Positions 1-64,000 of a DNA stretch of 64,000 bases are shown piece after piece. How positions within the stretch are numbered: position 1 is the stretch's first letter; each line of letters starts with the position of its first letter. The translations under genes and the position numbers were made by a program. This DNA comes from Isoetes taiwanensis. Lineage: Eukaryota; Streptophyta; Lycopodiopsida; Isoetales; Isoetaceae. Below the pieces are notes generated by a model. That model was not told the DNA's origin. It saw only the letters and a list, made by a program, of their open reading frames with translations, and ran no database searches. Location: assembly GCA_021234155.1 (NCBI GenBank), contig JAJEKV010000036.1:11421426-11485425 (forward strand), given 5' to 3'.

Positions 1-2347
1 GCAAACCTGTAGTAGATGATACAACAAAATTAGCAATCTCAGACTGTGGAAGTACTCCTACTACATTAGATTTTTCAGCCCACCATACTTCTTCTGGATC
101 CGGAGAAGAAACCGTGGATAAAGCCATCGAACCATGTGGCCTGCAATATAGTGAATATACACCGTGTGAAGATTTGCAGCGTTCTCTCAAGTTTGACAGA
201 GATAGGCTTATTTACAGAGAACGGCATTGTCCTACAAAGGATGAGCTGCTAAAATGCCTCATTCCTGCTCCACCAGGTTACAAAAACCCCTTCCCTTGGC
301 CACAGAGCAGGGAGTTGGCTTGGTATGCAAATGTCCCTCACAAAGAGCTTACTGTGGAAAAGGCTATTCAGAACTGGATCCAATATGAAGGTGACAAATT
401 CAGGTTCCCTGGTGGTGGAACAATGTTTCCTCGTGGCGCAGATTCATACATTGATGACATCAATGCTTTGATACGTTTAACGGATGGTTCCATTCGCACT
501 GCTTTGGACACTGGATGTGGTGTAAGTCTTTCTTTTCTCCAAACTTTTTCTGATTCATGATGTTCTTAGCTGTAAAAATAATCTGGAAATGAGCCCATAG
601 TTAACTTGGTTTGCTGCTTCTGGATCTGGTATAGAGATACATTTTAAGATCCAAATGTGAAGCCAGGATAGCATCATCTGCTTTTTAGCTGATAGTTACA
701 AGTTTGGAGTTGAGATTCATGCAACTATCATTTATGTAGTCAGTTTTATGACATTAGTGGCATGTCACAGATGCTATTTGAATTTCTTTGTGCTTTAAAG
801 CTCTTGTAAGCTGGAAATTTGCATAATCTGATGATGAAGAGGGTCTACCAGGTTGCTAGTTGGGGTGCATATTTACTCAAAAGGAATATATTAACAATGT
901 CATTTGCTCCAAGAGACACGCATGAAGGACAAGTGCAATTTGCTCTAGAGCGGGGAGTACCTGCCATAATTGGAATAATGGCATCAAAGAGACTTCCCTA
1001 TCCTGCTAGAGCTTTCGACATGGCTCATTGTTCCCGTTGCCTTATTCCATGGAAAGATTACGGTAAGTTGAATTTTCAGAAATTTTTGGACCATGTTTCA
1101 TCTATGCATTGTTCTGCATTGTCCATAGTGTTTAGGACTTATATGCTAAATGTTGATTGTATAATGCAGATGGTGTCTACTTAATGGAAGTTGATCGTGT
1201 TCTACGACCTGGTGGATATTGGATACTATCAGGCCCACCTGTAAATTGGCAAACACATTGGAAGGGTTGGCAAAGAACTAAGGAGGATCTTCTAGCAGAG
1301 ATGACTGCTATTGAGAACATGGCAAAAAGTATCTGCTGGAAAAAAGTGGTTGAAAAAGGGAATCTTGCTATTTGGCAAAAGCCATGGAATCATATTGATT
1401 GTAAACGAAGCCGCAGGATTGTTCAAAAGCCGCACATTTGCCAAGGCGAGGATCCTGATAATGCATGGTACATTTATAAAAAAACTGCTTATTCGGCTAA
1501 CATGTTTTTCAGCATTTTTATATTAACTCTGTGTTTTTTCAGGTATAGGGAAATGGAGACTTGCATAACACCACTTCCTGAAGTGGATGACAGGAAAGCT
1601 GTAGCAGGAGGGAAGTTAGAAAAGTGGCCAGCTCGGAGCACTGCTGTACCACCCAGAATTGCAAATGGCATGCTCCCTGGAATTACAGCAGAAAAGTATG
1701 AGAAAGATAAAGCATTGTGGGTTGAACGTATAGCATATTACAAGCAGCATTTGGTCCCTCCACTTTCTCAAGGTCGGTACCGCAACATAATGGACATGAG
1801 TGCAGGTTTTGGAGGACTTGCAGCTGCTCTTGTGAACGACCCAGTTTGGGTCATGAATGTTGTTCCTCACGACTCTAAGGACAACACCCTGGGTGTTATT
1901 TATGAGAGAGGCTTTATTGGGACATACCACAATTGGTGTGAAGCTTTTTCAACGTACCCTAGGACATATGACCTTATCCATGCAGATGGCATTTTCAGCA
2001 TGTACCAGGATAGGTAATTATCTTTGGCTTGCCATCTACATTTAACATAGAACATCTTTTTAACATGATTGCTTCTTTGCTAATCTGAAACAATGTTTGG
2101 CTTCTGTAGATGCGATATAGTCGATATCCTACTTGAGATGGACCGCATTTTACGTCCTGAAGGAGCGGTGATAATTCGCGATGAAGTTGATGTGCTTAAC
2201 AAAGTTACTCGAATTACCAACAGAATGAGATGGACAAGCAGAATGGCTGACCATGAAAGTGGACCATTCAACCGCGAGAAAATTGTAGTAGCTGTGAAAT
2301 CTTACTGGGTGGCTGAATTGCCTTCAAACTCATCTACTATCAGCTGA
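1..2347 (+). CDS. PMT-type putative SAM-dependent methyltransferase (DUF248), 5' partial
   Basis: Member of the plant PMT family of Golgi type II membrane methyltransferases, implicated in pectin/homogalacturonan methylation (QUASIMODO-like; family knowledge). Five exons fit by eye: <1-521, 852-1062, 1170-1467, 1543-2013 and 2110-2347, all with GT/AG borders and in-frame joins, giving about 580 residues. The frame is open to the left edge, so the start and membrane anchor lie outside the window. Visible family blocks: YTPCED, RERHCP, PAPPGYK.PFPWP, the SAM-binding [14 protein letters not shown] (spanning intron 1), [85 protein letters not shown] and the C-terminal [11 protein letters not shown]. 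Stop is TGA at 2345. Intron 3 (75 bp) has no stop and a length divisible by three, so its retention would keep the frame. A possible poly(A) signal AATAAA lies near 2664. No lesion seen; probably functional. Confidence 0.93.
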
Positions 2348-2952
2348 TTTGCATAGAGGAAGGATACCAGCCTAGGTTCAAGGTCATGCCATATCATATC
2401 ATATGTTGCAACCAGCTTCTGGGCAAATTTTGCTTCCCTCTCTATTTGTATTCTATTATATTTAAGAGGACTGGTAGCAGTCTACCATATGTTAGGCAAT
2501 TAAAACTGAATTCTTTCTTAAAGGCCACTCATGGAAATCATACCATTGTGCCCAGTATCCCCTCTGGCATGCCAATGTCAGTATTATAGGCATGTTCAGA
2601 TTCTAGCCTGCTCATAATTGTTCATGGGATGCTTATAAAAGCAAAGGCAATGCAAAGCATCCTAATAAAATATATGGCAAGTAGAATGTAAGTTTGCCAT
2701 CATTGGCAATAGTTGTGGTTCATAAACGTCCTGAGGCACAGCTTTGCAGAATGTAAAATTTATTGAAGCGTCTTATAAAATTCTTGGCTTGTCATGTGAT
2801 TTCAAATACAGAATTGAAATGGCCCATTAAATGTATCAGGTGATAAGATAGTAAAAAGTGTATTCAACCAACCCTGACAGGTTTCACTGGCCCATATCCA
2901 AGGCAAGCATATAGCGCTTTCCCTGTATATCAATTATCAAGTACGCGAGGGT

Positions 2953-3058
2953 GGCTGCCCCATCTGGTAGCTTCCATTATTTCAAAAACAAAACGACAGA
3001 GTGTGAATGTGGTCGCCCATACGGTAGCTTCCATTATATTTCAAAAACAAAACGAAAC
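2953..3058. repeat. Imperfect tandem duplication, about 55-bp period
   Basis: The phrase GGTAGCTTCCATTAT followed by TTTCAAAAACAAAACGA occurs twice, near 2967 and 3021. Each copy is preceded by a variant of GGTNGCCCAT. It looks like a local duplication with minor drift. Confidence 0.6.
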
Positions 3059-3837
3059 ATATGGACAATATGGACACTTGGAGGCTTGGTCAATGTATTT
3101 TCAAATAATGCTACATATACGGACAATGTGAATGTGGAGATTTGACCAAGATATTTAGAGATGGTAATGAGGAGGAATACATATCCCATATAGCATTAGC
3201 TTACCAACTTTTTGTTCCTCTTTTCTTTAGTATATATATTGTGAAGCTAGCATCTAATGGAGAAAATGTGGACTTGGTTTATGAGGTTCTTGATGGAGAC
3301 TACTTGGAATACTTTTATGGCAATATTTCAATCAATAATCAATATGCGTTTGCTCACAAGTCTCTACGTTGTAGGTGAACATGTTCCATGATCCAGACAT
3401 GGCACCTTCCACCATACTAGGCCTAGCCACATGGCCTCTTTTGAGGGGCCCCATCCCTGTTTTTTCAAATTTTAGAGCAATGGTTATCCATACCCCACTT
3501 TTTTAGCGGACGTAACTCCCCAAGTGTGGTCCAGAGCTTAAAAAAATGAAGGTGTCCACCTTTTGGCCATTGGCCAAATACGTGTCACAATGAAATGTTA
3601 CAACGTTTTCCCTAATAATATGTAAAATGCTATCTTCTTCTATTATCTGAAGAATAAATAACAAGATTAGCACATATGATAACTGTAATTGGGTTGGCTC
3701 AATGCTTTTTGTGCTACCATTTGGCGTACCAATCCATTGCAGAATGAGTACAACATAAGGGACCTACCCTTGGTCTCCATCTGTCACGAGAGCTCTTTAT
3801 CCGTTGTAGAATGGAGTCTCAACTACCTTGCTCCCAT

Positions 3838-4090
3838 AAAATATATCGTTAATGATAGAGTTCTTAGATAACTATAAAACAACAAATAATATCGCGTATG
3901 CAACAACTCTATAAGAGTGACAAGAAATTGCACGCATATTGCATGTTCAAGCTACAACAACACTGTCGTTAACAATAGACTTCCTAGATAATTGTCAATT
4001 AACAAATACAATTGCGTATGCAACAGTTCTATATAGCTTGTTTAGAGTGACAAGAAATTGCATGCATATTGCAAGTTCAAGATTCAACAA
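3838..4090. repeat. Imperfect tandem duplication, about 120-bp period
   Basis: Two diverged copies share, in order, TCGTTAA.NATAGA, CTTAGATAA, CGTATGCAACA, AGAGTGACAAGAAATTGCA and GCATATTGCA. Copy 1 runs from about 3840 and copy 2 from about 3962. Noncoding. Confidence 0.65.
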
Positions 4091-5684
4091 ACATGTCTTT
4101 ATAGATGAAGTCAATTTGTCCTCGGAGCTACTTTTTTTTAGTCTTTGAAATTTTTACTATTTTTTCATACAGAGATTCCTTTCAAAATGCATTTGGAGCA
4201 AATTAGTGAGTTTCAATTTTAAGCCACTTGAAACTTTGCCATCTTGATTAGTCTACTTCGATCTTTGCCACTTGTTTCTTGCTCCAGTGCCCTGACATCA
4301 TGAAACAAAATGAAAGACATTGCAAGGTCCATACAAGATAACTTTTGGACTAGCACCATCATATTGGTGCTTCTCTGTATTTATATTTTCCTATCTGATA
4401 GTTACAACAAAATGCCTTAAAGGCCCACTACTTCATCAAATATTTATATCATCTACATCTTTCAACTACAAAATATTCTAGCAGCAATGCTAACAAGAAC
4501 AATTCTTGAAGAAGATGGAGAAAAAATTCGCATGGCATACTGTTGTTAATAAATTTTAAGAAAAAAGCATTTACAGACCAGATCTAAACAAAAGCATTTG
4601 CACTGGAACCCACCAAAAGATTTAAACAAATGAGATCTAGCCCCAATGAATTCCCTAGCACACTTAAAAAGAAAAAAAGAAAAAAAGGAAAACAAAACCA
4701 TGATACCATGGAAAAACAAAAATGCATCTCATTTTATAAGGCTCAGTATAACTTCTTCTAGAACCCAAAGCTGCCCAAAGCTATATCCTGTAACCTATAT
4801 GATACACCGTTCTTCTAATAGCTACTTGTAGAACACGTAACCTGCACCTTCAAGCCCATCACTGCTAATTCTTTCCATCGGCCAGTCACAAGGAAAGAGG
4901 GGCTTAACGTCTTGCCGAGCACAATACACTTATCATCCAAAATCTTCCATCTCAAGCCCAACCTAGCCGAACCACCTTTTCAACACATTCCATAGCATAT
5001 CATGTCCATAATAGATCTAAGCCTTCAAAATATCAGTTGCCCCTTTATCAGAAAGACCTCTAGAGTCAATACAAAAATGGAAAATAACAAATTACATTAC
5101 ATCGTACATTTCCTCTAGGCCTCGAATTTACATTTTACATTAACCGACAAAAATGCTGCCCTTTATTTATGCTTCCAGGATTGTTAAGAAAAAATCTCTA
5201 ATTTATCAGATTTTACATTATTTTTACAAAATTTGGACTGGAAATTCCCCTCATTTACTTTATTATATCGGATTTTAACAATTTTAATCGGGAATTATGG
5301 GGAGGAACCCCCCTAAATTCGACGCTTGATTCCCTCATAACTTGAATATAACACTGTAATTGTCCCTTATATAAAGAATTCACAATGTGAGGCGATATAT
5401 GTTTTTAGCTTATGATATGTCTTAGTTCCTTAATGGCATCTAGTTTTATAGTTATTACTTAGCATTGGTGTTGCCTATGGTTTTAGCTTTTGTGTAATTT
5501 GTATCCTCCTGAACTCGTGCATGAGACACTTTCTCATAAGGATTTGAGTATATGCAGTTTATGGTACGATGGTATGCAAACAAATATTATTCTTAAATAG
5601 GGCTAGCATGTTAGCATACTAAGAGAATTGAAGATTGAAATACCATATAACTATATCATTATTACATGAATGTTTCGCTCAAAT

Positions 5685-5825
5685 CTTCGCCCGATTTGGG
5701 TAGGACAACCGAGACAGGTGGAAACCCTTCCTATTTTCCCTAAAACCTGGAAGGGTTTCCAAACATAGAAGCTCGGAAGGATTTCCGCCTCAGCTTGAAA
5801 ACCGAAAGGGTTTCCGCTGAAGAAA
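5685..5825. repeat. GGAAACCCTTCC inverted-motif cluster (copy 1)
   Basis: GGAAACCCTTCCTATTTTCC is followed within about 60 bp by its inverse, GGAAGGGTTTCC, and by two further degenerate copies. It is preceded by CGATTTGGGTAGGAC, a lead-in that recurs in the 36.3-kb cluster. See the finding on this dispersed repeat. Confidence 0.55.
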
Positions 5826-6110
5826 AGAAATCAGAGCAAATTTTTGACTGGCTGTGGTTTGCAAGTAATCAATGTGATGCAATTAAATTTCTACGACTAC
5901 TTCCGAAGAGTTTTTTTTGAAGTTTTTTTTGTTCTTTGCTCTTCCTCTGACGATGTGGCACTTTGTCTAAACTAGAAGCGCTTCAAGATAAATAACTGAT
6001 TAAATTTTTAGGACTTTTGAGTGTTTTTCTTCAGAATATGCTGAAAATTTTATGTGTTCAAGTGAAAATTTTAGTCGGTTCTTCATTAGGTTTAGCTGCC
6101 GCAACAACAT

Positions 6111-6720
6111 TTCATATTAGAGACCTCCTGACAATGCTAGCCGCTTGAGCATTTCGGCTATTATTCTCGTTTGCAGATCTTCCGGGTGCAAGATGCTCCT
6201 TGCCCTTATCTTTGACATTTTTAGAGCCCGGAGGGCTTCCTCTACCATGCTTCAGTGCTATGGAGTGCAAGATCAAATGCCAATGCAAAAAATGTTTACC
6301 CCTAATGGGATTGCACAGGGTTTTGGAATCAGAGAAACATTCTTTCTCTTCCATTCTGCTGGATTATGGGTCTGCATTGAATGCCCCATTCTTTCAAGAA
6401 GAATTGGGTGCGAATTTTTGCACTGCATTAGGCTCCCAAAATCGACAAACGATCTGCACATTTTGCCATTGCATGAATTAAACAGATAGACAATGTAGCA
6501 TACCCCGAACCTCCTAAATGATCCACCATTTTTCGTAGTCCAACCTCCTGAATAGCATTGCATGCTAGGCTTGATGCCTCTTGTGGAGAAAAAAACACAC
6601 TTCTTGCCTTGCCGGAACCAACTGCTAACTTTTTGGCTTCATGTTTCCAAATCTGTACGACGGTTTCCCTCCTGTTCATGCCCTTTTTGTCCCTTTCAAC
6701 CAATCTTGGAAGCACCAAAT
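6111..6720 (-). pseudogene. Possible decayed coding stretch, unidentified
   Basis: On the minus strand, frames of 80-96 codons overlap: 6718-6428, 6563-6273 and 6354-6112. The composition is coding-like (for example IWKHEAKKLAVGSGKA and KNVKDKGKEHLAPGRSANEN), which suggests one ancient gene or transposon ORF broken by frameshifts. I do not recognise a family. GC content is higher than in the flanks. It could equally be chance. Confidence 0.22.
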
Positions 6721-8690
6721 TTTAGATCCCTTCTTTGATGTTCCTGATTATTTTTCAATCCCTGGTTGCTTTTAACATTTTTTTCAAACATGCCAGTTTT
6801 GTTATAATTTGGATAATGTCAACTTTGGCGTTTGGAGAGTGCTAAATGATGATGTGGTTAAGGTATTGTGGAATCATTTATCAGGGGAATATAGTCTGAC
6901 CAAAGCCATGAATGACTAGTTAAATATTGATGTTAATTTATATCTCTTACACTGCAGCCTCGTTCAGGCTTTGGAACCCATAGCCATAGAAATGGAGAGA
7001 TTTTCACATATGTTCTACAAGGGAAACTGACACATAAAGACAGGATTGGCTAATAGGATTCTAAATCAACTCAAATATATTTGAGATTGAGCATCTGGAA
7101 AAGAAAATAAAAATTATGTTGCAGTATGGGACATAGGAAACATTGGGACAAGGAAGTGTGCAGTAAGTACATGAGTGCTGGATCAGGGGTACTCATTCTG
7201 AAATGAATAACAACAGTCAAATGTAAGTTACTTAAATCAAACTATATAAAACAATTTTTACATACGTGTACAGGTTATCTGATTTCCATGATAGTTCTGT
7301 TGCATGCTGAGATTCTTGCAAATTTGGATTCTCTCGAGAATGTCGATCCTACGGTGTGGATCGATAATATTACTCCATGCCTCCAGTGAATTAAGCCAAA
7401 CTACAGCTCTTGAACTTTTGAGTAAGTGAGCTTGTGTTTAATCCATATTTTTGTATTATTTGATCATTATATTCCAAGTTGTCTAAACCTAAAGAGGATG
7501 TTGTAATGATCCTGTAGCAAAGAAGCCAGGCACAACAAGTTTCTGCATGTTCTAACTGGCTATGGCGAGGACCTGCAAAGAAAAGACTCCAAAGAAGGCC
7601 TCATTTATTCATCAGAATGCAAATATTTATCTTTCATCAAAGAGTCGACATACTTATTTGGTCTTTGCGGAGGGTGGATTAAAAATCAATCAAGATGTTA
7701 TTCTTCAAAGAGAAGATGCTTTGGAAGTTGGACAAACAAAAAATTGAAGTTAAAATCTCAAGATGGCTCCCATTTTCTCATCATTGAAATGGAACTTTCT
7801 TAACATGTTTAGAATGTCTGTTAATAGACACAATTCAAGACCATGTTTTTAATGCTTTGATTCGCAAAACCTTCCCTAAGCGAACGAGACAGAGAGACAA
7901 CAGTTTGTAGATATATAGTTGCATGCTGGAATTAGAGTTCATGTGACATGCATCTTCATGTGTATGTTGTCTAATATCTGCAGTTTTTAAAATGTAGAAG
8001 CCATGACATGCAGAGGATATTCTTTACCATAATAAACAATGTCTTTCAAATGTAGAAGGCATGCATGACCTGCAGAGTATACTCTTTACCATAATAAAAA
8101 ACTCTTTCTTGTATCTTGTCATCTGAATTTTTTTGACATCTGAATATAGATAAACTCAACATCTCCTTTGCTGAATAAAAGGAAGAATATGTTACTCGTC
8201 TTCAAGTACTGATAGCATTTCAATAAAATCAAAAGCTTTATATTCATTTTCCTCATCATGGTCCTTTAGTCTTAGATTGTAGCATTTCATGATGAACTGT
8301 TACAGTTGCTTGAATTATACTACTTTTGTCTCCTTTCCAGCAAGTTTTTGCCAAACGTCCTGTATATTATGAGGCAGTCAAAGAAGTAAGTATTTCAGAT
8401 GCCATATGAATGCTAAGTTATAGATAATGACGCTTTTAATTCACTTATTCATGTTCAGATATTCTTATGGTACAGATTGGTGGACATTATGTGATAATTA
8501 GGACTCTGCTATGATATTTTAAAGAATTTATTTTCATTTCATAACATTTGCTAGTTGCCAAGTTGAAGAACTTATGGCATTTGCTACTTGCCCAAGTTAT
8601 GACGAACTTGATTTGAGCTCGTATTATGTAGGAGCTGAATTTTGGAGATTTTTTTCTTTCAACTCTTTTAGTTAAGACAAACATCTTAAC
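6721..8690. other. AT-rich intergenic DNA
   Basis: No gene recognised. A 50-60 bp sequence is tandemly duplicated at about 7995-8040 and 8053-8098 (core TTCTTTACCATAATAAA preceded by TGTAGAAG.CATG). A dimer of a roughly 33-bp unit (CATTTGCTAGTTGCC...GAACTT) at 8545-8617 reappears on the far side of the next LINE. Confidence 0.5.
8545..8617. repeat. Direct repeat flanking LINE A1, left copy
   Basis: Dimer of a roughly 33-bp unit built on CATTTGCTAGTTGCC and GAACTT, ending in GAACTTGATTTGA. A closely similar dimer lies at 10825-10898, beyond the LINE tail. It is separated from the LINE by about 75 bp, so it is not a standard target-site duplication. Confidence 0.6.
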
Positions 8691-8691
8691 T

Positions 8692-10736
8692 TGTATGCTT
8701 TTCTGGCAAGACTTCTGGAAAGTGTATATTAACAAGACCCTCACGGCATTGTTCAATAAAGCATTGCGAGAAGGCTTCCCTCCAAAATGGACCACTAGTA
8801 GAGTTGTGCCCATAAACAAAGCAGGGGACCCTCAATGCCCGGCCAACTACCGTACTATTATGGTCAGTTCTCTCTTTGCAAAACTGTTGGCCGGCATCCT
8901 TGAGCAGCCGCTGACAATATGGGCAGAGGAAACGGATGTGCGAGCTCTTACACAGGCAGGTTTTCGGCCCAGCCACTCCACCATTGATCATATCTTCACT
9001 CTGCGCACATTGATTGAGGATAGCAGGAATCGCCGGCAGAACCTGTACTGTTGTTTCGTGGATTTTGCAAACGCTTTTGACACAGTGCCCCCGACAAGCT
9101 ATGGGACAGATTGCGGTAGCTGGGGACCCCCCTTGACTTGCAGAACGCAGTATATAGGCTATACGAGGCATGCTCAGGCCGTATCACATCGTCAGCCCAG
9201 CCAATAATCAGTAGCATTGGAGTGCGTCAGGGTTGCCCCCTCTCCCCCACACTCTTTGGCCTATACATTGATCAACTGGAAGATTGGCTCTCTGAGCATG
9301 GAGGTGCGGGCGCACATCTCATGCATCACACAATCCGGCAACTCATATATGCTGACGATGTCAACCTCCTGGCCTATACTCTAGAGGACATGCAATGTCG
9401 CCTGGATGCCCTGGACACTTTTTGCCAATTCACTGGCATGCATAACTTGGCCAACACTAGGGTGCTGCCAGTTGCATCATCCCGTCAGCCAAGGCTTCCC
9501 TCATTCACTTACCAGGGACAAGAGGTAGAGATGGCTCCGACCTACAAGTACTTGGGGATCGAGTTCTCAACTACCACCCATTGGGATGCTGCCATCAGGT
9601 TGCGGGTCACGGCGGGTTGGAAAGCACTATATGCCATGCAGAACAACAGCCACAAGGCAGAGTTGTATGCCTGGGGCCACCAGTCACACTTGTTTCGAGC
9701 CTTGGTCGAGCCGGTCCTCTTGTATATATGGGGCAGAAGTGTGGGGTCCGTTGATACCCCTCAACACATGGAATGACCTCGAGCAGGTGCAGAAGGCCTT
9801 CTTGGCACGGGCCCTGGGGGTGAAGTCCACAGTTCCATACCAGATCCTGCTCCAGGAGACAGGCTTTCTACCCCTTCAACGGGCTGCATTGGAATGCCAT
9901 ATCGTTTAATTCCAAAAGGTGGTCGCTATGGCTGATACACGCTTGCCCCACCTTGCTTTGGCCATGGTGATGGGCCCCCAACGCTTGAAATCCTGCTGGA
10001 AAGACAAGCAAGCTCAGTGGTTCTCACGCTAGGGTGTGCAGGCAAACAGATGCGTCCAGGTCAGGACAAAGAAAGATCGCAAGGCACTTACGCTGTATCT
10101 AGATGCTACTTTCCTTCGCAAGCTCTGGGATGCAGATGCTCTGATGCACGTTAAGCTGGCACACTATCAGCAGCAAGTCAATCCTAGGCTCACAAGAGGC
10201 CAATACCAGTACTTGTACACCCAGCTGCCCATGAAGAAGCGCAGACTTATAGCTTCCATTCGCACGGGTGCACATCGCCTCCGATTTGAAACAAGGCGTT
10301 GGGCTCGGGAAGCACGAGAGCAAAGGCTTTGTCAGTGTTGCCACCAGGGCGCCATTGAGGATGAATGTCATACCCTCCAGATCTGCCCAGCATTTGCCCA
10401 TATCCGAGAGCGGTATGTTCGATTACTAGTGCCTGGCCAGCCGTTGCATCAGTTATTGAATACGGCGTCATACCTCCAGGAGGTAATGGATGCACGGACT
10501 CATTTGTGTCATACGGGACAGTATTGAACTGTCCTATACAATTGTACAGCGTGCCAGCATACTTATTACTGCTAAGGTTTTTCCCTTGAAAACCCTTCGG
10601 GGCAGGGGTTTTTTAATCCTGTCAGTAATACGCTTGCTGCTCTCTTTTTTGTTTGGGTCCCATAGGCCAATTGGTCTCCGTGGACGCTAAAAATCTATTC
10701 TATTCTATTCTATTCTATTCTATTCTATTCTATTCT
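8692..10736 (+). mobile_element. Non-LTR retrotransposon, family A copy 1 (RT onward), inactive
   Basis: 5'-truncated LINE that begins inside the reverse transcriptase. Visible blocks: NYRTIMVSSLFAKLLAGILE, LTQAGFRP.HSTIDHIFTL, CCFVDFA.AFDTVP, IGVRQGCPLSPTLFGLYID, the catalytic LIYADDVNLLAY, YKYLGIEF, a thumb/C-terminal region, and a terminal Cys/His cluster (CQCC...DECHTLQICPAF). The reading frame breaks near 9090 (after the AFDTVP block) and near 9725, with stops at 9907 and about 10030, so it is dead. The 3' UTR carries a conserved stem region (AAAACCCTTCGGGG...GGGGTTTT) and GGCCAATTGGTCTCCGTGGAC, then a (TATTC)n tail. Three other copies of the same 3' end occur in the window. Closest to LINEs with an apurinic-type endonuclease; clade not assigned. 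Confidence 0.92.
10695..10736 (+). repeat. (TATTC)n simple repeat forming the LINE A1 tail
   Basis: Eight uninterrupted TATTC units directly follow the conserved LINE 3' end GTGGACGCTAAAAA. This is where other LINE families carry poly(A) or other short tails. Related pentamer or hexamer tails occur on the other family A copies. Confidence 0.9.
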
Positions 10737-12600
10737 TTGAGCAAAATGCAAACCGCAACCACATCTCAAAATACATATTATTTTAACTCCATACATTAGG
10801 TAGCCTTCTACTTGTACTTATAGCATTTGCTAGTTGCCGAGTATGAAGAACTTATGCATTTGCTAGTTGCCGAGTTATGAAGAACTTGATTTGAATGTTT
10901 GAAGAATCTAATTTGAATGGAAACACTTGTCCATGACAATCCTCAATGGGCATAAAATGTCTATTTTACTTGTACTCTATAGCGCTCTAAACAATATCTT
11001 ATCACATCTATATTTTAGTTGTAGTCCATAGCAACTTAAACAATACCTCACCACAAGTTGCGCGAACCTTTGCAATATTGGTATGTTCTATTATATCCCT
11101 AGCATATCTTAACATATATAAACCTTATAGGTTACATTGTATGGTTAGGTTATATGCTTAAAGGAGACCATATTGCAATATTAGGGGCTAAATATTGCAA
11201 CATTAGGAGCCAGTCCGGGAAATACATACTTCAATTGATGTTGACAATTGCTTCGAACTTAAGGACTTCGAGCCTTCGTTTCGAGCCTTTTGTATCCACT
11301 CAAATAGATGCTACCTTCAACGATCTTAGAGCACAGTCACAAACCAAATGTGAACTAACCAATTCATTTAGAATTATGATTTGTGTGATTGAAAGTTCTT
11401 CTGTGTTGTCATTGTGCTCAAAGTTTGCTAGGTATTTTTTTGTTAACAATTTTTCTCATATGTTTCAAATAAATTACATGCTTATGATTCTTTTATAATC
11501 TGTTCATACAGATATGGCAGGAATAGAGGCGGGCCAGAATGCAGTGGGCCCGCCACCAGTTCCACAGCCAATTAGGACATTCGCGGCTGGTCGGTTAGTC
11601 CCTAGTATAAGCTTAGATCCGTAGTATAAGCTTAGGTTAGTCCCTTAGTATGAGCTTATCTATTGTTCTCTTACTTCCACTAGTACGTAGAGGAAATATA
11701 GTATTATTCCCATACGTAGAGAAAACTGCATGTGGAAACTCTATCTATTTTCCTCCTTGTGCGAAAACTCTTCCTATTTTCCCCTCCTGTGGAAACCCTT
11801 CCTAATTTCCATCATGCAAGGAAACCAGGAAGGGTTTTCACTCAAAATTTGAATTTTGCGAGACTCGAGGAGAAAATATGCCTGCGCCATTTTTCCTAAT
11901 TTTTTTGTCCTTTTCCTCTTTTTTCAGTTTTGAATTAGATTCTTGGCAAAAAACCTTCTGTGAAACTTGAATTTGTGCCTGATCGGAGGGGAATTCAAGC
12001 AATTAGATTGGCTGCCCTTGTAGAGGGCCAGCTTCATTGAATTGCTTACAATCTGCTCTCTTATGGAATCTAAAATTTTTGCAATTATCAAGCAGGGACA
12101 GAAACTTATCTGCGGATTTCTTTGTGGCCCTCCTGCTGATCTTTGGAATTCGTTCTTAACAGAGAACGTTTTCCCGGACAATTATTTCTCACAGGAATAC
12201 ACCTTTGTACTGAGCTGTGTTGAATTTGAAACAGAGATTATTGATTCTTGGTTAGAGGAATTTGTGGGAAATAGAAGAATTCAAGCAACTGCAATATTTA
12301 GAGTACATTGCGATTGGACGGAAGAGAAAATTATTGTCAAATTGTACTCTCCGTTTTGTATGATTTTGTCTCTTGTGGTCTAGTTATGTCTAATTTCTAT
12401 AGTTTAGCATTTGGAGGTAATCTGTTCCACCTACATTACTCAATTTCAATTCTCTGCTACCTTTTAGTCTGATTTTTCCCCTTTTTTAGCCCTCCCCTGC
12501 TATTCACGTCCAATTTTTTTCTCCTTGTTGTTCCCTCCTGATGCAATTATGAGTTCTATTGGCCCGTTAAACCTAAATTCTTCAACATTGCCCTTTCTCC
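10737..12600. other. Intergenic DNA with repeats
   Basis: Contains the right copy of the LINE A1-flanking repeat (10825-10898), several copies of AGTATAAGCTTAG near 11600-11660, and a second GGAAACCCTTCC inverted-motif cluster at about 11730-11845. A frame at 12042-12383 (113 codons) is unassigned. It may be the 5' leader of the LINE that starts near 12.6 kb. Confidence 0.5.
10825..10898. repeat. Direct repeat flanking LINE A1, right copy
   Basis: Dimeric CATTTGCTAGTTGCCGAG...GAACTT unit ending in GAACTTGATTTGA. It matches 8545-8617 with a few substitutions and small indels. Confidence 0.6.
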
Positions 12601-13124
12601 ATTGATTCTCCGCGCTTCCAAAGGCGGATCAGATCACTCTTCTGTCATATCTTTGGAAAATTTCTGCTGATTCTTCAAATTTCATCCCGTTTGGAAATTT
12701 CAAGGACCTTACTCTGTTGGATAAAAGCAAAATAATTCCTCTTTCTGATAAGACTCCAATTTGGGACAGACTTTTCAAAGGTCCAAGCGCAATTGGCAAT
12801 CGTCCACAAATTAATCCTGCTACTGGTATTCCTTTTCCTTACGGGATCACGAGGCCTGCTAATGAAGTTGACTCTGATGAAAACTGGGATTTCATTCTTC
12901 AACAAGAGCGACCAAATATCTCGTCCAATCTCGCGACTGTTCATGGTATTTATCTCAACTCTTCTCTTAGACACTGCTGCCATTGTAAAAGTTAATAAAG
13001 TCGGTATCAGTATTGAAAAGCTATGGTCTTTCCTTCTTTCTCTTCAAAAAGGGCTCTCAATCAAGGCTGCTTATTGGCTTAATTATCCTTACATCATGAT
13101 TGAGTGTGGGAGCCAAAGGTCCAA

Positions 13125-13690
13125 TGTTGTTAAAAAACCCGTTTTTTATTTTTAAAGTACTTCTATAAAAATCCTCACGTATTTTAAAGGATTTTTATGA
13201 TTTGGTATGGCCAAAAAATAAAACATAAAAAAAATTGCACATTCTTTACACTGCTTTATTGGACATATTTGCTACTGTTAAAATGCACATTTTTACTACA
13301 AGTTATAAGACGTAGCATGCCAACAAGTAAATCAGAAGCTTATGCTACTATTAGAAACTATTAAGTTCAAGTACAAAGATATCATAGCTATTTTGCCATG
13401 CAACTCTTAAGAAAGTTCAGAAAAACATTATTATAGAGGTCAAGAAGTATAAGAATTTTATATATAAAGATAAATAAGTTCAAGAATATCATATATTTGG
13501 ATAAAAAAATCACAGTCTAAGGATTTTTAAGGATTTTTAAAGATTTTTAAGAATTTTTAAGGATTTTAAAGATTTTTAACGTATTTTATATAAAATACGT
13601 TTTTAAAGATTTTTTCAAAAATTTTAAAAATCTTCAAAAAATCTTAAAAAACGTTTTTTAAACGTACGGATTTTGACATACTTAACAACA
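13125..13690. mobile_element. MITE-like AT-rich element with short TIRs
   Basis: Absent from the same site in unit 2 (between 26551 and 26552, AAAGGT|CTGCC), so it is a real insertion. Ends carry a 9-bp inverted terminal repeat, TGTTGTTAA at 13125 and TTAACAACA at 13690. GGTC flanks both sides, but the target-site duplication is not clean. The right half is a tandem array of GGATTTTTAA-like units facing their inverse around ACGTATTTTATATAAAATACGT, so it can fold on itself. No coding capacity. Superfamily not assigned. Confidence 0.7.
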
Positions 13691-13814
13691 GGTCTGCCAA
13701 TCTTCTTCTGCATAGTGGTATTCTTGTCTTTGAGAATTTCCACTTATGCTTCATAAAGTGGAATCCCAAACTCTCAACTGCTGATCTTAACAATTTTTAT
13801 GTGGCCTCAACATC

Positions 13815-13843
13815 ATAAAATCATATTCTATTCTATTCTATTC
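13815..13843 (+). mobile_element. 29-bp insertion resembling only the LINE A 3' tail
   Basis: Compared with unit 2 (AACATC|TTTATTCGG), unit 1 carries 29 extra bases that start ATAAAATCAT and continue as ATTCT repeats. The last bases of the family A LINE 3' UTR read ATAAAAAATCATTCTTATTC (copy A2). The insert therefore looks like an extreme 5' truncation of that LINE, little more than its tail. Confidence 0.65.
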
Positions 13844-16299
13844 TTTATTCGGTCTGAATCCAATTTATTGGAATGAGGAATCAATCAGGAGCCTTTTAAC
13901 TCTATTGGAAATTATGTTTCTACTGTCCATGCTCCATACAAGCCTCCTATTGTTTATGTCCAAATTGACCTTTCCAAAGAAATTCCGACCTCTATTCCTT
14001 TCACAGATTGCTTTGGCCAGAAAACATCCTTGGATCTTAGATGGAATTACCTCCTACTTGCTCAACTTGTGATTCTAGGCATTTCTGGTATGCTGTCAGG
14101 AGAAAGAAACTTTAGACATTAACTCAGATGTGAATCATCCTGACATCAATAATGTACCTTCAAATTCCAAGAATTTGTCTATCTCAGAAAGGTCACAAGA
14201 GATTCAAGATTCTACATGGAGAAGGGTTAATGAGACTGCAAGAAGAATTGCTAAAAAAAAAAAAGTGGAAAAGGAGCATCAGAATATTGCAGGCTCAACC
14301 AAAAATGTAAATTTCAAAGACTATTTAAATATTACTGAAGACATGACTGAGTCAGAAAAATATAAATCCAAGGGAAAAGCTAAAGTCGGTATGGCTATTA
14401 CAAGTACTATGGATCTCCATTCCACTTTAACTTAGATTGCCACAGAATCGAATTTTGTGGCTAAAAAAAGGCTTAATCACAATTCCAGCTCAAGTTAGAA
14501 TCTGTCCGACTGGTACGAGAGATTCATTAACTAAGGAAATCCAAGCAAAGTATTCTCTGCAGAATAAAGTGACAGGAAAAAAGCAAAAGGAGTACATTGA
14601 AGATAAATCAATTGCTATCAAAAGCAATATCTTGAACAAAGATAGCTGAAACTTCCAAGAGGAATGCTTGTATTGGAAGTTATGAAAATGGCTCTTTGTC
14701 AGAGTTTGGAGGAAATTCTAATATTCAGCATACTATTCCAAGAGTTTCTCCTTAAAAAATTGCAGAGATAGCTCAGGGTTCTACGGAATCAGAAACAATC
14801 ATGGTGAACACATCTCCTGGAGAAAATAATAAAGGGAAATTTTTTTCAAATAATGAAGACAATGAGGAGGTAATTCTCTGCTCTAATCAATTTGCTGTTT
14901 TTATTAATTCACGTGTAGAGCAAATGGAATTACTGCACTAAGAGAATGAGGATTATGCTAAAGATCAACCTTATATATCTCAGTCTTCAAATTTACCTCC
15001 ATCAAATCTGTTAGAAAAGGAAACTGCTGTCCATAAAAACTTGAATTTCTTAGACCTTATTGATTTGTTTTCTCCAAACTCAACATTGCCTTATCATAAT
15101 CATCAGCCTACTATCTCAGACAAAATTGTCCATCAATTATCTTCCATTGATTTTCGTGGAAAGCTACACAACTCCCCTCTTATGGAAGATCTGGATAAAA
15201 ATGATTTGGAAAAAAACAGTCAGTATTGTCAGCAAGAAAACAGATTGGCAAAAAATTCTAATTAGGGTCTGAGCAGGCAAAATGAATATGACAGTGAATT
15301 TGCTCCAGAAACTTCTGAGTTTACAAGACAAAATATCATTGAAGATGAGAAGAACCCTTCCAGGCAAGTTCTTGATCCCATTAAAATTCCTTTGGATAAT
15401 AGAGATGAAATGAATGAATGTCATAATAACTCTATTATTAATATGACTGTTAATAAATTGTTTGAATTTATCCCTGGGGGTGTTTCTTCTGAGCATGAGG
15501 ACAATGACAAAGAAAATGCTTGTATAAATGAGAAAGATAATAATTGGGATCTTGAATACTACCTTAACACTTCTGTTACTGTTAATAAAGACAAACGAGA
15601 TCTCAATAAAGCTAAGGCCAATAAAAAAGCTTATATCTCTGCTCATATTAATGCTCCTGCCAATAATACCAGAAGCAAGCATAAAAAAGAAAGAAGGGGG
15701 AAAGCTAAAACAAAACACAATAGATCCTTATCTTTTATCATCCTTCTTGACTTCCTTGCCTTTTTTCATGAAGATTCTTTCATGGAATCTTAGGGGTATT
15801 AATGGAGTACTCAAAAGGAGAAGAGTCATCTCTCAGATCAAATCTTATAAGGGTGATATTATTCTCTTGCAAGAATTAAAATTACAGAAATTTGAATGTG
15901 CCAATTAGGGAGAGTGGATTATTCCTGGTAGTTCTTCAATATGGATGGAAGCTAATGGTACCTCGGGGGGTATTTGTATGATTTGGAAGGATCTACAAAC
16001 TAAGCTATTTTATAACACTCCAAATAGAATGTGGCAGTGTACTATTTTCAATCTTAATGATAAGCTTTTTGGCCTCATTAATATTTATGCCTCAACTAAT
16101 CCCAAAGAGAGAGAACTTTTATGGTCTGATATAAATAATTGGATGAAGAATCAGAATAACATTGATTGGATTGTAACAGATGACTTCAACAACACTCCAA
16201 CTTGGAATCAGTAATTGGAAAACAAAATGACTTGAAAGAACAAATTGGAGTAACTTTATTGATGATAACTCTTTGTTATTAATTAAGTACTAGAAACGT

Positions 16300-16320
16300 G
16301 TGCCCGGCGATGCCGGGCAT
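16300..16320 (-). repeat. Helitron 3'-terminal hairpin
   Basis: GCCCGGC and GCCGGGC arms (plus-strand TGCCCGGCGATGCCGGGCA), a few bases from the CTAG terminus. In Helitrons this hairpin serves as the rolling-circle replication terminator (family knowledge). Confidence 0.85.
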
Positions 16321-16605
16321 TAGTCGTGGACGTGCGGAATGGGTGACTAATATAGTTTGTGGGCGGAATAAAAAGGTTTAAATATAATCGTTTTTGTAGA
16401 TGTACGGACTACCAAGTGTGAAGATTTGGCGTTTAAGCATTAGTTATGGTAGGAATAACAAAAAGCATAGTGTGGAACACAATATGGGCGGATGTAATGG
16501 AGTATATAGTTTAGCATACTGGTTTAGAATTTGCCATGGTTTAGGCTATTGTGGATATATTTTTTAACTGTCATGTATTTTTTGCCTTAAATTTCTAACA
16601 TTCCA

Positions 16606-16640
16606 TGCAATGTGTGCCCAGCAATGCTGGGCATGAGTCA
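16606..16640 (-). repeat. Second Helitron-end-like hairpin inside the Helitron
   Basis: GTGTGCCCAGCAATGCTGGGCATGAGTC resembles the terminal GTGTGCCCGGCGATGCCGGGCATTAGTC, but without CTAG at the expected spot. It reads as a decayed, older 3' end that was bypassed or nested. Confidence 0.55.
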
Positions 16641-18443
16641 TAACTTATGAAATAGATCTATGGTCTTAGGTGTGGCAGGTTCAATAGAATGTTATACATA
16701 TGTGGATTGAATGGAATGCTAAAAGTAAGTGGTGCTCGACGCTAGTGTCCTTGAGCACTTGAAATGAGTGGATTTAATGCAATATGTCGGTGGAACAGAC
16801 TAAATATAATGGTCACTGAGCTTGATAGTAATTAAAGTGTTTTTAGAAACATGTCCCTTTTGCTTCCCTTGTAGAATCTCCCTTTTTATTCTTAATGTAA
16901 CATTTGAACTCCTTGGTTAATTGTTCCCGCATAGGACCTGTTGTCCCGCAACTCACCTGGATCTTAAGCATGTGAGAGGCTTTGCTATTCCTGCTAAACA
17001 ATGTTAGAGCCACAACAAAACCATCCTTTGTCTTGCAAGAACAACCTTATAGATGTTGATGTCTAGGTGTAGTTTGCATGATGAAGGTAGATGATTTAAA
17101 GGTTGTTCAAGAGTATGGATGTCTTAGGCTTGAATGCGCGGTCTATGGGATGTTTGAGCCTCCAATCACTCATGTTTATTCTTGTTGCTACCTTCAATGC
17201 TTCGTAAGACATAATGTATCGCATGATGGATATTCATGTGCATTGGTGAGGTTTACGATTGATAGCAAGTTGTCTTGAAGCAAACTTGTTTTTGAGCTTG
17301 TGAGAGGTGAGAAATAACATCCAAGTTTAGAGGTTTCTATAATAATTAATATGTGGATTTTTATTAATTCCAAAACAACATGAATAAATTAACATATTAA
17401 CATAACACCAACATGCGTGTTTCTTTCTGCAAAATATCAAATAACGCTAATGTATCTTATGTGGGTGGCTATATTGCATTGTTGTGAATAGTCTCACATG
17501 CTCTGAGCAGCATGGGTACTTCCATTAAACTTCCATATCAAAATACAATTTTATCTATGTTTAAACACGTTTGCAATATTGTGACAACCATTTTTTTCAA
17601 GGCAAGCGAAGTGTCAATAAATACAAATAGTCACATAATTATACAAATATGTGAAACATTTTCTAACCTGAATTACCTAGAATGCTCTATTGTAAAAATA
17701 GCAAATAAAGTACACAATCCATTCCAATTATATTCATATATGTCAATATAACATAAAAAAGACATACTATGTGAAACATACAGACGTCCTTTGAAAGTTA
17801 AGATGGCTCCACCATGTCCGCGGCAATGGAAAGAATGTAAGACATTCTAGCACCGGTAAATGGGGTCCCTATATCTCCTTTTATGCCATTCAAGTTAGTT
17901 CAGTCAAATAACACTTCGAATGGCATCCAAACATTGTTCTTTACTACCTCCCCATCCTTATCAATGTGCCTCAATAGTATGTCATTTAGAGTCCGCTTCT
18001 GCATTCAATCACTTACCTATGTGAAGGCATTTCATTCCAAGTAGCAAAAAAGTGTAGCGATTCTTGTGCTTGTAGACGTACATTTCTCCAATAGATCAAA
18101 ACAGGGAAGATGCTCCTAGTGGTGCATCTCTGCACCATATAATTTGTAAAGAACCAGCCCTGTCACATTAACCATCTGGTTGCACAGACATGGTGCACAT
18201 ATTCAGCTTCCCATAGTACATGTTGCATAGCAGCACATTTAAAGATACATAACCAATTTGTGACATTCCAGATAGCACGGGCTCTACTCCAGAGCAAATT
18301 TTGTCTACGCATTTTATGGAACACTTAATAGAAAGATACAAAATGCACATGAATATCCTTTATTAGACGTTCTTCAGATACTCAAAATGAGGGGAGTATA
18401 TAAAACAGATTGTGCTCTCATACTTGTTCTCACCTTGAGCTGA

Positions 18444-18620
18444 TGAATAAACTTGTTTTCAAAGAATGCACCAATCTTACTTTTTGCCTCCACTTCTAAA
18501 CCTATGTGTGCATCTCAAAATTTGACTTTATATGAACAAACTTGTTCTAAGAGAGTGTACCAATCTTACTTTTTGCCTCCGCTTCTAAACCTATGAGTGC
18601 ATCTCAAAATTTGACTACAT
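18444..18620. repeat. Tandem duplication inside the Helitron, about 88-bp period
   Basis: CACCAATCTTACTTTTTGCC / ACTTCTAAACCTATG / GCATCTCAAAATTTGACT occurs twice with few changes. A shorter duplication of GCTGCATGATCAGTTTG lies at about 18820-18910. One of ATAGTTATAAAACATTCCGC is at 21019-21065 and 21119-21166. Confidence 0.7.
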
Positions 18621-21356
18621 ATAAAACTAATGCCTCCAACACTAATTACTGTGCATGCATTCTACCAACCCGTATAAAGCCATAGATGTTCCATAAAGCC
18701 ATAAAGCCGTATTCCACCAACCCGTCTTTTGTTCAGTTCCGCAGAGGTTTTTGTTGTGGTTTCCCATCTGATGAATTTCCACAGGGTACCACATGGTCGT
18801 TTGAGTGCCGATTTCCTGGCTGCATGATCAGTTTGTTTGGTATTCAGGTGGTGTTTTGCTTTCCTAGCTGCATGATCAGTTTGTTTGGTATTCTGCTAGT
18901 GTTTTGCTTTGGTTCACTCGGTTCAGCAGATTTCTGTGGATTGCAACCTTTGTTGCTTGTTAGTCCGGCCTTCTTGCAAATCAGATTTTTATAACAGGCT
19001 TAGTGTCCCATGGTCCAGCTGAAAGTACTTAACCTCGTCAAAGAAAATACGAAAAACACTGTTTTGAAGCTCATACAGACTAACATTCTGAGTGTTGTGC
19101 ATGCTGCATGTCAGGTTGCATCAATTTACAAACATAGTGGCTTTGTCATCTGGTTACTAACTTGGCAGTTAGCCGTGCAATGGCACATGCAATAATACCA
19201 GGGGAATAATAGTTGTATCTATTAAAAATGACATAAGTTTTACAACCAATCATATCCAAGGAAATTGCATGAATTTGCATGCGTGCTAAACTTAGGGGCA
19301 CATATGTCTAAATTGAACTTACAGAATCTGGGAGTTGTTTACTGATATACTGTTGTGGATGGTCCTTCCTTTTTGAAAAGAAATAATATTTGGCACCTCT
19401 CCAAATCCGTGATTATAAAACCGGCTGCAAGGAAAAGCACAAAATTGAATTAGAAGGAAGAACAAAGCATGCACTGTTCATCATAAATTTCTCTACAATT
19501 GAGATAGGTGCAAGCAAAAATGCAACAACTTGCAAACTGCAACCTATTGATTAAGAACAACCTGCTAAGCAAAATGCAATTGGATGTATGAATGAGAAAT
19601 AACCCATAATGGAAGCATGAATGTTCACTTGATATTTGAGTGCATAAATGCATAACACCTTGTAAATATACTCTAGCAGCATAAATGCACTTCCACTAAA
19701 CAAAGCCAATTAAATAGAAGCATGAACATAACATAGTGACAGGACTGAAGACTATGATACTTCTGAACCCATGATCATGTTGTCTTCGCCTCATAAAATA
19801 CTATTTCTTAAATCTTTCTCGCTTTAGTTTTTACTACTTATAGCATTACAGCTTAAATAAGTAAATCAATTCATATGATGCACACGAACATGTTTGTGCA
19901 GTTAATAGTAGCAAATATAGAGGTTTATGTGAAGCTAGTGGTCAAAGAGGATAGATCATTATCAAGTATTCTAAAAGACCACCTTCCAACCTTCTTGCAC
20001 ATCTTCTCTTGCAAAATATAAACCAATGACAGTAAACACTCAGAACCAACAAATGAATCATAGACCCAATGCGGGCTGCTGGGCCAAATGAGCACCACAG
20101 CAGCTTTGAATAATCAAACACCAGACCTTGTTCGAGCAATGCACGCTCATAAACACTTGGTCTTGGTTTTTGGGCTGAAGTAGTTTGTACAGCAGTCTAT
20201 TTAACCAATCGAGCACCTATAGCAGCTTTGAATAATCAATTCCTAAGGAATGTGAGGGATCACGTGCTGCAAGAACAGAAGGTTACGTCGCTACATGATC
20301 GCCATGATGCCGCATGCATTAAGTGAATGTTCCTTCTTGACAGTGTTAATTCTGAAAGTTTGCAGGTTCTGAATAAGTTGACATGTTGGAGATATGAGCA
20401 ACAGGTACAATGATAGCTAAGACTCTGTAACCATTTGATACAGGAACCAAAATAAGGTCAGACCACAACCAGAACTCGTTGTTCCATGCAAGACCAACAA
20501 CGAAATCTGTGTGACTGCTTTTTTTGAACTTGGGCTTATGATATGAGAAAGCATGCGTGTTTTTAACTGTATGATATTTGAGAACAGATAATGCACAATG
20601 AGCATATTTCCTTCAAAACGCCATGGGTTAATAGTCACATCCTACACAGAGAAAAAAAGCAATGCATCTGTGCAAATAGTCATGCTTTCACTTTTCAATG
20701 TGACAACAAAAATATTCAAACACGGCAGAAAATAGAAATGGCAGGAAGTAAACAAAATAAATACCTGAATTCATCATCCGTTGGAAATGCGGACTTGTTG
20801 TAGTTGTTTGAAACTGGATGTAGATCACTGGACCCTAATGCAAGCCCTGTTCTCACATCAGTTTGCCCCCTATTGAAATGCAGATCGATTTGCACATTTT
20901 GATAAGAAAAAAACAAACTTCAATGCATGACAACAGATGAAATAGGAGGAGTATGTACCTAGTCTGCCGATGTTATACTGGGAATAATCTTGCCAGTCTC
21001 CATGTCCCTCCATGTCCCTGATAGTTATAAAACATTCCGCAGGAGCATAGCTTGCTGGTGCTGGATAAAACCTCTCTAAACTCACCATGCATCAGGCTCG
21101 TTGCTCACTGGTGCTTGTAATAGTTATAAAACATTCCGCAGGAGCATAACTTGCCGGTGCTGGATAAAACCATGCAATGGAAGTCGCTCGCTGGTTAATA
21201 TGAGCCAAAAATAAAGAAAAACTGAAGGATTAAATCCATGCATACCTGGCCGCTCAAGAAAGCATCGCCATCGCCATAGTTAGCTTCTGTGGTTTGAAGC
21301 TAGCTCCTGTGGTTTGAATTTGACATATACTATGAAAATATCCCGCAAGGGGAAAG

Positions 21357-21390
21357 GGAACGCCGCATGCGTCTGCACATGCGGCGTTCC
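21357..21390. repeat. 13-bp perfect inverted repeat near the Helitron 5' end
   Basis: GGAACGCCGCATG (21357-21369) and CATGCGGCGTTCC (21378-21390) pair perfectly around an 8-nt loop, about 40 bp inside the TC terminus. Confidence 0.85.
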
Positions 21391-21429
21391 GGCACAAATA
21401 TCAACGCCATCCCTTTTTAATAAAGAAGA

Positions 21430-22400
21430 TACCTGGTCTAATAAGAGAAAAGGGGATGCTAGAATTTATTGTGCTCTTGACAGGTTCTATTTAAACATTT
21501 CTTGATCTAATTTTTGGGACAATGCTTATGTTTCCAGTGATGAGTCCATAGCTATATCTGATCATCAACCTCAATTTCCCTGTACTTATCATCAAATCTC
21601 GGCTCTTAGATCTGGAAATATTCCCTATAAATTCAACTCTAGTATGCTCCAAAATAGTTCCTTTCGTGAGCAATTCAGAGAATTTTATCCCAATCTTCCC
21701 TAGAGTGACTGATCACATTTCTATGAAGAGCTTTTACTCTAATTTAAAATCCTCTAGATCTTGGATCAAGGAATGTATTAAGCAGCTTAATTCTGCAAAA
21801 AATACTGAGAAAAAGGTCTTATTCCAGCATGAGAGATATCAGAATGGCTCTGCAAGATGATCCCTTTAATTCTACTTTACATCTCCAAGAAGAGAACCTT
21901 AAAGGAAAATCAAACTCATTGAGGAGATTGAAGCCAAAGGTGTTGCCATTAGATGTAAAATTAAGTACGCTAATGATATGGGCTCAGGTTGTACCAAATT
22001 CTTTTTCAGAGTTGCTAAATCGAGATAAATTAAAAGTTCTATCAATGAAATTATTGATTATTCTGGAAATACCTTGAATTCCCTTATTGAAATCTCAAAT
22101 TTCTTTTATTCAAAGTATTCTGTGCTGTTCTCTGGGAACAATATTGCAGATGCTGCTGAAGCTAATCGTGCAAAAAAATATACTGATCTCATTGATTCAA
22201 TTATTCTTCATGATCATTGTAAAATGGATCTCTTTATGCCAAATTCCTACTTCAGATGAAGTTTTCTCCATTGTTAAGAGTTTTAAACATGGTAAATCTC
22301 CTGGCCCAGATGGTTTCCCCCCTGAATTTGCAAATAACTCCCAACGTATAATGCTTCATGTTTTCCAACGTAACTAATGCTTCTGAATATTTCTTACATA
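21430..22400 (+). mobile_element. L1-like LINE (family B), unit 1: end of endonuclease, start of RT
   Basis: Continues the LINE broken by the Helitron: TWSNKRKGDARI, then the endonuclease active-site ISDHQPQF (SDH at 21557-21565), a basic linker, and HGKSPGPDGFPPEF, the usual entry to plant L1 reverse transcriptase. Frameshifts and stops throughout. Homology stops soon after PPEF, so most of the RT, the zinc-binding domain and the poly(A) end are missing from both units. That points to an old deletion that joined the LINE to the neighbouring transposase fragment. Confidence 0.85.
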
Positions 22401-22489
22401 TAAGAAAAAGGACTAATTGAGATCACCACCCAATATAAAGTCTACCTAGTACACATTGTCATAATACACATTGTCATAATACACATTGG

Positions 22490-23144
22490 TTATCCGTAAT
22501 GTTGCTTAAAGTTCAATCCGACACGCAGGAGGTCTGGATAATTTTGGCCAAGAAACTGAACTCCATCAATTAAATGCTTGCATGTAATATGAAATGAGGG
22601 GCAGTCACAGTAATGAGACATCATTTGTTGAGTATACCTTATTCCAGTATAGGTCTCACTAGCCATCGATAGGGTCATGAGTTCTCTATCCTTCAAAACC
22701 ATGGTTGCAGAATCCTCTCCATATATTCTTAGTAACCTCTGGGTAGCAACAGAGGATTTCTTTTATGCACTTGGGTTGTATCTACCAAACTCAGCTACGA
22801 AATATAAACAATCAATGTAAGTATGACTACATATGAAATGATAGCGTCGGAATGGATTAATCTTACCAAGAGACATTCTCTCAAAGCAGTGCTCGAGAAG
22901 AGAGCCTGAAGCTGGGCTATGGCCATCAGGGTGGCCCATTATATGTGACAACAAAGTACATATGCATATAATTGGTCATTCGATCTAGAACATGGACTTT
23001 CAGGACCTGCCAATGCGACTCAACATGATTGGTCGTATCTACATTCGTGTGTTCAAATAGTCGCCCGAACCTCTAAATCAGGTAACTAGGGTTCCTTTTC
23101 CCTATACTCTTTATTTCAGTCATCAATCTGCTATGGATGCGATT
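22490..23144 (-). pseudogene. SWIM-domain MULE/FAR1-like transposase fragment, unit 1
   Basis: Minus-strand exon 23144-22867 encodes NRIHSRLMTEIKSIG ... RFGRLFEHTNVDTTNHVESH, which resembles the C-terminal core of Mutator-like transposases. A 72-bp GT-AG intron (22866-22795) follows, then LAEFGRYNPSA, a TAA, and MVLKDRELMTLSMASETYTG. A SWIM zinc finger CDCPSFHITCKH (CxC...CxH) follows at about 22575-22617. One frameshift lies in the first exon. Compared with unit 2 it has lost 376 bp of downstream coding sequence. The upstream catalytic DDE part was not recognised. Confidence 0.72.
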
Positions 23145-23720
23145 CTACAAAAAGGAATCAAAACATTGTTGTTACGTACGTGCTGTCTCTTTTATGTATC
23201 ACGACAACATGGTATGAAGAGTAAACTGTCTACTGAGCGTGTTTTTCTCTGAAATTAGTGCTTCAAAAACTGAAACAATTGTTTTACACCTAGTTTCTAA
23301 ATCTGTTGCTGTATTTAGCTACTTTACTCTATGTTATATTACCAGCCAGTAATTTTGACATATGGAAAACTGGTCTGATCAATGTTCTTTGAGAATACGA
23401 TGGAATAGTCCATTTGCTTCATTTTTGGCTTATTGTCTTTTTAACTCCTGTCATTCTTAAAGAAAGGCATTAGACATCTTTAAACATCTGCATTTACACA
23501 ACCCTTAATACATATGCTATCCGATTTTGCATCTCTTTCAATCAGACGTGTTGTGAAGTCTCTGCTGATGCACTCTGGTCGTTCTGCTTTAATCCTACCA
23601 TATAGCAAAGGTTTAAAATTGCTTATGCATTTTTCAATAGGTTACATAATATGCGAAGCAAATTAGCAGTCATAGCATGAGTGGCATATTGTTGTTTCGA
23701 TTTGCTTGGACAAAATGAAT
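23145..23720. other. Shared noncoding part of the duplicated unit
   Basis: Matches 33586-34162 of unit 2 almost base for base. No ORF or motif recognised. It may be an intron or upstream part of the transposase pseudogene. Confidence 0.5.
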
Positions 23721-25558
23721 AAGAATAAGAATAAGAATGATTTTTTATCGTCCACTGAGGCCAATCGGCCTATGGGACCCACAAGGAGCGCAGCAAACTT
23801 ATTACTGTCCGGGTTAAAAAACCCCCGCCCCGAAGGGTTTTCGAGGGAAAAACCGTGGCAGTAATAAGTGTGTGCACGAGGACATATCTGATCTCGCATG
23901 TCCATAACCTCCTGAAGGTATGATCCCAGCATCCGTACGGATGCTGTGCTCAATGTCACATGTAACGGCTGGCCAGGCCTGACCAACTCAGCATAGCGCG
24001 TCCGAATTTGATCATATGCTGGGCAACTTTGAAGGGTATGAGATTCATCCTCAATGACTCCCATTTGGCAGCATTGACAGAGCCTGTCCTCGCGTGGCTC
24101 ACCAATCCATCTGCCCGTCTCAATTCGAAGATGATGTGCCCCTGTGCGAATGGAGGCAATGAGTCTGCGCCTTTTCATGGGCAAGTGGGTACGCAGGTAG
24201 CATTGCGGGCCTCGTTCCAATGTGGGATTTATGTGGTGCTGATAGTGTGCTGTCTTGACATGTTCAAGGGCATTGGCATCCCAAAGCTTGCTGAGGAAGC
24301 AAGCGTCAAGATATTGCCTCAAGCTATGGCGATCTGCCTCTGTTTGCACATGTATGCACCTGTGCTCCTGCACATTCCATCTAGCCAACCATTGAGCTCT
24401 CTTTTCCCTCCAGCAGGCCTTCAGGCGCTGCGGCCCCATTGCCATGATATAGGCTAGTTTAGGGAGACGAGCATCGTCCATATTGACCACCTTCTGAAAA
24501 TAGATAATGTGGCGATCAAGGGCCGCCCTCTGAAGAGGCAAGAATCCTGTCTCCTGCAGTAGAATTTGATATGGGACTGTGGACTTCACCCCTAGTGCTC
24601 GTACTAAGAAGGCTTTCTGGACCTGCTCCAAGTCATTCCAAGTAGCAAGTGATACTACTGGGCCCCATACTTCCACCCCATATAAAAGGACAGGCTCTAC
24701 TAAGACCTTGAACAGGTGTGACTGATGGGCCCAATCATACAACTCTGCTCTATGACTATTGTTTTGCATTGCATATAGTGCCTTCCAGCCTGCCGTCACT
24801 CGTAGTTGTATGGATGTGTCCCAGTGCATAGTAGAAGGAAACTCCACTCCCAAATACTTGTATGTGGATGCAACTTCCACATTCTGGCCTTGGTAACTGA
24901 AGGAGGGGACCCTCGGCTGACGTGAAGATGATATGAAAACCACCTTAGTCTTGGCCAGGTTGACGCGCATATCAGTCGCTTGGCAGAATGTGTCCAGGGC
25001 ATCGAGATGTCGTTGCATGTCTGCTGGTGTGTAAGCTAGGAGGTCCACATCATCAGCATATATTAACTGTATGATGATCTGATTGAGAAGGTGAGCTCCA
25101 TCGCCCCCATTATCAGCAAGCCAGCTCTCCAATTGATCAATGTAAAGCCCAAACAATGTTGGGGAGAGAGGGCATCCCTGACGAACCCCGATACTACTAT
25201 CAAATGGTTGGCTTGTCTGCTGCAACCGACCCAAGCATCTTTCATATAGCCTGTACACTGCATTCTGCAAATCTACAGGAACCCCTAGTTGTTGCAGTCT
25301 TGCCCATAGTTTTTCCCGAGGCACAGTGTCAAACGCCTTCGCAAAATCCACAAAGCAACAATATAGATCCTGACGGCGGTTCCTACTGTCTTCAATCAGA
25401 GTTCGCAACGTGAAGATGTGGTCAATGGTTGAGTGCCGGGGTCTGAATCCTGCCTGCGTGAGGGCCCACACCTCTGTTGCCTCTGCCCAGCCCGTCAACT
25501 GCTGCTCGAGAATCCCAGCAAGCAATTTTGCAAATACCGAACTGACCATGATTGTTCG
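23721..25558 (-). mobile_element. Non-LTR retrotransposon, family A copy 2, young 5'-truncated insertion
   Basis: Unit 2 holds the empty site (GAAT|GTAAATGG at 34162/34163), so the insertion is exactly delimited. It has no target-site duplication; GTA at the 5' junction may be microhomology. It carries one uninterrupted minus-strand frame from the 5' truncation (MVSSVFAKLLAGILEQ) through FDTVPREKLWARLQQLGV, IGVRQGCPLSPTLFGLYID, IYADDVDLLAY and YKYLGVEF to the terminal zinc-finger-like CQCCQMGVIEDESHTLQSCP. The frame then reads through the 3' UTR. Compared with copy A1 there are no internal stops or frameshifts, consistent with recent insertion. The tail is a TTATTC repeat (23721-23738). Confidence 0.94.
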
Positions 25559-26405
25559 GTAAATGGATATTGTATACCTGCTCGACTTTCATGTACTTTG
25601 GTCTAGCATAGGAATCATCATTAATGAAAGCTATTAGCTATATGTCATGTGTTTTGTATTATGTGCATGTCCATTGGCATTGAAAAGCAAAGATGCAGTG
25701 GTTTCGCCCTGGAAAAATGGTTTTTTCTATGCATTACATGGCAAAACTATATGCACTTGAATACTGCATAATTGAATACAATTTATTTATGATATTAGAA
25801 TCCTAAGTAGGCATGGTTCCATGGGGCTCCCCATTGATTGATAATGGGTCTGATAAGCCTTGGCCTCTGGGAGGTTAAGGCAAAACTGGCAGATTGTATT
25901 CATGGTTTTTGTATGCATAGCGGATACATGTCATGCTGTCATAAAAGGGTCAAGTGCTCAACTCAGGAAATGTGATGCCAAAATTCTTGTATTTGATTAA
26001 CCAGCTTAAGCATTCGTTCATGCTTAATTTTACCCTGCAAGAGTACAACATACTACTGCCAACTATGATGCAGAGGGTTAATCATTAGATAAAAAGAATA
26101 ATTATGTAACACAACAAGGATAAAGAGATAATATGGTTGGTTCTCACGGCCCAGCACCAGTACAACCAGTACACTGAAGTCATTGCCTAGCCTCCCAGAG
26201 GCCTAGGCTTATCAGTCCATGGTCAAGCCATGGGGAGCACGTGAGAACCATGATTGGAGCTAGTAAACCAAAGCTTTAAATAGCCAATAAGTCTAGCAAT
26301 TCAGCTATTAAGTAGCCAACAAGTCTAGAAGCTCGGTTTGTTGGGCAAAAACATAAGGTCAGATATGAAGATCCTATAAATGAAGAATGCCAAATGGTTG
26401 AATCA
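25559..26405. other. Right part of duplicated unit 1, noncoding
   Basis: Matches 34163-35001. No gene seen. It contains a long imperfect inverted repeat, listed separately. Confidence 0.55.
25812..26258. repeat. Long imperfect inverted repeat, arms about 80 bp (unit 1 copy)
   Basis: Left arm: CATGGTTCCATGGGGCTCCCC ... CTGATAAGCCTTGGCCTCTG. It matches the reverse complement of the right arm (GCCTCCCAGAGGCCTAGGCT ... GGGGAGCACGTGAGAACC) at roughly 75-80%, separated by about 300 bp. An extra 10-bp pair GGTTCTCACG/CGTGAGAACC closes the right side. Possible foldback or MITE-like element. Unit 2 has it at 34413-34857, with a 7-bp loss in the left arm. Confidence 0.65.
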
Positions 26406-26914
26406 GCTGCCATTGTAAAAGTTAATAAAGTCGGTATCAGTATTGAAAAGCTATGGTCTTTCCTTCTTTCTCTTCAAAAAGGGCTCTCAATCAAGGCTGC
26501 TTATTGGCTTAATTATCCTTACATCATGATTGAGTGTGGGAGCCAAAGGTCTGCCAATCTTCTTCTGCATAGTGGTATTCTTGTCTTTGAGAATTTCCAC
26601 TTATGCTTCATAAAGTGGAATCCCAAACTCTCAACTGCTGATCTTAACAATTTTTATGTGGCCTCAACATCTTTATTCGGCCTGAATCCAATTTATTGGA
26701 ATGAGGAATCAATCAGGAGCCTTTTAACTCCATTGGAAATTATGTTTCTACTGTCCATGCTCCATACAAGCCTCCTATTGTTTATGTCCAAATTGACCTT
26801 TCCAAAGAAATTCCGACCTCTATTCCTTTCACAGATTGCTTTGGCCGGAAAACATCCTTGGATCTTAGATGGAATACTTTACCTCCTACTTGCTCAACTT
26901 GTGATTCTAGGCAA
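26406..26914 (+). mobile_element. L1-like LINE (family B), unit 2: ORF1 DUF4283-like part
   Basis: An open frame of about 180 codons from AAIVKVNKVGISIEKLWSFL through NLLLHSGILVFENFHLCFIK and FGLNPIYWNEESIRSLLTPL. A frameshift near 26737 moves the rest (YVQIDLSKEIP, CSTCDSR) to another frame. The N-terminus of ORF1 is absent because the duplication boundary lies within it. Interrupted at CTAGGCA by the 2.36-kb block. Confidence 0.85.
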
Positions 26915-27558
26915 ACCTTATAGTACATTCTCTCAAACCTTATAGTATTTTGCAAATCTTAATATACAGTATAAAAAACTTGTACATGCATACCCCACAA
27001 ACGAGGATCGCTATGTACGGTCCAGATCTTGGAATAAAGGGCAAATATGCCCATTCAACAGCTCTCGCTGCCCTACGTAACCCCCCGTGTGAATATGCAT
27101 CCAAACCAAAGGGGGTTTAAGGGGGATTTTTATTTAAATGTGTCAAATGCAATGGTTAATGTTAATAATGTTAATGGTTGATTGTTATATTAAAAAAATT
27201 TTTGGGCCCTTCGGGCCCTAACTAAGTCTAAAGCAGAAACAAAATGGGAAAATCTTCCACCTAACATCGAGAAATGAAGAAACATCCATTCAGCACTATT
27301 ACAAGTTCAGACACCATATATATAAATTCTTGCTCAACAAGCAATAGAATGTGAAAAAACATATCTCATAGAAATCTTCGCTGGAATAGGACTTTGAAGA
27401 AACCAAGGTAAATAATAATGATGCAGAACAACATTTCCACGCAACAATAAGCAACAATAAACAACTGTGTGTGTTGTGGTGGCACACTGACTCTATGGTA
27501 AAAGGTGCAGGTCGTTGTAGAAGCTTATCACTGTTAAGGATCACCTTTTCCATAGACT

Positions 27559-28500
27559 TCACCATTTCATAGGCTCATCAGCCATAGCTTTAGCAGCAAA
27601 CAAAAATCTTCTCATAATAAAATCTCTGGCAGCTGGATCATTGTATAACTCAGTAGGAATTTGTAAAGGATTATCTTCTTGCTGGTCCAAGCTTACTCTT
27701 TCATCCAAGCTTACTTTGCAAGTACTGGCTATGGTGTCATTCTGATCAAGCGTGTCAGCAGCATCAGAAAATGTTTCACTATCTTCAGCTGTGGATTCAA
27801 GTGCAATTAATCTCCTGGGTTGAATCTTGTCAGGCTCAACCTTTTTCAATTGAGCCGAGACTCAGGGAAACCTGCATGTCATGTTTGGGGCTAAAAACAG
27901 AGAGTCTATGGTGAGCTGGAGAAGGCATTGTTCTTCCAGGAGACATGCTAGGCATGGGTGTGGCTTCAAAGTATGTTTCCCTATTCTTATTTTTAGGTCT
28001 TCCAAGTGACTGCTCCCAGACAAATGGCACAGATCCTGGAATTCTAAGAGACCCCAAATTTGAATCAGAACTCATATAGAGGTCACTTCTTGGACTGGCC
28101 CATTCTAATACTTCTTCTTCATCATGCCTCACTAGATCTGGAGTATTCTCCAGACGAAATGAACCACCATGTGCACCATTTCTGCGTGTGTGAAGGGACC
28201 TTATAGGTGCATTGAAATGTAACCTTCCTTGGTCTTCATAAACAAAAATAAAACAGAGGACTTACATTAGGTAGAGAGGAAGACGTACTGATGGAGAGAT
28301 TTGGGACTGATTGCTCTGCTTCTTGCTGCATTTTTCTTCTGAGTGGGCCACTGAATGCTGGAGTACTCATTCCATCAATTGCCTTTCTTGCCTTAAAGCA
28401 GACTGTATTCTCTTCTAACGAATCGGACCCTGGACCCTGCTCATTTCGCCGGAAGGAGGAATTCCAGATCTTTTCTGTGAGCCATTCCCAAGCTCTTTAG
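27559..28500 (-). pseudogene. DUF688-family gene fragment, frameshifted
   Basis: Minus-strand blocks typical of plant DUF688 proteins: LHFNAPIRSLHTRR near the N-terminus, then GSLRIPGSVPFVWEQSLGRP, ATPMPSMSPGR and, near the C-terminus, DPAARDFIMRRFLFAAKAMA. One base-level frameshift separates SLGSIEK from KVEPDKIQPRRLIALEST at about 27840. Further upstream on the same strand, 28500-28268 (RKAIDGMSTPAFSGPLRRKM) looks like part of the same gene, ending at a possible GTAAGT donor. Function of the family is not established. It lies inside a transposed block, so it is a captured or retro-inserted piece, not a host locus. Confidence 0.72.
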
Positions 28501-28509
28501 TCAGAGCAA

Positions 28510-29059
28510 CACAATTGCTTGACTCTTCTAAGCAGTCTCACACCTGCTTACAATAATTTGGTCACTGCGTTATCTCAAGTGGGAAATCAGTGTTAGGCTT
28601 CTTCAAGAAGAAACAAGGATCCAGCAATCTGGCCACACTGCAGCCCAGCTTGCACGCTTCTCTGGAGTTCGTCCAAAGGACCCCAAGATCCACGATAACA
28701 GGAAGCCATCCCCAAAATGTGAGTACTGCAAAAGAAAGGGGCATGTTAAAGCCGGCTGCTGGAAGCTTGACTCTGATCAAGCAAGGGGAAAGATTGCTGG
28801 AGCTTCTGTTACCTCTGCTCAAGCGAATTGCAACATTGAAGAGAGATTCTGCCTGCCTCTGTTCCGCTTCAGCTTCTCAAAACGGGGCTCTGATTTTTAC
28901 ACCGAATTGCTGCTTCTTCTCAAACACAGCAACAAAACCTCTGTAACCTGGGCAGATTTGAATGAATCCCAACGACCCAACAGCCTCAAAGTTGTTATTG
29001 CCAATCATCCATATGCACTGTCAGACCCATCGATGCATTGCCATAACCGCAAACCCTAA
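28510..29059 (+). pseudogene. Copia-type gag fragment with CCHC zinc knuckle
   Basis: LLSSLTPAYNNLVTALS, then after a frame change WEISVRLLQEETRIQQSGH and the zinc knuckle CEYCKRKGHVKAGC (C-X2-C-X4-H-X4-C, starting at 28718). This is the standard order of the Copia gag polypeptide. The frame runs on to TAA 29057 with no protease or integrase seen. Fragment of an LTR retrotransposon carried in the composite insertion. Confidence 0.75.
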
Positions 29060-29272
29060 TATTAGGAACCCTAACTAAACTAAAAACACATGCAAACAAT
29101 AAAAGCCCCACAACCACACGATTTTCCCTCTTCTTTAAAATCAATGGCTAACAAATGGGTGCACTCTAGAAATACCTTTTAGTACGTCCACGTGAATATG
29201 CCCGTGAAATCATATGAAAACCATGCCAAAAAGCGTATAAAATCACAAAAAAAAACCCTGTTATAATGCTAC

Positions 29273-32200
29273 ATATTCTGGTATGCTAACTGTCAAAGAA
29301 ACTTTAAACATTAACTCAGATGTGAATCATCCTGACATCAATAATGTACCTTCAAATTGCAAGAATTTATCTATCTCAGAAAGGTCACAAGAGATTCAAG
29401 ATTCTACATGGAGAAGGGTTAATGAGACTGCAAGAAGAATTGCTAAAAAAAAAAAAGTGGAAAAGAAGCATCAGAATATTGCAGGCTCAACCAAAAATGT
29501 AAATTTCAAAGACTATTTAAATATTACTGAAGACATGACTGAGTCAGAAAAATATAAATCCAAGGGAAAAGCTAAAGTCGGTATGGCTATTACAAGTACT
29601 GTGGATCTCCATTCCACTTTAACTTAGATTGCCATAGAATCGAATTTTGTGGCTAAAAAAAGGCTTAATCACAATTCCAGCTCAAGTTAGAATCTGTCCG
29701 ACTGGATTCCAGCTAAAGGTACGAGAGATTCATTAACTAAGGAAATCCAAGCAAAGTATTCTCTGCAGAATAAAGTGACAGGAAAAAAGCAAAAGGAGTA
29801 CATTGAAGATAAATCAATTGCTATCAAAAGCAATATCTTGAACAAAGATAGCTGAAACTTCCAAGAGGAATGCTTGTATTGGAAGTTATGAAAATGGCTC
29901 TTTGTCAGAGTTTGGAGGAAATTCTAATATTCAGCATACTATTCCAAGAGTTTCTCCTTAAAAAATTACAGAGATAGCTCAGAGTTCTACGGAATCAGAA
30001 ACAATCATGGTGAACACATCTCCTGGAGAAAATAATAAAGGGAAAATTTCTTCAAATAATGAAGACAATGAGGAGGTAATTCTCTGCTCTAATCAATTTG
30101 CTATTTTTATTAATTCACGTGTAGAGCAAATGGAATTACTGCATTAAGAGAATGATGATTATGCTAAAGATCAACCTTATATATCTCAGTCTTCAAATTT
30201 ACCTCCATCAAATCTGTTAGAAAAGGAAACTGCTGTCCATAAAAACTTGAATTTCTTAGACCTTATTGATCTGTTTTCTCCAAACTCAACATTGCCTTAT
30301 CATAATCATCAGCCTACTATCTCAGACAAAATTGTCCATCAATTATCTTCCATTGATTTTCGTGGAAGGCTACAGAACTCCCCTTTTATGGAAGATATGG
30401 ATAAAAATGATTTGGAAAAAAACAGTCAGTATTGTCAGCAAGAAAACAGATTGGCAAAAAATTCTAATCAGGGTCTGAGCAGGCAAAATGAATATGACAG
30501 TGAATTTGCTCCAGAAACTTCTGAGTTTACAAGACAAAATATCATTGAAGATGAGAAGAACCCTTCCAGGCAAGTTCTTGATCCCATTAAAATTCCTTTG
30601 GATAATAGAGATGAAATTAATGAATGTCATAATAACTCTATTATTAATATGACTGTTAATAAATTGTTTGAATTTATCCCTGGGGGTGTTTCTTCTGAGC
30701 ATGAGGACAATGACAAAGAAAATGCTTGTATAAATGAGAAAGATAATAATTGGGATCTTGAATACTACCTTAACACTTCTGTTACTGTTAATAAAGACAA
30801 ACGAGATCTCAATAAAGCTAAGGCCAATAAAAAAGCTTATATCTCTGCACATATTAATGCTCCTGCCAATAATACCAGAAGCAAGCATAAAAAAGAAAGA
30901 AGGGGGAAAGCTAAAACAAAACACAGTAGATCCTTATCTTTTATCATCCTTCTTGACTTCCTTGCCTTTTTTCATAAAAATTCTTTCATGGAATCTTAGG
31001 GGTATTAATGGAGTACTCAAAAGGAGAAGAGTCATCTCTCAGATCAAATCTTATAAGGGTGATATTATTCTCTTGCAAGAATTAAAATTACAGAAATTTG
31101 AATGTGCCAATTAGGGAGAGTGGATTATTCCTGGTAGTTCTTCAATATGGATGGAAGCTAATGGTACCTCGGGGGGTATTTGTATGATTTGGAAGGATCT
31201 GCAAACTAAGCTATTTTATAACACTCCAAATAGAATGTGGCAGTGTACTATTTTCAATCTTAATGATAAGCTTTTTGGCCTCATTAATATTTATGCCTCA
31301 ACTAATCCCAAAGAGAGAGAACTTTTATGGTCTGATATAAATAATTGGATGAAGAATCAGAATAACATTGATTGGATTGTAATAGATGACTTCAACAACA
31401 CTCCAACTTGGAATCAGTAATTGGAAAACAAAATGACTTGAAAGAACAAATTGGAGTAACTTTATTGATGATAACTCTTTGTTATTGATTTCTTCCTCAT
31501 ATGCTAAGTATACCTGGTCTAATAAGAGAAAAGGGGATGCTAGAGTTTATTGTGCTCTTGACAGGTTCTATTTAAACATTTCTTGATCTAATTTTTGGGA
31601 CAATGCTTATGTTTCCAGTGATGAGTCCATAGCTATATCTGATCGTCAACCTCAATTTCCCTGTACTTATCATCAAATCTCGGCTCTTAGATCTGGAAAT
31701 ATTCCCTATAAATTCAACTCTAGTATGCTCCAAAATAGTTCCTTTCGTGAGCAATTCAGAGAATTTTATCCCAATCTCCCTAGAGTGACTGATCACATTT
31801 TTATGAAGAGCTTTTACTCTAATTTAAAATCCTCTAGATCTTGGATCAAGGAATGTATTAAGCAGCTTAATTCAGCAAAAAATACTGAGAAAAAGATCTT
31901 ATTCCAGCATGAGAGATATCAGAATGGCTCTGCAAGATGATCCCTTTAATTCTACTTTACATCTCCAAGAAGAGAACCTTAAAGAAAAATCAAACTCATT
32001 GAGGAGATTGAAGCCAAAGGTGTTGCCATTAGATGTAAAATTAAGTACACTAATGATATGGGCTCAGGTTGTACCAAATTCTTTTTCAGAGTTGCTAAAT
32101 CGAGATAAATTAAAAGTTCTATCAATGAAATTATTGATGATTCTGGAAATACCTTGAATTCCCCTATTGAAATCTCAAATTTCTTTTATTCAAAGTATTC

Positions 32201-32456
32201 TGTGCTGTTCTCTGGGAACAATATTGCAGATGCTGCTGAAGCTAATCGTGCAAAAAAATGTACTGATCTCATTGATTCAATTATTCTTCATGATCATTGT
32301 AAAATGGATCTCTTTATGCCAAATTCCTACTTCAGATGAAGTTTTCTCCATTGTTAAGAGTTTTAAACATGGTAAATCTCCTGGCCCAGATGGTTTCCCC
32401 CCTGAATTTGCAAATAACTCCCAACGTATAATGCTTCATGTTTTCCAACGTAACTA
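29273..32456 (+). mobile_element. L1-like LINE (family B), unit 2: rest of ORF1, endonuclease, start of RT
   Basis: ORF1 tail (SERSQEIQDSTWRRVNETAR ... NLNFLDLIDLFSPNS); a 250-codon frame is intact at 30247-30999. ORF2 follows with the same blocks as unit 1: KILSWNLRGINGVLKRRR, LLQELKL, GGICMIWK, LINIYAS, DDFNN. The ORF2 ATG of unit 1 is ATA here (30974). The endonuclease SDH is changed to SDR (CAT to CGT at 31644). The RT entry HGKSPGPDGFPPEF is at about 32366-32407. The stop after FECAN (31112) is shared with unit 1. Confidence 0.87.
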
Positions 32457-32609
32457 ATGCTTCTGAATATTTCTTACATATAAGAAAAAAGACTAATTGA
32501 GATCACCACCCAATATAAAGTCTACCTAGTACACATTGTCATAATACACATTGGTTATCCGTAATGCTGCTTAAAGTTCAATCCGACACGCGAAGATGTC
32601 CCAGCCCGT

Positions 32610-33585
32610 CTACCTGAGTAAGCGGGTGGATGCTCCCTTGGAACCGATGGCAAGATGCGTTGTGGATATAATCCCGCACGAGCATGTTGTTGTTGTTGCA
32701 TAGCTGCCACGCTCAACACGAGCAGATGGCCCTATGGCATCTCGAAAGTAGCGCATTTGTCTCCTAAGTTTCTCAACCTCCTCCTTATAATCAGAATGAA
32801 TAGTGGAATTGACAATTTGCAGCTCTTCATTTCGGTGTATGGATTCCGCTTCCAGCGTTGTTAACCATTCGGTGATCAGTCGAGCATAAACTACTCCATC
32901 TACTATTGGATCAGGAGGTGTTGCGATTGGATGGACATGAACTTCACGACCTGGTTGAAGGATATTAAGGAGGTCTGGATAATTTTGGCCAAGAAACTGA
33001 ACTCCATCAATTAAATGCTTGCATGTAATATGAAATGAGGGGCAGTCACAATAATGGGACATCATTTGTTGAGTATACCTTATTCCAGTATAAGTCTCAC
33101 TAGCCATCGATAGGGTCATGAGTTCTCTATCCTTCAAAACCATGGTTGCAGAATCCTCCCCATATATTCTTAGTAACCTCTAGGTAGCAACAGAGCATTT
33201 CTTTTATGCACTTGGGTTGTATCTACCAAACTCAGCTACGAAATATAAACAATCAATGTAAGTATGACTACATATGAAATGATAGCGTCGGAATGGATTA
33301 ATCTTACCAAGAGACATTCTCTCAAAGCAGTGCTCGAGAAGAGAGCCTGAAGCTGGGCTATGGCCATCAGGGTGGCCCATTATATGTGACAACAAAGTAC
33401 ATACGCATATAATTGGTCATTCGATCTAGAACATGGACTTTCAGGACCTGCCAATGCGACTCAACATGATTGGTCGTATCTACATTCGTGTGTTCAAATA
33501 GTCGCCCGAACCTCTAAATCAGGTAACTAGGGTTCCTTTTCCCTATACTCTTTATTTCAGTCATCAATCTGCTATGGATGCGATT
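32610..33585 (-). pseudogene. SWIM-domain MULE/FAR1-like transposase fragment, unit 2
   Basis: Longer copy of the unit 1 pseudogene. Exon 33585-33308 (RFGRLFEHTNVDTTNHVESH) is followed by a 72-bp GT-AG intron (33307-33236). The second exon carries LAEFGRYNPSA, TAA, a further TAG (CAG in unit 1), and MVLKDRELMTL. The SWIM finger CDCPSFHITCKH is at about 33018-33056. A 177-codon tail follows, including a likely coiled coil (WLTTLEAESIHRNEELQIVN ... EEVEKLRRQMRYF). The tail is continuous through the 376 bp missing from unit 1, which supports deletion there. Transposase catalytic core not found. Confidence 0.72.
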
Positions 33586-35001
33586 CTACAAAAAGGAATC
33601 AAAACATTGTTGTTACGTACGTGCTGTCTCTTTTATGTATCACGAGAACATGGTATGAAGAGTAAACTGTCTACTGAGCGTGTTTTTCTCTGAAATTAGT
33701 GCTTCAAAAACTGAAACAATTGTTTTACACCTAGTTTCTAAATCTGTTGCTGTATTTAGCTACTTTACTCTATGTTATCTTACCAGCCAGTAATTTTGAC
33801 ATATGGAAAACTGGCCTGATCAATGTTCTTTGAGAATATGATGGAATAGTCCATTTGCTTCATTTTTGGCTTATTGTCTTTTTAACTCCTGTCATTCTTA
33901 AAGAAAGGCATTAGACATCTTTAAACATCTGCATTTACACAACCCTTAATGCATATGCTATCCGATTTTGCATCTCTTTCAATCAGACGTTGTTGTGAAG
34001 TCTGTACTGATGCACTCTGGTCGTTCTGCTTTAATCCTACCATATAGCAAAGGTTTAAAATTGCTTATGCATTTTTCAATAGGTTACATAATATGCGAAG
34101 CAAATTAGCAGTCATAGCATGAGTGGCATATTGTTGTTTCGATTTGCTTGGACAAAATGAATGTAAATGGATATTGTATACCTGCTCGACTTTCATGTAC
34201 TTTGGTCTAGCATAGGAATCATCATTAATGAAAGCTATTAGCTATATGTCATGTGTTTTGTATTATGTGCATGTCCATTGGCATTGAAAAGCAAAGATGC
34301 AGTGGTTTCGCCCTGGAAAAATGGTTATTTCTATGCATTACATGGCAAAACTATATGCACTTGAATACTGCATAATTGAATACAATTTATTTCTGATATT
34401 AGAATCCTAAGTAGGCATGGTTCCATGGGGCTCCCCATTAATTGATAATGGGTCTGATAAGCCTTGGAGGTTAAGGCAAAACTGGCAGATTGTATTCATG
34501 GTTTTTGTATGCATAGCGGATACATGTCATGCTGTCATAAAAGGGTCAAATGCCCAACTCAGGAAATGTGATGCCAAAATTCTTGTATTTGATTAACCAG
34601 CTTAAGCATTCGTTCATGCTTAATTTTACCCTGCAAGAGTACAACATACTACTGCCAACTATGATGCAGAGGGTTAATCATTAGATAAAAAGAATAATTA
34701 TGTAACACAACAAGGATAAAGAGATAATATGGTTGGTTCTCACGGCCCAGCAGCAGTACAACCAGTACACTGAAGTCATTGCCTAGCCTCCCAGAGGCCT
34801 AGGCTTATCAGTCCATGGTCAAGCCATGGGGAGCACGTGAGAACCATGATTGGAGCTAGTAAACCAAAGCTTTAAGTAGCCAATAAGTCTAGCAATTCAG
34901 CTATTAAGTAGCCAACAAGTCTAGAAGCTCGGTCTGTTGGGCAAAAACATAAGGTCAGATATGAAGATCCTATAAATGAAGAATGCCAAATGGTTGAATC
35001 A
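33586..35001. other. Right part of duplicated unit 2, noncoding
   Basis: Near-identical to 23145-23720 plus 25559-26405. Includes the empty site for LINE A2 at 34162/34163 and the inverted repeat 34413-34857. Confidence 0.6.
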
Positions 35002-35867
35002 GCTTGAGTGAAAAATTGTGCTTTTATAGCAAAAGTAACTCGTGCTATAGAGCTCAAAGACTCAATGATGAACACGCTTAAAACAGAGCTTTATGGAAAG
35101 TAACATGTAGTGAAACATGTTAAAATTTTGCAACATTTCTAAAAAAATGTTATATGTGCATATTCTAGAATAATGGCAACAAATTAACAGCAAGCAGATT
35201 TGCACGAATATAAATAGAACAGCTTTCTGTATGTCAATGCAGTCAAAGCTTTTCTGCATAAATAGTTAAATGAGTTCCCCCTTATGATTAATATCTGGTT
35301 AGGGTAAAAAACCCTAGTTCACATATTGAACAAGTAGACTGGGAACACTCCATATTTAGCATTTATGACAAGCATCGCTGATTTGTGAGATTAGAGAGAT
35401 ACATGAGCTTGGCCAACTATATGAAATAGGTGAACATAGCCATCAGATATAAAGCATAGACGTAAAAGAATCATACCTCGTTCTATTGAACTTAGCAGCA
35501 AGGCTTAGCACATTGTTTTATGCATTATAAGATATTGTGGATCGCTGGTCTTCTGATACAACCCAAAATTAAGTTTGAGTGGGAAGTACAGTAGCGATCC
35601 GCCCCAAGAATCTTTATCATGTATCAAACAACATAAAGTGATGTCCTGTTATAGTATAAAAAAGCCATATGAAAACTAGAGATGTCATAGGATTAGAATG
35701 CATGAACAGTATTAGCACCAAGAATGTGGAAGGTTACCTGATGATCGGTCCATGATCGGTCAGCAAAACTCCTCCCAGAGTATGATCTGGTGGGAAATGG
35801 GGCCGTATAGATGGATGGGCTGGAATCAGAGGCTGGTATTCGGCTTATAACATATGGCAGGGGTGTA

Positions 35868-36165
35868 TTCGACTTGCATGTTTTGAGGAGAAGCCGGATT
35901 CCACCTGCATGCCGCCCGATTGAATAGTATTCAGCCCATAGGGCTTATTCGACCTGCAAAGTGGACTTATTCGTCCTGCAAATTCAGAGGACATATTCGA
36001 CCTACAGAATTCATCATACTACTTATTCGACCTGCAGGTTTTTCACAGGAACATTCGGCAAGTCGAATACCCCTTTTTCAGACTGATTTTGTCGGAATTT
36101 TCAGGCAGCAAACCGGATTAGGTGAGTCGAATACGTACCTGGGGTATTCGACTTGTGCAATCTTG
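35868..36165. repeat. Cluster of about nine TATTCGACCTGCA-like words
   Basis: Direct copies such as TATTCGACTTGCA, TTATTCGACCTGCA (repeated), TATTCGTCCTGCA and TATTCGACCTACA are followed by inverse copies (AAGTCGAATAC, GAGTCGAATAC) and another direct one. They are spaced irregularly by 20-40 bp. No coding explanation. Confidence 0.65.
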
Positions 36166-36327
36166 GAATCGAGGCCAGATTGCGGTGCCAATATTTCCTT
36201 CGGACTTTTTTTACGGAAGAGATAAATAGTGTCTAGCATTCAATTATGGCGTCCCGCATTGTTCGTAAAAGTGGTGTCGCCCATAGTATTGCCCCCCTCA
36301 TCAACTTAGGCCCTCTTTTCCACCGAT

Positions 36328-36475
36328 CAAATTATATCCGCCGGATTTGGGTTAGACTCCCAAGGACTGGAAACCTCCCCCATTTTTCTTCTATGGAAAC
36401 CTTCCCGCTTTCCGTTAAAGCCTGAGGAGGTTTCCACATGTGCTAACTTAATGAGGTTTCCATAAAGTTTCATAA
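36328..36475. repeat. GGAAACC inverted-motif cluster (copy 3)
   Basis: GGAAACCTCCCCC and GGAAACCTTCCCGCTTTCC face GAGGAGGTTTCC and GAGGTTTCC. The lead-in CCGGATTTGGGTTAGAC resembles that at 5.69 kb. Confidence 0.5.
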
Positions 36476-37047
36476 AAAAAAAGATCTTCTTGATCAATGA
36501 TAGCAGCAAGTCATAAATAACCCAAAATTAATGTGGATGGTCAGATTTATTATCGTAGCACTCAGTTCTAGGGTTTAGAAAAGCTGTGGGTTTGTGAGTT
36601 GTAGTAGAGCTTTTTTACGTTGCCTATTTATAAGCTTGAGATCTCTTCTTTGAAGAAGAAGGGGGGCATTTTCTTTTCATCTTTTCATAAGCAATGCCTC
36701 GAGCTTTAGCCTGGAGCTCACGAACTTCGCCAAGACAAATTCAAACAGCCCGAGCTCCGAAAAGATTTTTTCCTCAGAGGGCAAGAACATGGCGTCAAAG
36801 GATGGACTAGCCCAAAAAAAGGGCACTGCAGAGCGTGAACCTTTGTTTTTTCGAATTGATCCAAATATCTCAGAACTCAGGCACATGAGCTCCTGCATCT
36901 TGTTAACACTAGTGGCAGTCTGTGAAAATCAGATACTGACCAAATGTGTGCCAATCTCATATTTTCTGTGCTTCATATCTGCTTGGAGCTGCCGAAGTTG
37001 CAACAACTTCTTTTTCCCTCTGATTTGTTTCCATTTGCCCAGAAGCT

Positions 37048-37755
37048 ATGCCGCTGCTGGAAGAATATGAAGATATGTTGACGCAAAAACCGAAAAACAT
37101 AAAATGGGAAGGTAGCAAAGAAAGAAATATGCATATCCAGCATTTGATACAAGATGTTGCATCCTCTGTTTTTGGATATGCAGACCCACAAGGAAAAATA
37201 AAAAGAGATAGTAAATGGTTTGATAAAGAATGCTTTGACGCAAAGAAGACATTTAAGTAGAGTATAGGGACGCGAGATTTGAAACATTACAAGAACATAG
37301 TAAAACGAAAGAAAAGAGAGTGGCTACGGAACCATCAAGAGATGATCATGACGGAACAAGAGATAGACCCAAAAAAGTTTTTTCAGCAGAGTCAAAAAAC
37401 ATAAGGGGATGGGTAATATCCAAAGAGATGATCTCTTTAGTTTGGTAAAGGCCTTATATCATACTACAGAAATAGAGGGTTTTTCATTTAATGGTGAAGC
37501 ATCTTCACGTTTTACATGCACAGATGTTTCTGATGCACTTAGAAACATGGCAAATGGCCGAGCATGTGATTCGAATGGACTGACAATTGAGCTTCTGAAA
37601 TGGGGACGATCCAAATCACATGAATTCCTCGCGGATGTATGTAACGATGCTTTGAAAAATGGATTTCTAGATACATGGTGCTTAAATAGGATCGTACCTA
37701 TTCATAAGGCTGGTAATAGAGATGATGTGCGGAACCACCAGCACTTATGGTAAAA
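37048..37755 (+). mobile_element. LINE ORF2 internal fragment (endonuclease-RT linker to RT start)
   Basis: Frames at 37048-37260 (SKWFDKECFDAKKTFK) and 37409-37753 (FTCTDVSDALRNMANGRACD ... FLADVCNDALKNGFLDTWCL, RIVPIHKAGNRDDVRNHQ) are the linker and finger regions of a LINE RT. The region is similar in organisation to family A, where NKALREGFPPKWTTSRVVPI precedes NYRTIMVSS. Stops lie between the frames. It ends abruptly where the RT core should follow, so it lacks its 3' end. That is unlike ordinary 5' truncation and implies a later deletion. Confidence 0.8.
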
Positions 37756-39400
37756 ACTTGCACTTATTGTACTGAATGCTTAAATTTTTGCTTGTATTAT
37801 GAACTGGTGCTTACCTTTATTAATGATATAGATCGAAGGTCCAGGGCTAATGCAACGTGGTCTTTCCAATGTTATAGCAAGTGTGGATATAAAGAATTTC
37901 TTTATGATGCAGACTAATTATGTGCAAACTGTATGCATGAACCAATGTTGATGCCTTATTCAAAGATTGCATAAATGTCAAAATTATAATCTTGTTCTAC
38001 AAAGCTAACACTGTCCTAACCCTCAAATATTAGATTCTTCTTTTCATTACCATTTTATAATAGTTGTTTGCTTGTTGCTTAAGATAATAACCAATTTTCT
38101 TTTGCATTTGGAGTTACACAACATGGCTTTCTTGTTCCTATGAACTTTTTGTCTAGGATGGAACCTTCGATTATCAATTAGTTTTGTCATCACATTAATA
38201 TTGTACTGTAGCTTCTACAATTCCACCTAAAATAGTTCAATTGTAGTATCATATTATAAGATTTAAGGTTTTGAAATGAAATTGCTCTTACCCATATGCA
38301 AGTTTAGTCGTAGAAATAAAATTGCTCTAGATATATGCAAAATTAGTCTCAAGGGCAAGAAGAAGTTAGTTATAACTTTGCATTATTTAATACAAAACCA
38401 ATACAGAGGCATGCTAGAAGACTACCAGTATTAACAAGTGTTACACACTAGGGTACAACTTTTGACCACTAGGCAAAAAAAAGGACAAATGTTGTACGCA
38501 AGTGGTTGTCCCTCGAGCATCTCAAAACACTAGTAGTTTAATTGAAGCGATATTAAAAAAAATAGTGCATACCAAATTCTTGGCGCTGCTTTGACAACTC
38601 TAACATGGAGCCTCCAATGGAACCCCTCCCTCTGGATAGCCAATCAAGGTGGATAACATATGATACATGCGAATATTCACGTCTCACCTTCAGAATTCGA
38701 CATTGCACCTCTGTCAAGTTTATGGTGTCGCAATGCAAGTGAGAGAACATCCTAGCATGCTTCTGCCATTTGTCATCCCAATGTCCTCCAATGGTGGAGT
38801 GCAAGCACAAGAAGAGCATAGACCTTCAAAAAATTTTGTTTAGATGTGGAAACTCTTCTTATTTTTCTCGTTTTTGGAAACCCTTCCTATTTCCCATGGC
38901 ATTGGAAAATAGAAAGGGTTTCCATATGAATTAAATATTGAATTCTCGGGTGACGTGCATATTTATGAGCATGCCCCCATTAATGGGCGGCGTTCGTCTA
39001 GAAAAGCGTGGTCCATTGAAAAGCGTGAATATTATAAATAAAGGGGTGAAAACTCTTCCCATTTTCCGTGGAAACCCTTCCGGTTTTCAAAACGAAAAAC
39101 CCTTCCCTTCCTAATTTCCATGGAAACTATTCCTATTTTCCAAACTTAGAAATTCGGAAGGGTTTCCACGGAAAATAGGAAGGGTTTCCATGGAAATTTG
39201 GATGGGCTTCCACGGAAAATAGGAAGGGTTTCCATAGGAGACAACCCAAATCATAAAACCATCGTAGGACATTCCCCATCGTAGGACATTCCCCACCATT
39301 GTACTTTGTTGCTTAGTTAGCCGTTCTTTTCTTCTCGTGCAATAATAGTCATAGATGAGATGGCACATACTCCATCCGCTAAGGATAATTATTTTCTTGA
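37756..39400. other. AT-rich intergenic DNA with inverted GGAAACCCTTCC clusters
   Basis: No gene seen. Two clusters of the GGAAACCCTTCC/GGAAGGGTTTCC motif occur at about 38848-38925 and 39045-39235. The second has six or more copies, alternating with ATTTTCC, in both orientations. Confidence 0.55.
39045..39235. repeat. GGAAACCCTTCC inverted-motif cluster (densest copy)
   Basis: Forward words (GTGGAAACCCTTCCGGTTTTC, ATGGAAACTATTCCTATTTTCC) are followed by inverse words (GGAAGGGTTTCCACGG, AATAGGAAGGGTTTCCATGG, AATAGGAAGGGTTTCCATAG). They can form a long imperfect stem. Confidence 0.65.
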
Positions 39401-39439
39401 GGCACAAGAAGGGCTACTAGTGCCATCTTGAAGATATAC

Positions 39440-40400
39440 CCTGCTGTAGAACAAGATACAAACTGTTATTCAGTATATAGCTGCAAGGAAAAGGTTCTGT
39501 GTCATTAAGTATTCTAAAAATTCTCTTAACCACCTGCCTGCAACTAGAACCTGTTGAGTTGGCAGGTTGACCTGATTCCTGCCACAGATTCTGTTTTGTT
39601 GCTCGAATAGCATTATCTCCTGTCTCTTGTGATTGTGATAACAGTCATAGAGGACACGAAACATACTCCATCAGCCAAGGATGGTTCGTCTTTTATAGAA
39701 GGAGAATGCATACCGGCAAACAAGTCACCAGATATCTCGACAAACCATCAGCTACGAATGGTTCTTCTTTTATTGAGGCAGAATGCATCTTAGGAAACAA
39801 GTCACCAGATATCTCAACAAGACAGACCTTGAATGGTAAACCTAGCTTTTGCAGTGTAAAATGACAGGCAAGTCTTCAGTTTTACTTCTGGAATTTTTAC
39901 ACCATCAGTGGTTTGCTTTCCTGAGGCACAGAAAGAATACTAATACCCAATCTCTGAAACGTTATATTAGTATCAGTATACAACTGCAAAGAAGAAAGCC
40001 CTGCTATAAAAATGGCTCTGCCCTTTAGGTATTCTAAAAATCTCTTTAACCCCTGGTAGGGTGTCGCATAAAATTACACATCTGAGGTTGTTTAAGTAAC
40101 TGATTCTTAAAAGTATACAAGGGAGCTGAATATTGCATTTTTTCCCATCTGCATCAAGGATCAACTTAACTCCTGCCAAATGGAGTAGTGGCTGGGGTAC
40201 AACCTAACATAAAATCTGTCAAGCAATTCCTTGATATATTTGAGTGCATTCCATTCTCGTGTTGCCAAGAGCAAACCAAGTTACCTCAGCACCAACAAAA
40301 TCACATCTTATACTGGTTTGGTCTGCTCAAACAAGTCATTTGCAATGCCAATCAGTCGCATATAATCAGCATATAAACCAATCATGCAGATCTTGTTATA
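39440..40400 (-). pseudogene. Decayed Copia polymerase pieces
   Basis: Two minus-strand stretches give GRWLREFLEYLMTQN (about 39540-39495) and GLKRFLEYLKGRA (about 40060-40020). Both resemble the Copia RT/RNase H junction motif usually written KRILRYLKGT. Around them are heavily broken frames, and a roughly 90-bp tandem duplication at 39663-39830 (repeated AAACAAGTCACCAGATATCTC). Very degenerate; assignment rests on these short motifs. Confidence 0.4.
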
Positions 40401-40429
40401 GTTGCTTCTATCAAAAGCTTGCAACAATT

Positions 40430-43026
40430 TTAGTTGCCAATACATGTTTCTAATTCCTCTATTTCATTGGCATCATCCCACATTCCAATGCTTGCAAATA
40501 TATCTGCCATGAGCGCATAAGAGGCAGCACCCTGTGAGCTTATTAGGATTAGTTTCTGAAAGCATTGGTGTCCTAATTCTGCCTCGCCATAAGTCTTACA
40601 TGCACTAAGCAAAGCTGTCCAGGCTTCCAAAGATGGAGGACATGGCATAGTCCCAAGTAATATATCTGCCACATGCAGGTGTCCTGAACGTGCAAAAAGA
40701 TCAACCATACAAGTATAGTGATCTGCCGTTGGTGCAATACCATATCTTTCTCTCATTGACCAGAAGTACTCCTGGCCCTCGAACACCATGCTCCCACGAC
40801 TGCATGCACTGAGAAGACTGGTGAACGTAGCAGCATCTGGGCATATGCCCTGAATTTGCATGCCCTCAAAGCACTGTATAGCCATATTACTTTCATGGTT
40901 TGCACCATATCCTCTGATCATTGCACTCCATGATACGACATCTTGAACTGACAACCTGTCAAAAACACCTTGTGCCTCTGTGACATAGCCACAATCAGCA
41001 TACATGCCAAGCAATGTACTAGCAACAAAGAGATCTTTGTCAAATCCCCTTTCCGCAACCTTAGTGTGTATCTCTCGTCCCTTATCTATGGCTCCAATGC
41101 TACCGCAAGCTTTTAAGCTGCAAACAAATGTCACAACATCTGGGTACACGCCTTCCAGCTGCATTTGCTCAAAACATTTCAGTGCTTCCTCATAACATCC
41201 ATTCTCAGTATATCCTGCAATAAGTGCAGTCCAGGATACAACATTTCGAGTAGGAAGCTTATCAAAGACTTTCCGTGCTGCCTCAACTGAACCGCATTTT
41301 GCATACATATCAACAAGTGTACCGCCAACAAAGAGATCCCTTTCAAGTCCCCTCTGTGCAATTTCAGTGTGTATTTCCTGACCTCTCTCTGTGGCTCTTG
41401 CAATGCCACAAGCTTTCAAGCTGCAGATGAATGTGACAGCATCTGGACAAACTCCTTCCCTTTGCATGTGATCAAAGCATTCTAAAGCTTCTTGACCACA
41501 CCCATGCTCAACATATCCTGCAATCATTGAATTCCAAGACACAACATTTCGAAGAGGCAATTTGTTGAAGGCTTTGCGAGCCTCTGCAAGTGAGGTACAT
41601 TTCACATACATGTCCACCAAAGCACTACCAATGTACACATTCTCTTCATAACCCTTATCTGCAATCTCCTTATGAACTTTTCGACCCTTGTCAAGGGCTT
41701 CCAAAATACCACAAGCTTTTAAAATACAAACATATGTTATGGAAGATGGAAGCACACCCTCCAGCCGCATCTTTTCAAAACACTTAAGGGCTTCCAACCC
41801 TTGGCCATTCTCAACATATCCTCCAATTAAAGTATTCCAGGAAATAACATCCCGAGTTTGAAGTTTCTCAAAGGCATTTCGTGCCTCTGCAAGTAAACCA
41901 CATTTGGCATACATGTCAACCAGAGTATTTCCAACATATGGATCATTTCCAAATCCCTCTTGTTCAATTTCAATGTGCATTGCCAAACCTTTGTCTATGG
42001 CCCCTACACTGCCACAAGCCTTCAATCCGCAGACAAAGCTAACAGCATCTCGAGGCACTCCCTCCATTTGCATCTGTTCATAACATTTCAGTGCTTCTTG
42101 ATAAAGTCCATTGTCAACATACCCAGCAACTAATGCATTCCAGGTTATAACGTTTTTCACGGACAGCTTGTGAAAAGCTTTTTGCGCATCATCTAGTGAG
42201 CCACATTTGGCATACATATCAATCAAGGTGCAGCCGACATAAAGATTTCCTTCAAGGCCCTGTTTAATAACTTCCACATGCACATTTTGACCATTCTCGA
42301 GATCTTTCAGCTTAGCACAAGCTCTTAACAAGGCCACCAATGTATAGCTGCTAGGATGTACGCCATCATCTCTCATTATGCTGTAAAGGCCAAAGGCATG
42401 TTGTGGTTGGCCACATTCAACGAAAGCGGATATAAGTGATGTCCATGAATGTTCATTGCGGTAAATTAAACTATTGAACGATTGTTGGGTGTCAGATGTG
42501 CTACCACATTCCGCAAACATTGGCACGATATAATTCCCTACAGGCCCATGAGCTTCGACAGAATTATTGCACACACTCACATGCATATGCTTGGCATCTG
42601 CTAGCCGTTTGCTTTTTCTGCATTTTTGAAGGATAGAAACGCAATCCTCCACTGAAATCTGTGCAGGTATTTGGTCCCAAATATGAAATGCCTTCTCTTT
42701 AAAATTTGAAGCCTTACTTGTTTTAGATACAAAGCCTGCCAAGTTAAGATCTTCAGATTTTCTTTCTTGTTTTCCATAAATGCAATCTGGGCCATACCAC
42801 AGTGAAGGAATTTGATTTGGGGTTCTTGGATCTGTCTGTCAAATCTCATTAGACCTATACAAATAATGAAGACGTAAAGATGAGGAGTTACCTTGTTATT
42901 GGTGTTGGGCGTCAAGTAACCGACCTGAAGGATCTGTTCCCTCCTGTACGCGAGTGTAGAAGGGGAGGGTATACAGAAACGTTGGTTATAAAATTCTGAC
43001 CGGCCTCCACAGACCAACCACCTCAT
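40430..43026 (-). CDS. PLS-type pentatricopeptide repeat (PPR) protein, no DYW domain
   Basis: Sequence-specific organellar RNA-binding protein by family. Proposed model: exon 1 43026-42892 (ATG, 45 codons), a 56-bp GT-AG intron, exon 2 42835-40430; total about 846 residues. The join is in frame. It supplies an Arg-rich, acid-poor N-terminus (MRWLVCGGRSEFYNQRFCIP) suited to mitochondrial or plastid import, whereas exon 2 has no Met before the repeats. About seven P-L-S modules follow, each with MYAKCG-type and VVSWNALIAGYVENG-type blocks and LKACG...GREIH. The end has an L2/S2-like GIAPTADHYTCMVDLFARSG and SLEAWTALLSACKTYG. It stops at MWDDANEIEELETCIGN, short of full E and DYW domains, so no deaminase is present. 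Uncertain points: the very short intron, and whether the early stop is natural. A strong inverted repeat lies about 250 bp upstream. Confidence 0.85.
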
Positions 43027-43274
43027 ACCTGAAAGCCCTCCCGTTTAATTCAATTAATCGAAAACTCATCGGAACTTGAATTACGCAATTACCCTATTAC
43101 TTTTGGTGGAACAATGTCGGTGTCGTGGGATTATCTGATCGCAACAATCTCCACCCTTAAATCTGCATCTTGGTAGCAGAGGTTTGTCCTGAGTGATTAT
43201 CAACTCCACGGCTGAGATTGAGGAGATTATCAAATCCATGGTGATAATCCCCTCCACCAGATGTTTAAGGGAGG

Positions 43275-43362
43275 CCAACCCTCCCCTCTCGATGATTATG
43301 GCAGATAACCCCTGCCGGCCTCGAGGGTTATCTGCCATAATCATCTCAAGAGGAGGGTTATC
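43275..43362. repeat. Inverted repeat with 21-bp perfect core arms
   Basis: Arms 43291-43311 and 43325-43345 (outer ends GATGATTATGGCAG and CTGCCATAATCATC) are perfect complements around a 13-nt loop, CTGCCGGCCTCGA. The match extends imperfectly outward (AACCCTCC... / ...GGAGGGTT), giving about 35-bp arms. It lies about 250-340 bp upstream of the PPR start. Could be a small MITE or a hairpin RNA source. Confidence 0.85.
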
Positions 43363-43448
43363 CTCCTCATAACCACCTATCAATCAATACATTTAGTTGC
43401 GTATTACATGTGGCAGAGAAAGACACCTTCACTATACAAGATTTTGTC

Positions 43449-43468
43449 GCGGCGGCCTTCGCCGCCGC
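43449..43468. repeat. GC-rich hairpin
   Basis: GCGGCGGC and GCCGCCGC pair around CTTC in otherwise AT-rich DNA. The surrounding 100 bp (GCAATGCCTTTTAGTT ... AGATAAATGGAGTATGATG) resembles 52445-52575, so both belong to one dispersed repeat. Confidence 0.7.
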
Positions 43469-44290
43469 TGTGCAATGCCTTTTAGTTCATATTTTGTAAA
43501 GATAAATGGAGTATGATGTTGCCAATAGGTTAGCTCGCTTATTATGGTTGTAAGTAGCAAACAAACTATGTAGAAGTCTGATTACTCAAAGTAATTCTCA
43601 AGGAGTAGCCCAGCGTTTTGAATTGTCCACTAGCCCAAGTTTATATGTTCGAGATACATACTCTCAATCGAGTGCTCCTTGATTATATTAGGTTTCTACA
43701 TTGCTAAAATGCATACAAAAGGCAAGTTTATATGTCCTATTTATATATTCTCGATCAAGGATTGTTTGATTATATTAGGTTTCTACATTTGTTTGAGGAG
43801 TTAAGGGCACATCATGTGCTTCCTAGCTATTGTCACATAGCTACAACTCATTTTTTATTTTTTCCAACATGATATTGCAAGGGCAATACAATATATCATA
43901 AGTTGCCAAATGTCCTAGAATATTTTATGAGAATGTATTGGGGAATGGAAATTGGGGAGCAAGGATCCTACGATTGACAAAAAAGCTGGAGTGGGTCTTG
44001 GATTCGGCGTCGGTTGCACCCGCCACAACATGACGATTGGGGAATTAACCTTTTGATGACCTGTTGAGCGGAAGCGGAATCGAAGCCCCATTTTCTATAT
44101 TGCGGCCAGAACGAGCTCCCTAGTCTCCATATTGTAGATAGAACGTACGCACAAATTTTTCTAATTATCCAAACTAAAAATATGACATCCTAACATTAGG
44201 TCATGACAATCTTTGGATACAAAATGTAGATAGAACATGCTCCAAACGTACGATTCACTTTATATGTGATAAATTAATTACTAACAAAAA

Positions 44291-46440
44291 AAATCTATAT
44301 AGTGAAGGTTAGCAAGACATATGTGCCCCCAAAAAATAAGCAAACTGTATTTGCTTGCCAGAGTAATGTCTTACATTCGAATGTAAGACTATATATGCTC
44401 TTTGGAGTCGGATGTAAGACTATATATGCTCTTTGGAGAGTGATGAATTTTATGGTCCTAATATTTTTTCTATTTCTGTGATCCGAGGATTTTTCTTTCG
44501 ACTTTTGAACATTCAAACATACAACTTGTTGCTCAAGCCATCTTCACGTCCAATTTTCCCAACAACTACTTGTTTTGACAAAGCAATTGAAGTTGTGCAA
44601 CAAAGGATTGACAACCCCCGTGACAATGCTAGAGTAATCAAATTTGAGAATCCAATGCTTCATATAAAGTACTTGATTAAAATTGGCAAGGTATACAATT
44701 GCCTCATTTTTTGGAGAACCAGTTGGCTCATCCACCATGGAATGGGAGAATGGTCCATGTCTTTTACTATTGCCCTTTATGTGATAGCATAGTTAGAATT
44801 CTAAGAATGATATCCTTGAATAATCTTCCATCTGAAGGTCCTTAAAAGATACATTTCTTTGTCACTACGACGACATTTGCAATTTGAAGGTCCTTAAAAG
44901 ATACATTTCTTTGTCACTATGACGACATTTGCAATTTGCAGTATCACCTGGTAACCATTCGATTGCAAGTTGCCCTTGTGTAAGCCCATGTTGCACGGAT
45001 TCCTGTTTGTTTAAAAATGCCGTCTTAAAGTTAGAGATATTCATACTCAAACGCCACTAGGAAGCTAGCTTGCCCTTTTATATTGTGTTGTCATTGTCTC
45101 AAGAAAACTCGGCTTACTGTCTCAGGTTTTCGGCTTACTGTCTCAGGTTTATTCTTACATGATGTTTTTAAGGCCATCCTTCTGCCAAGAAGGCCATATG
45201 TTATAATAATACTGAATGCCACATATAAAATATATGCGAAATAAGCCACAGAGATAGGTAAAACCTTACACTGTACACCTAGGCATTGCAACAGGGTAAA
45301 GGATTTTTATTGATAAAAGCCCCTACACACTTAGATTCGAAGATCATCCATTCGCATCTGGAGGGTCTGCCTGTAGCCTCGAACGGAGACTCAGCAGCAA
45401 TATAGCCAAATTGCAACAAACGACACGGTTCCTGTCTTGGTCCTCGTAATATAAGTTACTGCGTCATCCATTTGTTGGCAAATCCAATATTAGAACCTCC
45501 ATCTTGCAGAACTCTAAGCAAAAAAAGGTAAAGAACAGAAGACCCTTTGAAATCTAAAACCTTTGCTCAACAAATCTGAGCCAAGAGAAATAGAAATAAA
45601 GAGGAAGTAGCTACATATGAGAGATGTGAATGGGACAGTTCCACAGCCACGGAATACTGAATCAACAGCTAGCTTCCGACAACTGTGTTTAAAGAACTTC
45701 AAGAAATTTGCACAGAAAAACTTTGCCCCATCACACTTCGTTTAATTTGGAAGTAATAAGATCTTATTTCTTTTGCACAATGACCAAATCTCCTTTCATC
45801 TTTCACAAATCATGACTCAACAGCCAGTTTCATCAGGTAAGGATTCCGCCCGGCTACCTCAACCACTGAAATAGAACTACACCTACAAATTTGGTTGCCA
45901 TGACAAAATCGGAAGACAATGTTTTGTTTTACAACAGAGAAACGTCCACAAAAAGAAAATGAAATCTGCGCAAACTAGTCAAACCCCAGTTCAAAAGCTT
46001 AGCTATAAAATGAAACCTCCAAAGACTGTCGAACGAACTGTTGCGAATGGGCATGAAACCGAAAATAAATCCTTGCTTCAAATTTCAAGGTATGCACAGA
46101 ACTTCCTTAGCGCTCTTCCGTAACTGTAGCGCTAATAAATCGGACCTTCCTGATACCTTCCTATGAAAAAATGCTCAAAACAGACCTAACCTGAATGACG
46201 ATAAACTGAATCACGCCGTTTATCCACGACTGTTACATCCGAACATGATCGCCTACAACTGCAGTGTTGATTTAAGCAGCACCCATTATATATGAAGCCG
46301 AAAAATAGGCCGAGAATTAGCTGGAAACTTCGAGAAGGAAGATAAAAGCTTCTCGAATACCATAATACATGTCACATGATCGAAACTTCCAGAAAAAAAT
46401 ACCTGCTTCCAAACGTTTTCTGTGCTCACACGTGTCCAAT
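44291..46440. other. AT-rich intergenic DNA with small tandem duplications
   Basis: No gene recognised. A 31-bp unit (GGATGTAAGACTATATATGC) is duplicated at 44377-44438. A 52-bp unit is duplicated at 44833-44936. Confidence 0.5.
44833..44936. repeat. 52-bp tandem duplication
   Basis: Two copies starting TGAAGGTCCTTAAAAGATAC, 44833-44884 and 44885-44936, differ by a single C/T. A very recent slippage or repair product. Confidence 0.9.
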
Positions 46441-46445
46441 TCAAT

Positions 46446-46859
46446 TCATAATTTTCCATAAAAATACAAACAACTAAGCTGCCCCCACTTACCTTCCCTA
46501 TTACAATTATATATTAGAGATAGATAGAACTTTAACATCCACGGAGGCGAACAAAGGGCCATGGGAGCATGACTATCATTTGAAGCATTAACATGGGAAC
46601 CCAATGGAACAAAATCACTCAGATTGAGAACTATATCCCCATTAATTGCACCATCACTCGGATTGTGAACTACATCCCCATTAATTGCACCATAGAGTTG
46701 TTCAAGAAAGGAAACCTCATTCCTGAATGACATCATTGCTATGAACCAGAGGTTTTGCATGCAATTGGAAGTCGAAGACATTATTGCCAAAAAGGTCGAA
46801 CATTTTAAAGGCGAAGAAGTCACCACCTGTTGTAGTTTAAAAAGACTATGATGCAGCAC
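46446..46859 (-). CDS. Unidentified 137-codon ORF with an in-frame duplication
   Basis: Minus-strand frame starting MLHHSLFKLQQVVTSSPLKC. It contains the near-repeat YGAINGDVVHNPSD / GAINGDIVLNLSD, a 48-bp duplication at about 46616-46695 that keeps frame, followed by FVPLGSHVNASNDSHAPMAL. No family recognised and no splice support sought. It may be a last exon or chance; the in-frame duplication is only weak support for coding. Confidence 0.25.
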   Translation of the reverse strand: MLHHSLFKLQQVVTSSPLKCSTFLAIMSSTSNCMQNLWFIAMMSFRNEVSFLEQLYGAINGDVVHNPSDGAINGDIVLNLSDFVPLGSHVNASNDSHAPMALCSPPWMLKFYLSLIYNCNREGKWGQLSCLYFYGKL

Positions 46860-47290
46860 ATTTTTTGAAAGATCTCAAAACTAGTTGCCTAGAAAGCTAA
46901 AGAACACCAAAACCTATCTATGCGCCCATTCTTTTACCGTAGGAAGAGCGCTAACCAGGTTGTATAATGCTATATATACTATCAATAATTTTAGTGGGTA
47001 TATGGCAGAGGGCATTGATTTTGGCCTCCGTCTGCTTGTAGCTAGATGGCACATTGTAATCTTGATTGCGATTCAATTACCTGCCAGATGAACCCTGATG
47101 ACCTCTAACCGGATTTATGCAAGGATTTTGGACCATTTTGCATTGCAACTTTTTCCCGTGTTAGTAAATTTGCATTCTCGATAAGCATAATTATGCTCGC
47201 ACGAAATCTTGCATGCAACTACTATATTTGAGGAACCTTTTCTCCTTCAAATGTTCTCAAACCCTGCCTGCCTTCCTTCATGTGCCTTCG
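46860..47290. other. Intergenic, possible promoter of the 47.3-kb gene
   Basis: Nothing recognised beyond AT-rich sequence and short frames. Confidence 0.4.
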
Positions 47291-47299
47291 CCTCTGGCC

Positions 47300-47745
47300 A
47301 TGGTGAGCCATGCCGCCCCTGCTCCATCCCGTTGTAGTCGCCTGAAAGAGGCAAAGAAGAAGGTCAAAAAATTGATCTCCAAATCCGTTCCCCCTCCCGG
47401 AGATGCCGCTGTGGCTGCCTTCCGCACCACAATCCGGAGGAATGCGAGGAGTTGTTTCTTGAGGGCAAGCTTCGCCCAGGCAATCCACATCTCAGCAGCA
47501 ACACCAACAGCCCTAAGTCCCCACATACACCTGCATCAAAGGAGCTTGAAAGGCAGATCGAAGAAGAACAAAAAAGGGGGAAAGCGGATGAGGAGTGGCG
47601 GGAGGAATTAGAAGAAGAGAAGAAGCAAACAATCCTCAATGCGCTCTCCTTAGATGATGAAGGCCTTGTTGCAGAAGCCATCCTTGAGGAGATGGCAGAC
47701 GAAAGCGATGGGGAAGAAGAGGAGGATGCGGGAGATGAGGATTAA
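47300..47745 (+). pseudogene. Small basic-to-acidic protein gene, frame-disrupted, unidentified
   Basis: From ATG 47300 (context GGCCATGGTG) the frame gives MVSHAAPAPSRCSRLKEAKK and a Lys-rich stretch, then PPPGDAAVAAFRTTIRRN. A second frame, open from about 47345 to the stop at 47743, gives NPEECEELFLEGKLRPGN, TPASKELERQIEEEQKRGKA and a very acidic end (DGEEEEDAGDED). The two halves read as one protein of about 148 residues split by a frame change near 47440. An indel, an unrecognised small intron or ribosomal frameshifting would all fit. GC content is clearly above the surroundings. Helical, charged C-terminal half; function unknown. Confidence 0.4.
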
Positions 47746-48250
47746 AGGGTTTTTTTTTTTTGTTCTTTATTTTTAAATTCCTGAAAGCGAGCTGGGCATC
47801 TCCAAAAAAGGCCTCACCTTAAGCTTTTGAATGGAGCTAGGCATATCCTTAAACTGTGTTGAACTATTTTATCTTGAAAGAGTTGGGCAACTCTAATAAA
47901 AGACCCTCTTTATGCAATAAATTTTTTTTGATACATACTTAATTTCTGTAACTTGTTTCTACTGTCATTTCTATAATTTGCTTTAATTTCTTTAACTTGC
48001 TTTAACTCAGAATTCGAAATTATTAAAAATGCCTGCTTACATTTAAGGCTTCCGGAAATACACAAAATTATAGTGTAGTTTCCCAGAAATCCTTATTCTA
48101 CGAAAATAGCCTGAAAAAATGCCGGGAATGTTTTTTGCTTATCAAAAAAAATTTAGAATAGCCAAATTTTTCAGGGTCAAACCCCCTCAATTTCGAACCC
48201 TGCTTTAACTGTCACTTCTACATTAATGCTGGAAAAGCCATCTTTTTTTC
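47746..48250. other. Intergenic, AT-rich
   Basis: T-rich downstream region of the small gene, including a run of about 13 T near 47748. Nothing else seen. Confidence 0.4.
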
Positions 48251-48259
48251 TTTTTCTCT

Positions 48260-48398
48260 GCTCAGGTGCATAAAGAGTTCTGTTCCTAGGCACTTGCAGA
48301 GTTCTGTTCTTAGGGGCTTGCAGAGGTCTGTTCTTTGGGGCTTGCTTAGGCACTTGCAGAGTTCTGTTCTTTGGCGCTTGCTTAGGCACTAGGAGTTG
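48260..48398 (-). repeat. Minisatellite, 24-bp period with 12-bp expansions
   Basis: Four GCAGAGTTCTGTTC-led units; two are 24 bp and two are lengthened to 36 bp by a GCTTGCTTAGGC insertion. All lengths are multiples of 12, so the minus strand stays open and reads as PKNRTLQ-VPKQA repeats (48407-48177). It may be a coding repeat of a lost gene or simply a minisatellite. Confidence 0.75.
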
Positions 48399-48451
48399 TT
48401 GTGGCAAATCAAGGTAAGCAGTTTGGAGTTGGTGATCAAGGTAAGCCTAAC

Positions 48452-48467
48452 ATCTTTTTAACTTCTG
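48452..48467 (+). repeat. Target-site duplication, left copy
   Basis: ATCTTTTTAACTTCTG, identical to 49947-49962 on the other side of the LINE poly(A) tail. Confidence 0.93.
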
Positions 48468-49946
48468 TATCCTATGGATGGAAGAAACTTCACCTCAATC
48501 TCCCTCACTCTATCTATTTTCCATTCTCTGTTCCCAATTCGATCCCTGGTTTAATCAAGAAGTGGATCAGGGCATGGAATTTAGTCAAAGGTATGTTTAC
48601 ATGGAAGGAGGGGCTTTCCATGGATCAATCTATTTTTTGGAATCCAGGCTTGCTTACTAATGATCCTTCTCTCTGTTTAGCATGTCACTTTCCGGAACAG
48701 GCTAAGCTTTGGAAGAACAAGGGGCTTTTCTACATCAGAGACTTCTTTGATGAGCAGGGGATAATTCCTTTCAGGAGATCAGTAATTGCCAATGAGGATG
48801 AGAACTCAGAGTTACTGTACAATAATATTTGTACGGTGCTCTCTCAAAGCATTTGGTCAGAAGACAATTGTAATTGGAATTATAATGATTCGGCCAGATT
48901 TACAGTCAGAGCAGCATATAAATACTTAATGAGGAATCAGAGGATTTCTATCCATACCAAGTGGCAGATAGGGGAGGATAGATGTATCAGCAATCTCAAA
49001 TTCATGTGGGCCTGCCCAATTCCTCCTAAAGTGAAGTCCTTTATGTGGCAGCTCTGGCATAAGGCTTTAGCCACCAACTCCAAAAGACATAGGCTTAACA
49101 TGACAGATCCTGATGTATGCCCAAGATGTCTCAGTCACAGGGAAGACGAGGAGCATTTATTTCAATCATGTATGTGGTCAGAATGGGTACTTGAACTTGC
49201 TTCCAACCTGCTCGGTTTGGACCTCAACGCCCTCAATTCGGAGGAGTTCTTCTGGCCCATAAACCCAACTGATTGGAAGCTATACATTGTTTTATGGAGA
49301 ATTTGGAAGGGCAGAAACAATTTTATCTTCAACTGTGAAATCACTCATCCGGAGGCCGTGATCAAGCAAATTGAATATGATATTAAATGGATCATTGCTG
49401 CTACTTAGAACTCGTTTTGATTCTTTTGATTCTTACAACTCCTTTGGTGCTTTTCCAGGAATTATCTTCGTTTTGGTGCGCAAACTCAAGTGGAAGAAGA
49501 TCGACCCGGATGCCAATCAGCAATGGATCAAGGTCTTTGGACCACCAGACCTTTACAGCCATGAAGAACCATGTTTTTGTGGATGCTGTTGTGATCAGAA
49601 CCCGGGCGTTAGAAGAGACTTGCTCTGCCAAGCTAAAGACAGTAAGGGTCGCTTCAATATGGCCATGGCAGGAGCATGTCTATGTGTATTTTGTACCCTC
49701 ACGGTCATGGTTAGAGGCAGAGGGAGAAAGTCAAGCAACTCCAATCTCAGATCATACTTTTAGGCGGGCCGTCACACTATATCAGACTATGATTTCCAGA
49801 TCTCAATTATCTCTAAGTTTTCTATCCAGTACTTTTACTTTTTCTACCTACCAAAAGGGTTATACTTCCCTGTCAAAAAGTAATTTTTTGTTAATCTTAT
49901 AACTTTTTATTAATACATATATAAAGCCTTCAATCAAAAAAAAAAA
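48468..49946 (+). mobile_element. 5'-truncated L1-like LINE with poly(A) and 16-bp TSD
   Basis: Complete insertion product of target-primed reverse transcription: a 16-bp perfect duplication on both sides and a terminal A tract (49936-49946). The ORF2 C-terminus is open to TAG 49406. It encodes WNPGLLTNDPSLCLACHFPE, FTVRAAYKYLMRNQRISIHT, then the RT zinc-binding domain (WACPIPPKVKSFMWQLWHKA, CPRCLSHREDEEHLFQSC) and LYIVLWRIWKGRNNFIFN. The region 49410-49930 is 3' UTR or a decayed extension, with an open frame of unclear meaning (49387-49902). The remaining ORF has no stops, so insertion is probably recent. Confidence 0.93.
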
Positions 49947-49962
49947 ATCTTTTTAACTTCTG
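49947..49962 (+). repeat. Target-site duplication, right copy
   Basis: Perfect copy of 48452-48467, directly after the poly(A) tract. Confidence 0.93.
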
Positions 49963-52435
49963 ATTTGTTAAACAGATCCCAGACATGTTTAAGGCTAGAA
50001 TCTGTTTTGAATTCTTGCTCTTTCAATCTTAGTTTTGAAAGAGCTCAACCTTAGTTTTGAAATCTTATTTTTTGACTTCTGAAAAAGTATGTTAATTCAT
50101 GCCAGGCGCGAATTGAGTTTGCGTTAAATTGTAAATTAGCCCAATTCACGTCTGGCGTGAATTGCGTGAATTGGATACAATGGCTAGTTTTCTAATATTA
50201 ATCTCTTACACGCCAAGCGCGAAGTAGCAATTGGGCATTAAGTGCCTTCTGCTAATTCTACTATTGCATCTACTTACTTAAAATATTTTTGTGGGCGGGT
50301 GGTAATGCTGGTGTGCCCTTTTCAGGTGTTACATTTGGCATCTGAAAATGGTTTTCCGGCCTACTTACTTCCTCCGGCTATTTTGCCCGTTGCAATAGAT
50401 TTTCACAATGCCTCACGGCTAATTTCTCGGGGGCATTCCTTGGGGGGCGGTGGATCGTTATGTCCAGTTGGGTTGGGTTAACGTTATTGCAAACCATGTT
50501 GCTTGGGGTTTTTGGAAAATTTATAGTGAGCTTTCATTTTTGGAGCCTGCAGCTTAGAGCCGGAGCTTGGAGCTATAGCAAACATTCAAATTTCAGGTGA
50601 ACCTTTTTTTCTTTCCATGTTTTCCTCCTCTGTCTCACGCCTTAGATTTACGTTATGGCCGATTTGCGCAATAACTCTTACGGTTTTAGGCTTATAAGAG
50701 GACAAAATTGTATGTGCTAGAGCTTTCACTTGCACCTTGGAGCATGGAGTCTGGAACCCCAAGGGCATCGAAATGTAAGACAACTTTGTAATCAGTGCTT
50801 TTTATTGGTTTTTCATTATGTTTGAGCATTTTTCCTCCCGTGCATTTTTTCTGTGACGATCATCAAAGATCATTCGGCAAAGCATAGATTATTTTGCAGA
50901 GAAATCCAAACTCCCAAGTTCGAAAACCCAGCTTTGAGCTATAGAAATAGAGCTAGAGCTTGTGACGTTCTCAGAGCTGCTGCAAGGTCTGAAGGTCTCG
51001 GACCTTCTTTAAGTTCGAATTTTGTTTTTGCTACTAAGAAGGTAGAAAAATTATCGCAGAGCCACACTCTTTCGTTACCTGGCTGTGGATCTTACACAAA
51101 ATATGCATGGATGAGCCACTTGATTTGCTTTAATATTCCGATTGCAAAATCACTGTTTCCACTGGAACAATCATACAAGGTAAGATCCTAGGCTAAACAA
51201 AGCTTCTTCTTGTTTTTCTAAAATTGTATGGTCTGATACAGAAGCTGCAGGCCTTAAGTCTTTAAGAATATGAGGTTATGGAGGTGAGAGCATTTGCAAC
51301 AGCCATGAGGTAACATCAGAAACTTGTAAAGGTTCAAGCTCTTTAGCTGTTGCAAGACCTGCTTTGATTTTTTTTATGCTGTAATGAATTGGTTTACTCT
51401 TTCCTTAATTTCATACTACGAAAATAGTGTAAATCTTCCTTGCGTTATGATCATCTGGCTTTCTTAAAACGCCCCAGGAGTAGTGGGTCTCGCTTTTGAT
51501 TATGGCCGATTTAAATCCTAGGGAAATCTCAGCATCTTCATGAGCTATTCTAAATCGCCACAACCATCAGATATATTTTTTACAGTGCCACTGTTGGAGC
51601 AGGTGCACCTAACACTCTCAATCCTCTACATCTTATCTAATTTTTTAGCTTGAAGACTTCTGTTTGCTCATTTCTTGCATTTTTCATAAACTTCAAGGAC
51701 TCATTAATATGGGAGCTCTGCATGTCTAAAATCTTTGGCTCTGCCATTGCCATAACTAAAGCTTGATCAACTTGCTTCTTTGGTTGCACAGAAAAAAGCC
51801 TTCATCCATCTGTAAGTTTTTATTCTACCCTCTGTAGAAGTATCCCTCATTTGCACCAAACGGAGATTTTTAGTATTGAGTTGAAATTGTTTCTGCGTTT
51901 TAGGCAACATTTTGTTTGTTAAGTTATTTTTGAGTTTAGTTACTCTTTGAGTTACTGCCTGGAGTTATACAAATAGTTTTAAGGGCAGAGCTACGATGTC
52001 ATAACTCCGATTTCTCTTCATCTTAAAATGATGCTCCATAACTTGCTCCATTTGATTTACCTTTATTGCCAACTTTGTGTAAGAACTAGAGTTGCAGCGA
52101 GTATCCAGCCATACAATGATAGGGATCATTATAAGCTTGCACTTGGTCAGTTAAACACAGTACTCCATGTTGCTGAAGTATATGGATTCTCTATAGTATT
52201 CCAAATCACTTCAAAAAGCAGTGCTTACCGTGATGATCTCCAGTTCAGCATCATCTTCCTAGGAAGCTAATTTGTTGTTTCTGTTGCAAGAATACAATGA
52301 TGTCATAGCTGACTTCTAAGCCACATTATATGTGGCTTAGAATGCAAACAGGTGGTGTAAAAATAGCCTCTGATTAGTGACACACATCAACTATCTAAAG
52401 TCGGGAAAGAGAAATGTTTCGCGGCGGGGAGTCAG
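49963..52435. other. Intergenic DNA
   Basis: No gene recognised. Short related phrases (CCAGGCGCGAATTGAG, CACGTCTGGCGTGAATTG, CGCCAAGCGCGAAG) recur at 50101-50225. Some stretches (50900-51180, 52028-52270) have modestly open frames without recognisable motifs. Confidence 0.4.
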
Positions 52436-52580
52436 GAAAGGGAAATGTTCGTGGCAGCCTTGGCCACCACGATAAATTTATTGTACAAATTAAAGTTAGT
52501 GTTTAGTGCCTCACTTTTCCTTTTGAGGTTTTTCTTTGAGGTAGATGGAGTGATGCTAGAAGGCAACAAATAGCCTATAT
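52398..52580. repeat. Dispersed repeat related to 43.44 kb
   Basis: GTTCGTGGCAGCCTTGGCCACCACGATAAATT, followed by TAGATGGAGTGATGCTAGAAGGCAA, parallels TTGTCGCGGCGGCCTTCGCC ... AAATGGAGTATGATGTTGCCAA at 43445-43530. Both start with a GC-rich hairpin. Confidence 0.5.
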
Positions 52581-52632
52581 TGGACAATGATGGTCAAGAA
52601 CACGAAGGATAACAAACCTAATGTATAAGTAA

Positions 52633-52755
52633 AAATCTCCCACGAGGATTTTTTGGAAAATAATCCACGAGGCGGCGCTGCCAGCAAGGGTGGCACCGCT
52701 AGTGGTGGCAGCGCCGCCGTACGGATTATTTTTCAGAAAAACCGAGGGGAGATTT
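52633..52755. repeat. Long hairpin A with GC-rich core
   Basis: Arms of about 52 bp (AAATCTCCC ... GGAAAATAATCC ... GGCGGCGCTGCCA) match the reverse complement of TGGCAGCGCCGCC ... GGATTATTTTTC ... GGGGAGATTT at roughly 85%. The loop contains GGTGGCACCGCTAG. Outer arms are AT-rich; the inner arm and loop are GC-rich. Confidence 0.88.
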
Positions 52756-53670
52756 CCCATACGTAGTATATGTCAGCTGGGATTATGTACAATACATGGC
52801 CTCCACGTCATGGCCACGTTATCCAATTCTATAATGTTCTATTTTTCATTTTTTTTTTACGGAGCTCTCGGCTATGTCGGATGTTGAGGTCTTGCGGGAG
52901 CTCCGGTATGGCGATCGGCCTGTAAATCATGGCGCTTGACTTGTAAACATTGCTAGAGGTCTCTTAGAGTGTTCTTAGGTCTGTAAATGATGTCGATGGT
53001 GACTATTGTGATGTTCTTTGCAGACATTTGCGAGTTTCTTCTTCGATGATGCTTACATAGCTATGGCGCTTGTTCAGTAGGATATTAGCGATCTTTACTG
53101 CGAGAACTTGTGAGGGTCTATTGGCTGAATTCTTGTCATTTAGGGCCAATCCTTACATATCTTTGATTAGTGGTCTTTGGCCGATCTTAGCGAGTTTTGG
53201 GGCCGATCTTTGGTCTTTGATGATCTTTGGCCGATCTTTGGTGATGCTTTGGATAAAAACAGAGTGTTTTGGCAGTTCAGTTTCATGGCATGTTGATCTT
53301 TTGTGGCAGTTCGAATGGCAGGTTGATCTTTTATCAGTTTTGATGAACTGATAAATTTTGTTGTGAAACTCTGTTGGCTGATACTTCAGCAAATTCTGAT
53401 AAAGTGTGTATTGTGATCTTGTGATAAATAGTTGTGATCTTGATAAAACTGTGATAAACTCTTGTAATATTGGTTGTAATCTTTCTTCTAAATATAATCT
53501 TGGTTGTAATATGTTGGGAGTTGAAATTTCTAATTTGTTGTATCCTTGATTGTGATTTGTTTCTGTAAATTGCATTATGGAAAATTAAGGTGATGGTTGA
53601 GGTGAAATTACCAAAAAGAATTTGACACCAAAATTATAGTAATCTCAACGTGGCATGTATTACGGAAAGA
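52756..53670. other. Intergenic, partly low complexity
   Basis: A short frame from ATG 52874 (MSDVEVLRELRYGDRPVNHG) ends after about 22 codons. From 53080 to 53470 the words GATCTTTGGCC and TGTGATCTTG recur. No gene recognised. Confidence 0.4.
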
Positions 53671-53808
53671 GTAATTTTAGGGACCTCAAAATTTCGTCGA
53701 AATTTTGAGCAGACCTGACGGCGCCACGAGCGGCGCGGCGGAGCCATGAGTGGCGCCGCTAGGTCTGCTTAAACTTTCCACGCGAAATTTTACAGGTCCC
53801 TAAAATTC
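53671..53808. repeat. Long hairpin B with GC-rich core
   Basis: Arms of about 55 bp: AATTTTAGGGACCT...AAAATTTCG...GAGCAGACCT..CGGCGCCA pairs with TGGCGCCG..AGGTCTGCTT...CGAAATTTTACAGGTCCCT. The inner 25 bp is pure GC-rich (CGAGCGGCGCGGCGGAGCC). The inner right arm TGGCGCCGCTAG is nearly the same as the loop word TGGCACCGCTAG of hairpin A. Confidence 0.88.
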
Positions 53809-54329
53809 TTTGACGAACGTTCAATCAGCTTGAAATTTAGCCCGTTCTTGAGGCTGGAGCTTGATATTTGCTTTAAAAAGTTCGTTTGATGCCAGATTTT
53901 GATGAAGCCTGGGTGTAATAGAGCAGTAGGCCGGAGCTTGGGTGCCATCAAGAAGTCTATGGCTGTGGAAGAAGCCCCAGTTTCTGCAGCGGGAATGAAG
54001 AAAAAAAATATGAAAAATAAGCAAGAGTTACCTTGATTCAACTCGATTATGTCTATGGTCGCCAGTTCATGCAACGAAGGGAAAAAAAAAACAGAAAAGC
54101 AAGCCTCCATTCAACTGGTTTCTGTAGTCTGTGGCTTGCCAGAGCTTGGGTGATATATTAGACACAGTATTAGAAGCATGCAATTTCATGGCAAATAGAA
54201 ACAGACTTAGGAGCACTGAAACAGAAACATAAACAGGGTTAGGAGGTATGAAAACAGGGTCAGGAAGCGGCGGCGCCGCCCCAGAAACGCCACCATGATG
54301 TGAACAAAAAGTTTCAGGAACAGGTAATT
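53809..54329. other. Region between hairpins B and C
   Basis: AT-rich with a GC-rich patch (CGGCGGCGCCGCCCC near 54268). Minus-strand frames at 54110-53790 are unassigned. Confidence 0.4.
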
Positions 54330-54417
54330 CTCACCGATAGAAAATTTCGGGGTGAAAGCCCTGGAGCGGCGGCAGCCGCAAGCCTGGGCGCGCGCCCCGA
54401 AATTTTCTATCGGTGAG
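54330..54417. repeat. Hairpin C: perfect 23-bp arms, GC-rich loop
   Basis: 54330-54352 (starting CTCACCGATAGAAAATTTCG) is the exact reverse complement of 54395-54417. The 42-nt loop is GC-rich (GAGCGGCGGCAGCCGC, GGGCGCGCG). Confidence 0.95.
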
Positions 54418-54431
54418 CTTATCTGGACGAG

Positions 54432-54572
54432 ATAAACGACGCCTTGATATTTCCGGCTGTCCAAATTTTTTGCCGGCGAATTTCCAGCACCAAAAAATCA
54501 AGAAAGCGTCGACAGGAAGTTTCAGGTTTTAAAAACAAGGCGAAAAAGCCGAAATATCAAGGCGTCGTTTAT
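54432..54572. repeat. Hairpin D: perfect 22-bp arms, about 97-nt loop
   Basis: 54432-54453 (ATAAACGACGCCTTGATATT..) is the exact reverse complement of 54551-54572. It starts 15 bp after hairpin C ends. The loop contains GCCGGCGAATTTCC, and AAATTTC words recur just downstream (54593-54617). Confidence 0.93.
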
Positions 54573-55023
54573 TTCGGGTTTAAAAAAAAGGGCGAAATTT
54601 CAAATTGAAATTTCAGGAATGAAATCCACAAAGAAAATTAATTCCAATGCAAAAACAGGGAATATTTCCTGGAATATGCTTCGAGGTAAGCTACAGCAGT
54701 TGGATCTTGGTCATTTCACAGAGACCAATGCAAAACATCTTTTCTTCAATCAACTGCACTAAACAAACGATTTCCAAGGAGGATATATTCTACCTTGGAA
54801 GGTAGTGTAGCATACCGTGACCAGACTCACATGCAAACAGTCTGGTACGCCCTGTTATTCCTGAGTACAAACGAGCGAACCAGAGTATCTAAGCTAGCTC
54901 CGGCAAAAGATCCAACACTACAAAACAAGGATTCCGCGAGGAAAACTGGCAATGAGCACTTGTTTGATGGGCGACAAAGGTATGAAGCATGTGGAGAAAA
55001 ATACAAAAATAAGGAGGCAGATC
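54573..55023. other. Upstream region of the Gly/Pro-rich gene
   Basis: Presumed promoter. No ORF of note on the plus strand; the long minus-strand frame is the antisense of the repetitive gene. Confidence 0.5.
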
Positions 55024-55029
55024 TATAAA
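55024..55029 (+). promoter_or_regulatory. Candidate TATA box
   Basis: TATAAA, 33 bp before the ATG. If used at the normal 25-35 bp spacing it would leave almost no 5' UTR, so a more upstream start may be the real one. Confidence 0.3.
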
Positions 55030-55061
55030 ACCCGAGCCATCGGTTTGAGCAGGAACAAGCA

Positions 55062-55799
55062 ATGGCGGGGTTCCGTCTCTGTGTTTTTCTGGGTATCGTA
55101 GCAGCAGCGTTTGCATCAGAAAAGAAAAATGATCTCCCCTTCGGACCTTCAGCGGGATCTGCTGGGAGTCCAGGACCCGGGCTTGGAGGAGGTATACCGG
55201 GATCCGGTTCCCCTGTATCTGGAGGTATTGGAGGTATTTTTTCACCTCTTATCCCAGGTGGCGCACCTTCAAGTGGCCTGCCTGGCTCTTCCCCTTCAGG
55301 TGGCCTTGGTGGATTCCCTGGTTTGCCAGGTGGCACTCCCTCGAGTAGTCCCAGTGATGGATTTCCCAGTTTGCCTGGTGGCACAACTCCAAGTGCTCCT
55401 GGTGGTGGATTTCCTAGTGGCGCACCTCCTAGTGGTTCCGGCGGATTCCCTGGTGGCATAGGCAGTGCACCCCCAAATGGGCCGGGTGGATTCCCCAACA
55501 TGCCTCCATCTGGTCCAGGTGGATACCCCGGTGGTATGGGTGGGGCACCTTTGCCACCCATGCAACCAAATGGTCCGGGTGGCTTCCCCGGTAGCCCGAA
55601 TGGTGGCATGCACAATGGTTTCCCAGCTACCCCGAAGTCTCCTACTGGAAAACCACGAGTTTCTGGTCCCAAAGGAGGCCCTGGTCCTATTCCTGGCTCT
55701 GGCTTCGGCCCTAGAGGACCTGGCTTTGGAGGCCCTAACTTTGGAATATCTGGACCTGGCAGTGTCCCATCAAGCATCGCCCCTCCTATGCCCAAATAA
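55062..55799 (+). CDS. Secreted Gly/Pro/Ser-rich repetitive protein
   Basis: Single-exon 245-residue ORF. The N-terminus MAGFRLCVFLGIVAAAFA is a clear signal peptide, with likely cleavage before SEKKNDLPFG. The mature part is built from loose PSGGLGGFPGLPGG-like repeats (GGFPG, PSGPGGYPGGMGG, NGPGGFPGSPNGG), ending GPGFGGPNFGISGPG and SIAPPMPK. This composition suggests an extracellular or cell-wall structural glycine/proline-rich protein; it has no SPPPP extensin motifs and no Cys after the signal. The region is GC-richer than its flanks. The stop TAA is embedded in an AATAAA word (55795-55800), so stop and a poly(A)-signal-like sequence overlap. No lesion. Confidence 0.82.
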   Translation: MAGFRLCVFLGIVAAAFASEKKNDLPFGPSAGSAGSPGPGLGGGIPGSGSPVSGGIGGIFSPLIPGGAPSSGLPGSSPSGGLGGFPGLPGGTPSSSPSDGFPSLPGGTTPSAPGGGFPSGAPPSGSGGFPGGIGSAPPNGPGGFPNMPPSGPGGYPGGMGGAPLPPMQPNGPGGFPGSPNGGMHNGFPATPKSPTGKPRVSGPKGGPGPIPGSGFGPRGPGFGGPNFGISGPGSVPSSIAPPMPK

Positions 55800-56256
55800 A
55801 GTCCATGCTAGCTTGGAACTAGAGGATGGTGTCTTCCAAAAAGAAAAAGGAAAAAAGAAAAGAAGGGCCGCCCGGGGAGGGCGGGGGTCGTTGCGGGCTG
55901 GGTGCTCTATTTTATTTTGTTTAAAAATTCGAACTCAAATCAAGGTCTATAGACAAGACATGTTCTATTACAAGAAGTATCTTCTTCTCCCCCCCCCCCC
56001 CTTTTTTGATGGATCTTACACTTCTTTATAAGACTTGCACTTGAAGTTCTCAGAGGAGAGGAACTACCTAAAGGAAAAGCTGCTTATTGGTTCCAAATTC
56101 TCTATAGAAAGAAGAAACGGAGAAATACAATTGGCATATTTCATATTCTGTCTGGCTCTCAATCTTCAATATGTTAGCATGTTTTGAAAAGAGGAAGGAA
56201 AGGCCTTGCATCTCCAAAATTACCTGCATTGCATCTAACATTAAAAAAAGATTTGG
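55800..56256. other. 3' region of the Gly/Pro-rich gene and intergenic DNA
   Basis: Purine-rich stretch (AAAAAGAAAAGGAAAAAAG), a GC patch and a C homopolymer near 55991. No gene seen. Confidence 0.45.
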
Positions 56257-56520
56257 AGGAAGGAAGGAAGGAAGGAAGGAAGGTTCTTTTATCGTCCGCG
56301 GAGGCCAATCGGCCTATGGGACCCAAATTACACGGGTGCAGCAAGCCCGTTGCTACCCGGATTAAAAAACCCCCCCTTAGGAGGGAAAAACCGTCGCAGC
56401 AACAAGCCTACTGGCAGCTGTACAAATATACATATAGACATGAATTCCCGGCACCTCAGGTAGGCGCCAGAGGTGAGTTCGCAGATCCAAAACCTCCTGG
56501 AGGTAGGAGCCAAGGGATCC
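56257..56520 (-). mobile_element. LINE family A copy 4: 3' end only, (TTCC)n tail
   Basis: On the minus strand, the conserved family A 3' end (TTTAATCCGGGTAGCAACGG, TGGGTCCCATAGGCCGATTG, CCGCGGACGATAAAAG) is followed by a (CCTT)n tail, seen as GGAAGGAAGG at 56257-56283. The 5' truncation is near 56520, so only about 240 bp of the element is present. A run of nine or more G marks the truncation side. Confidence 0.82.
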
Positions 56521-57060
56521 GGGGGGGGGGAGAGAAGAACAGATTCAATAGGGGAAAGAAAGCATATTAGTTTGCTGGTTGCATATTGAATTATTTTGGT
56601 AGAGGTTTGAGTTTCCATATCACAAATTCTAAGACCTTAGGCGAACCCATATAGAGAGATGAGTTTTGAAATTTTATTTCCAAAACCTTAGGTGCCTATC
56701 TTCCATATTTCAAAATCATCGGCGCCCTTAGTCATAAATGACCATAATCGAAACAAGAGGCATCCAGAGGCCACAATAGGCCATAGGATGGACAATTTTG
56801 ACGACTGAGGTATTCTAAGGTGCATCTCATTTAGAATAATATCACAAAAAATAGTTCGTCGCGAGAGAGAAGAGGAAAGAAGGAGGAGGCGGTGCAACAT
56901 ATGAGGTGTCATCTGCCGTTTCTGTGCGTATCTCTCTCCTCCAGTGTCAGATTCGGACGATTTTTAGTGCATTGGAAAGCTTGGATTATAAGATTTCCAT
57001 TGATGTATGCTATCTGGTGGTTCAACAGGCAATCATTGCCGGATTTGTGATGTACCATTT
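56521..57060. other. Intergenic
   Basis: No gene recognised. Short repeated phrase CCTTAGGCGAACCC / CCTTAGGTGCC near 56635-56695. Confidence 0.35.
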
Positions 57061-57068
57061 CGGCCTCT

Positions 57069-57893
57069 ATGGTAAACCCTAGTATGTCTGCATCTGTTGT
57101 TACTTCTTCTGTCAATTCTACTTCCATGGCACTTGGATATTCTTTTGTTGCTATTTCTATTGTGGCATCTGCTTCTCTAGTGCAATCTGGTGCTTCTGTA
57201 ATTCCTCCTTCTTTGCCATCTAACTCGTGTCTTAATCCTCTTGCTTTTATACATCCTTCTGCTTTTGCATCCATTGATTTGCAACAATTCCCGCCTTTTG
57301 GTGCTACCTTGTCTGCTGCAACTATAGGTCCTTGTCATCTTGTACATTCTAGTCCTCGTGCTACCCATTTGCATGCTACCTCTATTGGATCCTCTTCTGC
57401 GGGTCCTTTGCCTTCTTCTGCTCCTGCTCCTGCTCATGCTCATGCTCCTTGGACCTCTAGTGATACAACTGCTCATGTGTCACGTGCATGCTTTAGTAAC
57501 TAGATAAAGCATGATATCACATCTGGTATGGGCTCTGCTCGTGTCGCAGTTGTTGTGAATATTATGATGGAGAATAATAAGAAGGAGGTAATTGTATATT
57601 TGAAGGAGTTACAAGTTGTGGAGGATAAGATGGGCATTCAAGTTCCTTCGGAGAATGTCTTTTACGAAACTCATGAATGTTGTTATGCCTTCATCCAAGC
57701 AGGACTCCTTGTTGTTGAGATTGATCATGGTGCGCATTTACAATGTATTCAAAGTCTTGTTTCTCATGCGACTGTATGTCACTTGAATGGTCAGTTTGTC
57801 AATTTGAAAATACAAGACAGAGAGCAAGGAAATCAGTTACCTGCACCCACAGACAAAAAACAAGCATTAATATGGTTGTATTGTAAGGGATAG
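57069..57893 (+). pseudogene. Unidentified ORF interrupted by one in-frame TAG
   Basis: One frame from ATG 57069 runs to 57893 with a single TAG at 57501. The first 144 codons are Ser/Ala/Pro-rich low complexity (MVNPSMSASVVTSSVNSTSM ... SSAPAPAHAHAPW). The second part is more ordinary (KKEVIVYLKELQVVEDKMGI, SENVFYETHECCYAF). It could be a broken retroelement ORF1/gag or a host exon. No motif secures either. Confidence 0.3.
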
Positions 57894-58140
57894 CAGGTGT
57901 CATGGATTTTCTTGAGGTCATCTTATTTCACCCTGCTTATATTCTTGCTCTATAGCTCTACAAGATAACATTAGCTCAAATAAAGATCAGCCCTATGGTA
58001 ATTTAATGGCTGCTCATATAGATGTCTTGGAAGCTAGAACAACATGTTATATTGCTCACTTACTTGAGACAATGTTCATCCCTTAAGATCTATATCAAGA
58101 AAATAACTTACAACCTATACCACCATTTTCTTAAATTAGA
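57894..58140. other. Short intergenic stretch
   Basis: Nothing recognised. Confidence 0.35.
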
Positions 58141-58145
58141 TCATA

Positions 58146-58670
58146 TCAAACCTTTGAGATTTGAGTACAGCCTTTTGGCTTCTCCATTGAATTGTCAACT
58201 TCTTGATTGTTGTAAGTAAATTCGTATGCATCTTCCTTAGTGGCCTCCTTGGTGATTGCTACACTTGTTACCTCATTCCCATGGTCAGCATTCTCACTGT
58301 TGGATTTAGGAATTTCAATCCCCACAATTATTTCCCTATTGCCATTGTCATTGCTCGTTCTTCTTTCCCCAATTTGGCAGCCTTTCAAAGTCGGGTCTCT
58401 CACAGACTTATGATACTGGTAGATCTTTTTGTTAGACCCCTCACTTTGCTTTGCTTCAGCAATTCTTTTTGGGGTGGCAAGATTCAAGTCCCCATTCTTT
58501 CTCGTCATGTTTAAGACAGGGGTCTTAAACATGGGCAGCGACCCTTTAATTCTAACACTGGTAGGTCTTTTCTTCATCTCTGTGGTAAAAGACAAATTGA
58601 CTATTCTTAATACCAACAATTCTGATGGAGGTGTTCTATACCTACTGTAGGCAATAGTGGGAGTCTCCAT
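58146..58670 (-). pseudogene. Unidentified 174-codon minus-strand ORF
   Basis: Charged, coding-like sequence (TEMKKRPTSVRIKGSLPMFK, NGDLNLATPKRIAEAKQSEG, SVRDPTLKGCQIGERRTSND) without stops. The style is that of hydrophilic tails of plant LINE ORF1 proteins, but no diagnostic motif is present. It abuts the 5' truncation of LINE A3 on the opposite strand. Confidence 0.3.
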
Positions 58671-58724
58671 CCCATGCTGGCATCTCTTTATGCGTAACTT
58701 TCAGTAATATCTTTCCTTCAACAT

Positions 58725-59560
58725 TCTGCCATGAAGCGCCATCTCCACTATATCTGCAAGGTGCACCACATAGATGATGTTAGGTATCATGTTCTTGCAC
58801 TTGCCATGGCTGAATCTCCTCAGCATTTGAAACGATGTTGGAAAGAGCATTGCACTACATGGTTTGCCCGTTGGGCTGTGCAACCAGAGCACTGCCTGAT
58901 GCTTGCCAGTTCTGATCCTGAGTTTTTGCAACAATATCTCAATGGTCGTTTTTCTCAAAAGATATGGGACGCAGTTACTTTGGCCCAAGTGAAAACTGGT
59001 CATTATCATGCACACATAAATCCCACCTTGGCACCAGGGCCTCAAGCTTATTTGCTTGCTTCATTGTCCAGGAACAAGCTTGTAGCTATTGCATCAATTC
59101 GCACGGGGTCCCGCAGGCTACGGATTGAGACAGGTAGATGGGAGCGGCCGCAATTGCCGCGAGAAGCGAGACTATGTGCCTGTTGCCAGTTACAGGTTAT
59201 TGAAGATGAAAGCTATACTCTTCTGAGTTGCCCTGCTTTTGAGATAGTCCGGAATCATTTTTTGACCCTAGCATTCCATTCCACGCTTCCACAACTTCTT
59301 AGAGCACCATCTGTGCATGACTTGACATTGTATATACTTGAGGTTCTAGATAAACGTCTGCAATTACTGAGCCCTCAGTAGTCATTATCTCCGCTTGTCT
59401 AGTATCATCATTACAGTAAAGGTTTTTCCCTTGAAAACCTTTTGAGGCAGGGGTTTTTTAGTCCTAGTAGTAATGATTGTACTAGCCCATTGTATGGGTC
59501 CCATGACCTATTGGTCTCCGTGGACGTTAAAAAAAACTATTATTTCTATTCTATTCTTCC
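58725..59560 (+). mobile_element. LINE family A copy 3: C-terminal third of ORF2 and 3' end
   Basis: Open frame to TAG 59379. KRHLHYICKVHHIDDVRYHV, FLQQYLNGRFSQKIWDAVTL, HINPTLAPGPQAYL, ASIRTGSRRLRIETGRW and CACCQLQVIEDESYTLLSCP align block for block with the C-terminus of copy A2. The conserved 3' region (GGTTTTTCCCTTGAAAACC, GGGGTTTTTTAGTCC, TGGTCTCCGTGGACGTTAAA) and a TATTTCTATTCTATTC tail end near 59557. 5'-truncated near 58725. No stop in the remaining frame, but it is more diverged from A2 than A1 is. Confidence 0.9.
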
Positions 59561-61130
59561 TTTTTTGAATTGGCTAAAGCGATTTCGAGTCTCTTTCTCT
59601 TGTAATTTTTTGTTAGTAAAATAAACCCTAAGCCTTTTATCCTTAGGTTTACATGTCAATAATGCCTTTTTTTTCAATAACATATCACATTATTTCGTGC
59701 TATAGCCTAACGTATTGGTTTTGTTTTTAGCAGGCTTGCTTAATCCCCCTACAACATATCTTGCCTTCATGACACATCATCAAAAATTGTTCTACACCAT
59801 TGGATTTACAATTTTGACAACTGACGGTTAGGAAAAATAGAAAATGCACAGGAAATAAATCCCCATTCTTATCCCCTTCTCCAACGATTCTTTTTTCCTC
59901 GTGTTTGAGCAAGTTTTTGATGATGTGTGCGTGTTTGAGCAAAGATTACGGTTTAGTATCTATCACTTTCTGATGATGCTAGTGCGAAAAAGGAAGGCAG
60001 CCTCTTCTTCTAACTATGGTCTCTCTATTCTTCTATAGGTCTCTAAGCCAGTTGCATGTTTATTTTTAGGCAACCGATTCAGTTTGTGTATTGTAGTGTT
60101 GTAGCATAGACGGATTTTTTGGGGGTCGATATAGTTTGTGTATCATAACAGCAACAGGCATTTGTGCTACAACTTGGACTGTTTGGCAATGGGTTGGCCG
60201 CCCCTATATCTTGGGTTCTAAACCAGGGTAGGTTAGTTTCAATTTTGTTTAATTTCTTTGACTGAAATGCTCCAGAGCCCAAGTTTTTGCCGCAATGGCA
60301 TCAAAGGACAATTATCAGTCACAAACATCTCCTTTTAAGGGCGGATATACAATGGATATCACAGTGATCAATCAAGGGCAGCCCTTCCGGGTAGTTGCAG
60401 ATACTTGGTCAATTTCATAACCTTGAAGTAGAAGGTTATACAGCAAAGTCCATGGTCCAATTTGTGCCTCAGTTGGTTAGTATTTTTATATTGCAGAGAA
60501 GTTCATGTTATTAAGCTATACACTTGTTGCTTCTGCCCAACGCACTGAATAACTGTTATTTCTAACATTAGTGCTTGTGTTGGATCAATCCGCACACGAG
60601 TAGATTTCATGGCTCCAGAGTTTTGTGAAAGGATGCAGCACAAGCACATTTAGACTGCATTTAAGTATTCCTTTCTTTGTATCGGTTATAACTGGGGCTC
60701 ATAGCTTCGAATTGGCATTTGTTCAAGGCCAGAGGCAAAATCTATATGCTTTAAGTTTCTTGCTATCAAAGGTCTTGCAATCATTGTCTACAGAAGGCCA
60801 CATTTTGCATATCTCCTTTATGGTTTAGCTACACATATGTTTTAGGGCAATGAGTAAAGGCTTTCTATACGAGTAAAGGGCGAAACTCTCAGCTGAAAAT
60901 TTTTGTGCAAAAGAAACGACGACAAAAAGCTTAGGCATGTGTTAATTGTGACAATTATAGAGCATTTGATTTTTTTAATTCACAGATGGTTGATCCTAAC
61001 TGGTCCTTGCATTGCAGTTTTTCAATGCTCTCTACTCATCTTCCTTGTTTTGCAGATTCAATGATGTGTGGGCATGCATAATTCTCTTGTGACACCATGT
61101 TCGACTTGCTTTGGTAGTGTCTTTTGAGCC
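59561..61130. other. AT-rich intergenic DNA
   Basis: No gene or motif recognised on either strand. Part of 61.0-61.13 kb may be upstream LINE sequence. Confidence 0.4.
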
Positions 61131-61159
61131 TTTTCCACTGTGACCTGAATAATCAGCAG

Positions 61160-61561
61160 GTCCTATTGTCAGTCTATCCTAGTTCTTGGGACAAGTTGAC
61201 AAAGAGGGCTTTCCACTTAGCATCCGCTTGGATCATCTGATCCATCTGGAAGAGACGAAATCTCCTTATCTTCAAGGAACAGGTCTTTTCAGATATGCAA
61301 GTGCTTAGGGATGCTCGTAGTCGCATTGTAAAGGCATACAAGTGTTCTTCCTTAAAGGATGACGTCAAGAGTGTTATCTGGGAGTGATATCTTCAGATTC
61401 AGACTGACTCATAGCCAATTGTGCTCGTGGTGATTTGTATTCTCTGCGCTTCTATGTTATGTATGTGGTGGGTGGTGTTGCTTTAGTGGACATCTTCTCC
61501 ACTGGGTTTTGAGTCCCCCATGTACTTTTTGTATTCTTTTGAGTGATAAAGGTCCACATTC

Positions 61562-61597
<36 letters not shown>
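61160..61597 (+). mobile_element. L1-like LINE 3' end with 31-bp poly(A)
   Basis: Terminal ORF2 piece: SWDKLTKRAFHLASAWII, stop, SIWKRRNLLIFKEQVFSDMQ, RDARSRIVKAYKCS, ending TGA near 61385. The internal TGA sits where related LINEs have Trp (compare LWRIWKGRNN in the 48.5-kb copy). A 3' UTR of about 180 bp leads to an A tract at 61567-61597. No target-site duplication found by eye. Confidence 0.78.
61567..61597 (+). repeat. Poly(A) tract, LINE tail
   Basis: About 31-33 consecutive A (first A uncertain by a few bases), directly after the LINE 3' UTR. Confidence 0.9.
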
Positions 61598-61598
<1 letters not shown>

Positions 61599-61609
61599 TC
61601 TTCCATTTT

Positions 61610-62340
61610 CGCCACCATTAAGCCTCTTCTTCCTTAGACTTTGCTTTATCATATACATCCGTATCCTAATGCTTCTCTCTTTCTAAAGGAGTTGCTTGCT
61701 GCTTGGGAGATTGTCAGTTCTATTTTTTATCTCAATCCTGAGGCGTGTCTTCAGTTGTGTACTCCATGCTGGTGGATTCCTTTGCAGGACACTCTTGAGA
61801 AAATGTTCATCCAAAGACACGACGATAATGGATACAATCTGGTATAAGCACTATTGCAGCTTGGTATGAGTCTGGTCATCTCATATCATGGGAAGCATTT
61901 AGAACAAAATTCTTATCGTACAGATGGGATAGAGTATTGCTGCATTGGTTGCCACAGGATTCTGGCCCACAAATTGAAGTAACTGTGTGGGATTGCCGTC
62001 AAGGTATCAGGCCAGGGCACTTTGTTTCTTCTGTGTATAAATTGCTTTTGCATTCTGAAATCTCTTGCCTCCATCTAATAGATGGCATCTTCAAGTCCCT
62101 CAGGCACATTGGAAAAGTGTTTGGACATGGGTATGGGAAAGTGGCTTCATCCCACAGTGGCGGTTTTGTGGTGGCAAATGGTCCATATATGCCTCAGAGT
62201 CAACAGATTGGTCCATAAAATTGATAATCAGATTTTAGAGCTCTGTCCCTTTATGTAAGCAAATGATTGAGAGTATTGAGCATTGTTTTTTTTTTGTGTG
62301 AGCAGCTTGGGTAGGCATGGTCTTGGTTGTTAACCAAATT
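61610..62340 (+). mobile_element. Older LINE ORF2 fragment (zinc-binding region), multiple lesions
   Basis: Across three frames: ATIKPLLP, LKELLAAWEIVSSIFYLNPE, GISTIAAWYESGHLISWEAF, FLSYRWDRVLLHWLPQ, then PQWRFCGGKWSIYASESTDW and CPLCKQMIESIEHCFF (zf-RVT-like Cys/His). Frameshifts and stops are frequent. It lies directly after the poly(A) of the previous LINE, which may have inserted upstream of or into it. Confidence 0.65.
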
Positions 62341-62620
62341 TGGCATGTCTCGATCTAGCCAGCAAGTTATGCTCGCTATCTATCCTGATGCATGGTACAA
62401 ATGGTGGAAATGAGTTTTTCACCTTGCGTGTCCTTGGCTTTTATGGTCGATCTGGAAGAGAAGAAGACTATTTATGTCACGCTCCCATAATCTATACGAT
62501 GCTCCCATCGTACAAATATGGGGAATTCCCCTTTCGTGGCAACTACAACACCATGGAAAGGCCCTCCGTCTGACTTGGACCACTTGGGATGGCCAAGTGT
62601 CCGGGTCAGGAATATGGAGG
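62341..62620. other. Unassigned, probably retroelement-derived
   Basis: Frames such as CTTTPWKGPPSDLDHLGWPS in the third frame are suggestive but not identifiable. Confidence 0.3.
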
Positions 62621-63924
62621 TGTCATTCGTCCCACGTCCTCTATGGGAATCTTATACAGCAGAAGTGTACATACATGTTAGCACACAACAATCATGCTCA
62701 AATAATATACCACCACAAAGGGTGGTCCATCCATCATCATCATCTACGTGGTAGTACAGGTACAAGATAACATAAGTAATATACTATAAAATAAGGCTCG
62801 ACCCTGGACTCAGACTCCATGGGATCGACTGACGGTTAGGGCCTCCGCTTTGCAAATAGGCTGAAACATGCTATGGCGTGATTGTAGCCTTCCGGGGATG
62901 CAATCTCATGGAATCACCCTCTGAAACTACTCCAAGTTACATCTCCACGGTTCGATGAGGCAAGTCAGGGAGGCGTCCCCTCCCCGAGCATGACAGATCC
63001 CTGGGTGTGCTAGAGAACACATGCCACATCAGTGACCCCCGCATCCGTACCGACTTAATCCCCTCAAATCTAAAGTCGGGCTCAGCTGCCTGTTCGAGTC
63101 CCAAGACGTCTATATTGGCACTCATCTGGGACCTAGGGAGTGTCAGACCCATATCTGGCCCATACTCAGTGATAGACTATAAGCCTAGCACACTGTAGGA
63201 TTCCTGTAGCCACGCTAGGCAAGATCCCACCCCCCGTTTCACTATCATACCCATTGTCTGGTGCTGAATCACATCATAGCATCCATAGTCAGGTGGGCTC
63301 TTGTGCATAGGCTGCATTTACTAGGTCTTAAGGGTTCTAGCTAGAGACATTTCTACTCCTAGGAAGCTTTCAGATATCTACCCTCCCTTAACCCCAGACA
63401 CACAGGAGAAACAGAAAGAGAGAACACAATCATAATCAAAGTATCCATCATCATCTTACTAACACATAAAAGAGAAATTAACCATTCCATCTAATCATAG
63501 AAGGGTTAGCTGAAGCATAGACTATCTAGAAACTAACTGGTCTTTTGGCTAGAGCCATTGTCACGAGAGGCTTCCATTCTTCAAGTCTGGTTACAACAGC
63601 TGGTAGCTCCTCCTTCCTCCAACTTTCCCCAAATTAAATTGGGGCAGAATTGGGGTAGGGTCGCATTTGCCCTCCAAACTTAGCAAGTTCCTCCTGGCCA
63701 ATCGATTTGGGCCAGGTGGCACTGCCTAATTGGCTGGCTTTTACCAATTAATAACCTAAGTAGCCTAATTAGGTTATTTATTCACTAATATTTTAGCATA
63801 GCTAATAAAAATCCTTTTAGGTTAACCCAAGTCATCCCCTATTGACCCCCTAAGGGTCTACTTATACACTGGTGACATGTCATAATATGTATATGTATAT
63901 TGTATAAATACATGGAACGTCACA
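62621..63924 (-). mobile_element. Probable LTR of an LTR retrotransposon
   Basis: On the minus strand the segment begins TGTGACGTTCC directly after a pure polypurine tract and could end GGACGAATGACA at 62621, giving TG...CA borders and a length of about 1.3 kb. It is GC-richer than its surroundings and lacks ORFs. The position of the polypurine tract makes it the 3' LTR, with the coding region beyond the right edge. The left boundary is a guess from TG...CA symmetry and could be off. Superfamily cannot be told from the LTR alone. Confidence 0.5.
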
Positions 63925-63925
63925 A

Positions 63926-63945
63926 TCTCCCCTCCCCCCTCCCCC
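63926..63945 (-). other. Polypurine tract of the LTR retrotransposon
   Basis: Minus-strand GGGGGAGGGGGGAGGGGAGA immediately 5' of TGTGACG. This is the plus-strand priming site that precedes a 3' LTR. Confidence 0.6.
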
Positions 63946-64000
63946 AGCATTGGGGTCCTCAGCATTGGGGTTAGTTTACTAAAAAGACAATTAAGTTATA

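Follow-up and report, generated by a model that had tools for sequence, protein, structure and literature searches.

Adjacent copies of one segment in Isoetes taiwanensis retain filled and empty sites for five insertions

The locus and its surroundings

The window analysed here, meaning the whole stretch of 64,000 nucleotides taken from contig JAJEKV010000036.1 of Isoetes taiwanensis (assembly GCA_021234155.1), contains several genes and transposable elements in addition to a duplicated segment (Table 1). A PPR protein is encoded on the minus strand by a single open frame of 802 amino acids (40433-42838; PPR_2, E = 3.3e-93), and a Methyltransf_29 match on the plus strand (1157-2014; E = 5.3e-92) is probably part of a split gene. 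Long Pro/Gly-rich open frames overlap on opposite strands at 55029-55799 (+) and 54827-55807 (-). The zf-RVT domain of another LINE-type element is found at 48386-49405 (+; E = 8.1e-14). It gave the only match in a Pfam scan that covered 21 of the 35 flank pieces, 13 of the 29 unit-2 pieces and this frame, while eight open-frame pieces searched at a looser threshold yielded one weak DUF7469 match (E = 0.032). The families PPR, Methyltransf_29, zf-RVT and DUF688 (Table 1) are in keeping with a land plant.

Self-BLAST and base-level alignment revealed that units 1 and 2 are direct, adjacent copies of one segment arranged head to tail, with 98.9% identity. A first-pass annotation of this DNA had proposed the same arrangement with an ancestral unit of about 6 kb, and the copies are confirmed, with a size nearer 6.2 kb (8,596 minus 2,362 bp). 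The units differ by 64 substitutions in 5,816 aligned bases (1.10%; K80 distance 0.0111), comprising 48 transitions and 16 transversions that are evenly spread at 3 to 8 per 500 bases. This count excludes the five large inserts, the 376-bp and 15-bp segments, base 14082 at the edge of the unit-2 block, the scrambled bases at 14095-14103 and 29288-29295, and the right-hand AGGTC (13690-13694). Smaller indels leave unit 1 short of 4, 14 and 1 bp, and unit 2 short of 1, 15 and 8 bp. There is no sign of recent gene conversion between the units: at 321 bp, their longest stretch without a difference falls short of the median of 407 bp in 2,000 uniform simulations, and the share of simulations reaching 321 bp was 0.886.

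A pair of inverted arms, 81% alike and about 440 bp from end to end, is located at 25812-25883 and 26183-26252, the latter copied at 34779-34848. The pair lies in the part common to both units and appears to be a foldback or MITE-like element that predates their split. The 8-bp indel between the units falls inside one of the arms.

The sequence reads ACACT/GCTGCC at the left flank, AATCA/GCTGCC at the unit junction and AATCA/GCTTGA at the right end, so that the overlap at the seam is exactly GCT and nothing longer. Overlaps of at least 3 bp occur at 6.0% of 200,000 random breakpoint pairs within the window. The microhomology through which the units had been said to be joined is therefore real, but it is weak evidence for any single pathway.

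The duplicated segment itself carries traces of older coding sequence, all of them scoring below the Pfam cut-offs. A DUF4283 match (16.4 bits; cut-off 27.2), which we take to represent a plant L1-type ORF1, is followed on the same strand by an Exo_endo_phos match (20.3 bits; cut-off 24.5), which is the order expected of a plant L1-type LINE. A SWIM match (16.1 bits; cut-off 19.6) is found in a 189-aa open frame; the SWIM-like part lies in sequence common to both units, and most of the frame is carried by a 376-bp segment of unit 2. The ancestral segment of ~6.2 kb may have consisted largely of a decayed L1-type LINE, with adjoining sequence that held a SWIM-like open frame.

Table 1. Features of the duplicated segment and related elements, with positions counted from the first letter of the window.
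Feature	Position	Strand	Remarks
Unit 1 of the tandem duplication	12976..26405	+	Four insertions and a 376-bp deletion
MITE-like insertion, 568 bp	13122..13689	.	AT-rich, 23% GC; AGGTC at 13117-13121 and 13690-13694
29-bp insertion	13813..13841	+	~9 nt resembling a LINE 3' end, plus TATTC repeats
Helitron, 5,140 bp	16290..21429	-	5'-TC...hairpin...CTAG-3', A^T insertion; unit 2 empty at 31510^31511
LINE, 1,838 bp	23721..25558	-	5'-truncated, with an uninterrupted reverse transcriptase frame; unit 2 empty at 34162^34163
GCT overlap where unit 1 meets unit 2	26406..26408	.	3-bp microhomology, no Ns (window has 0 N)
Unit 2 of the tandem duplication	26406..35001	+	One insertion
Weak DUF4283 match	26475..26735	+	Spans the sites of the AT-rich and 29-bp insertions of unit 1
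Unit-2 insertion, 2,362 bp	26914..29275	.	Empty site in unit 1 at ~14081^14083
DUF688 gene fragment	27559..28261	-	Two consecutive pieces in the unit-2 block: frame 27839-28261; second piece ~27559-27798, hand-placed
Weak Exo_endo_phos match (L1-type endonuclease)	30983..31093	+	Same strand as the DUF4283 match
15-bp segment found only in unit 2	31491..31505	+	Ends 5 bp away from where the Helitron inserted
376-bp segment found only in unit 2	32592..32967	.	Unit 1 site 22526^22527; read as a unit 1 deletion
189-aa open frame, weak SWIM zinc-finger match	32613..33179	-	Crosses the edge of the 376-bp segment
Related LINE 3' ends	10696-10735, 23717-23738, 59547-59556, ~56240-56290 (-)		Differing tails (TATTC, TTATTC, CCTT)

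Insertions and their empty sites

Five insertions distinguish the two units, and the alignment finds an empty site for each of them in the sister unit, as the first-pass annotation had stated. It had also held that the sister copy fixes the edges of all insertions to the base. This fails at the Helitron, where a 15-bp loss lies nearby, and at the unit-2 block, which has a scrambled edge. Its identifications of the Helitron, the LINE and the LINE tail are well supported, whereas the terms MITE-like and gene-capturing apply only loosely to the remaining two insertions. A sixth large difference, the 376-bp segment, was missing from it altogether.

Presence or absence alone between two copies indicates neither gain nor loss, and the differences need to be polarised because one of the six large ones is best read as a deletion. 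The 376 bp were most likely lost from unit 1, since the 189-aa open frame spans the edge of the segment and none of 2,000 shuffles gave a comparable open frame across that edge. For the AT-rich and 29-bp inserts, gain by unit 1 is the best reading, because the weak DUF4283 match is unbroken at their sites in unit 2.

The 5,140-bp insertion in unit 1 is well supported as a Helitron. Read on the minus strand from 21429 to 16290, it starts with TCTTCTTT... (extended as TCTTCTTTATT) and finishes with ...CACGTTTCTAG, giving the 5'-TC and CTRR-3' ends of a Helitron. Its 3' hairpin, TGCCCGGC-ATC-GCCGGGCA, has an 8-bp stem and is followed by CACGTTT and then CTAG, a distance of 7 nt. The target, TAAGTA^TACCTGG, is uninterrupted in unit 2, which places the insertion between A and T without a target-site duplication. 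Both strands of the window together contain one perfect 8-bp hairpin followed by CTRR-T, but the motif proves nothing alone because nine were found in 40 one-strand shuffles; the weight of the case is that the motif coincides with the edges that the sister copy defines. No RepHel protein was found among all 44 open frames of at least 45 aa in the element, so it is non-autonomous at most. One weak KdpA match in these frames (E = 0.0019) was taken as chance. A plus-strand Helitron was also considered and rejected: visual inspection of the BLAST edges (16284/21429) showed neither TC nor CTRR ends, and the minus strand fits fully.

A TC start, a hairpin, CTAG and insertion between A and T have been described for Helraiser/Helibat (PMC4778049). 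Compared with the canonical Helitron of that source, the present element is alike in its TC start, in a hairpin a few nucleotides before CTAG and in A/T insertion without a target-site duplication. It differs in its hairpin-CTAG gap of 7 nt (11 nt in Helraiser), in the RepHel protein not found here, and in carrying internally a decayed duplicate of its 3' end. This inner hairpin (16609-16639; 84% over 31 nt) lacks CTAG by eye, as a read-through model would predict.

The 1,838-bp LINE in unit 1 encodes a reverse transcriptase (RVT_1, E = 3.1e-30). The best of its ten solved-structure matches is an R2 protein (E = 8.4e-21), and the best LINE-1 ORF2 among them has an E-value of 5.2e-10. Its frame has no stops in 613 codons. 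The only long relative in the window, at 8848-10715, has four in-frame stops beside 595 counted gap-free codons (gapped codons were dropped). With dN 0.18 and dS 2.1 (near saturation) between the two, dN/dS is ~0.09. Because of its stop-free frame, the four stops in the relative and this low ratio, the inserted LINE looks young. The first-pass annotation had suggested comparing it, as LINE A2, with its family. This check is uninformative, as the sole long relative is 29% different with a dS of 2.1, and dating the insertion from that relative was rejected because the gap looks like one between separately active lineages.

The older LINE copy at 8848-10715 lies between direct repeats of 77 bp (8541-8616 and 10820-10894; 90% alike), which seem to hold a shorter repeated unit, and this copy may sit in a small tandem array. 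A comparison of the LINE protein with viral contigs gave four pattern matches, of which none was confirmed.

No target-site duplication accompanies the LINE in unit 1, and its empty site in unit 2 indicates neither duplication nor loss of target bases. Target-site duplications are usual for LINEs, although not universal. In the sense of the element, the target at the joint is ATTC, which resembles the tail, itself a simple repeat of the TATTC type in place of poly(A). Of the LINE 3' ends in the window, four were examined; all have GGACG-N-TAAAA in common, and the simple repeats that come after it are of TATTC or TTATTC type in three and of CCTT type in one. R2/RTE-like LINEs have simple-repeat tails, and the present element resembles them in its reverse transcriptase, 5' truncation, TATTC-type tail and best structure matches to R2 proteins. 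Unlike them, it is missing the 5' half with the endonuclease region.

The 29-bp insertion consists of ATAAAATC plus TATTC repeats. The pattern TAAAA..TC..(TATTC)n occurs twice in the window (two on the plus strand, none on the minus strand) and arose once in 200 both-strand shuffles; the second site is the 3' end of the LINE at 8848-10715. There is no direct repeat beyond TC at the edges of the insertion and no proper target-site duplication. From this pattern, it is well supported that the insertion would represent a LINE cut to ~9 nt plus its tail.

The remaining two insertions are less readily classified. The 568-bp insert is bordered by a 5-bp direct repeat, AGGTC, and has GTTGTTAA and TTAACAAC near its ends, forming an 8-bp inverted repeat with a 4-nt offset at the left end. 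Self-BLAST found no second copy within this window, and by its sequence the insert would be MITE-like at best. A 9-bp MULE-type duplication was considered for it and rejected, as only five of the nine positions agree. The 2,362-bp block in unit 2 contains two pieces of a DUF688 gene (E = 3.1e-11 and 1.6e-7, the second searched with X at stops), both of which score over the Pfam cut-off and cover profile positions 5-97 and 108-180. It has no recognised transposon ends; Helitron or inverted-repeat ends were absent both by eye and in sequence comparison. Its right edge and the empty site differ by one base, and 12-20 bp past this edge the flank is scrambled, with the units reading AACTGTCA and GTCAGGAGA. 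As a first guess, the block may be filler DNA introduced during break repair; alternatively, it may be an element with unfamiliar ends.

Origin of the two copies

The arrangement is probably a true tandem duplication that was followed by independent insertions, which is the best reading of the locus. As a genome change, the duplication is tidy but ordinary and of a known kind. For the maize loci p1/p2 and P1-wr, tandem duplications with end-joining joints, filler DNA and transposon insertions are reported (PMC3014980; PMC2686159). The maize loci and the present one are alike as plant tandem duplications with end joining and filler DNA (both putative here) and with differing transposon insertions near the copies, from which events can be ordered and dated. 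They differ in that the maize duplications carry a Myb gene and are known from many alleles, whereas the unit here is largely decayed transposon and is known from a single record. 'Rampant tandem duplications' have been reported for the fern Ceratopteris (PMC9477723). A literature search on dating insertions by sister copies returned nothing, which is not proof of absence.

Unequal exchange or end joining of homologues could instead have set two alleles in tandem, in which case both the insertions and the 1.1% divergence would be differences between alleles, possibly older than the duplication. An outcrossing plant can have alleles that differ by 1.1% and by several insertions or deletions, and the divergence is even along the unit, as this origin would have it; nothing in the sequence demands two alleles, however, and we regard such an origin as unlikely. 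The distinction bears on the ages of the insertions, which low divergence had been said to cap. They are capped by the split of the copies, but this split coincides with the duplication only for copies derived from a single chromosome; had two homologues been joined, it would be the older allelic split.

It is more doubtful still that the assembler set two haplotypes end to end. The divergence pattern is the same as that of haplotypes, and in a study of three vertebrate species, 4 to 16% of the sequence in earlier assemblies was reported to be falsely duplicated, mainly from divergent haplotypes (PMC9516828), but the gapless seam argues against such an artefact, as it has no Ns and a 3-bp join with no longer overlap. 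That some gains are really losses, for example that the unit-2 block is ancestral and was lost from unit 1, is very improbable: a loss is the best reading of the 376-bp difference and the scrambled bases by the block site differ between the units, but the block site in unit 1 is uninterrupted, with one frame reading a zinc-knuckle-like CSTCDSRHFWYA (read by hand, with a roughly one-in-three likelihood that it lies in frame fortuitously), and the ends of the Helitron and LINE are of insertion type.

Course of events and implications

Under a true tandem duplication, a ~6.2-kb segment would have been duplicated in one step, by end joining or by backward template switching, leaving the 3-bp overlap. 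The copies would then have evolved apart to their present difference of 1.1%. Unit 1 would have gained the small AT-rich element, the minimal LINE 3'-end insertion, the Helitron and the truncated LINE; its losses would comprise 376 bp and some shorter pieces. Unit 2 would have gained the 2.4-kb patch with its DUF688 gene fragment. The Helitron inserted by the canonical A^T route, as its empty site shows. Both LINE inserts may be attributed to target-primed reverse transcription that was primed at a tail-like target (ATTC and TC, respectively), probably with blunt joining at the other end.

This one locus offers the empty site of each of five insertions, which belong to different classes, and so gives a direct view of insertion chemistry: the Helitron is a textbook A^T case, and two LINE insertions lack proper target-site duplications. 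The 29-bp LINE scar is one that ordinary repeat annotation would likely miss. We tentatively suggest, as a possibility, that the LINE family in this window habitually inserts without target-site duplications, primes at targets that match its TATTC-type tail and can leave as little as ~9 nt plus a tail. If this were true, only a sister copy would make such scars visible, and their genome-wide number may be badly underestimated.
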